Positions 1 to 64,000 of a stretch of 64,000 nt of DNA are shown piece after piece. Source of the DNA: Liolophura sinensis (Eukaryota > Mollusca > Polyplacophora > Chitonida > Chitonidae); assembly GCF_032854445.1 (NCBI RefSeq), contig NC_088303.1, positions 11,539,501 to 11,603,500 of the forward strand, given 5' to 3'. The first letter of the stretch is position 1, and each line of letters opens with the position of its first letter. The position numbers and the translations under genes were made by a program. The notes under the pieces are model-generated. The model was not told where the DNA came from. It was given only the letters and a program-made list of their open reading frames with translations, and made no database searches.

Positions 1-3000
1 TAGTTACAGCCTCATGCAATGAGATTACACATGTGGACTTAGCATTTTAGTTCAGGGTTGGCCACACAGATCTCAGGAAATCAGTTTCTAGGGGGGCGTC
101 TTCTTTTTACTGCAATACGCTGTTGTGAGCCAACATTCTGTGAGATTTATACATGTACATGAATGAAGTGAACCCCACATAAATTCTGTTCATGTATATT
201 TTAATAATCTCAGGCTATCCACATTGCTGGATTAATGGGCAAATTTGAAAACAATTTTCATTATGTTTGACAGGTTAGTCAAACATTTGAGGAATTAATG
301 GATTTAAAATGATCATCAAAGAATGATTCTGCGATCAGGTCATCTGCAGAATGTAAGCTGTTTCTTGAAGACCACCCCTGTAAACTTTGGCAGCATGACC
401 CAACTGCCGTTCAGCCTCAGTGTCAATTCCTCCACTGCTTGTGTTGTGTCTTGATGTAGACCACAGTTGAACACTTCTGAACACAGGTTGCTATAAAGTG
501 TAGACATATTATCATTAAATTAACTTATTTACTTTATGTTGCATTACATTGTGATGTTTTTATCTTATTATTTTCCCCAAATTGTGCTATTTGTTGTTAA
601 CTGAGTTCCCTGGTTTTAACACAAGTTACAATAGGTAACTGAATCTTTACTTCATTGTTCATTGTATACCACTTGAAATTAATTATGGTCAGAAATTATT
701 TCAGAATAATAGAGAATTAAAACCCTTGCAGAAAAAGTCAGCTTTTTGTTCTGTTTTTTTTTTAAATTACGAAAGCCTACAGTCTTAATTGTTGTACACT
801 GCGATGTGTTAATGTTTCTTGCAATGTATTAATGAAGGAAACACTACTAACATGCTTGAAATTAAGAATGGATTGCAAAATGGCGATACATCCCAATCAT
901 TTATTCAAAATGGCCAAAGCATCTGACTTATCAATGGTAACCCAGGCTTATAACCTTTCATACATGTAGTTCGGTGAATGCAGCAGTATTTGTCCTTTTC
1001 TGGCATTGTGCTCTGTATAAGGGAATTAGCCAAGTACATGTAGATGCATTGGTTGGCCTGGAGGGAGTATGCAGAGGGCTTGTGTTTATGGTCGAGTGTC
1101 TGCCTGGTTGTACTTTAATCTCATAGGACTCTTTCAAGGTAGGGGGATCAAACCTGGGTCGCGTCATACCAAAGGCTTTAATAATGGTACTTGTTGCTGC
1201 CTGGCTTGGCGTTCAGCACTGACAGGATAGGGCAGGGAAACTGGGTGGGTTGCCTCAGTGTTGTAATGTTCATAAAAAGCATGTCTTCCACCAAACTGGC
1301 GTACAAGTGTATGTCAGTTCATCAATGAAAATTCAGTGGTGGGTAAAGGTGAGTGGTTTACCCGGCGGGCATGTCGGTTTCTTTGACCCATTAAAACTAC
1401 ACCCACCATCGCATAAGAGAAAAAAATTACGACATCGGCGGCTCAGGACCCTGGTCTGCAAAGTCAAGTCATATGTTAAGTTCATTGTACCTACATGTAG
1501 CATGACAACGTACACAAACAAACTCTGACCAAGCCTTACCAAATGTAAAGAGGTTGGTTACCAAGAAAGAGCACCTGCACAGTACCAGTCAGTTCCGTAA
1601 GACAGTAGTAATTAGTTGGTAACAATCACGTTTTACCAAGTTCAAAACAATGCTGTTACCAACTTCTAATAAAGTAGTTGCCAGCTGTAACATATAGTTA
1701 GCATCCATCCTTGAACTGTTCTGTAAGTATAATTGATACGTTCATGACAGTTTATTACTGCACAAACTGGCTGATTATTAATCAATCTGTACGAAGCTGT
1801 AATTGGGCAGTACCAAGCAGTAATGAACTGGTACTGCAAGGAAAGGCCAACCTTGGTACTAACCTAGCTGTGAAAGCTTGTCTGTGTGTGGTGTCATGGT
1901 AGTTAAAATTAACTGCGGTCACAGTTTCACAAACGCTGTTGAATACCGTGGAAACTCTATTACACCTATGGCCTACAAAAATGGTTAACACGCGTGGTAT
2001 AGCTACGAACAGGTAACTTTTTTCTCGCTTTAGTGAAATAGGCATCAGGTTCATTCACCATTATGGGCTGTCTGGCACTGGCCCAATGCTCTACATGTCC
2101 AGTGCTACTGTACAGCATCACAGACCCTTCTGCAAAGAAGTCACGCGTTGAAATTCATTTCCTCTTCATACTTGACGACGCAAACGTGTGGATGGTTATA
2201 TAACCTTGGATGGTTATATCGCTTGGATTCTCCAGTCTCTCCTTTGTCCAGCGTCTGAAAGCTTTACCATGCTCGAGAGATGGAGTACACTTGAGTTGGT
2301 CCAAAACATAACATCAGCAATATCCAACTCCCATGGTGAAAAACAGATAAGCAGATCTGGGTTTAGGACTATCAGTTAAACGTTGTCTTGATATATTCTA
2401 AATCGATATACATATACACAGATTTGTTTGCACTATGCATTGACCCGTTGTCGTGATATATTCCAAGCAAGTGACGCTGACTATGTCAGAGAATATAGAA
2501 TCGTACTTTATTCTATTTTTGTATACTAGTAATATGTTTCACGAAGATTGCATCAGCCTCTCCTCAGCCTATGATGACTCAACGTTTGCGGAATGCAAAA
2601 TTAAACCTGGGCATGATGTGCCCTATAGGAAGCTATATACTTTTTTTTACTTTACATTTAGACTCGCCAAAATGACTGAAATCCTAGTTACTGGAAGGCT
2701 AAGAATTGATTATAGGGAAGCTAACAGGTTTTATCTAGATTTGGAATGTTACTTCCGCGAAAATAAATTACTTGATGCATTCCATTTAGAGAAAGTTTCT
2801 TTTCTACATTGCAGCGTAGGTCTACATATAGATAGACGTCTGAACATGTGGATACGTTTCTTTAGCATACATCGTTTTGACCAATCAGTAAAATATTGAA
2901 AGCTATAAGAAAATCTAACGGGAATCATGGGCGCCAGTTTTTTTTCATATAACTGAAGATCTCAGTTAGATCTCAAAGATTTATGTCTGCCATGGTGCTC

Positions 3001-5640
3001 AGAGCTTGTGTAGAACGCTTTTTGACACCCCTCCTGTATCTTTTTTTTACCAATGTGGAATCACAGTGCGTGCACAGGTCAGTGTTTCTCTGCTCTAAAT
3101 GACACATATGTTCGACTTTATCCGCAAAGTATGAAATATGACAATACTAGGATTAATTTGAATGTGCGCGAGTGAATTCTATGTTCAACAGCTTGACGGT
3201 TCCTTGTTAAAATCGTTTGTGTCTCACTATATACTTTCAACTTGTGATGCGAGGGCCGTAAGAATGGCTACACAGCTGTACGTATCCATACGGGTGAGAA
3301 ACATTGCTTTCCTTCTCAGCCATATATTTCTGGATCCATATGGATTCTATCTTCAGGGACATTCTAGTCTCCTATTTTTGCTTTTCGGGATTAGTGTGGC
3401 ATATAAAAGCTACGTTTAGACAGTCGTTGAAGTTCCGTTTTTATATGATTTTCACTTGACTTTCGTTATTTTGCCATCCACCAATATATATACACATTCA
3501 CATCGATCTGGGGATGAAAACCTGCGAGTTGCGAACGGGAAATCAAACTTCGTTATTAGAGCATATAAGGCCGGTGGTTCACTCCATCTGTTTTACTCAC
3601 AAATGACATGCACTGACCGCCAATCAGCTACCTTTCCTACAGTGATTGTCTGACTGATTCACCTGGGCAGAAAGTGACATATTAGACTGCCCATGCCGAT
3701 TGCGCAGCTTCCTGTAAACATTTGAACGTCTGAGTTTGTGTACAATTTCTATAGCCTATGCACAATGCTTGTATCATAACGATACTTCAGTTTAAGTGCA
3801 CAAATATTGTCAGCAGGCTGTAACATGCGACACGCGTGATAAGATAGATTTAGATATACTAAGTACAACTCTAAATGATGGTACAAAACCGACTGAAAAG
3901 AAAGTCCCACAGAAACGAACAGGATATTTATTTGCAACGTCATTTTTTGTGTGGTTTTCACACACGACATCCCTATAAACTATTGTGACATTCGCCTGGT
4001 GAATCATCACACCCCAAGTAATGTACACGCAGGTTAGGTGTGCTTTTGACATTTTGAAATTACACTTCATTGCACTACAAATACGATGTCTTTACACATA
4101 ATAGGCGATTGATAATAACTGAGCCCTCTCTCTTGCGTATTTGTACTTACCACTTTGTATGGCGCCGAGATTGCAGCTGTAAAAAAGGTTAGCCCCAGGG
4201 TTACGGATAACAAAAGTATCTGGCCCAGTAAAACAAGGGTTTTCGTTGAAAATACTAGCTTAAAGAACAAGACAGCGCCTGGCTAAAATATATTTCAATG
4301 GAAAGCAGGATTCTCAAGCTTTCTAAAACGTATCATACTTTTTAATGAGATTTCACCGAATAACATGTATAGAACAAAATGTTAATACTGAACAAATGGC
4401 TGGTGTGAATCGAGGCAGAGAATTTTATCCAATCAAACACGTTGATATCAGATTGCTGTGACGTAGCCTTTACCCATTCACTCCACAAAGTGACATTTGA
4501 TAATACAGAACTACACAGAAATTACAACGATTCGTTTCGTACAACCGCGGGGTCATTTCATATAGTGTTGTGAGACAGGTCTGTATCATTTACGGACCAC
4601 CAGAGGAGTAAAATTAGTTGATTTACTAGCCGTGTAATATTCAAGGACGGTATCACAAATTATGTCTGGCAGTAGCATACCGTCTCGGAAATAACCGCGT
4701 TCATCTCCCTAGTAGACCTTATGCTTACTTAGACACGCTGTTCAACATATGTACAAATACATTTTTTGTCGTTCATTTTGTCGCTTAGACAGCAGTTTCT
4801 AAATAACAAATACAACAGTCAGTGAAAAATTCATTACAGATGCCTATGGCAAATGGGAGCGAGAAGACGCCATCTCATCGAACAATCCTTAAAATTAATT
4901 AAATCTTATGATATAATTTTATTTTCTATGAGAACTGAAGAATTTTAAATTTTGCTCCTTTGTCTTTCTTGCATACAAGGAGTGATTTTTTCTTTTATAA
5001 AATACAGTAAAATTATTTTGAAACGCTGTGTTCAAGTCGAGATGCTTTCTCTGAAGCCCGCGATTTAAGATCAGCAAAGCTCTCACCATAAAAGCGAAAC
5101 CACAAGACTGAAGCAAAAAAATGCAACGACAGTCGAATGCCTAGATCAGCCTCCGTGGTGCTTAGATTTTTTTCCGTTTGTTTCAGAATTGAACATAAAT
5201 CCAGTTGTATAACAATCCTATTGTAATATTGTAAATATTTAATAGGGGTCAAAACCACCAGCACAACCCCTTCAGAGGCTACGACCTGAACCAGGAATAC
5301 CCCGGCCGTGCATCTGCAGACCACTTAAAGTGATGTAGCAGGCTCGCTGTATCAACAGTACGTTCAAGCAGTGGAAGAAATATCATTCCAGTATGTCGAA
5401 TTTTCGAAAAAGCTATTTATCACTTGGGCCTACATCGTCCAAGTCCACAACTTTCATCTGCCATAGGCTATTGCTTTGACTATAATGCTGAAAATAACTT
5501 CGCCGTTAGAGAGCTAGAGTAAACGGTTCGTCACCTTGCTGCCGATAATGGAGTTACGCTGAAGCTGTGTCAAGACGAAGTTTCACTAAATTTTTACTGG
5601 GTTGAAAAAAACCTAAAAAAATATTTAATGCCGGTTTAAG
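1..5640. other. Gene-poor stretch
   Basis: No coding exon chain could be built on either strand. Open frames are short, lack family motifs and have no consistent splice partners. A degraded SINE fragment lies near 1140-1245. One hydrophobic minus-strand stretch around 4148-4284 is bounded by plausible splice signals but could not be linked to other exons. The rest is AT-rich unique sequence with no feature I recognise. Confidence 0.6.
1140..1245 (+). repeat. SINE fragment (ACTCA-tail family)
   Basis: The stretch contains the B-box-like 'ggatcaaacctgggtc' followed by 'ggtacttgttgctgcctgg' and a 'cagggaaactgg' block. The same order of blocks occurs in the copies at 26405-26770, 59690-60060 and 60163-60530. 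Only the middle of the element remains here. Confidence 0.5.
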
Positions 5641-5689
5641 ATACTTTGACTATTAGTCTTTCCGTTGACACTGGTCAGGTGCTGTCTTT

Positions 5690-6720
5690 CACATTAAACC
5701 TCCTCTACTCTTCCCCTTCTCACTGGTCCTCCTCTCCTGCTACTATTTCTCTTCTCACTGGTTTTCCTCTCCAACCACTTCTCTTCTCACCGACCCTCTC
5801 ACCTACGATTACTTCCCTTCTCACTGGTCCTCCTCTCCTACCACTATTTCTCTTCTCAATGGTCCTCCTCTCCTACCACTATTTCTCTTCTCAATGGTCC
5901 TCCTCTCCTACTACTTCTTCTCGTCTCACTTCTCCTCTTGTCCTGCCCCTTCTCATTTTTCACTGGTCTTCCTCTCCTGTTCCTTCTCATTTTTTACTGG
6001 TCTCCTCATCTCACTGGTCTTCTTCTCCTGTCCCTTCTTTTCGTCTCTTTGGTCTTTTTTTCTTCTCCCATCTTCTGACAGGTTCTAATCTTCTCTCTGA
6101 TCCTCCTCTTCTGTTACTTCTCATCTTCTCCCTAGTCTTCCTCTCCTACCCCTTCTTTTCTTCTCACTGGTCTTTTTTCTTTTCCCATCTTCTAACGGGT
6201 CCTCCTCTACTACCTCTTCTTTTTTTCTGACTGATCTCTTTTCTTCTCTCCTCTTCTCACTGGTCCTCCTCATCTTCTCACTGATCCTCCTCTCCTGTCT
6301 CTTCTCATCGTCTCACTGGCCCTTCTGATCTTCTCACTCGTCCTTCTGATCTTGTCACTGGTCCTTTTCTTCTTCTCACTGGTCTTTCTCTCCTGCCCCT
6401 CCTCATCTTCTCACGGGTCCTCGATCTTCTTCTACCCCTTCTTTTTTTCTCACTTTTCTTCTCCCACCTTCTCAGGGTCCTACTCTCTTTCCTCTTCTTT
6501 TTTTTTTTCTCTCACTGGCTTTTTTCTTCTCCGATCTTCTCACGGTCTTCATCTCCAACCCCCTTTTTTCCTCACTGGTCTTTTTTATTCTCAGTGGTCT
6601 TCCTCCTCTTCTACTTCTCATCTTCTCACTGGTCCATCCCATCTTGTCACCGATCCTCCATATCTTTTCACTGATCTGCCCCATGATATTACGGACCCTC
6701 CTCTCCTATCTCCCCTCGTA
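5690..6720. repeat. Pyrimidine-rich degenerate minisatellite, about 35-bp unit
   Basis: About 1 kb of degenerate repeats built from 'ctcctctcc', 'cttctcactgg' and related blocks. Two neighbouring copies at 5826 and 5861 give an exact period of 35 bp; other copies vary in length. The plus strand is overwhelmingly C and T, so the minus strand is a purine tract. Long open frames run through it (5646-6230 and 6352-6762, for example), but their proteins are only Leu/Ser/Phe/Pro repeats and reflect the DNA repeat. Confidence 0.8.
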
Positions 6721-6754
6721 GTCGATCCTCATTCAGTCGCTTGTTCTTGGTGGT

Positions 6755-6875
6755 CATTGTGACCAAAATTGATTTTGAAGTTACCATGGCAACCAGATCT
6801 GTACAATTACATCGTATCTTTCATGTAAATTCTTGAGCACGGCGTAAAACACCAATCAAATAAATAAATAATTCT
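6755..6875 (+). repeat. SINE 3' part (AAATA-tail family)
   Basis: It ends in 'cttgagcacggcgtaaaac' followed by 'accaatcaaataaataaata', the shared 3' end of this window's commonest SINE. The tRNA-like head is missing or too degraded to see, so the copy is 5' truncated. Confidence 0.7.
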
Positions 6876-9800
6876 TTCATACAACTCTGGCCATTGTGGT
6901 CGTCACTAGGTGCTATCACACGCTTTTAAAAAATCATCCTTACCTATATGGAACCATAAAACATTTCTTAACATACCATTTAATTGTAGTTGTCTGAAAC
7001 GCCTTGATTAGAAATTTTATGAGGTTATGTCCTAATGTAAACTATATTTTTCCGTTATCATATTTGTGAACACATCCTGTAGTGTCTTATCTATGCAGAG
7101 AAAATGTCGTAATCCATGTGCATATGTACCGGTACGTATATTTTGGTACACTTAAAAACATATATATGTTTTATCTTCATACACACGGAACAAGAACGAC
7201 AAGTTACATGTTGTAGGCCTATTCTACTCCTATATTTTATTGTAACGGTGAGCCTAGGCATACAGTTCTGTAATTCCTCTAACAATGCTGTTCAGTTCAT
7301 TTTCTTTTCGGGATCAGTCGATCTTGAATCCGGCTTCTAATTGAGTTCTTGTTACTTTTAGATGAATCTGGAAGATCAGTTTCTTTCCGACATCTGTAGC
7401 AGAATTTTAATGAGTTTTTTTCTTGACAAATCTTTGTTTCCGTCCACTCTGTGTATGTACATGCATGTATATAACCCTACCTAAAGTGATATATGTACAG
7501 TGTGTTCACTGGTTATGCACCAGAGCCGTCCACGCTGATGAACCCGATATAACGCACAGCAACTTCACTCGATCGGACTGCCTCATTTGCCGCTTGGAAG
7601 GAATGTAGAATTAGACTTTTCCTAATAAAATATTTGATTTCTCCTCCCTTCCGGATGCTGAATTCCTGATAAACCCCACACGTGTTGACAATGCGATGAT
7701 AGTCTTACGAGGGCCGCCCACTCGAGAGGAGACCGTACATCGTATACATAGTCCCGGACACTCTAGAGACTGATGCAGGGCTAAGGCTTAAGGCAAATCC
7801 AAAGCATTTCTTCGATTCCAGATTTTCTTTTTCCAATTATTTATTTGCTTGAACACCACGCTGGAAAAAACTCACATTATATTACGTGTTAACCCTCCAG
7901 CTCAATTGCTTTTTCGGCATGGAGATCAGGTATGTTCATTTCGTGGTTAATGTCGAATTCAAGAAGATATATCACTTAATTACAGGAGCCCAAGAGTTCG
8001 AACTAAATAAAGGCGTTCGGCTTGTAACTGATAGATATGTTACTTGTAGATTTTAAGAGGAAAGTATAGATTATACACAACCTCAAGCAGATTATTATTA
8101 TTATTATTATTATTATTATTTGTTTAATTGGTGTTTTACGTCGCACTCAAGAATGTTTCACGAAAATATGACGGCATTATGGTGGGAAGATCCAACTAAA
8201 TCCCTGATTTTCCAGCTCATGTCGACAACTTTAGTATCGTGGGGATTGACTGATATTGAACCAACATGCGATTTCCGAGGTCCAGTATATATTGTGCAAG
8301 TATATATAGCCAATTAGACAAAAATTAATTATGGCAATCAGTCAACCAGTACCCATCTCCTATAGGAAACCCACGACGCTCTTGATTAGGGGATGTTTTA
8401 AAGGCAAAAGATACCGTGATCATTCGTCACTACACAACACTTTGATAGCTGCTTAATAAGAGGTTTGCAGAGCAATTTTCTTCATAAATATAAGCCTAAA
8501 TAACCAACGCCATCTGATTAACCACAGATGCTAGTCAGACTCATTACCAAGCCCATGTAATTCACAATAAAGCTAGAATGCGTATACATATCTTAATACT
8601 GTTTGGAATATAAAGATATGAGAAACTGTATACGGTATTTTTTTAATGCAATTTTAACCAATTTGACGCCGTATAAGATTTTTCTCCAACTTTAAGTTGT
8701 ATAGAATCATAAAGCAAAAGCCAAATCGGGTTCACGAAATAGGGTTTTTGTCCACACTGCAGCAATTAACTGATAAACGTGGGAAATCCAAAAAATATTC
8801 AGTCTTTGAGATGGACAATTATAGAAACCAAATAAAACTATAGTTATATTAGCTGCAAAGCTATTAAGAACTACGTCAACTACGTTGTAACTTTCGTGAG
8901 ACAATGTTTAACCTCGTTCAAACGCTGGATAACACAAACCATCACTGCATACGTGAAAACGCCTGCCTGAACTCCAAAATTTACCACCAATTACACGCAA
9001 TTACACAAACCATTTATTACTTTTAGGTGACCTTACATGAAGTTCGTAGGAAAACACTTACCTCCCACCAATATGATATGTATCCTTGTAGGCCATAAGT
9101 GGAAATGTTTGTCAGTTAATTGCCAAACCCTTCTCCACCCATGCAGGGAGCTGATCATCCTCTTAATTATTAGAGAAAACATTTCAAGTATGGTACTAAA
9201 TCTCAGTCAAATAAATGAAATAAATCATGTCATGCGTTTCTAGATATGGAGTGAAAAATGATGGCAAGGACATCACATTGAGGATTACAGGACAATTTTC
9301 CAACCGTTGCGATTTGTTATTTAGCACATCTGACTTAGTTGTTTAATGCAGTTATATATATATATATATATAATTACAATGCATAATTGTTTCGTCTTGT
9401 TTGTGTTTAGCGTGTTGAAACGACGCATTCAGTTGGTCTGGCCTCGGCCACCGCCTGTTTACCATCCACGCGGTGTCACATTCCTGTACGTGTATACGTT
9501 TGTTAGCTTAGTCTGCGATTTACAGAACGTGACAAACTTCTTAACCACAACACTATAGTCGCTCTTTTAACATTCCCGCGACTGTTATCTTTACCCGCAA
9601 TGTATCCATCTGTACAGACATTGTTCACTGCATTATATTGTCCTTCCTTATTTTAGGCCTATATATATATATATAGCATCCTTTGCTGAAACAGGAGCAG
9701 TATAAGTGCCCGAACATGCACACGTTCATATATACATGCGGGACCCTTTGTGAATCTGTAAGCGTTGAAACAACTAAAGATGTGAAACTCCAAAGCAGAA

Positions 9801-10065
9801 AACAAAACCCTCTTAATAATAATAATAAGGCCTGCATATGAATTTCTGACCGCTGTAACTTGTAGACGAGGATATCCGAGATAAGCTCATGTACTGATAT
9901 AAAATTACACAATAATCTGTATTTTCTCTTTGCATTAGGTAAAACTAAATCTGTGAAATTTCCTTATATCGAATGAGTATAGCGTGTATTCGAAAACAGA
10001 TATGATTACTGGCATCCCGTCTTTTTAATGAAAGTATTGGCATGGCACACCAAATATGGTTCAGC
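6876..10065. other. Gene-poor stretch with simple repeats
   Basis: No exon chain is recognised. It holds an (ATT)n tract at about 8093-8120 that abuts a reversed SINE, and short (TA)n tracts near 9353-9371 and 9660-9676. The remainder is AT-rich sequence without identifiable motifs. Confidence 0.55.
8120..8260 (-). repeat. SINE, reversed (AAATA-tail family)
   Basis: Plus-strand 'aattggtgttttacg' followed by 'gcactcaagaatgtttcac' and 'gcattatggtgggaag' is the reverse complement of the family's 3' region (the CCACCATAATG block, then TTCTTGAG, then the AAACACC tail). It borders an (ATT)n tract at the tail end, as SINE tails often do. Confidence 0.65.
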
Positions 10066-10455
10066 CCTCTCTAAAACATCACTGTAGATGGTTCAATCGT
10101 TTATAAGGCATCCAGGTCGATGGTTCAGTCGTCCATAAGACATCACTGGATGGTTCAGTTGTCCATAAGCCATCATGTGGATGGTTCAACCGTTTATAAA
10201 GTGTAAATGTGAATGGTTCAGTCATATAAAACGCATCACTGTCGATGGTTCAGTCGCGTAGAAGGCATAAATGTCGACGGTTCAGTCGTCTATAAGGCAT
10301 CACTGTTGATTGTTCAGTCGTATATAAAGCATCACCCTGGATGTTTCAGTCGTCTATAAGTCGTCACTGTCGATGGTTCAGTCTATAATGCGTCACTCTC
10401 GATCCTGCACACATATGTATCATTCTAGATGAATCCGTCATATATAAGGCACCCC
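10066..10455. repeat. Minisatellite, about 31-bp unit, about 11 copies
   Basis: Units follow the pattern 'gatggttcagtcgtc' then 'tataaggcatcactgtc', with substitutions and small indels. It starts near 10066 and decays after 10440. No coding context was found. Confidence 0.8.
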
Positions 10456-13241
10456 TCTCCATGCCACAGTGCATGGGCTAGCTGGCGCGACTGAAAGGAT
10501 TTGAACGCGCATGGTTTCACTATTATAGATGTTAAAGGGGAAAAAAGGTAAAAATGAACTAAGGCTGATGGACTGGTTAATTGTGTTATTTGCTTATTTG
10601 CCTATTTATTTTTATATATGTTTGAATTCTATGACGGGTTTATGAACCAAACAGCCAGTTGTTAGGCATACTCAGTCGTTTTGTAACACAGACTTTAATG
10701 ATGAAGTAGCTCACAAAGGAGTATACACACAAGTAACAGATTACCGTACTTAAACAATGTTCACAAAAATTTCCCTTGTATAGGTGAATATAAAGTAAAA
10801 ATGTGATGTTACCACAGATTACCCTTCCACTGGCAGTAAGATCCATACGGTCCGCCTTAGAATTTAGACATTTGAATGCATTTAACTCCATTTTAAAACA
10901 TCTCAAAAATAATAAGTAAAAATACTCTAAGGTAAAGTTTTCATCAGCCTACATAGTGATTCATACCTCAGTTTTGAGCTGTCTTTTCGTTTGAACGAAT
11001 TACATCCATCTATACAAATATCCTATGCGTGCAGGTGAACGTTGCGAGAATCAATCGTCACAAGTAGATAGCACGACTTACCTCCTTACCATTCATACGC
11101 GCACATTATTCTGATTTCCCTAATCATTTAATACCACTCCATTTTCATATAATTAAGGGTTAATGTCTGTGCTTGCATATATATGTGGGCATCACAAGTT
11201 CAATTACGTTAAAGGAAGCACATAATCCTATAGCAGGTTACTGAAACCGGATAATGTATTGGAAAAGAAATTTTTGTGGTGTTGTTACCATGGTAACATA
11301 TATCCCCAGCATTATCCTGCAACCGACAGTGCATATGGGCTTTATTTATGCATATACATGTATCGGCGTCCAATATTATCAGACTGTGTGAGTTCCTTCA
11401 CGATGTTAGCTGCTTTATGATGTCTACTGAGTGATACTTAGGAGTAATGACTGACAAAGAACTATACGCACCCAGTAAATTCCTTCTATTTCCTTCATAG
11501 AATTGAACAATATAGTTACTTTTAAAACATCTGTTTAAAGAAGACCGTGAATCCCAACGCCTTGATCACGAAGCTTAGGCACAAAAATTCCTTAGAATTC
11601 GACAAAGACGCTTGTAGGTGGCTGCCATATTGGCTAGAAAGGCAAATGGTCTGTATTAAGACCTCGAAAAAAAAAATAAATTCGGGGTCTCGATTTCAAC
11701 CAGATTCGTCACTCTTCATGCTTGCCTGTAGACCCACATATTCCTTTTAATAAAATGTCCTTTTTCATATTTGAGATCAAAAACTCCTTTTAATATAGGC
11801 CTATAACAACCGTTTTCACGCTGTGAAATCGACGTTATTTTTTTATGTGAGTGGTGTGCTGAGTAATCGCTAAATTCGTTAGCCGAAACTAAAGTACTGT
11901 AGGCTACTGAATCAAAAAGATTTCTTTTCAACATAAAAAATGGTGTACAATACAAGCATAATTAGAGACTCAAACTAGGAACAAATGTTACTAATTTCGT
12001 GGAATTCATGCGAAGTATAAGTAAAAATATGCCTAGCTATAGGCCTACACCCACCTGTACTCATGTACATGTAGCCAACGTCAACTTTCCCCTTATATAC
12101 TGCTTGACTGGTAGTTGTACGTGGAGTCAATAATAATAATAAAGTCAAAGAATCACCAAGTAAATGTAAAAGGTTTCACTATAATCCCGGCATGTTGGTC
12201 GAAAGCTTGTGAAACCTTTTACATGTACGTGGTGATGCCTTGACTTCATTATTCGCCACTCACTATTCGCCATCCACTCATACATGTGATGAACAGGTAA
12301 ATTTTGTCTTTGTTAACTGAGCTAAAACTTTATTCATTGAGAGAAATGTTCCTACATTAAACAGTAAAGTGATGCTTTAAGCTTGGCCTAACCCTAGCGA
12401 CTGGAGGCGCAAGATCGTCTGGCGTAGGCAACGGGTAACTCGCCAGCTTGACTCACTTTTTGCTTACCTTGGGCTGGGCATGTGGATGTCGTAAACTAAA
12501 CACTTGCGTGCCGTAAAGTGGACCGTAGTGTTGATGTTTTGAGAAAAGGAATGAGACATTAGTTCAAGGTTTGTAAAATCTGACATTCGTGCATTCAAAT
12601 GGTGGCATATATCAAGGGGTATTTGTCTCATACATTCTTTCTCACGTGAAATCTGTCATTTTAGCCATAGGCCCTATTGTTCTCAACGGTGTGAGTAGTT
12701 ATGCCTCGTTTGACTGAGTGCCGTACAACAACAACAACAACACTGTGAAGGAATCACGTATGATTAAGTGGAAATGCATTTTATACGATAGCCAAATTTG
12801 TTGTTTATGCTTTCCTTTGCCAAATCCATCAGGACCTCATATTTGACTTCGTATATTAATCAGCTTATTCACCGTTTCGAGGAGGTGATAAATAACATGG
12901 AGCTAGTGCTGATTTTTGCCGATTGCTGAAGTTTAAAGTAATACTGTAATAAAGTACAGGAGATTAAAACTACCATATCTGAAGGCTAGAATGCATTCTG
13001 ATTACTTTTCCAGAAAGAATTTATTACATAAAACTGGTTATATTTGTCACTTTTTAATGCTAAAATTAGTAAATAATGTTGTTACTATGGGTGTCAAGCA
13101 GCAGTTTTTTAGTCATTAAGGTGGACCAGGTTATTACTTTTAGGTAGAAGGTGTAGACTGAGGCTTAAATTGTTTTATCGATGTTACACCTGATTCACGT
13201 TCATGTTATTTCTTCTTTTCTCATCCTTTTTCATTGTTCAG
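10456..13241. other. Gene-poor stretch upstream of TAF10
   Basis: No coding exon was found. It contains a near-perfect hairpin at 12140-12256 (listed separately) and a short (ACA)n tract near 12727. A 5' untranslated exon and promoter of TAF10 may lie here, because the first coding exon has a strong pyrimidine tract and AG just before it, but none could be pinpointed. Confidence 0.5.
12140..12256. repeat. Hairpin / MITE-like inverted repeat
   Basis: The left arm around 12142-12180 contains 'gtaaaaggtttcac' and the right arm around 12208-12246 contains 'gtgaaaccttttac'. Outside these, 'gtcaaagaatcacc' pairs with 'ggtgatgccttgac'. The arms are about 38 bp and the loop about 27 bp. The compact symmetric form fits a short non-autonomous DNA element or a structured remnant. 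Confidence 0.6.
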
Positions 13242-13268
13242 TCACAGAAATTTTCTGTTGTGGTTACA

Positions 13269-15859
13269 ATGACACTTGGTCAGGGAGAGGAAAGCATGTC
13301 CCAGTCAGGCCAACAACAACAACAGGTGCAGCAGCAAGCATCCGGAAATTCATCACAGCCTGCTGAACCCAAGACCGCTGGCGTACCTCTCAGCGACTTT
13401 GTGTTACAGCTGGAGGATTATGCACCAACGGTAAGAAAAGAGCAAAGCCTTCGTGGATTAAGACTTATTCTCGAAAACAAGGATATGGAGATTAAAGTAT
13501 ACATGAAACGCTTTGGTTTTATTTGTCAATGTGAAGATTACATGTGTAAAAACATATAACAGTACAAACAAATTTTTCAACTTTGGGGGTGAAAATGGCT
13601 TCAAAGTACAGTTTTTTAACGCCCCAGCAGTCAGTCCGGAAATTAAGTAGCTTTCAGCGTTGACGTCAGCGATGATCCCTGTTTAAAAAGAACTCTGTTG
13701 GGGACAGACTGAATGGGTCTGGCCAAACGGGAGTGGATGTGTGGGGAACAGACCGAATTGTGTCGGGTGTTGGGGTGCGGAAGGGGTGCTAAGCTGGCCT
13801 GAAGGAGCTATGCAGTATCTGTGTACATGTCACCTTACCCACACTGTAGCGAAAACGGTTCACTGGCGCGGCACTTTGTGAGTGTTCACTGAGTTCTGAG
13901 CAAGATCAACGATGACATAATTTCTGAAAAAATCTGACGGTACACGGAAAATATGCATAATGTAGAGTGGTAATTAAAAGGTATAAAAATTCCCCCTAGA
14001 TGGAAGTCATTTATCAAAAATTTCCAGGGCATAATTTTCTTCATTTGGCATAGAAAAATTATCTTTGTTTTTCAGTTCCTTTTCACGAATCCTTTAACAT
14101 TATGAATTAGGAAGCATATCGATGTGTAGAAGTTTGGTGGTGTTACTTGCCACTAACTAAACAAAATTTGGTAGAGGATGTGAGGAATATCTTCAACTGC
14201 TGAATATAGGTGACAAAAGTTAAAAGAAACAAGACCATAGTAGTTTGTATTCAGTGAGGTTTCATGTTGTGATATGCACTTTGGTCGTGATATTGAAAAT
14301 TTGTCAGTAAAATATCAGCTATTTCATGAAGAATGTTAGGTAGGCATTTTCTGAAATATGTGTTTCTTTTCATTAATTCAAAAATTTTCTTTTCTTTTAT
14401 TTCTGTCAGATTCCAGATTCTGTAACGGCATTTTATCTGAACAGATCTGGATTTGAAGCAACAGACCCAAGAATGTAAGAATATTATGAATAAATTACTG
14501 TGTAGTATTACAAAACTAGAAATAGACATTTATATATTAGCAATTTTTCGTTCATTTTTACATCAAGCAATTCACAGAAGTTCATTGTAAATTTTCAGAG
14601 TTGAGCATATATTTATTTGTTTTCCTCATGTGATGGCTACTTGGAAACACTGCGCTACAGTGTTCAACATCATGCAATCAAGAGATAAATTTGTATTTTT
14701 CAGCGTCCGCCTTGTGTCACTGGCAGCTCAGAAGTTTGTTTCTGATATTGCTAATGATGCACTCCAGCATTGTAAGATGAAAGCTTCAGGGCAAAGCTCC
14801 AAGAAACAAGGAAAGGTAAAGCAATGACTAGGTGTTAACTGATATCATCTTTTGTAATGAAATAATCTTGTGTAAGCATCATACTTATTATTCTTGTACC
14901 CCAGCCCTTGGGATACTACAGTGTTTACTCTTGTACCTATATTAGTAGGGAGTGGGCCTTGGCTGAGTGGATATAGGAGCTTTCCTTTCAGTTGCTGGAA
15001 TTACCCAGGGAATTTGTAGATTGTCTTGCTCTCACTGCTTGTGGAGCCTTGGGGACAGTAGGCGTTGGCCATTTGTGCAGTCTGAAGTTTGTTAAGGACC
15101 AATTAGGACCACAGTATGGTGTGCATATCTGTGAGAAAGTTTGTCAGCAGCTTCATGTGAAAAGGTTAACAGTTCCCTCCACCTAAAGTAATTTGGACAA
15201 AAACTGTGCAATTTGTTGTTCATTCTTGCCTATGCATTGACAGATGTGTGCATGAACTGGTATCTTTGCACCAGTACACATGTAGTAGTGGTCAATCTGC
15301 ATGGTTATCTTGAAGGACAGTGGCCTTACAGGATCTATGAAATGCTTGGATTTACTTCTAATTTTGGAGTATAGGATGTGGCCTAGCATAAAAGTAGACA
15401 AAACGTTCTCAGGTTTTTCCCTGGAACATAAAATGACTTTAAACTGCAGTTTCCCTGAGGCCCCAGCAGTCATTAAGTAGATTGCTAGGGTGACATCCAT
15501 GGTGATGTTACGGGAGATCCCGAATTGAGAGAGCTAAGCTTGTCCTGCATCCCAGAATGCTCATTGATGATGTCATTTCTGAATATTCCCGACCAGTGAC
15601 GGATAAAATATAGGGGTTATTAGGAAATATAACATGAAAAAATAATTCATAGTTTTTTGACATATCTTTCTTTATTTTGCTTAAAACCATACTCTTCATT
15701 TTATTGTAACTTTGCATGTAACCTTTGAGAGAAAGTTTTTGAAAGCAATATCTGATGTTATGTTTACAGGACAAGAAGCTCACTCTGACCATGGAGGATC
15801 TGTCCCCAGCCTTAGCCGAGTATGGGATTAATGTCAAGAAGCCCTATTACTTCACATAG
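13269..15859 (+). CDS. TAF10: TAF10, TFIID/SAGA histone-fold subunit
   Basis: Coding exons are 13269-13430, 14410-14474, 14704-14815 and 15770-15859 (phases 0, 2, 0; 429 nt, 142 aa). The protein has a short Gln/Ser-rich N-terminus (residues 1-38), then the conserved TAF10 histone-fold region beginning '[15 protein letters not shown]', '[21 protein letters not shown]' split across exons 1-2, and '[20 protein letters not shown]' in exon 3. It ends with '[15 protein letters not shown]' and 'NVKKPYYFT', matching the end of animal TAF10. In the known family this subunit pairs through its histone fold with TAF3, TAF8 or SUPT7L inside TFIID and SAGA. It is shorter than human TAF10 only in the disordered N-terminus. 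I placed the start at Met 13269, just after a splice-acceptor-like tract ending at 13241; an upstream untranslated exon is likely. Every splice junction is canonical GT-AG. Confidence 0.95.
13570..14060 (+). repeat. Dispersed repeat copy A in TAF10 intron 1
   Basis: It shares ordered blocks with 15390-15690: 'ccccagcagtca', 'attaagtag', 'gctaagct', and 'gatgacataatttctgaa' against 'gatgatgtcatttctgaa', then 'acggaaaatat' against 'acggataaaatat'. The order is the same but the spacing differs, so these are two diverged insertions of one interspersed element, not a local tandem duplication. Confidence 0.5.
15390..15690 (+). repeat. Dispersed repeat copy B in TAF10 intron 3
   Basis: Second copy of the element seen at 13570-14060, with the same block order and orientation. 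It sits immediately upstream of the final coding exon of TAF10 without disturbing the acceptor at 15768-15769. The family is not one I recognise. Confidence 0.5.
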
Positions 15860-16054
15860 TCGTCACTCCAGCAAAATTCACTTGTTTCTGTTCCATTCAT
15901 CTGTGTCTCTATCATCATTATTCATGTAGAATCATATCCCATAGCTCAATATGCCCATAACTTTTTATTAAACGGTGTATATTTACCACTAGTTTCTTTG
16001 TCGGTGAAAATGTTTCAAGCTGTTAGTCATGTTCATGCTGGTCATGTGTCTTGT

Positions 16055-16073
16055 AATAAATTTTGTGAATAAA
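16055..16073 (+). terminator. TAF10 polyadenylation signals
   Basis: Two AATAAA hexamers occur at 16055-16060 and 16068-16073, about 200 nt after the TAF10 stop codon, followed by GT-rich sequence near 16090-16120. This is the expected arrangement for 3' end formation. Confidence 0.6.
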
Positions 16074-16900
16074 TGAAATGGATAAGGTGGCCTTATGTAA
16101 TGTCTTTGTATACTCTTTGTTTCTGTTATGCCAATCTTTTCCATTGGTGGTTTAGTTAGGAGCTTTGTTTGATCGCAGTGCTAAGGGGAAATAACTCTGT
16201 GTTTTCATGTAAACTATAAGTCTGGCTTGGCTATTCAAGGACATTAAATAAATTTTTGCTGAAGCTTTTGTGTGAAACTTTGAAACAGGTACTTGAAAAA
16301 GCTTTTTTCAGTTTTCATCCAGTAATAAACTTGAACTATTCTTGTGTGAACTGTAGAGAGACAACTAAATTCATGGAACCACGGTATGCGTGAAGAAAGA
16401 AAATTAATAAATTGATAAATGTACTGACTTCCATGTGTACTGTGATTTTTGTTTGCCAAGGATAGTGGATGATCACATTTATTAGTTATTCCTTATAAAT
16501 GTTGTAGACATTAGACATACTGGCTTGATGTTATAATTATCATTAAAATGTGGCTGTGGTGCATTAAGTGGGCAAGTGTCAGCACTAAGACTTGGTGTCC
16601 TTTCCTTTGTCAAGACATCTGAAGACCTTAAAACAGTAAATCATAGAGGCTATTTCCCTGCCATGATGCCCAGCATGAGAGAATAGGCCAAGCACTGCTC
16701 AGTTCAATGTCTGTACACTGTGACTGGGTCTTTGGTGTCTTCAGCAATATGTCACACTGAGGCAGCACTTCAAACATTAGCAGTGGGACTGGCCAGATAT
16801 AAGGAGATATTGTTCCGTAATCAAAGAAATAATGTTAAAACATGTTAAACCCCTGGCCTGGTGACAAGATCATGTATCTGTAAAGAATATCTCATCCTGC
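16074..16900. other. Non-coding stretch downstream of TAF10
   Basis: No exon, SINE tail or tandem repeat was recognised between the TAF10 poly(A) signals and the minisatellites that start near 16905. Confidence 0.5.
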
Positions 16901-16904
16901 TGTA

Positions 16905-17045
16905 AGGTTTAAGGATCTCTTGTTTTGGTGTCAGGATTATGTAACTGTTCTGGATATCTTGTGCTGGTGTCAGGATTATCTAACTGTTTTGGATATTTTT
17001 TCAGGTGTCAGGATTGTGTAACTACTCTGGTTATCTTGTTCTGGT
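16905..17045. repeat. Short minisatellite, about 39-bp unit
   Basis: Three to four units of the type 'ggtgtcaggattatgtaac' followed by 'tgttctggatatcttgt'. The array abuts the SINE at 17040 and shares the 'ctggtgtca' motif with the 45-bp array further on, which may point to a common origin. Confidence 0.65.
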
Positions 17046-17245
17046 GGGAGCCTCCCACCAATGTGATTGCTGTGTGTTCAAGTCCAGCTTATGCTGGCTT
17101 CATGTCTGGTCTTATGTGGGAAGGTCTGCCAATAACCTGCGGATGGCCCTGCCCGGTTTCCTCCCACCATGATGCCGGTCACCGTCATATAAATGAAATA
17201 TTCTTGAGTACGGCATAAAACACCAATTAAATAAATAAAGAAATA
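17040..17245 (+). repeat. SINE (AAATA-tail family), near full length
   Basis: Contains the family blocks in order: 'ctcccaccaatgtgattgct', 'gttcaagtccagc' (B-box-like), 'gggaaggtctgcc', 'gcccggtttcctcccacca', 'gaaatattcttgagtacgg', then the 'aacaccaattaaataaataa' tail. The tRNA-like 5' end is truncated. Confidence 0.8.
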
Positions 17246-17414
17246 AATCTTGTTCTAATATCAGGATAATGGAACTGTTCTGGTGGAAGGACTTTGTAGC
17301 AATTGTGAATATTTTATGTTGGATATACAAATTTAGCACCATGGTAGGTGTGCTGGGTCTTTGATGCTGGCCTCCTCTGGTCATCACAGTGCCTGGATCA
17401 CAAAGCAATCAACC

Positions 17415-19135
17415 AGGTTGGCCTGGTGTCACAACAGCATATTCTGCCTAAGTTCTGTGGCATATGCCTGGTGTCACAACAGTGTACTCTGCCTAGGTTG
17501 TGTGGCATATGCCTGGTGTCACAACAGGGTACTCTGCCTAGGTTGTGTGGCATGTGTCTGGTGTCACAACAGCGTGCTCTACTTAGGTTGTGTGGCATGT
17601 GCCTGGTGTCACAACAGCATACTCTGCATAGGTTGTTTGGCGTGTGCCTGGTGTCTCAACAGCATGCTCTACTTAGGTTGTGTGGCATGTGCCTGGTGTC
17701 TCAACAGCGTGCTCTACTTAGGTTGTGTGGCATGTGCCTGGTGTCACAACAGCATACTCTGCATAGGTTGTTTGGCGTGTGCCTGGTGTCTCAACAGCGT
17801 ACTCTGCCTAGGTTGTGTGGCGTGTACCTGGTGTCACAACAGCGTACTCTGCCTAGGTTGTGTGGTATGTGCCTGGTGTCACAACAGCATACTCTGCCTA
17901 GGTTGTCTGGCATGTGTTTGGTGTCACAACAGTTTACTCTACTTAGGTTGTTTGGCATGTGCCTGGTGTCACAACAGTGTACTCTGCCTTGGTTATGTGG
18001 CATGTGCCTGGTGTCACAACAGCATTCTCTGCCTAGGTTGTGTGGCATGTGCCTGGTGTCACAAAAAACATACTCTGCCTAGGTTGTGTGGCATGTGCCT
18101 GGTGTCACAACAGCGTACTCTGCCCAGGTTGTGTGCCATGTGTCTGGTGTCAGAACAGCGTACTCTGCCTAGGTTGTGTGGTGTGTGCCTCATGTCACAA
18201 CAGCGTACTCTGCCTAGGTTGTGTGGCGTGTGCCTGGTGTTACAATAGCATACTCTGCCCAGGTTGTGTGGCATGTGCGTGGTGTCACAACAGCATACTC
18301 TGCCTAGGTTGTGTGCCATGTGTCTGGTGTCACAACAGTGTACTCTGCCCAGGTTGTGTGGCGTGTGCCTGGTGTTACAAGAGCGTACTCTGCCTAGGTT
18401 GTGTGGTATGTGCCTGGTGTCACAACAGCGTACTCTGCCTAGGTTGTGTGGCATGTGCCTTGTGTTACAAGAGCATGCTCTGCCTAGGTTATGTGGCATG
18501 TGCCTGGTGTCACAACAGCATACTCTGCCCAGGTTGTGTGGCCTAGATACCTGGTGTTACAAGAGCGTACTCTGCCTAGGTTGTGTGGTATGTGCCTGGT
18601 GTCACAACAGCGTACTCTGCCTAGGTTGTGTGGTATGTGCCTGGTGTCACAACAGTGTACTCTGCCTAGCTTGTGTGGCATGTGCCTTGTGTTACAACAG
18701 CGTACTCTGCCTAGGTTGTGTGGTATGTGCCTGGTGTCACAACAGCATACTCTGCCTAGGTTTTGTGACATGTGCCTTGTGTTACAACAGCGTACTCTGC
18801 CTAGGTTGTGTGGTATGTGCCTGGTGTCACAACAGCGTGCTCTGCCCAGGTTATGTGGCATGTGCCTGGTGTCATAACAGCGTACTCTGCCCAGGTTGTG
18901 TGGCCTAGATACCTGGTGTCAAAGCAGCAAACTCTGCCCAGGTCATGTGGCCTAGATACCTGGTGTCACAACAGTGTACTTTGCCTAGGTTGTGTGGCAT
19001 AGATACCAGGTGTCACAACAGCATACTCTGCCTAGGTTGTGTGGTATATGCCTGGTGTCACAACATTGTACTCTGCCGAGGTTGTGTGGCGTGTGCCTGG
19101 TGTCACAACAGCGTATTCTGCCTAGGTTGTATTTT
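17415..19135. repeat. 45-bp minisatellite, about 38 copies
   Basis: The unit is 'cctggtgtcacaacagc', 'atactctgccta', 'ggttgtgtggcatgtg', summing to 45 bp. Because 45 is a multiple of 3, open frames run for hundreds of codons on both strands (295 aa on the plus strand from 17361, for example), with a 15-residue Cys-rich repeat on plus and another on minus. No start context, splice pattern or family homology supports translation. Subvariants (cata/cgta, gccta/gccca) alternate in blocks, and 'gcctagataccTGG' units cluster near 18540 and 18900-19010. Confidence 0.9.
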
Positions 19136-19189
19136 ATGTTTTATGTTATGTAGCACAGTTTGCTGTCAGAAATTCCCACCTATGGGCCG

Positions 19190-19310
19190 AAGAGGAGCCA
19201 GCATGAGATGGACTTGAACTCACAGGGACCACATTGGTGAGAGGTTTCTGCAATGAGTGATTGCGCCGAGTTGGCACGCTAACCACTATGGCCACGGAAG
19301 GTCCAAATAG
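19190..19310 (-). repeat. tRNA-like SINE head, reversed
   Basis: Read on the minus strand, it has an A-box-like 'tggccatagtggttagcgtg' and then a B-box-like 'gagttcaagtccatc'. This is the tRNA-derived part of a SINE. The body and tail are not obvious next to it. Confidence 0.55.
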
Positions 19311-20094
19311 TATCATATATTTTGATCCACTTTTTATAACTTAAAAAAAAAAAAGCATAAAACAAAAACAATCAATTAGGCGTACAATAATTGAAGCAGA
19401 TTATCTCACTGATCTAGCTCAGAGGCGTAGTTGAAACCCCCAACTTTTGTCCCTTTCTTGACAAAACAATTTTCAGCTCTAATAATGCAATAAGTCAACT
19501 ACTGATATATAAATGTAAGATAGTCTTGTAGTCTTGTAGTGATAATAATTGAAGGTATTTATAGTCGTGGAGTTTCCGTTGTTTCGTTGCATATTGGTGA
19601 AGTATTTTGATAAAACCCACATTCTGGCTCTCCAAGACTCTATTGTGTGATAACATGCCTGTGAGGAGAGTACTGTCAAATGGCGGCAAATGGTGAGAAA
19701 GCTGGTAATTCGACGTTCTTACGTGCTTGACAGTCCTCTCTAGCCGATTTCGAAAGAATCGGGAGGCGTGTCTTGACATCTGAATGTCAGTGTGGTAAGA
19801 CTACTACTTATACTACCCGTAAATCTTTGACATTTCCTCTGCACACGCAGACGCGCCGTTCCTACCAACGCTGTTGTTGTTGTTTGAAAACTATTTATGT
19901 GTTCACGTCATGAGTAGAGCAAACCGAACTGGCCCTCGTATCGATCATACAGGCCCGGTCATGTACTAGTATGTGTACTGTATATGTAAAGAAGGACAAG
20001 ATCGGAAACTATGTTTTACCGATTTTAGAAATAAGGCATTTCTTGGTTAGCTTCACACTGTCTCCTCTCAACCTCGAGGTGTTCAGCGAATTAT

Positions 20095-21735
20095 CCACAG
20101 TGTGGAAAGAATCCATCAGCGCGTCAGCATGTAGATTAATGATTTATCTGAACACAGCGCCATTGTCATCTGTCTATTCTATCTATTCTTTCCTATAATA
20201 GTACGTGATATTAGCCCCAGGTTGCTACTTCAACTCCTTTCTGTACGTATATTGGACTGGTATCGTAGCCACAGGGGCAGCAAGTATTAAGGCATACACC
20301 CATTCATGCCATGTGCAACAAGTCCTTTCTGAACAAGGGCTGTGGTCCATCAGGTATAAAGTTTGGCTCTTACCTTTCAGCTCGCCTACACACGCATCAT
20401 TCCACACATTTTCCACTTGGTAATGGCACACCAGCCCAGTATTCACGACATGGCAAACCATTTCTAAACAAGGCGTCCATTACAGTTTAATGCACATGCA
20501 CCATCTAGGAATGATAACTTTTTCAAGACCCATAACTGTGGTGAAGGCAAAATGGCTGCTGCTTTAGCGATTACTGTGAGGTGAATTTGGGTCTCGTGTG
20601 TCCTTAACAAATGGAATATGGGATGTTGCGTGTGTGGAAGAGCTGAGAGGCAAGGACCAAAGTCAACACCAGTTTTGAACCGCAGCCGTTATTTAGAAAG
20701 GACTCAGCAAACATGGCGTGAATCGATGTATGGTTTACCATAATTGGTTATGGCTATAATACCCCCAGCAGGCTATAAAGAGCGGAGTTGAAGTAGCCAG
20801 GGCCTAAACCAGCCCTTCTCAGCGTTCGATTACCGAACGCTGCTGTTCCCTTGAAACAGCCCGAATTCATTATGAGACTCGGAGTGTCTACTTAATCCCT
20901 AGGCTTCGGCCAGCCATGCTAGCCATTCCAAATTAGTTTTGGTGAATATAATTTCTATGTGGCGAAAGCTAATTGGCGTCCCTTCGCCACAGTGGCGAAA
21001 GCAACGGATGCCTTTCAACTTCAGTTCGGTAGAAAGTTCGTAAATTTACTCAAATTTAATGTTGGATCCAGAATCAAGAAGGAATATTTGACTTCAGTGT
21101 GAAAGAACTTGGTTATGAAAAGAACAAAGTTTATAAAGAGCAATTAAAATCGACGATGAATGCCCTGAAGCAGTTGACGAAAATTGGGCCTGCGATAATT
21201 CAGTTAGCATTCAGATTATGGGGGCGGGGAATTACTTTCAATTTAATTTCACAAAAAAGAAAAAAAAAATGCCAACCGACAGACCCGACTTCAAAAACAA
21301 GGTTTGCTACCTGCAACAAACAACTTTTTAATGATGGCCTGAGGTATTTATGATACAGTGTGATGATCAGATGCACATGTCATCCGGGATGGCAGAGTTC
21401 TCCACATACCAGTAAATACAAGCCATCCTTAGACTGAATTTTCAGGGTAGGTGTGCAAGTGGGGTGGAGGTCAACAGTAGGAACTGAGGCCCTTAAAAAT
21501 ATATGAAAATTGAAATATTCAACAATGAGGTGCCCTTGACAGGTGGTTCCACCCCCTGCCCTTCTGAGGCCAGATTAGGCCCTGGTAGCCACCTGGGGCT
21601 AATGTGATATATGGGATAGAGTAGAGGGAACAGAATGACCCTGTGTTCAGATAAATCACTAATCTACTGCTGATGCTTTGATGGCTTCTGTCCACATTGT
21701 GGATAGTTTCAACAAACTTTGGCTGCATGACAGTC
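20095..21735. repeat. Inverted pair of related segments
   Basis: Plus-strand 20120-20230 ('gtagattaatgatttatctg', 'aacacag', 'ttagccccaggt') is matched in reverse complement by 21580-21700. The arms are each about 110-140 bp and diverged, with about 1.3 kb between them. They may be ends of a degenerate transposon or two independent insertions in opposite orientation. Confidence 0.45.
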
Positions 21736-22014
21736 ACATGTACATGAGTCTAAAACTAACCCATATATATGAGGAATACTTTATTTCTAAAATCGATAAA
21801 AACTTGTTTTCCAACCTTGTCCTTTATATATACAGCACATGCACATAGTCATGACAGTACTAGTATGACTGGGCCTGTGTGCAGACTTCACCTATTACCT
21901 TATTGATGCACAACCAAACACTGAATATACACCTAGATTTGACACCTGATCTGAAGTAACTCTCATTTCTTGCAATGCAATTCCTAGGGTTACAGTTAGT
22001 CCCAAGATTTCTCT

Positions 22015-22403
22015 GAGGTTAGATTTGGCAATTTTTGTTTGGCTACGGATGGCCCCAAACCATCGTCAGAGCGCCCTCCACTTGAAAACCTGATGCAGGT
22101 ACCTGCCTTTGTCAAATATGTCAAGGCTGTCAGTACACCTGTTCGCTTAGGGCATCCTGATGGAATCTCGGACCCACGTGGCCTAGGAAATAACTGATCG
22201 ACATGGTGCTTGTGATACATTGACAGACAAGAAGATAAGGAACACAAGTGTCTGCAAACTTCAGGTGGTGGATATATATTTAATTTGTAATTGTTTGTCT
22301 CAAACACCGTGACAAACTGCAATGGCAACTGCAAATGGAGGGTGCTCTGACGTTGGTTTGGGGTATCCTTGGCCAGACAAAATTTTGCCAAACCTAATGT
22401 CAA
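22015..22403. mobile_element. MITE-like element with about 65-bp terminal inverted repeats
   Basis: The left end (about 22016-22085) has 'gaggttagatttggc', 'tttggctacggatggcccca' and 'cgtcagagcgccctcca'. The right end (about 22336-22403) has the inverse: 'gagggtgctctgacg', 'ggtttggggtatccttggcc', 'ttttgccaaacctaatg'. There is no transposase frame inside. A diverged copy of the right half occurs at 46838-46960, so this is a repeat family and not a chance palindrome. Confidence 0.65.
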
Positions 22404-23510
22404 AGCAGTCTTAGACTAGGTGACAGTGTGAAACAGCCCCAAAAAGCAGAATTATGGTAACATTTCCTGTTTGTTCACACACACATTAAATAGTCTCTAG
22501 CATTAATCCACATGTTCTAACCACATGGTTCTATAAATGAACTAACCTGGCCTGATCAGAAATAGTCTTTGGTAATTACACAGGTAATTAGTCTGCTGCA
22601 ATGTCGATCTGGTTGTCTTACTCAAATGGTCGATGTTGCCACTCAAAATATCATTCAAGGGGGATAATCCCCGGACTTGATCATTCATCTGCCAGCAGTT
22701 AGGATGATAAAGGTCATGACCACAAGGTCATCCTCGTAAAAGCCCACCATTGAGCTCATTAAGTGTCTTATTAACTGCCAGGCTAGAAACTTGGAAAATG
22801 TTTTCATGAACAAATATGTCATGGACCCTTTTGGTTTCTCTTGGCAACTGTTACAACTGCGTTATTCGAATGAATGTTATCCCACTGCGCAACTTTACGG
22901 ATTCTCTGCATCCAATAAAATACAGTTTGTGTATTAAGCCTTCCACATAGAATGTCTGTCATACCTTTGAGATTCTCAAAACATTTTTTTTTTTCCCTGC
23001 TGCTTGCAGTACTTCTCGGTGGAATAAATATAAAAATGAAATATAAATGGTTAAATATTGCAGTAGATTTTGTTGGGGTTACATTTGAAAACATCTTGCT
23101 ACTTCTCTAGGTGTTTAAGGTTACACGTTGAGGACGTAGATTTTTGTTACTATCAATGTACATGTACTAAATTTATCAACATCATCCTAAAAATATATAT
23201 ATCCCATAACTTGGACATGGTACAATGCCATACCACCACATGCAGCTTGCACTTTTGTCTACATCATATCAAAAAATTAGTGTAGCATGACGATCATTTT
23301 TGAGCTGTGGATACCGGAAGTGAAGTAATAGGGTTCTGTTACCTTGGTTACCTCCACAGGGATAGGAAATAACACTGGCAAAAAAAAATTTCAGTTCTAT
23401 GCAAAACAGAAAAAAAACTTTTGATATATTTTAATTAGGTGCAAATTAACAGTGCACTAACATAATTAAGTATGCCTCTGATTTTGTTTTAGCATCAACC
23501 GTTACAAAAG

Positions 23511-26500
23511 ATGACCAAGCGTGAGCCACTGCGTGGATACAGGAGGAGAATGAAGAATGAGGAGGAGGAGGAGGAGAAATCCTCTTATGAAACCCCTGCG
23601 AGAGGAAGAATGAAAGACATTGAGGATCAGGTCAGTTCTACCTATCGGACATGTGCATTATACTTGTTCAGCCTGTTAGAAAGTCAGATCTGTCATTATA
23701 AAACAGTTTCAAATTTCTCATTAGGGAACAGTTTTATTATTGGTAATTTAAATCAAGCTGATGACAGAGCAAATTGAATCCTCACAACCTGCCACATGTA
23801 ATATGGAACAGTATTTAACAGCTGCTTCTTGTAGAAGTTCTGTTTTTGTTATTGAAAATGTATTTTCTGTGGGTAAAATAGAAAGAAATATGATAGGATA
23901 TTACAGAAGCAGGAGCTGAGGAGCACATCCATGTATGGCTTTGATGAATAAGAAACATAAAACCTGAAAAGTTTATGTGGACTATATGTTGATGGACTGG
24001 TAGGTAGTGGCCAAATGAGTGTCACATTGGCCACAGGAGAATACCAGTGGCTTTGTTTCCACATTAGTATGTAACCCACGTGCAGTGTTCTTGTGTCAGC
24101 TGATATGAATGTGAAAGTGCAGCAAAAGCACAGAGGGCACTCTATTTCAGTATCACTCTTGTTGCACTTGTTCCAATCCGGAGAAATGGGGAGTAAAAAT
24201 CTCATTCACAAACGGTGATTTCGTGTTGATTTTTTTTTTTTTTTTTTTTTTTTTTCATTTGAAACTGCGTTCTCATCTTTCATCAACTTGAGAACAGCAA
24301 TTTAAATACGCCCATTCGTACCACTGCCTTCACAGAGTCTTATGCCAGTGGAGTTGACGGCCTGGGATGTAGATAGCTTTTCAACATGTACACCTCTACT
24401 ATAAATGTCAGCCACATTTAATCTTCTCTCTTTCAGAAATCAACTGGCTCAAGTCGTTCAGATCGTTTCCGTCGACGCCAGGATGTCAAAGAACAGGATG
24501 ACAACTACGAACTGGTGTTGAAAGGTGAGTGAAGCATGGCGGCTTGAAATGAAGAGTCATGAAAGAAAAGTGGATTGTGCGAAGAAAGCAACACCAAGCT
24601 GCCTTGGTATCATAGATCTCTTGAATAGTTTCACAAATAATTTATGCCTAAGCCATAAGGTATGATATGTGAAATGATGGATTGACAAAGTTTCCATTCA
24701 GTGGTTGACATCTTCCTCTTCTGTATGGTACGTGTATTTCTTACCATTATGTTTTGGATACCCTTGTGTAAAATCTTCCAAGCACAAATCACAGGTACAT
24801 CTATGCTCATCTCTTAAACATCCACTTAACTGTCATGTTGGAAGGGAGACTAATCAGTCATACAGGTAGGATTTAAATAGAAATTAATTGTGTTTCTACG
24901 TGTTTGCAGCTAGTGGTATTGATACAGTTGGGATGGATGAAGAGGAGAAAATTGAACTGGCTGTGAGTATCAGGGACTTTCCTGTTGTAACCATGTTTGA
25001 TGGTGGGGATCCGTGCGAGGATCAATCCTGGTTAATGTGTAGGCATACTCCTCATGAAATGAACACATGTACTTGTAACAACATTATTGGGGCTAAAGTT
25101 CAAATTCTTTAAAGGCAGTGTTGAAGAATTGTGATACTTACAGTGAATTTAGTATAAACTTTTACAAAGTAGTTATTTTTTATCATAAATTTAAACTTTG
25201 CAGAAAATTCTTGTGCTGTCGAAGTCAGAAGTGGAGCAGACAGGTGACGATATGTGTGTAGAGTGCCCTCTGGCCGGTAGGACCTCCTCTCCAGGAATAG
25301 TACTGGAAGTCGCAGGCACCAGCAAAGGGACGCTCAGGAGAAGTCCCACTGGCACCAGGACCCTGAGGAGAAGTCCTGCAATGCCAGCCTCTGACAACTC
25401 CAGTGATAGCTCCGTGGTCTGTTTAGATATGCTTGAACAGAAGCCTACAAAGACACCTGACCTGAGACAGATATCTACACAGGACCTGAAAGAACTTGAG
25501 GAGGAGGTATTATGATCTGTGTGGATAAGGGCTGGACAATGATGTCATCTTTTTAGGAAATGTATTATTGTTTAAGCTTCTCCATTTTTTTTTTTCAGTC
25601 TGTTATGTAAACCATATCATTGAAGTTTTAGGTTTTGAAATGGTATGAAACAAATTGATTTTTAGCTGCATTTCAAATGAAATCTAACTGGATGATTGGT
25701 GTCAGTAGTCCAGGTACAGGTGTCAAGATACTTCTGTGTCGGACTTTGAGGATGAAGATGTCAGGAGTCAATCCACCAAGTGCGAAAAACACTGCTGGTA
25801 ATCAGCAAGTTAAATTTAATCTGTTTCAAATCAAGAGAAATAAACATTAATGCTGGTACACACATGTATGTGCATGTAGCTAATGCGTTATTGATTTGGA
25901 AGCCTACACATTCATTACCCCAGTGAATGTAGCAGTGTTAACTTTGTTCTCTTTACCAGTATGATGGAGGAACACAGGCAAGCCCATTGAATGCTTCACT
26001 GAGTCAGATATTCTCTCATGATGAGGAAACCCAACCTCCATCCCAAGACCTCTTCAGTAAAGCGGAGGACAGCCGTCAAGGTCACGGCAGCCTGGGCTCA
26101 GATCAAGGTCATGGAAGCCAGGCTTCTAGTCATGTTCACTCTAGTCAAGACTCGAGTCAAGGTCAAGTGAGTCAAGGATCCGTTCAAGGTCAAAGATCAG
26201 TTCAGGAGTCAAGTCAGGCCCTTAAAGAGGTACACATGCATGTGTGTGTCAAAAATTACATATAATTATGACAAGAAAAATGTGGACGTTACAGCTATAT
26301 CTAGTTTAGAAGAAAATATATGGATCTGACGTTATCATGTTAACTAATGTTTGTATTTTTTTTACATCTGTGTTCCGTAGATTATTAATTTTGTTATGCT
26401 TTTTGGAATGGAGTGATACTCTAGTATGGTAGTTGTTCAAAAGCAACAGTATGAAAGTGGGAAACCTGGGATCAAGCCTGGGTCTGGTCTCACAGAAGAT

Positions 26501-29500
26501 TTCAAAATGGTTTATGTTGGGGCCTGACTTGGCCCTAAACAGTGAAAGGTTAGAGCAAGGAAACAGGATTGATTGGGTGGGTGTCAGTATTATGTGATTG
26601 GGTAGGGTGTCATGTCTTGTGTTTTTGGCTAACTTCCGTGGTGGTAGCACTTTGGCGGCATAACTCGCCTTGCCACTAGAAGACACAGTATTTGTACACA
26701 CACCTAATGACTCCTTGTCGTCATAAAAACTGAAAAATAGAAAAATTCTGAAGTATGATTGTAAAACGCAAGCATACATACATACTAAAGTGACAATATC
26801 TGATGACCTGGCTTTGTACAAGCTTTAATATATGTGATCTTTAATATGATTGTTGATGACTGGAATATAGTAAAGCAAAAATTATAATAAATAAAGGAAC
26901 AAATATAATGATGGAGGGTAGGATTCAAAATAACTGGGCTAATGGTACTGTAAATTTGCGGTGTACATGTAAGAAACTTTTCAGCGTTCTGTATTTCTTA
27001 AATTTGAACCCTACAGGGAAAGTTTGCCTATTTTCAGATCCCTGAAGAAATAGAAATAGCAGATTGTCCTACTTTAGCAGAAGACCTGGTAGATGGAGAT
27101 TTTCCTGTCACATATCATGGAGACGAGAAAAGGACTCGGCAAGTTTTCTGCGAATCACTGAAAGACACAAAATCACATGGGTCCACCTACATTGAGGTAA
27201 AAGTTCAAAGCCTGGAAGATGAGGAGTCACCAAGAAGGTTTGTTTGAATTTCTTTCACCTGTCTTACCAGCAATGTAAAAAGTTGGTTTGATGCTCAGAG
27301 AAGTTTGTACATCTAGCTTTTGTAATTATTTTATAATTTTTTGTGCAGTTCCCCAAAATGTTACTCGAAATGTGGTGGATACCTTTTGGGAAAGTGTTTT
27401 ATCTTTACATGTGATATAATTAAGTATTAATGGTTTTTCAAATATTTGAGAACGTGCCTGTGATAGGATTGTAGAGTTAGAATAGTCCAAATTCTGACCA
27501 AACAGTATATTGAGGATTATCATTCAACAAATACACTTTTCAGCTTTTCGCCTGTTGAGGAGAGCAGACCCCTGCATGGTGCAGGGCGAAAACGAAAGGC
27601 CACACATGTGGTTGATCCAGAACCTAAACAAGGACGTCTGGAGGTGGATACTGAGGAGGTTAGTCAATGTGTCGGTTCCTTTATCTGTTTGTCTTGTCTG
27701 TTATAAATATCTGCTTGACACCATGCTAATGATTGTTACGTTTTTGTCACACTTTTCTTTTCAGCCCATCAGTTTCAGTATGGGGACATATCTACTGGAT
27801 ACTGACAAATCCCATCCTCAAGTCTCTAAACCACTGAAGAGGCATTACAGGTATCTTGATAACCAACAAGAAATACAACTTGAATCAGAATATATAATCT
27901 GGATTAGAGGTCAAAATTGTTGTAAGTTGGTGGGGGGATGGGGGTAACTGTAACCATGTAGACAGGCTATCTAGTGTCAAGTGCAGCCATACATTGTTGT
28001 TAGTTGGTGGGGGGAGGGGGGTAACTGTAACCATGTAGACAGGCTATCTAGTGTCAAGTGCAGCCATACATTGTTGTTAGTTGGTGGGGAGGTAACTGTA
28101 ACCATGTAGACAGGCTATCTAGTGTCAAGTGCAGCCATACATTGGAAGATCTGCCAGCAATGTGCGAATGGTCTTGGATTCCCCCAGGCTCTAACCGGTT
28201 TTCATCCACCATAATGCTGGCCGCCGTCGTATAAGTGAAATATTCTTGATTATGGCATAAAACACCAATCAAATAAATAAATAAATAGTGTCGAGAGAGG
28301 ACTTAGTGCAGCACATGGTCTGCAGGGAAAATGAGAGTAAATAGCATGTCAGTCTTTAAAAGGTCAGCCAAGATAGAAGCACACTCAAGAAGTCATGATG
28401 AGACAATATTGGAGTGGTGGAACAGTTATTTATTTATTTATTTGAGTTTGTGTTTTTTACGCCGTGCTCAAGAATATTTCACCTGTATGATGGCGGACAG
28501 CATTATGGTGGAAGGAAACCAGACAGAGCCTGATGGAAACCCACGACCATCCACAGGTTGCTGATAGACCTTCTCGCATGTGAACATTTATTTGTTTTGC
28601 TGAGTTTAATCAGTTTAATAATGATTATAGGTGTACTTTATGATCAGTTGTCTAGGAAATCGCTACAATAATTTTTTGTTTTTATTATTTGTTATTTTTA
28701 TTGTTTATTATTTGTATTTATTTGTTTGATCGGTGTTTCACACCGTACTTAAGAATATTTCAGTTATACAACTGCAGCAAGCATTATAGTGGGAGAAAAT
28801 CCGGCAGAGCCCATGGGAAACCCACTATCATCTGTAGGTTGCTGGCTTACCAGCTTATTAGTGAACAAGTTAAATTGAATGCTAAATACTTGACTACATT
28901 TTTGCACACATGTTGATGTTTTGTTTCTGCTAAATCCACTGCGTTTCCTCCGTGTATAACATTGACTGATTACAATGCACAAACAGTTGAATGAAAAGTA
29001 AAAGTAACTAAATACTAATGCATATGTTTCAGGAGACAGCGCCGTACAGTAAGTATATGACATATATTTGTTATATTATCTTTGCAGTTATATGTGAAAA
29101 GATAAAGTAGCTGATAGGTGAAAAGACTACTGAGATTCGTGCCGTGGGCTGTATTCAAATTAATAATTCATTAACTGTGTCCACACCGACAAACGATATT
29201 GGCCAGATGAGCAATGTTTGACATTATTTCTTAACACATTTAGGGAACATTCCTGATTGCGGGACATGAATGATAACAAAACTGTTAAAAAAACAAATGA
29301 ACGTTATAAAAACGTCTAATGCTTTTGTCTGCTGTGCCAAGATACTGTAATTTGCTTGAATCATCATATTGTTACCACCCTGAAGTAACAGAGATGTTTG
29401 GCCACTAAGATTTAGGATTTTCAGGCTGTGGGCGAGGCCGCATGGCCTAGAGGTTAGCATGCTAGCCCAGCGGGATGATCTCACCAGTACAAATGGTCGT

Positions 29501-32500
29501 CAGTTTCCTCCCACCATAATGTTGGCCATCGTTCAAGTGGAATATTCTTGATTAAGGCATAAAACTCCAGTCAAATAAATAAATGAATAAAGTTATTGGT
29601 GCTCAGTCTTAAGAGGCTGGGCAAAGCAAGGGTTGCATGTTGCCAGCATGTCGTGACTGCAAAAGGTGTCTTGTCATGTCTTGGAAATGTACACACATTG
29701 GGACAGGCTTGCCACAAGGACATGATGTTGTGTTGAAATGATGTGCAAAGTGACATACTCCAAGCAAACAAACATACATCATAACTGTTAGTAGAAAAAA
29801 ATATAACAGACTGTTGTTGGAACAGTTTCAAAGTGCTTTTTCAGCTAATACATACTTTTCTCATAAGTGATTGTTTACCTTGTATGGTGAGGTCTTTTGA
29901 TGTTGATATTACTAAGCTGATAATTAGCAAAGTTTGATGCTGTATTAACAAATAGGTAAACTGTATTATATATTCTGTATTCTGTCTTTCGTCATTGCAG
30001 TTGAAGGAGAAGAAGTACTTCAGCACCTCCAGTGCCAGTGTTGACTGCAACCATTACACAGACGTGATATTCCAATTGTTCGAGGCATACAGGATGAAGT
30101 TACGAGATGCTCAATTTGGGAGACTAACACGTGTACCCTGGGGAGAACCAGTTAGAGTTGGGCGACACATGTCCAGAACTATTGATCTAAAAAAGAGAGG
30201 TCGAGACTCTTGCTATTTTGAAAGGCTTGATCCTGAAGAGGATGCTTTAGAAGAATTTGCAGCAAGAAAAGCCAGAGAGCTTGCTGAATCTCCAACCGAC
30301 ACTCCAACAATGGGCTCAAAAGTAAGTGTGTTTGAGGATGGGGCCGACAAAGATCCAGATTTCACTCCTATGTTAGACTTGGAAAATGATGATGATGATT
30401 TTGTCAGCATTAAGAAGGTGTCCCGCACCAAGAAAAGGAAAAGCCCTGATTCAAGCCCTGAGGTTGAAGAGTTACCAGATGTTGAAGATTGGTTGTGTTC
30501 TAGGGGAGGTAACTCTGGAAGATATAGGTCATTGGGTACCAGGGGTAAAGTTAGAGGCAAAGCAGTCAAAAGGCCACAACTTGACTTTGTGCAGGACAAA
30601 TCTGTTGAAAATCAGTTTGATCGGGAATTGGCCGGAAAAAGAACGAGTCTGTCAGTTAAAGCACCTAGTAAGACATACAGTAAGAGGTCAAAAGCTTACA
30701 TTAGGCTTGTACGTAGTGACTCGCCAGTGTTCATGGTTGGTGATGATGAAGTGTCGAGCTCAGATGGGGAAGATGAGAGTTCTACTAAAGGTGCTTGTCC
30801 TACCCAAAGTGCGGAGAAACGTTCAGTCCGCAAAACTTTCACGTTCAAGTCTAGTGCTTCCGGCAAGGTGGAAGTGTCAACAGAAATTGATGTTTTATCA
30901 GGAGATGGAGATGTTGAAGAAGTCAAAGGTCATGAATGGTCAAGTCATAAACCAAAATTGCTGTCTCAAGAAAGATCGCCAACATTTTCACGTTCGAGAA
31001 CTGGGAATAGACCTAGCCTTGCCATGATGCAGGAGAAAAGTGTGGAATGCTCTGAACTCCAGTCAAAGAAAGATGAGATTTGTTGTATAGAGGAAATTCC
31101 CAGTACGTTACCTGAACGGGATGAGGATACTTCAAGAGCTGGAGATAAGACGAGAACTGGTACAGATAGTGACACAGAGATTTGGGACTGTGGGCGTTTC
31201 TCTAGCAGAGATAACAAGGGAAGAGGCAGTCAGATGGAGAGTAAAACTAATACTAAGGATGATAACATTGATAATAAGAAATTTGGAACTGGAAAAAAAT
31301 CAACTGCGGCAAGATGTTTGAAACTAGCAAGTGGTAATAAGAATACCCAACAAAGTAAACAGGATTTGACCATTTTGGATTTGGCAAAGGCAACATCCAT
31401 ATTAGGACCATCCACATTGGAAACAGAGATTGGAAAATTAGATGAGGACAATTTCAATATTCCATCATCTGCTGTTTTCCAATCTCGGAAGAAAAGGCAC
31501 TCTTCAAATTTGTTCTCTGAAAGTGACGAGAGTTTCAACCTGGGTGTGAGTCCTGTGAAAGCTTTCCCAGTAATATTTGAGGGCACCTCTTCAGACAATT
31601 CTCCATCAAGCAGTGGACATGATGCATTGACTCCATCACCTACGTTTGGATCTAAATCAACACTTTTGGCTGCAGAAGATCAGCAAAGTGTAAAAATAAT
31701 CAACCCAATCTTCCCTGATGATAATGATGATGATGACGATGTGTACAATGCCACTACAGAAGAGGACATCTCTACTGACAAGGAAACCCGACCAATTTCA
31801 GATGTGCAGGATGTGCCACAAAAACATGATGAACACCAGTGTTCAGCCGTGGTAGAACAAGATGGGGGTCAAGGTGATGGAAAGCCAGCAGCAGAGGTTG
31901 ACAACATCAACCAGGACAAACCTGTAAGTGCTCTGTCTCATTGCCCTGTAGCAGCTTTAGCTCAGAGATCAGATTAGATCAACAGTGAGGAAATGTTCAA
32001 ATAATATACATGTATACTCATTTACTGTACTGTTGTCTGGTTGATGGCATCCTAATGTGGCTAGGCTGCGATGGTGGTCTGGAGGTAACAGGGACTATCA
32101 AGCATACAGAATGTCAGGGGTTCAATTCTAAATAAGTTCATAACAAAAGAGTCTGCTGGGAAATGTCACTTCACACAGTGTGTGACCCTCTCGCTACTAT
32201 TCTACTTGTAGGTATAGGCAAGGTGTCTGGTTTGATGTGAGTCTGGTCTGGTCTAGTCTGATGTATTAGTAGGAATGGTGTCTGGTCTGATGTATGAGTC
32301 TGGTTTGATGTATGTCTGATCTGATGTATGAGCCTGGTCTGATGTATGAGTCTGGTCTGATGTATGAGTCTGATCTGATGTATGAGTCTGGTCTGGTCTG
32401 ATGTATGAGTAGTAATGGTGCTTGGTCTGATGTATGAGTAGCTAGAATGTCTGGTCTGATGTATGAGTCTGGTCTGATGTATGAGTCCAATCTAATGTAT

Positions 32501-35500
32501 GAGTCTGGTGTGGTCTGATGTATGAGTAGTAATGGTGCCTGGTCTGATGTATGAGTAGCTAGAATGTCTGGTCTGATGTATGAGTCTGATCTGATGTATG
32601 AGTCTGGTATGGTCTGATGTATGAGTAGTAATGGTGCTTGGTCTGATGTATGAGTAGCTAGAATGTCTGGTCTGATGTATGAGTCTGGTCTGATGTATGA
32701 GTCCAATCTAATGTATGAGTCTGGTGTGGTCTGATGTATGAGTAGTAATGGTGCCTGGTCTGATGTATGAGTAGCTAGAATGTCTGGTCTGATGTATGAG
32801 TCTGATCTGATGTATGAGTCTGGTCTGGTCTGATGTATGAGTAGTAATGGTGCTTGGTCTGATGTATGAGTAGCTAGAATGTCTGGTCTGATGTATGAGT
32901 CTGGTCTGATGTATGAGTCCAATCTAATGTATGAGTCTGGTCTGGTCTGATGTATGAGTAGTAATGGTGCCTGGTCTGATGTATGAGTAGCTAGAATGTC
33001 TGGTCTGATGTATGAGCCTGGTCTGATGTATGAGTCTGATCTGATGTATGAGTCTGGTATGGTCTGATGTATGAGTAGTAATGGTGCTTGGTCTGATGTA
33101 TGAGTAGCTAGAATGTCTGGTCTGATATATGAGTCTGGTCTGATGTATGAGTCCAATCTAATGAATGAGTCTGGTTTGGTCTGATGTATGAGTAGTAATG
33201 GTGCCTGGTCTGATGTATGAGTAGCTAGAATGTCTGGTCTGATGTTTGAGTATGATGTGGTCTGATATATGAGTAGCTCGGGTGTCTGGTCTGGTAAATG
33301 AGTCTGGTCTGGTCTGATATATGAGTAGCTAGTGGGTCTGGTCTGATGTATGAATCTGGTATAGTTTGGTGTATGAGTCTGGTGTGGTCTGATGTATGAG
33401 TAGACCTGGTGCCTGGTCAGATGTATGAGTGTGGTGTGGTCTGATGTGCGAGTAGCTAGTGGGTCTGGTCTGATGTATGAGTCTGGTGTGGTTTGATGTA
33501 TGAGTCTGGTGTGGTCTGATGTACGAGTAGACATAGTGCTTGGTCTGATGTATGAGTAGCTAGTGGGTCTGATCTGATGTATGAGTCTGGTGTGGTCTGA
33601 TGTATGAGTAGGTAAAGTGTCTGGTTTGATGTATGATTCTGGTCTGGTCTGATCTGATGTATGAGTAGACATGGTGTCTGGTCTGATGTATGAGTAACTA
33701 GAATGTCTGATCTGATGTATGAGTAGACATGGTGTCTGGTCTGATGTACATGAGTCGCTGGGGTGTCTGGTCTGATGAATGAGTATGGTGTGGTCTGATC
33801 TGATGTATGAGTAGGCGTGGTGTCTGGTCTGATGTACATGAGTAGCTAGAATGTCTGATCTGATGTATGAGTAGACATGGTGTCTGGTCTGATGTACATG
33901 AGTAGCTAGAGTGTTTGGTCTGATGTACAATAGTCGCTGGGGTGTCTGGTCTGATGAATGAGTATGGTGTGGCCTGATCTGATGTATGAGTAGGCGTGGT
34001 GTCTGGTCTGATGTACATGAGTAGCTAGAGTGTTTGGTCTGAAGAATGAGCCTGGTCTGGTCAGGTCTGATCTGGTGTATGGGAAGGGCGTGGTGTCTGA
34101 TCTGATGTATGAGTAGGCATGGTGTCTAGTCTGATGTATGAGTCTGGTCTGGTCTGGTCTGATCTGTTCTGATGTATGAGTAGGCATGGTGTCTGGCTGA
34201 TCTATGAGTGTGTAGAGGGTCTGGTCTGAGGTATGAGTAGGCATGGTCTCTGGTCTAATGTATGTTAAGCTAGAGTGTCTGGTTTGATATATGAGTGGAA
34301 AGGGGTCTGGTCTGATGTAGGAGTAGACAGGGTGTCTGGTTTGATGTATGAGTAGGTATAGTGTCTGGTCTGATGTATATAGCAGCTAGAGTGTCTGGCC
34401 TGATGAATGAGTCTGGTCTGGTCTGATCTGGTCTGATGTTTGAGTAGGTATGATGTCTGGTCTAATGTATGTGAAGCTAGAGTGCCTGGTCTGATGTATG
34501 AGTAGACCAGGTGTCTGGTCAGAAGTATGAGTAGGCATAGTGTCTGGTTTGATGTATGAGTAGGCATAGTGTCTGGTCTGATGTATATAGCAGCTAGAGT
34601 GTCTGGCCTGATGAATGAGTCTGGTCTGGTCTGATCTGGTCTGATGTTTGAGTAGGTATGATGTCTGGTCTGGTGTATGAGAAGCTAGAGTGCCTGGTTA
34701 GATATACGAGTAGGAATGGTGCCTGGTCTGATGTATGAGTAGACCAGGTGTCTGGTCAGAAGTATGAGTAGGCATAGTGTCTGGTTTGATGTATGAATAG
34801 GCATAGTGTCTGGTCTGATGTATATAGCAGCTAGAGTGTCTGGCCTGATGAATGAGTCTGGTCTGGTCTGATCTGGTCTGATGTTTGAGTAGGTATGATG
34901 TCTGGTCTGGTGTATGAGAAGCTAGAGTGCCTGGTTAGATATACGAGTAGGAATGGTGCCTGGTCTGATGTATGAGTGGTCTGATGTATGAGTAGACCAG
35001 GTGTCTGGTCAGAAGTATGAGTAGGCATAGTGTCTGGTCTGATGTATGAGAAGCTAGAGTGTCTAGTCTGATGTATGAGTAGCTAGAGTGTCTGATCTGA
35101 GGTGTGATTATTCAGGGTGTTTGGTCTGATGCCTCAGTGAGGAAGCACTGTAAACTGGATGCACTTGGGCATATTGCGTCATAACACTGAACTATGTGGA
35201 AGGTGGGAAAATGTTGATGCAAACAAGTTGAGCCCAGAGTCAGTGTGTCTTCTTTTAGTTTAAATATACCCTGGTGAGGGCGCACATTGAACTTGAAGTC
35301 GCTGTGAGTTATGTGTAGGTTAGAGAAGGATATTATTTCCAAATTCCAAAACAACTTGTTCATGTGTGTGTCATGTTAACCTATACGTGTGTTAAGCTAC
35401 ATGTAAAGATGTATTGTTTGCTGCTGACCACATTACTTGACTTAGAGATAAACCTGTAGCCAGATGAATTAAAATCGTGATGATGTTTAAATGTAGACAT

Positions 35501-38500
35501 GTGTGAAGTACTCACATTTAGAAAGCACATTTCTTTTTCGTTTTCGAAATTAGGAATTCAGCCAGACACTGTTTCAAAGAATTAAATGAATCATTAGATT
35601 GCTTGACTGATTTAAACTGAATATTTGTTGACTTGTAGACTGATGGTATGGCTTGTCCCCTGTGTGCTGTGACCTTCAGTATGGAGAATATTGAGGCTCA
35701 TGCCTCAGCCTGTAACGGAGTACCACCAGGTAAGGCTTCTCACCTATACATAGGACGGTGCTTGTGTCATAGGCTGATGGTATGACTTGTCCCCTGTGTG
35801 CTGTGACCTTCAGTATGGAGAATATTGAGGCTCATGCCTCAGCCTGTAACGGAGTACCACCAGGTAAGGCTTCTCACCTATACATAGGACGGTGCTTGTG
35901 TCATAGGCTGATGGTATGACTTGTCCTCTGTGTGCTGTGACCTTGAGTATGGAGAGTATTGAGGCTCATGCCTCAGCCTGTAATGGATTACCACCAGGTA
36001 AGGCTTCTCACCTATACATAGGACGGTGCTTGTGTCATAGGCTGATGGTATGACTTGTCCCCTGTGTGCTGTGACCTTCAGTATGGAGAGTATTGAGGCT
36101 CATGCCTCAGCCTGTAACGGGGTACCACCAGGTAAGGCTTCTCACCTATACATAGGACGGTGCTTGTGTCATAGGCTGATGGTATGACTTGTCCCCTGTG
36201 TGCTGTGGCCTTCAGAATGGAGAGTATTGAGGCTCATGCCTCAGCCTGTAACGGGGTACCACCAGGTAAGGCTTCTCACCTATACATAGGACGGTGCTTG
36301 TGTCATAGGCTGATGGTATGACTTGTCCCCTGTGTGCTGTGACCTTCAGTATGGAGAATATTGAGGCTCATGCCTCAGCCTGTAACGGGGTACCACCAGG
36401 TAAGGCTTCTCACCTATACATAGGACGGTGCTTGTGTCATAGGCTGATGACTTGTCCTCTATGTGCTGTGACCTTCAGTATGGAGAATATTGAGGCTCAT
36501 GCCTCAGTCTGTAACAGATTACCACCAGGTAAGGCTTCTCACCTATACATAGGACAGTGCTTGTGTCATAGGCTGGTGGTATGACTTGTCCTCTGTGTGC
36601 TGTGACCTTGAGTATGGAGAGTATTGAGGCTCATGCCTCAGCCTGTAACGGAGTACCACCAGGTAAGGCTTCTCACCTATACATAGGACGGTGCTTGTGT
36701 CATAGGCTGATGGTATGACTTGTCCCCTGTGTGCTGTGACCTTCAGCATGGAGAATATTGAGGCTCATGCCTCAGCCTGTAACGGAGTACCACCAGGTAA
36801 GGCTTCTCACCTATACATAGGACGGTGCTTGTGTCATAGGCTGGTGGTATGACTTGTCCTCTGTGTGCTGTGACCTTTAGTATGGGGAATATGGAGGCTC
36901 ATGCCTCAGTCTGTAACAGATTACCACCAGGTAAGGCTTCTCACCTATACATAGGACGGTGCTTGTGTCATAGGCTGGTGGTATGACTTGTCCCCTGTGT
37001 GCTGTGACCTTGAGTATGGGGAATATTGAGGCTCATGCCTCAGCCTGTAATGGATTACCACCAGGTAAGGCTTCTAACCTATACATAGGACGGTGCTTGT
37101 GTCATAGGCTGGTGGTATGACTTGTCCCCTGTGTGCTGTGACCTTGAGTATGGGGAATATTGAGGCTCATGCCTCAGCCTGTAACGGATTACCACCAGGT
37201 AAGGCTTCTAACCTATACATAGGACGGTGCTTGTGTCATAGGCTGGTGGTATGACTTGTCCCCTGTGTGCTGTGACCTTGAGTATGGGGAATATTGAGGC
37301 TCATGCCTCAGCCTGTAACGGATTACCACCAGGTAAGGCTTCTAACCTATACATAGGACGGTGCTTGTGTCATAGGCTGGTGGTATGACTTGTCCACTGT
37401 GTGCTGTGACCTTGAGTATGGGGAATATTGAGGCTCATGCCTCAGTTTGTAACAGAGCACCACCAGGTAAGGCTCCTCACTTGTGCATACGACAACGCTT
37501 TTGTTGCAAACTGAGGGTATGGCTTGTCCCCTGTGAGCTGTGACCTTCAGTATGGAGAGTATTGAGGCTCGAGGCTCATGCTTCAGTCTGTAAAAGAGTA
37601 CCACCAGATAAGGCTTCTCATCCATACATAGGACGGTGCTTGTGTCATAGGCTGATGGTATGGCTTGTCCCCTGTGAGCTGTGACCTTCAGTATGGAGAG
37701 TATTGAGGCTCGAGGCTCATGCTTCAGTCTGTAAAAGAGTACCACCAGATAAGGCTTCTCATCCATACATAGGACGGTGCTTGTGTCATAGGCTGATGGT
37801 ATGTCTTATCCCCTGTGAGCTGTAACCTTCAGGGTTGATGGAAGTGGCCCACTATATTACACATTTTACAGCAATTCATGGATTTACATAATTGAAATCT
37901 GAAAGTGTTGAAACCCCCCAAAGGTGTGTCTGACAAGAGGACTACCTAAGTTTACTCTAAGTGTTCACACAGGGGCTTGTCTGTAGTGTGTTGGAGGAGA
38001 GCTGACTCTGATCTGTTTTTCATACAGGGTGTCCAGGACACATGAGGTGCTGGTTCAAATCCGGCCTGGGACAGGGAATTTTTAGATACAACAGCTTGAA
38101 CTGCTGTGTATATTGCAATATATAGTGTTCGTATTTGTATGTCGCAGGTGGGAAACTTTGTAAGTAACTTTTCAAGGATTGGTGGTTTTGCACTGGTTTT
38201 CCCCACCCATAAGTCAAAGAATGGTGGTTTTGCACTGCTTTTCCTCACCCATAAGTCAAGAATTGGCGGTTTTGCACTGCTTTTCCCCACCCATAAGTCA
38301 AGGATTGGTGGTCTGCACTGCTTTTCCCCACCCATAAGTCAAGGATTGGTGGTTTTACACTGGTTTTCCCCACCCATAAGATGGAACCGCCATAAACTTG
38401 TATGGTGGGGAAGCCTCCATGCCCGACGGGGTTAGCACGCCTGTGCGGCGCAATGACCCAAGAGCCTCTCACCAATGTGGTTGCTGTGAGTTTAAGTCCA

Positions 38501-41500
38501 CTCATACTGGCTTCCTCTCCACCCATTGGAAGGTCTGTCAGCAATCTGCAGATGGCCTGGTGTTTCACCCGGGCTCTGCCCGGTTTCCTGCCACCATAAT
38601 GCTGGCCACTGTTAGTGAGTACCGATACGGCATAAAACACCAATCAAATGAACAAAATTGTATGGCTATAGTTTAAACAACAGGTATATAAATAAATAAA
38701 GTACTGGTATGGTATGTTTGAAAATCCCAGGTCATTCTACCTAAATCCAGTATATGTAACCTGCCCTGAGCAAGATCAGGACATTACTCTGGTGGCACAG
38801 TGTTAGAGACTTGGCACATTATTAAACACTGAGACAGTTGTGTTTATTTCGTACTAGGTGATCAGGGTGAGGGTGGAGAAGAGAGAGCTGAGGACTGGAG
38901 GTTTGCGCTAGGCCAACAGGATAACACTGGGGATGGGTAAGACACTGTATGGGGGTTTCAGGTGGCTGTCTCATGACTCTCTGGGGAAAGGTATATGTAC
39001 ATGGCTAAAAGGCTTAAAGTGAAATCCTAAAATCAGGCTGCATTTGGTTCAGTAGCTTATGTGAATAGTACACTGTTTGCATTAAAATAGGCATGGTGTA
39101 AAACAGTTATATGAGAAGATCTTTGTGAGGTGTACATGTAAGCCTGTGCTGGGCTACATGTGAAGACTGAGACAAGACAAGATAGGTTTCTTATGGATAA
39201 CAACTTCTTGTTTATGAAACGACGTTTCGATGCCGATGCTAGCATCATTTTCAAGCATCAGTACTAGCATCAGTAAAAAAGCAGAGTTTATATATGTACA
39301 GCCTGAGATACAAGTGTCAAAGAGAGATAACAGAGTTCAAAGGATTAACAAAGTATTAAACAAAAGATTCAGGACTCAGAACACCCTGAAAAACCACGTT
39401 CAAGCTAATGGAAGGAACATGTCCACGCCCAAGACTACCCCACATGGCGTCGTATACCAGATACAATGCAGCTGTAACCAGTACCACATTGGTGAGTCCT
39501 GTCGACCCTTAGACAAACGTATTAAAGAACACCAGACCTCAGTCAGAAATCAGACTCAAAATCCGTCATTTCAGACCACATCAAAACCCAACTCACTCAA
39601 TCAACTGGAACAATATCAAGACCCTGAACACCAACTTACATCACTGTAAACAAAGAAAACTACAAGAATCCCTGCAGATTAGACGCCTTAATCCAGCCCT
39701 CAATAGAGACACCGGTATCTACCTGCTTATGATCTGTTAATCCTCTAGCAACCCCACAGAGCCTAATCCGATTAGAGAAATTTTATTCTACTATGTTAAC
39801 TGATTTATTTTAGATAAGCTTTTCCATCCATAAGAAACCTATCTTGTCTTGTTTGAGTCTATTATAAAAATGCGCAGTGCATTCAGTAACCCTATCTACT
39901 CGACTCGAACACACAGACCCTCTCTTCAGATCTCTGAATATTTTACTGGTAAAATTCTCTACCCTTCAGTCTTCTTTATTAATCGCTCATAAATATATAT
40001 ATCACCCCTATAAAATACCCTGAAACATGTTTTGAAAACAATCAGATATACACAATTATCCAACAAGAACTCCACTCTTCCAACCTGTCTCTCTACTCAT
40101 TTCGAAGTATGATCCCCCAGGAATGGAACAGGCTCCCGATTTCTCTAAAATGTATTGACTTTCTCTTTTTAAGTCCAAAATAAAAGATTACTTGATGAAA
40201 CATTCTTGACTTATTTACAAACATGTAAATGTCTCACAGCAATGCACCATAGCATTTCTTTTGGCACGTGACACTGCTTTGTGTTTTTCTTAAATATGTT
40301 ATTATTTACTTATAATTCACCTACAACCAACGCCATTTTACGTACTTGTACTTCCTCGGGATAGATCAAGACTTTTGTGACTTTATTCCCGCCATGCTTT
40401 ATTTTCTGTAAACATGTTTTGTAATTATATTTATGGTGAATAAATACAGTACATTTGTTTATCCTTTGTTTAATACTTTGTTATTCCTTTGAACTCTGTT
40501 ATCTCTCTTTGACATTTGTATCTCAGGCATGTAATATATAAACTCTGCTTTTCTACTAATGTCAACCACTTAAAAATGATGCTAGTATCGCCATCGAAAT
40601 GTCGTGTGCTTAATAAACAAGAAATTGTTATCCATAAGAAAATTATCTTGTCTTAGCTCAACTCTCTACTTCTAAATGCCATTGAAAGAAGTCATATAAA
40701 GACTGACTCACACAAAAAATGGTGTGATATAGTTGGGCAAGTAGAGCAAGTCTACAATCTGCTCCCATGGGCTGTACACGTATTCAACAATAAGAAGTGG
40801 CTTTTTCTGATACGTTCAGAGATAAGAATTTTCTCATTTGTTATGCAGGTCTTTTGAATAGCTGGTTTGGCATGAATGTCCTTTTGTTTAGCCTGCATGT
40901 ATTCTGAACTCCCATTGGCTATGATACAATGTACCAAACAAATCAGTCATCGATTTGCTAATACAGGTTTTTTGGTGCGTTCTTATGTTATTGTTTAGTG
41001 AGGAAGAAAGCTGCTATATCTGTGATGGTGTCTTCACTAAGGGGGAGGAGTACCAAAGACATGTGGATGAGTGCCTGGCAGAGGCACGGAGACAGCAGGA
41101 GCAGCTGGAGAAGGGGCCAAAGGCCAGGAGAGGCAGGGCCACCAGGAGTAGACCAGTCAGAGAGGCGAAGGATGGTAAGGAGGCTCTGTGGAAAGGTGAC
41201 AAGTACAAACCTTGACACCAGCATGAGAATAAGACTAATTCTTTATCACAGACACTGAGTAGAAACCAGTGACGAAAGAAAATTGTTGTCTTTTTTTTGT
41301 TTATCTGTATTTAAGTCATTGGAATGCGTCATAAGTTGTTGCTTGGGTGTCATGTTTTCTCTTGAGTTGTTTTCAGATTCAGTTTCCATTGCCAATGAAC
41401 CAACAGATTACACCCTGTCTCTTCTTGAATTCCATTTTAACCTCATTACAATCTTTGCTTTCTTGTCTACCTGGGGCTAGCTTTTTGACCGCAATGTGTC

Positions 41501-43280
41501 ACAATGTTAATCTTGTATGATAGTTCGTCATGGTTTGCTGTTAGTTTGTTGCACGTCTCCATTTTCGTGTCAAGTGAGATATATTCTCAAGATTTAGAGA
41601 TCTTTAAGCTTGAGGAATCTTTGAAATATCATGAATTATCATATATTAGTCGTAGTTTGAACCCAAGAGCGTTGTGATGTATTTGTATTTGGATGTGAAC
41701 AAATTGTCGTCGTGATAGGTGAGATGTTCATACGATTAAAACAACACACTTAAATGTTCATGGTTTAGTTGTTATGCCATTGTGACAAACTCGTGGAATA
41801 TTCTCTAAATGTAGTGTGTAAATGTTCTTCAATCACTCACAATTCTAACACATATGCCAAATCAGTACTACATGGAGAATAGAGACTTCTATAGTCTGCT
41901 TCATATATGTATATCACAGTGCATAAGCAGTGAACTTTCTCACACAATTGAACATTGTTGTCAAGGAGCTTTGTAGTAGTGTTCGGCAGGGTTGTTATAT
42001 GAAGGTGTCATGTATTAGATACAAATAATGGCTTCATTCAGTTTGTATATGCTGTGATAACTGCCGTAAAATGGGAAGTGTCCACTGTTTTTGGATACCT
42101 CCTTTTTTTCATGATATTTCACACATTATGATATATTGCCGTCAACATTCTGAAAGTGGGCAAGTAAGCTTGCTTTGTTCCTGATCTGTTTGCACACACA
42201 CTAAGCCTGATATGCTGTTGTGTTTTAAGTGCACAGGTGTCTGCTTTATGTTTTGCTTGTTTCGTTATTGTTCACACCTGTTCAACTTCATGTGATTCTT
42301 AGAGGTAGACGGTGGTAACCAAGGCAACCAAGATGTCACCCACAAGAAACGCAAGGTCGAGTGAGTGCGTGTTACTTTTGTTCCTCTCTTTTTTCTGTTT
42401 TCATGTGCAGGAAATCCTTTAAATTATTGTCATGCTCTGAAGTTAGAAAAACTAATCTAACCAAGAGCATATTGCATGATCATTGTGTATGTAAAGTGTA
42501 ACAACAAGGATCTAAAAGTTTTTCAAACCATAATTGTTCACTTTGATGCAGCCATACCTAGAGCCATTTTGGCTCCCAAAGGTTTTGGCATTTTATAAAC
42601 TTTCTTCATGCACAGTCACAATGGAACCTTTAATAAAAGTCTGGGATCAGAATCATCAATTTTTTGTCTAGATATGACCGTGAACCCACTCCAATGAGGT
42701 CACTTTTTTAATCTCAGCTGTTGCAAAGTTTGGCTCATGTGAAAGCCTCTGCAGCTGCACATCCACACTTGTTATACATAACATAGTAGATCTGACAGAA
42801 AAGCTTTAACAAATGTTGTGGTTACATGTGCATGTATATGCTACTGTCTCTGTGAGTACGACAATCGGTGTACTCTTATTTTTGTGTAGCAATGCTGATG
42901 TGTTAAAATGGCTGATGTGTTACAGGACTGGATTAGAAGTGACAGGCCAGGAGGCGACTGCCAGTAGCCAGTGCTTCTCGACCAGTGAGTCTGAGAGAGA
43001 GTCTGACACAGACGAGTCCAGGGACAGCAGTGAAAGACCCAGAGTTGTGCCAGCACCTAGACATAAGCCAGGCACAGACATCGACTTCAGCACTGTCAGC
43101 AACTCCCCTATCAAAACCTTCCGTAAGATAGGCCAGCTAGAGGACTGTCTTATAGACTTTAACAACCAGTTCAAAAAGTCTGACAAGATTAAAAGAAAAC
43201 GAGCGAAGACAAGGACAAAAAGGAAGGGACGAACAGGGAGAAGAAAAGGATCGAGGTGCAAGAAAACTGTTAAGACGTAG
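23511..43280 (+). CDS. UIMC1: RAP80 / UIMC1 homologue, BRCA1-A complex ubiquitin reader
   Basis: Coding exons: 23511-23630, 24437-24524, 24910-24962, 25204-25506, 25960-26229, 27038-27237, 27544-27658, 27765-27850, 29033-29048, 30001-31923, 35639-35729, 38858-38936, 40999-41174, 42303-42360, 42926-43280. All phases agree: 3933 nt, about 1310 aa (human is about 720). In order: acidic N-terminus; UIM-like 'MDEEEKIELA' at about 78; SQ/TQ cluster at 189-278; Abraxas-interacting region at about 420-470 ('CNHYTDVIFQLFEAYRMKL', 'WGEPV'); a long acidic/Ser linker; zinc finger 1 (C1064, C1067, H1079, C1083); zinc finger 2 (C1120, C1123, H1135, C1139); and C-terminal 'NSPIKTFRKIGQLEDCLIDF' plus a basic tail, as in vertebrate RAP80. 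The family binds K63-linked ubiquitin at DNA breaks and recruits BRCA1-A in the nucleus. The exon at 23493 is open upstream of Met 23511, so more N-terminal sequence is possible. Exon 11 lies in a tandem array of copies. Confidence 0.9.
26405..26770 (+). repeat. SINE (ACTCA-tail family) in UIMC1 intron 5
   Basis: It shows the B-box-like 'gggatcaagcctgggtc', then 'gaaaggttagagcaaggaaa', 'gggtgtcagtattatgtga', 'gccttgccactagaagacac' and 'cacacctaatgactccttg'. The terminal ACTCA repeats have decayed. It lies in the intron, about 270 bp before the acceptor at 27036-27037. Confidence 0.7.
27917..28148. repeat. Three-copy tandem repeat, about 70-75-bp unit
   Basis: Three near-identical copies of 'ttgttgttagttggtgggg', 'gtaactgtaaccatgtag', 'acaggctatctagtgtcaag', 'tgcagccatacattg', with a G-run of variable length. 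It lies in UIMC1 intron 8, just upstream of a SINE. Confidence 0.85.
28145..28290 (+). repeat. SINE (AAATA-tail family)
   Basis: Blocks 'ggaagatctgccagcaatgt', 'ggttttcatccaccataatg', 'gaaatattcttgattatggc' and the 'caccaatcaaataaataaat' tail identify the family. The tRNA-like head is missing. Confidence 0.75.
28428..28580 (-). repeat. SINE, reversed (AAATA-tail family)
   Basis: Starts with the reversed tail 'ttatttatttatttatttg' and runs through 'acgccgtgctcaagaatatt', 'gcattatggtggaaggaaac' and 'ccatccacaggttgctgat', the reverse complement of the family blocks. Confidence 0.75.
28715..28860 (-). repeat. SINE, reversed (AAATA-tail family)
   Basis: A third family copy within 600 bp, again reversed: 'tatttgtttgatcggtgttt', 'caccgtacttaagaatattt', 'gcattatagtgggagaaaat', 'atctgtaggttgctggct'. 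It lies about 170 bp before the 16-nt microexon of UIMC1. Confidence 0.7.
29430..29585 (+). repeat. SINE (AAATA-tail family) with tRNA-like head
   Basis: The head 'ggccgcatggcctagaggtt', then 'agcatgctagcccagcggg', is A-box-like. It is followed directly by 'gtttcctcccaccataatgt', 'ggaatattcttgattaaggc' and 'aataaataaatgaataaag'. The middle third is deleted relative to 51083-51300. Confidence 0.75.
32215..35130. repeat. Higher-order minisatellite in UIMC1 intron 10
   Basis: About 2.9 kb built from an approximately 18-bp core 'ggtctgatgtatgagt' with variant linkers. Between 32400 and 33240 the marker 'agtaatggtg' recurs at steps alternating near 117 and 99 bp, so a higher-order unit gains or loses one 18-bp core. 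After 33240 the array is more irregular, with 'tagctaga', 'agacatggtg' and 'aggcatagtg' linkers. Core units are mostly multiples of 3, which leaves a 554-codon minus-strand frame from 33930 that encodes only a repeated HQTRPDSYIRPD-type peptide. This is not credible as a gene. Confidence 0.9.
35639..37835 (+). repeat. Tandem array of UIMC1 zinc-finger-1 exon, about 17 copies of 134 bp
   Basis: Copy 1 (35639-35729) is the exon that fits the gene model. Exon-like copies follow at 35773, 35907, 36041, 36175, 36309, 36443, 36572, 36706, 36840, 36974, 37108, 37242 and 37376, each 91 nt with an AG before and GTAAGG after, and each keeping CPLC-x11-H-x3-C. Copy 7 (36443-36528) has a 5-nt deletion that shifts the frame. 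Copies 15 (37510) and 16 (37651) have a 7-nt duplication and a GT-to-AT donor change; copy 15 also lacks the acceptor AG. Copy 17 (37792) breaks off at about 37835. Protein variants occur at FSMEN / LSMES / FRMES / LSMGN / FSMGN and NGV / NGL / NRL / NRA. Spacer introns are 43 nt. Confidence 0.93.
38170..38390. repeat. Minisatellite, about 42-bp unit, 5 copies
   Basis: Repeats of 'aaggattggtggttttgcac', 'tggttttccccacccataag', 'tc' in UIMC1 intron 11, directly upstream of a SINE. Copies vary at tgg/tgc and aagg/aaga. Confidence 0.8.
38395..38665 (+). repeat. SINE (AAATA-tail family), nearly full length
   Basis: Runs from 'ggttagcacgcctgtgcgg' (tRNA-like) through 'caatgacccaagagcctctc', 'accaatgtggttgctgtgag', 'tttaagtccactcatactgg', 'ggaaggtctgtcagcaatct' and 'cggtttcctgccaccataat' to 'cggcataaaacaccaatcaa'. 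It matches 51083-51300 block for block. Confidence 0.85.
39171..40660 (+). mobile_element. Degenerate Penelope-like element with GIY-YIG fragment
   Basis: A frame at 39230-39649 encodes 'HGVVYQIQCSCNQYHIGES' followed by 'CRPLDKRIKEHQTSVRNQ', the GIY-YIG endonuclease region found in Penelope-like retroelements (GVVY ... YHIG ... Arg ... KEH). The reverse-transcriptase part is not recognisable. About 190 bp at 39171-39365 is repeated inverted at about 40455-40660 ('cttatggataacaacttctt' pairs with 'aagaaattgttatccataag', and further in 'caaagagagataacagagtt' with 'aactctgttatctctctttg'). A shorter extra inverted copy lies at 39827-39855. The whole lies in UIMC1 intron 12 and is defective. Confidence 0.75.
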
Positions 43281-43469
43281 CTGGAGATTAAACACTAAAT
43301 TGCTGCCAGTACTGTTGGCATATGCCATTGCTATGTCTTGTACTTCGTTTGGGTTTTTTTTGTCTGATGACTTAGTGTTTCTCTGGTACATAGCATGGCC
43401 AGTTGACTTAAATCAGAAAAAAATATCAGTGTTTTTGGCCTTTACACACCTAGCATGCAAGATCAACAG

Positions 43470-43600
43470 GTATTGTTCCCCTGGGCTTGGCCCGGTTTCC
43501 TCCCACCATAATGCTGGGCGCCGTCGTATAAGTGAAATATTCTTGAGTACGGCGTAAAACACCAATCAAATAAATAAATAAATAAATAAACAGGTATTGT
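43470..43600 (+). repeat. SINE 3' part (AAATA-tail family)
   Basis: 'ggcccggtttcctcccacca', 'taatgctgggcgccgtcgta', 'taagtgaaatattcttgagt', 'acggcgtaaaacaccaatca' and then (AAAT)n. A flanking 'aacaggtattgt' occurs on both sides (43468 and 43589), consistent with a target-site duplication of about 12 bp. Confidence 0.8.
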
Positions 43601-45344
43601 CATGGTGATGAAGATCTGTACATTACTAGAGTAACTTTGAAACAAACCAACATAGAACAACCACTTGCGGAAGTATGTCAACATTTGGGGTCTACATATT
43701 CATGTAGAATGTGCCTTTGCTGAAGTCCCTTTGCTTCATTTTCCTACTTGCATTAGGTTTAACAGTTTAGGCACATAATGCCTTTAGGTGATGTCCTTCC
43801 TGCCATTTACAAAGCTGTCCAAAAAGAACTTTCTTGTTTTTTCTTGTACATGTAGCAGTTCACACTTTTCAGCACTTTAGTGGAACATAAGCACTTTAGT
43901 AGAACATAAGCAGTGCAACGTTATAACAGAAAATGTGTTCTTTACTGCTATTTGAACCAGCCTTGTTGCAGATTGCTTGTGAAAGGCATTTCAAAATTTC
44001 ACAGTTTAATTTAAGAAGATATTCCCCTTTCCAACATCAGCCAGCAGCATAGTATGTTGAAATTGTCCCGGTTCTCACATTGTTTTCTGTGTGTGAAAAG
44101 GGCAGTGATGCTGTGAATAGTAGGCCTGCAAGTATTTAGAGCAGTCCATTGTCAACTTTTCACACATTGCTTTAGACACAAACAGAACCTTGTGTAATAA
44201 AAACAACATTATGAACCTATGAATGAGCCTAAGTGAGTTTGGAATGACCTTGACCTGTACAACTGAGGTTTATGTATACTTCAGTTGGTATGCATGGTAT
44301 GTTGTCAGATTATATGATGCAGTTGGCAGATATCTACACCTATGAATTATGTGGACTGCACCCAGAGGGCCCCCATCTCTCTTTGGAAGTGCAAGCACAC
44401 TCCTTTGACCACTATGTTTTTGTTTTCCCACCTTTTCTTAACACTGAAGGAATGTGTATGATCCTGTATGTACTACTTGTATGTAGTAAGTTCTGATGCT
44501 CTGTAACTTCACAAGTACATGATATTTTTACAGGGTTTGTTCTTTTGTTTGTCTTTTTGTATTTCACACTGTCAAAAAGATTGTTCTAATTTCAGTAGGT
44601 GCAAGGTGTAGGGGAACGTTCATGAAACCCTCGCTATTCTGATTCTGTGAATGAAGAGACTATCTGTATAGGAAGTGGTTTGTGACATCAGCTTGATTGA
44701 AATAGTGCTAAATGGACTTGTTAAGGTCAAAAGGTGAATGATATGCTTGGAATAGATGTATGATAAAATTTTATTTGTACATTGAAAATGTACTGCTTAT
44801 AGGGAAATTTACCTGGTTGACACATAATTGATCAATACTTTTGGTTACTGTTATTCTGTTAATGATTTCTCTTTATTATTATAAAGTGATCTTGCTGCTA
44901 TAAGCCCCTGAAGTTATGGTACAAATGGTTACCATGGCAACCTGTAACCATGGGTGTTCTATCACTATTGCATGATAAGCAATGCTACATGTGCGTGTTC
45001 CTTGTTAAGCATTCCTTTGGCAATCTTCACTGGTTGAAAACATCTTGTGACCATATGTGATCAGTGGTGTGGAAAAGACTATTGAAAACCTGGTTACGAC
45101 CAGATTAAGACAGCAGCGTTGGTGTATTTACAGTGTGACATGGGCTAAAATGGAATGCCAATCCTATACTACGTATGCCATAAATATATCCATCAGCAAG
45201 CCATTGCTAGGCCATGCTTAACATCAGTGTGTAGAGAATATTATCTGATCACATCTTCTGGATTGCTGAATATTGAGATTGTAAAATCTAGCTAAGCCGT
45301 CCTGTACAAACATAAAGTCAAGATCTATATATAGTAACCAGTTA

Positions 45345-45425
45345 TAACCATAATGCTGGCCCGCCGTTGTACAAGTGAAATATTTTTGAGTATGGTGCGA
45401 AACAGCAATGAAATAAATGAATACA
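45345..45425 (+). repeat. SINE 3' fragment (AAATA-tail family)
   Basis: A short 3' piece: 'ataaccataatgctggcccg', 'gtacaagtgaaatatttttg', then a diverged tail 'gcaatgaaataaatgaat'. Confidence 0.6.
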
Positions 45426-46114
45426 ACCTACCTTGCCTGTACCCTGTGCAGTCGTGTCCTTCAGTACTCGTGCAATAGCTTATGTGATGTGTTCACATGG
45501 GATGGTAGAAGTGATCCCACCAATAAAAATAGAAAATTTCCTGGGATTGACTCCTGTGTTTTATTTCCACAGTTTCTTACAGTATGTTACATCTTTCTGT
45601 TCTGGCACAAAGCAGCAAAGTCAAGGAAATTTATAGAGGCTAGAGGCCTACTGAAGATTTTGGGCAAAAAATACATGGCGCAAATGCAATTCCATTTTTT
45701 GCTGTTCTTTTAGATTAGTAATGAGCCTTGTCTATGCACCGTTGTTACTGTTCAAAATCGGTAATAAAGTTCCTAAAATTGATAAAGCTGGTCAAATAAT
45801 AATAACTTTTTCAAACTTTAGAATCCTTTTAACACTATAAATAGTACAGTTACGGGACTGATATTTGCTGATAGGCATAATTTGAGCTTTTCTTGGCAAG
45901 TCCAGAAAATGTGATTGAAGATGGATTTTTGGCCCAAAATCTCCGGCCAGGTACAGCCTCTTTACAAAATAAGTTATATCTATTTAAATTAATTACGTTT
46001 AACGTAATGGTCAAAAAGTTTCACCAAGGCCTTCAAAAATCAGTGAGCACATCAGTCTGCAAATTCTCGGTCCAAAGTCAGAATTGAACCCGCATTTGTG
46101 TACCTTGTTTTGAT

Positions 46115-46415
46115 TTACATGTATTTATTTGTTGCTTTAAGCCGTACCGGAGAATTTTCATGTTATTGTCACCAAGGCCCTACATGTAGAGTGGGGAATC
46201 CTGAAGATAGAAGGCTGGTGGTCTGGGATGAATGTTAAGACTGTGCAGATGGACATACAAACATCATTGTCACCTCACAAGCAGTATTGAAGGGCAGGGT
46301 AAATAATTCCCTCTCCAAAGACAGGCAGTAACCTGCATTTGTGTGATCCAGCACCTCTGACTAAAAGGCAAGCACCTCTAACCACTAGGCCACGGCCCAT
46401 CCTCACATGTTTGAA
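46115..46415 (-). repeat. tRNA-derived SINE, reversed
   Basis: On the minus strand the head reads 'ccgtggcctagtggttagag' (A-box-like), then 'gctggatcacacaaatgcag'. The opposite end, near 46120, has 'aaataaatac' and 'ccggtacggcttaaagc', a diverged form of the 'cggcgtaaaac' tail. Probably a related subfamily. Confidence 0.6.
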
Positions 46416-46837
46416 GTTGCGTATCTTGCTCTCTCAGCTAAATGTGGGCTCTCATTTCTTAATGTGGGTAATTTCTGTTGGCCGGCAGAGATGTACTGCA
46501 GTTAGTCTGTCCATGTCACTCTGGCAAAGGCTGAAAACTTAATTTGAGTGCCTGGCTTGTAAGCTGGAGACACATGATTGATTTCTGACATATAACTTTC
46601 ATGTGCACACTTGACTGAGGCTTCTAACAAGAACCAACACGAGACTAGTTCAAGTTTTACCAATTTTATTAAATTCATGGAATCTTTCTACAAATAATAA
46701 TTCTATTAAACCAGGTAAATGTTGATGTATGCTTACAGAAAGGGTTTTCTAGATAATTTTGATCTGCAATTCTGCAACATTTGACAAGGGCAGATAACTG
46801 CATAAGTTTGATGGATAATTTTTGTTTCAACCCTCGT

Positions 46838-46960
46838 GACAAACTGCCACAGCAACGGCATCATGTTACATGGAGCACCTTCTGACAATGGCTTGGGGCC
46901 ATCCTTGGTCAAACTGTGTTTTCACCAAACCTAGCTATTTCTGGCCAGAAATTTAGCCTA
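46838..46960. mobile_element. MITE fragment, same family as 22015-22403
   Basis: 'cgtgacaaactgccacagca' and then 'ggcttggggccatccttggt' followed by 'tcaccaaacctag' match 'cgtgacaaactgcaatggca' ... 'ggtttggggtatccttggcc' ... 'tgccaaacctaatg' at 22309-22403, in the same orientation. Only the right half is present. Confidence 0.6.
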
Positions 46961-47481
46961 TAGACCCAAACAAGATCCTTGCTATGTGACAGTCATGGCT
47001 TGTTAAACTTGAAAACACAATACAGCCATAAACACCAGGAAATCTGCAATACCAACAATTTAATATCACCTGGACTAGCCTGGAAGAAGGCTGAACAAAC
47101 TTAACTCAGAGCGGAATGAAACCATGAGGTTTTAAATCTAACAGTGATTCCTTTTATTGCTTACCTTAAACTCATACATTACACATGTACAAATAACAGA
47201 CATGATTGTGGTGAACCAAGAAAATAGCTGAAATTTACTATCATAGCCCAAAAAGGCTGGGGTCCAGGGGCCGCCTGGGCCCCGGAAGCTGGAAAAATCT
47301 GCGGAAAACAGGTAAATTAATCGAAACTGAACAAAGAAAAAGCGGAAAAAAATCATGTCTGAAATAAGTAAATGTGCTGAACAGTGTGAACCCAGGGGTC
47401 ACGTCAGCTAGACTGAGCTACATGACTGAGCAGTAAACTACAAATGGTACATGTACTGCAGTTCTCTGTTGGAAGGATTAA

Positions 47482-57037
<9,556 letters not shown>

Positions 57038-57540
57038 GGTGCAAATCGTACGAAGTGAAACACGTTTGTTTCAGGGAGCTGCCATATTGGATTCTCAGAG
57101 AACATAAAAATTTACTCTGAGTACTCCGAATACGGACTAAATATATGGAAATTTCTACCTCTCAAATTTCACCAATTTGACCATGTTATCACACATATCG
57201 TGTTTACTTTATTCATTTTCATCTATAGACCTTACTTCTGTCTTATCATGTGTTAAATAAAAGATATAATTTCAGGGCTTCACGAGCACCTCACGGATGT
57301 TATCGGAGATTCCCGGAAGCCAGCGTGGCGATAACCAGGGTAAAGGTTGTGACGTGGTAATGACAGGCAAGCCGGATCTCCGTCATCACAACAGTGACCG
57401 TGAAATCCAATCAGTGGCTTTGGATTGTTACAGTTTTAACAAGGATCAATGTAGGACTGAAAGTCAATGTGTTATTCGACTCGAGCTCCTGAACAGTGTA
57501 TAGCGTATAGTGGCAGAGGTTGTAGGCCTATTGGAAAACA
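57038..57540. promoter_or_regulatory. Shared head-to-head promoter region, NSUN5 / ARF-like gene
   Basis: Only 503 bp separate the NSUN5 start (minus strand, 57037) from the GTPase start (plus strand, 57541). Both 5' untranslated regions and both core promoters must overlap or abut here unless upstream untranslated exons exist. I see no clear TATA box placed for either gene. Confidence 0.5.
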
Positions 57541-60500
57541 ATGGGAACCTTGTGGTCCCGTTTGTGGAACTCTCAGCACCAATACAGAATTCTTATACAT
57601 GGTAAGTCATACACAGGCTATATAGTTAGAAGCAGATTTTGAGTCAAATTAAAAAATATGTTTATCTGTGAAATTACTTTATACTTGCTATTCAGTGTGC
57701 ATAGAGCGAGAAGAGTGAGACCTGTAATAACACATTTATAACCTAGGTAATGTAGGCCTACTGTACATTGGACATAAAGGCTACTGACCGGCATATAGGC
57801 CCCCTATTCGGCACATTCTCTTCCTACATATATAAAGACTACCTATACTCCACATATAGCCTGCCTGCGGGCGCACATACAGTACACTATACGTGTGTGT
57901 ACCCTTTAAAATTTACTAAACTTGCTTATGTGAGGGCACCTGTTGCACATGAAGCTGCAGGCCTAGTTATAGTAGACTCACACAGGCCTCCACCTGACTA
58001 CCGAACAAAAGCACGCGTAAAATTTTTAATTTGCAACAATAAAAGGCTAAGTGTCCAGATTTAGCTACCTGTCCAAAGTATAAAGAGTATAACCTGTTTA
58101 ACATTGTGTTATCAGGAAGGCCTCTGGAAACGTAATTATAAATTTAAATCCACCAAAAACAAAAGATTTACTGCCCTAGCCGATCTCCATCCAGCTGCGC
58201 GATAAAGCTCAGCGAGTGATGTCTTAGAAGGCCAACCCAAGTCTAGCTGGCCTTGGAATTCGTATCAAAACGATGTCATTGTCGAGATGAATTCTAGCTA
58301 CACAGAAGCAAATATACAGCCGTATCAATTTGAACTCACAGTATACGACGCTGAAGTACCGATTTATGACACTGACATCTCTGTAAGAAAAAATTCTTAC
58401 AACTGTCAAATTTTCCCAGTTATATTATGGCCGGAATCACTCGAGCACGTCAAGCAGGTATTATGAAGGGTGGTTTCAGTTCTCTTTTGTTTCCTGCGGT
58501 GTCACTTGTAATCTGCTTCAGACGGGGATTAACACAATGGGGAATGGATTATCACTAATTAAGATTGCTTTCCAACCCAAAGCAGTATTTAAAGAGATGT
58601 CACTTGTTTTCGCACCTTAGATGAGTAATTTTAATAAGCAACTTGATTTTCACAGTCAAGCAACACCGTTAGTTTTGGATTGTTTTCAGTTTTAATCTTC
58701 CTCTGTAGTCGGTCAGAAACCGTTAGCATTGCCGTAGCGGTTAAACGGCCATTGTCTTCTTGTACACAGTTCACAATTTGTTAGAAGCTCACTCATTGGT
58801 CCACAAGAGAAACACAGCCAGTGGGGTAACGTGTATCAAAGCGACATTCATTGGAAACAATCACGAGGTTCTATCTACTTTTCTTTCACTTTACCGGTAT
58901 ACAGAAGATTGATCAAACCAGTGACGAATGAGTTCCCGCTTTGTTTTACACCCAACAAGCCCTATCACTTAAGTTTATAGGTATATATTTAATGCCCAAT
59001 TTTCCCTCCATGCTGTTGAGATTTAGCTGCCTGCCCGGATTTCTTATCCCAACTCCCATCGGCCTGTCAAAGATTTTACTGTGTCTGGTGGGTATAAAAC
59101 CCTTCGGCTTTCTGCCGTGAATCCACGTTTTTCTGAGGAACAAATCGTCTGGCAACTTGAAAAAACTTCAGGGTTCCTCAACGACCTATTTTTACAACCG
59201 TATGCAGAACAGTAAACCATTTCGTGGAGAAATTCGATATGCTTGTTTTCACTTTTATGGCTTTTTAACACTGATCTAAGTGGCGAAGCTCTGACACCCA
59301 GTAAAGGTTGGATTTGCATGACGTCAATCGGCGGGAACTAAAGAGTGTTGGCGGAAACAGTGCATAAACCCAGCCTCATTATCTAGACATTTTAACGCCA
59401 AATTACTCAGATTAATGTACTTTTTTCCAATATTTTTTTGTTATACTCAATTTAACAATATATATATACAGGAGTAGCTAATTATGAATAAATGAACATT
59501 TTGGACACTGATCCTTTAAGTTATCTGGTTTGTTACAGGTCTGGATTGCGCTGGCAAGACTACTGTCCTCTACAGGCTAAAACTCGGTGAAGTCGTCACC
59601 ACCATTCCAACCATTGGTGAGACAAATGATACCATAGCTAAGTCTGTACATAGTTTTTAGTTTATTCACTCACGGTTAACCCATGTACGTGTCAGTGGAA
59701 CAGCTTAATCGTCCGTTCGTCTAATAGTTACAGCGTTCATTTCGAAATCCATGGACCGTCGATCAAGCCTGGGTAAGGTTTTACACAGACGTTTAAATTG
59801 GTACTTGTTACTGCCTCACTTGGCACCCAGCATTGAGAGGTTAGAGCAAGGAAACACGACTGGTTGGCCCGGTGTCAGTATATAATGTGACTGGGTTGGG
59901 TGTCATGTCTGGTGTCTTAATTCGGCATAATACTTCAGTGGCGGCATCGACTCGCCCTGCCACAAGAAGACACAAGATATGTACACACGCCTAATGATTC
60001 CTCCTCGTCACATGACCAAAAAATACGACGAAAAAAACCCCAAGCGTACATACTTGTGTCTGTGTATACATATAAATATACATACTTTATAATTGTTCGG
60101 TTTCTTTATAGTTATTTGACACATTTTAATTGCGTAAAATAACTTTATTTATGTGAACCGGCCCGGATAGCACAGTTGGTAGAGCGTCCGCTTCGGGACC
60201 GGTAGATCCAGGATCAATCCTTGATCGAGTCACACCTAAGACTTTAAAAGAAGAAGTGGTAACTTCCTCGCTTGGCGTTCAGCATGAAGGGGATAGTGCA
60301 ACGACTGGTTGACGCGTATCAGTATAATGGCTCGGGCGGAGCGTCTTACTTGCCTTCGGTAAGTCGTCTCAGTGAAGCAGCACCAAATAAAAGAGCGGTG
60401 GAAATCCGTCCTGCAACAAGGAGGCACATTACACGTACATGCACCCTAATGATTCCTTCGTCGTCATATGACTGAAAAATTGTAACGTACGACGTTAAAC

Positions 60501-62832
60501 CCCAAGCACTCACTCACTCACTCACTTTTTTATGTGTATGCATATGACTCTTCAATTTTTAGACGAAACCATTTATTTCTCTTTTCGTAGGATTCAATGT
60601 GGAAACACTAACATACAAAAACGTCAGCTTAATAGCGTGGGATCTTGGAGGACGCGACAAAGCGGTAAGCTTCTTGAATGGATTTATTTACTTATTTGAA
60701 ATCTCTAAGGTCAGGTTTATAGTGCTGGCGGTGATGTACAGCGAGCGCTGGGAGGGGGCATGTGCTGTAAAGAGTAATAGTTGTTAAAGGCAGAAGAAAC
60801 ACCAACGTGAAGTATATGTCAGACGAAAGGTCATTAAACACCCTTCACAAAAATAGTTGGATTTATTTTTTGAGAATTTTTTTGAACCCAGTGAAATGCA
60901 TTGAGAATTTTGGATTCTACAGTAGCGTTTTCTGACAACTTTTCCGACTGCAAGATTTCCTCATTCTAAATGCATATACATATAGATCTGTGAATGCATT
61001 TGTCGAATGGACATTGAAATGCAGTTTTAAGTCAAACATACAGATACGACGTCACTGATACACCCTCTCTCTGGGACGCTACAAACCACCGTAGACTCTT
61101 ATATTTTAAAACCACTTTGCTCGGTTGGAAAAATTCTAAAACAATAAAATCAAACTATTTTCATGGACATTGTTTAATAATCTTTCTTCCGATATATATT
61201 GCATTTTAATGGGGATTTTTTTTTTTGCCTAACACCTACTGCAACCCATCGTCCGTCATCCCGTATAATGCGTGATACCATGGGGTTCCTCAGGATCCAG
61301 TCAGTTTCCTTCGGGTTATGTACCATTTACCATCCTAGAACCTGAAGGACTCCCGTAATGATATATGCAATAGAGCATTATACAAAGTGCAATCGATGCG
61401 AAACACAAATCAAACAAAAAGGCATATATGTACACTGTACTGCTCTACATCGTGGCATCGCACTGAAGGTTTATTTGGCCATAGGACCTATATTAGGTTT
61501 TTGTGTTCATCTCTTGCCGGAAAACACTCATAAATTTTATAACATTTAATTCATTGTGTATTTTCCATTACACAATATTTCTAAACTTTTAAGACACACA
61601 AAAAATTTGGAGTTTCTGGTCTAAGCTTGATATGTGGATCATTTGGGAAATTGCCATTGAAGATTCTCGTGTGTATAATTTGCCCTCTTTGCGTGCGTTA
61701 TTGATTGTCGCTAAATGTTTTTCTGGAGTTTCTTTCAACAGTAAGACCCACAAGTAATCTACGTACCCCGACTCTCAGTCAGTGGGGCCATTGCATGTGA
61801 GCGTAAGCGGCCAACGACGCCCATGTTGGCCTTAGCGAGGCCTTACATTCCTGGAAGACCACTATATTTTTGTCTTTCACCAGTATGGTGTGTATGTCAC
61901 ATGGGGAAAAGTTCGTCACAGACTTGCTTAAGTCCGGAGTTTTCCCTAGGTACTATGGCTTCCTCTACCTATTATTCTGACAGGAGTTGAATAAGTAAAG
62001 TAAATTAATTAACCAGAAGTACCTATATGTAACTGTTGCATCTTGTCGTTAAATGGCACGTAGTAACATTAAATAAATAAATAAATAATTCAATTTAATG
62101 TCAGAGGGCACTCCATCGCCATTACTACGCGAACACCCAGGCGATCATTCTAGTAGTGGACAGCACGGATAGGGAACGCCTGGACCAGGCCAAAGACGAG
62201 CTACACCAGGCGTTGTGGGAGGACGAATTGCGGGATGTCAGTTTGCTGGTCATGGCGAATAAGCAAGACTTATCATCGGCGATGTCGACAGATGAAGTCA
62301 AAGAGGGATTGAAGCTGGACTCCCTTAGGCAGAGGGATTGGGGTAAGCTATACTTCCATTTTTTTACCTCAACCGAAGATACATCCATTAATGACAGTTA
62401 TACAAAACATATTCTTAACATCAGAAAATTAACCGCAATAATATCACATTTACATGTAGCTTAAGATAGAATTGGATTAGAAGATTTGTACCAGAGAGGA
62501 TTTGGGGCGCAGGGCAGGTGAAATATACTTCCCTAAATATCCACTGTCAGCATGAGCTATAATTTACAAGATTTTGTCTGAGCTCCTTCAAATGACTCCA
62601 ATTATCGCGTCTTCTTTTCGCAGCTATATTTCCCACGAGTGCCACCAAGGGCGAAGGTCTTGCGGAGGCACTTGATTGGCTCACATCTCACCTGGGACAC
62701 CCTGATGTTAAGTCAGCGTTGGTTAACCCCATAGCGGAAACTGCCATGGACCTTAAAGAAACTGTAACATACACAACAATGTGTCTTGAGAAACCTTACG
62801 AACTTATCAAGAAATGGTTTTCGCCCAGTTGA
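57541..62832 (+). CDS. ARF-family small GTPase with Arg at the switch-II Gln position
   Basis: Coding exons 57541-57601, 59539-59616, 60591-60664, 62105-62342, 62624-62832; phases 1, 1, 0, 1 agree (660 nt, 219 aa). It starts MGTLWSRL, so Gly2 is available for N-myristoylation as in ARFs. The P-loop is GLDCAGKTT (21-29), switch I has Thr45 in 'TIPTIGFN', G3 is 'WDLGGRDKA' (63-71), G4 is 'NKQD' (122-125) and G5 is 'SATKGEG' (156-162). In ARF1 the residue after GG is the catalytic Gln (WDVGGQD); here it is Arg68, which predicts weak or altered GTP hydrolysis. About 45 extra residues follow the usual last helix (DWLTSHL, to 174) and end '[11 protein letters not shown]'. Known ARFs act on membranes in traffic. 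The exact subfamily is not clear to me, so no symbol is given. Confidence 0.9.
58985..59220 (-). pseudogene. THAP-type zinc-finger relic, frameshifted
   Basis: Starting at minus-strand Met 59220, '[18 protein letters not shown]' has the THAP opening pattern (C-x-A-x-x-C-x-N-R). The continuation is in another frame: '[17 protein letters not shown]' and then '[15 protein letters not shown]', which fits the THAP core (F..LP, conserved Trp, PT..S). The frames join near 59157-59165, so there is at least one frameshift. Only the domain is visible, in intron 1 of the GTPase and antisense to it. It could derive from a P-element-like transposase or a host THAP gene. Confidence 0.6.
59690..60060 (+). 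repeat. SINE (ACTCA-tail family)
   Basis: Blocks in order: 'cgatcaagcctgggtaaggt', 'ggtacttgttactgcctcac', 'gagaggttagagcaaggaaa', 'cggtgtcagtatataatgtg', 'gactcgccctgccacaagaa', 'cgcctaatgattcctcctcg', and a decayed 'aaaaccccaagcgtac' end. It is in intron 2 of the GTPase. Confidence 0.8.
60163..60530 (+). repeat. SINE (ACTCA-tail family), full length
   Basis: tRNA-like head 'ggatagcacagttggtagag' plus 'cgtccgcttcgggaccgg' (A box) and 'ggatcaatccttgatcga' (B-box-like); body 'ggtaacttcctcgcttggcg', 'cctaatgattccttcgtcgt', 'catatgactgaaaaattgta'; end 'cgtacgacgttaaaccccaa' then (GCACTCACTCA)n. The best copy of this family in the window, lying in GTPase intron 2 about 60 bp before exon 3. Confidence 0.85.
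60665..62104. other. GTPase intron 3
   Basis: 1.44 kb between coding exons 3 and 4. No SINE tail, tandem repeat or exon was recognised, apart from an (AAAT)n run near 62073-62090 that may be a SINE tail relic. Confidence 0.5.
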
Positions 62833-63134
62833 GTTGGCCACATATATCTGTGGTACCATCAGTATCACACGTTTGCTTCTTAAGATTGTCTGCCAAACGT
62901 ATTCAAGGGGTTTAACTTACTATTCTTGACCATTACATCCACAACGGAAATCCATGGTTGGGATGCATTGTATCATGAAAGCAAAACTGATTCCAGGTAT
63001 CAACTGGAATCATAAACGGTATTTTTTAAACTTACTGAATTTGCTCGCTGCCATCATAACTATCTGATATGTCATGCATCCGTGACGTTACTGGCTAAAC
63101 ACAACATTTAACACAAGAAATATCGAGCTTTAGA

Positions 63135-63275
63135 GCGTGGGAAGGTCTGGCAGCTATTGGCGAATGGTCGTGGGTTTCGCTGGGTTTCCTGACAGTATAA
63201 ATGTCGGCCGCCGTCGTATAAGTAAAACATTCTCGAGTACGGCGTAAAACACCATTCAAATAAATAAATAATATC
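63135..63275 (+). repeat. SINE (AAATA-tail family) in GTPase 3' region
   Basis: 'gcgtgggaaggtctggcagc', 'gtttcctgacagtataaatg', 'cgccgtcgtataagtaaaac', 'ggcgtaaaacaccattcaaa', 'taaataaata'. The sequence 'aatatcgagctttagagcg' before it and 'aatatcgagctttactcg' after it share 'aatatcgagcttta', a candidate target-site duplication. Confidence 0.8.
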
Positions 63276-63374
63276 GAGCTTTACTCGTGACACTACTTTA
63301 GGTGTATTTATACGTGGTTTCGAAATCTTTACACTTCATAAAAAGTATTTACTTAGATGATATGAAATCTTCTT

Positions 63375-63380
63375 AATAAA
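63375..63380 (+). terminator. Candidate poly(A) signal of the ARF-like gene
   Basis: AATAAA about 540 nt after the stop codon, followed within 20-40 nt by the GT-rich 'tgctgtgtttatggctttg'. Other AATAAA motifs occur inside the SINE tail just upstream and near 63952, so the true end could differ. Confidence 0.45.
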
Positions 63381-64000
63381 AGCCACCTGTGATTGCTGTG
63401 TTTATGGCTTTGTCTTTGTACTGATTCATCTGTAATATACCGATTATATGACGTGTCAGAAATCCCAAGTCTGTGATATATAGGAGATTTAATTGCATGA
63501 GAGAAAAATCTTTCATAAGCAGTTTATTTTGTTCGTGTCCCGTTGTCATATACGCTTCGTTTGTGATTTATTTTGTATATAAGCTTACAAAAGTTTTGTT
63601 CAGTGATATATGGACTACATTGTATCAAGATGCCTTTATCCATGGAGTATAACATTGTAAGTTTTTCAACATAAATTTATCATCAGCTTTACTTGGACTC
63701 CGCATATATGATAAGAGAGTCAGTTTCTGTAGTTTTGAATGCATGTTTTGGTTTTATTATCACACCTGTGTAAACTGTAGACGCGTGTACAAGTATTTGC
63801 GCGGAATTATTCTTCACGAAAGCTTTTCACATGTACTTTTCTCATTTGTATATGTTATTGTAAGTGAAATATTGCGACGGAACAGTTACATAGCTATATA
63901 TGTATTTCACACATTTTATACATTGTTTTGTGTATGTTTCAATATAATGATAATAAATTTTAATCAATACCGTTTGTCTAATTTTAGCATTCTGTTCCAC

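What the first reader, a model, noticed from the sequence alone, without database searches (positions are those of the whole stretch)
35639..37835. RAP80 zinc-finger exon amplified about 17 times in tandem
The exon for the first zinc finger of the UIMC1/RAP80 homologue recurs with an exact 134-bp period. Copies 1-14 keep AG, GTAAGG and the zinc ligands C-x2-C-x11-H-x3-C; only copy 7 is frameshifted. They differ at finger residues (SMEN/SMES/SMGN, NGV/NGL/NRL/NRA) next to the ligands. In the known protein this region is near the BRCA1-A and ubiquitin-binding machinery. A DNA-repair adaptor with a menu of alternative fingers would be new to my knowledge.
Basis: partly seen in the sequence, partly recalled or inferred. 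Interest (0 to 1): 0.88.

Follow-up and report, generated by a model that had tools for sequence, protein, structure and literature searches.

The report
Tandem-repeated RAP80 zinc-finger exon
In a chiton's single copy of the DNA-repair gene RAP80, one small zinc-finger exon has been copied head-to-tail about 17 times; the reading frame allows only one copy per full-length message, and the splice signals suggest the first copy does most of the work while the others are passengers or decoys, though a real choice of fingers is not ruled out.

Summary
The array is real (35639-37832). It lies in a gene found once in the 609-Mb Liolophura (chiton) assembly, the RAP80/UIMC1 orthologue. Fourteen units carry a zinc-finger exon (91 nt, phase 0 to 1; 86 nt in copy 7) plus a 43-nt spacer; 13 are open with all C-x2-C-x11-H-x3-C ligands, giving 9 peptides. 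Copy 7 is frameshifted; copies 15-17 are decayed. Of 16,384 subsets of copies 1-14, only the 13 single open copies keep the frame open to the second finger: the formal anatomy of a mutually exclusive exon cluster.

The 'menu' is not shown. All 14 donors are strong (CAG|GTAAGG), but the acceptor shared by copies 2-14 scores below copy 1's and below ten others of the gene. The only database protein enters copy 1, reads through its donor and stops in copy 2. Replacement changes are at the neutral level (13 of 20; 13.5 expected), and similar arrays occur elsewhere in the genome. Against this, exons vary more than spacers (15/91 v 1/43 sites) and no ligand, stop or splice dinucleotide was hit (joint P 0.037).

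Best reading: a minisatellite captured a coding exon; copy 1 is constitutive, the rest mostly passengers and decoy donors. Mutually exclusive use remains possible.

The parts
23511..27851 (+). Upstream exons of the RAP80/UIMC1 orthologue (start codon 23511; exons about 23511-23630, 24437-24524, 24910-24962, 25204-25506, 25960-26229, 27038-27237, 27544-27658, 27765-27851)
   Evidence: P0001 (NCBI LOC135475132, 1106 aa) mapped on the window by exact peptide blocks; 5 of 1106 residues (413-417) unmapped, so a further small exon lies between 27851 and 30001
30001..31923 (+). Large exon before the array; donor CCT|GTAAGT at 31924, phase 0
32225..35131 (+). 29-bp-based minisatellite filling most of the intron before the array
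   Evidence: TRF
35639..35729 (+). Copy 1: zinc-finger-1 exon, 91 nt, phase 0 to 1, with its own acceptor (AG-free zone 41 nt, branch-site-like TTGAC/CTGAT) and donor CAG|GTAAGG
35773..36399 (+). Copies 2-6 (exons at 35773, 35907, 36041, 36175, 36309, each 91 nt), open, ligands kept; shared low-scoring acceptor
36443..36528 (+). Copy 7: 86 nt, 5-bp deletion, frameshifted relative to its own acceptor (in frame only if read through unspliced from copy 6)
36572..37466 (+). Copies 8-14 (exons at 36572, 36706, 36840, 36974, 37108, 37242, 37376), open, ligands kept; spacers 11-13 carry CTAAC in place of CTCAC
35730..35772 (+). 43-nt inter-copy spacer (first of 13; 9 of 13 identical, 4 with one change); candidate branch A at spacer position 13, internal AG at 23-24
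37467..37509 (+). Spacer 14: donor kept, 13 of 43 sites changed, terminal AG lost
37510..37832 (+). Decayed copies 15-17: TGA at second Cys; copies 15 and 16 with a 7-bp insertion (period 141) and donor ATAAGG; copy 17 truncated
38858..38936 (+). Exon after the array, entered in phase 1
40999..41174 (+). Exon with zinc finger 2 (C-x2-C ... H-V-D-E-C, with the Asp)
42937..43280 (+). C-terminal exon (start junction uncertain; ...SPIKTFRKIGQLEDCLIDF...), stop at 43278-43280

Best explanation
A 134-bp stretch made of the zinc-finger-1 exon plus 43 nt of its intron was amplified in tandem by the same minisatellite-type process that is common in this genome. Copy 1 kept its own acceptor and is the constitutive exon: large exon (31923) -> copy 1 (35639-35729) -> 38858 -> finger 2. 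Copies 2-14 are mostly passengers, with 13 further strong donors but a poor shared acceptor. When copy 1's donor is bypassed, the frame stops in copy 2 and a RAP80 lacking finger 2 and the C-terminus results, as in the NCBI model. Because the exon changes phase (0 to 1), a message with no copy or with more than one copy is frame-broken, so occasional use of another copy can only swap one finger for a near-identical one. Shown: array, phases, frame test, splice-site sequences, one gene found in the genome. Inferred: which acceptor is used, passenger status, amount of truncated product.
For: Acceptors: copy 1 scores 6.9 on a matrix from this gene's 11 other acceptors, scored leave-one-out (ten score 3.0-11.9; the eleventh, the uncertain C-terminal junction, -1.9). 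Copies 2-14 score -12.4 (copy 8: -11.9); pyrimidines 0.47 against 0.53 for copy 1 and 0.53-0.88 for the ten. With generic weights (recalled) they lie at the 74-80th percentile of decoy AGs, copy 1 at 88-91, the ten at 85-99.9, the uncertain junction at 40-43. P0001 joins the large exon to copy 1, then reads GKASHLYIGRCLCHRLMV and stops. Replacement level: 13 of 20 exon changes, 13.5 expected by chance; pN/pS 0.81. Background: 10.6% of 200 kb from 20 sites is tandem array, with 2 arrays of period >=80 and >=5 copies, one of 144 bp x 18. No docking-selector pairing clearly above shuffles.
Against: Exons vary more than spacers: copies 1-13 without 7, 15 of 91 v 1 of 43 sites, Fisher 0.021; copies 2-13 without 7, 13 v 1, 0.037; with copy 7, 16 v 2, 0.056, or 14 v 2, 0.091; without the core donor and acceptor bases 0.067-0.23. 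Synonymous sites share it (mean pS 0.073, spacers 0.0095), as if splicing held the spacer. None of 20 exon changes hits a ligand, makes a stop or breaks AG/GT (joint P 0.037; copy 7 set aside). The lack of a yTnAy motif in the AG-free zone before copies 2-14 is not diagnostic: 5 of the 10 firm acceptors lack it too, and two of these have AG-free zones of only 15 and 20 nt. A CTCAC or CTAAC sits 30 nt before the array acceptors, with an AG 11 nt after it that might be skipped. The matrices rest on few or recalled data. The NCBI truncation may reflect multi-mapping reads.
Confidence: 0.46

Rival explanations
1. Redundant mutually exclusive exons: the spliceosome may pick any of the 13 open copies, one per message, because the 43-nt spacers are too short to splice neighbours together and other combinations break the frame; the fingers are functionally equal, so the array drifts.
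For: Only the 13 single open copies out of 16,384 subsets work. Spacer 43 nt with a branch-site-like A 13 nt from the donor, below the ~50-nt steric threshold quoted in PMC7969005 and PMC5740500 (passages). Exon/spacer contrast and spared ligands. pN/pS near 1 fits redundancy.
Against: Low-scoring acceptors in copies 2-14. A 43-nt intron can be spliced in human cells (PMC4463651, passages), so length alone does not forbid joining. The one database protein uses copy 1.
Confidence: 0.25
2. Regulated menu: copies 1-6 and 8-14 are alternative fingers with different binding, chosen by tissue or stage, and shuffled by recombination.
For: 9 distinct peptides, 7 distinct cores; variants shuffled among copies (24 of 45 site pairs fail the four-gamete test; 10 of 28 with strictly biallelic sites). 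Most replacement changes lie in codons 12-18 and 24-28 while ligands stay fixed.
Against: No excess of replacement changes; changes at the hydrophobic places are conservative (F/L, I/M, V/L); several copies are identical in protein (2=6=9, 11=12=13); no docking system found; low-scoring acceptors.
Confidence: 0.13
3. Truncation switch: the array acts as an alternative 3' end, making a RAP80 without finger 2 and C-terminus.
For: The only database model ends this way. Two protein searches whose queries held finger 2 found no protein of this species with it (1 hit each; they cover proteins of about 478-1522 and 126-400 aa only; the hit is an ORF 76% identical to the C-terminal exon, from another source).
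Against: Copy 1's donor scores 8.7 against -0.3 to 9.2 for ten others. Finger 2 and C-terminal exons are open and similar to human, so full-length protein is presumably made.
Confidence: 0.1
4. Assembly artefact (copy number wrong or array invented).
For: The assembly has only 14x HiFi coverage (PMC11068029, passages); copy number could differ between haplotypes.
Against: Mean HiFi read 8,347 bp (same paper) is longer than the 2.2-kb array; most copies differ individually; decayed copies mark one end.
Confidence: 0.03

Closest known systems
Mutually exclusive exon clusters (Dscam exon clusters, OGDH 4a/4b; human survey PMC5740500)
   Same: Tandem homologous exons of equal length and phase; length not divisible by three so joint inclusion breaks the frame; short inter-exon intron with a branch-site-like motif near the donor.
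   Different: No transcript evidence; low-scoring acceptors before copies 2-14; no docking site found; open copies 86.8-100% identical rather than long-diverged; a zinc finger of a repair adaptor.
Intragenic minisatellites / VNTRs
   Same: 134-bp unit, near-identical copies, decayed edge units, in a genome rich in such arrays.
   Different: The unit contains a complete coding exon with its donor, so each unit is formally a spliceable exon.
RAP80/UIMC1 zinc finger 1
   Same: C-x2-C-x11-H-x3-C, position before finger 2 and the SP[IV]K[TS]F...DCL[IV]DF C-terminus, by alignment to PDB 9sqy_I.
   Different: One such finger in the aligned human chain; 13 open exon copies in the chiton gene.
UBZ4 ubiquitin-binding fingers (RAD18)
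   Same: Zinc-ligand spacing (that UBZ4 has this spacing is recalled; CCHC ligands are stated in PMC4267625, passage).
   Different: The Asp two residues after the His (RAD18 D221) is Ser in 13 of 13 open copies.

Membership tests
RAP80/UIMC1 orthologue | Sequence similarity over both C-terminal zinc fingers and C-terminus | tested here: met
   phmmer E=1.7e-11 to 9sqy_I residues 506-714
RAP80/UIMC1 orthologue | N-terminal ubiquitin-interacting motifs | tested here: inconclusive
   Pfam scan of P0001 at E<=1 shows no UIM family and P0001 has no PDB match at E<=0.1; a UIM-like DEEEKIELA stretch is visible, and such short motifs are easily missed
RAP80/UIMC1 orthologue | Single gene in this genome | tested here: met
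   All matches of P0001 (24 of 24) and of the downstream exons (3 of 3) lie in this locus (the tool scores best candidates only)
Mutually exclusive exon cluster | Tandem homologous exons, same phase, joint inclusion or skipping breaks the frame | tested here: met
   13 of 14 single copies open; 0 of 91 pairs, 0 of 364 triples, 0 of 1001 quadruples, 0 of 14913 larger sets, and not the empty set
Mutually exclusive exon cluster | Each exon has usable acceptor and donor | tested here: inconclusive
   Donors strong in 14 of 14; acceptors of copies 2-14 low-scoring
Mutually exclusive exon cluster | Junction reads from every copy to both flanks, none between copies | not testable with these tools
   No reads available; only one database protein, using copy 1
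Docking-selector system (Dscam type) | A flanking docking site complementary to all spacers | tested here: not met
   Best duplex energies equalled or beaten by 10, 5, 14 and 24 of 60 shuffles in four flanking stretches; 5 of 60 is the nearest to a signal (37836-38857)
UBZ4 ubiquitin-binding zinc finger | C-x2-C-x11-H-x3-C | tested here: met
   13 of 14 copies
UBZ4 ubiquitin-binding zinc finger | Conserved Asp two residues after His (RAD18 D221; described as present in all zinc fingers shown to bind ubiquitin to that date, PMC3157352 passage; its place is counted by me taking C207 as the second ligand) | tested here: not met
   Ser in 13 of 13 open copies; Asp present in finger 2
UBZ4 ubiquitin-binding zinc finger | Pfam zf_UBZ match | tested here: not met
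   Genome search with PF18439 matched only another contig; Pfam scan of fingers 1 and 2 at E<=1 shows no zf_UBZ. Finger 2 fails too and I did not check which UBZ type the model covers, so this counts for little

The most novel reading that the evidence does not exclude
A DNA-repair adaptor of the BRCA1-A complex carries a 13-member mutually exclusive exon cluster encoding 9 versions of its first zinc finger, enforced by phase and by 43-nt spacers, with variants shuffled by recombination in a minisatellite: a variable reader module generated by repeat instability.
Probability: 0.13. Interest if true: 0.85.

Novelty: new variant of a known kind. Interest (0 to 1): 0.42.

Why it matters
If copies are used, this would be a large exon menu in a DNA-damage adaptor and a route by which ordinary minisatellite expansion creates mutually exclusive exons with no regulatory machinery: an out-of-phase exon plus a spacer too short to splice makes 'exactly one copy' automatic. 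If only copy 1 is used, it shows how a gene tolerates a repeat expansion through its own coding exon: the upstream acceptor stays unique, extra copies stay silent, and the price is decoy donors and truncated messages. Either way it suggests how such arrays can derail automatic annotation: the one database protein of this gene lacks finger 2.

Tried and rejected
Docking-selector base pairing between the spacer and four flanking stretches: 10, 5, 14 and 24 of 60 dinucleotide shuffles did as well. Rfam in 31900-38900: 0 matches at gathering scores. Positive selection on the finger: replacement fraction at the random level. Purifying selection on each copy: not demonstrable, pN/pS 0.81. Sister-species arrays: the protein search with an alignment of 11 read-through copies (11 of the 13 open copies; 6 and 12 left out, as well as 7) found no candidate; this says little, as the search needs shared exact words. 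Another search found only a 125-aa ORF, 76% identical over 106 residues to the C-terminal exon, presumably from a related chiton, without the array region. Paralogue that would relieve this gene: none found. P0001 as a whole has no PDB match at E<=0.1; orthology rests on the C-terminal part. Absent branch-site motif in the AG-free zone of copies 2-14: dropped as an argument, since 5 of 10 firm acceptors of the gene lack it too. For that reason I moved the odds of the best explanation from 0.50 to 0.46 and of redundant exclusive use from 0.22 to 0.25.

Papers: ten searches. The search for UIMC1 with 'mutually exclusive exons' gave two papers; in PMC5417364 I read the single passage that names UIMC1, a gene list on hypoxia and splicing; the other I saw only in the listing. 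The searches joining tandem exons with minisatellites or with molluscs gave 1 and 3 papers, none about this gene by title and abstract start. Of every paper cited I read passages only.

Full report
What is there. The window lies in a 609,464,459-bp, 632-contig genome. Eight of the nine contig lengths I saw equal entries of the scaffold table of the Liolophura japonica assembly (609.5 Mb, 632 scaffolds; the ninth is 82,489,547 against 82,493,220; PMC11068029, passages). The one matching database protein is named Liolophura sinensis LOC135475132. TRF reports a 134-bp array at 35636-37832, 16.3 copies. Seventeen units can be anchored: 14 with AG, a 91-nt exon (86 nt in copy 7) and CAG|GTAAGG, 43 nt apart; then three decayed ones with a TGA at the second Cys, of which copies 15 and 16 also have a 7-bp insertion and ATAAGG, and copy 17 is cut short.

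The gene. The upstream exons are those of P0001, mapped to 23511-35782 except for 5 of 1106 residues; gaps between mapped blocks are 106-3715 nt, and the 2149-nt gap must hold a further small exon. The translated chain finger 1 - exon 38858 - finger 2 - C-terminus matches human RAP80 (PDB 9sqy_I) at E=1.7e-11. Downstream exons and P0001 match only this locus (3 of 3 and 24 of 24 matches). P0001 enters copy 1, ignores its donor and stops at the TGA in copy 2. No database protein of this species with finger 2 turned up in two searches, which cover proteins of about 478-1522 and 126-400 aa. That P0001 is an automatic RefSeq model is my inference from its name.

Frame logic. The donor at 31924 leaves phase 0; the exon is 91 nt; the acceptor at 38858 needs phase 1. 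I joined every subset of copies 1-14 in order: the frame stays open to finger 2 in 13 of 14 single-copy cases and in no other case (empty set, 91 pairs, 364 triples, 1001 quadruples, 14913 larger sets). Exactly one copy is therefore forced if the full protein is to be made. That is the anatomy of a mutually exclusive cluster. [quoted passage not shown] The length alone does not prove exclusion, since a human 43-nt intron is spliced (PMC4463651, passages).

Splice sites. All 14 donors are CAG|GTAAGG, scoring 8.7 against -0.3 to 9.2 for ten others in the gene. Copy 1's acceptor scores 6.9 (AG-free zone 41 nt; branch-like sites at 29 and 33 nt). Copies 2-14 share GGACGGTGCTTGTGTCATAG|G (one base different before copy 8): -12.4 or -11.9 against 3.0 to 11.9 for ten others and -1.9 for the uncertain C-terminal junction. 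With generic, recalled weights they rank at the 74-80th percentile of decoy AGs, copy 1 at 88-91, the ten at 85-99.9, the uncertain one at 40-43. An AG inside the spacer scores 2.07, above the -2.12 of the acceptor that defines the copies. Two cautions: the matrices are small or recalled, and the missing branch-site motif in the AG-free zone of copies 2-14 means nothing by itself, because 5 of the 10 firm acceptors lack it as well. This is a ranking, not a measurement. It points to copy 1 as the working exon and to copies 2-14 as strong donors with poor entrances.

Variation. Among copies 1-13 without 7 there are 15 variable sites in 91 exon positions and 1 in 43 spacer positions (Fisher 0.021). 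Other cuts give 0.037 (13 v 1, copies 2-13 without 7), 0.056 (16 v 2, copies 1-13) and 0.091 (14 v 2, copies 2-13); leaving out core donor and acceptor bases, 0.067 to 0.23. Synonymous sites share the excess (mean pS 0.073, mean spacer difference 0.0095). In the dead copy 16 the two parts differ from copy 2 alike (7 of 91 plus an insertion, 3 of 43). Spacer 14, which leads to a dead copy, differs at 13 of 43 sites and has lost its AG. These facts favour real use of the spacer signals. On the other side, 13 of 20 exon changes are replacements where 13.5 are expected, and pN/pS is 0.81. That none of the 20 hits a ligand, makes a stop or breaks AG/GT has joint P 0.037 (no stop 0.80, no ligand 0.12, no splice dinucleotide 0.40), with the frameshifted copy 7 set aside. 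Variants are shuffled (24 of 45 site pairs incompatible; 10 of 28 for strictly biallelic sites), giving 9 peptides and 7 cores, of which 2=6=9 and 11=12=13 are identical. Open copies are 86.8-100% identical in pairs (78 pairs).

Background. In 20 stretches of 10 kb of the same genome, 10.6% is tandem array; two arrays have period >=80 and >=5 copies, one 144 bp x 18. The window has 13 arrays of 200 bp or more after merging, some of them pieces of the array that fills the intron just upstream. A minisatellite that swallowed an exon needs no special cause here.

Finger. The ligand pattern is that of UBZ4, but the Asp two places after the His is Ser in 13 of 13 open copies, while finger 2 has it (RAD18 D221, PMC3157352 passage). 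So finger 1 is not a predicted ubiquitin binder of the RAD18 kind; in human finger 1 that place is also not Asp (alignment, HAMYC).

Judgement. Observation confirmed; gene confirmed; the 'menu' is unproven and, on splice-site evidence, less likely than a working copy 1 with passengers, though the margin is modest. The first base after junction 31923 (A for copy 1, G for copies 2-14) should make the question answerable with existing RNA-seq.

Noticed in passing
36309-36584: Copy 7's 5-bp deletion puts it in frame with copy 6 if the spacer is retained: a 91-aa open frame with two fingers.
   Followed up: no
37065-37375 (spacers 11-13): Spacers 11-13 carry CTAAC in place of CTCAC before copies 12-14; both fit the loose branch-site pattern.
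   Followed up: partly
32225-35131: 29-bp minisatellite in the preceding intron; its minus strand has a 619-aa open frame, presumably a by-product of the repeat.
   Followed up: no
38380-38660: Interspersed repeat of about 280 bp with related pieces in the window and in 14 of 20 background stretches; looks SINE-like.
   Followed up: partly
39218-39649: Open frame resembling a GIY-YIG endonuclease tail of a Penelope-like element (recognised from memory); Pfam gave no match at E<=0.01. A related inverted piece lies at 40461-40605.
   Followed up: partly
27852-30000 and 41175-42936: Exon structure not fully settled: 5 residues of P0001 are unmapped before the large exon, and the frame of the TGLEVTGQEAT start suggests a missing small exon before the C-terminal exon.
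   Followed up: no
14591-14827, 47482-49163, 62099-62464: Neighbours by Pfam: TAF10 (+), an RsmB/F-type methyltransferase, probably NSUN5 (-; name from memory), and an Arf-family GTPase (+).
   Followed up: partly
17421-19130: 45-bp minisatellite of about 38 copies with open frames of up to 303 aa on the + strand.
   Followed up: no
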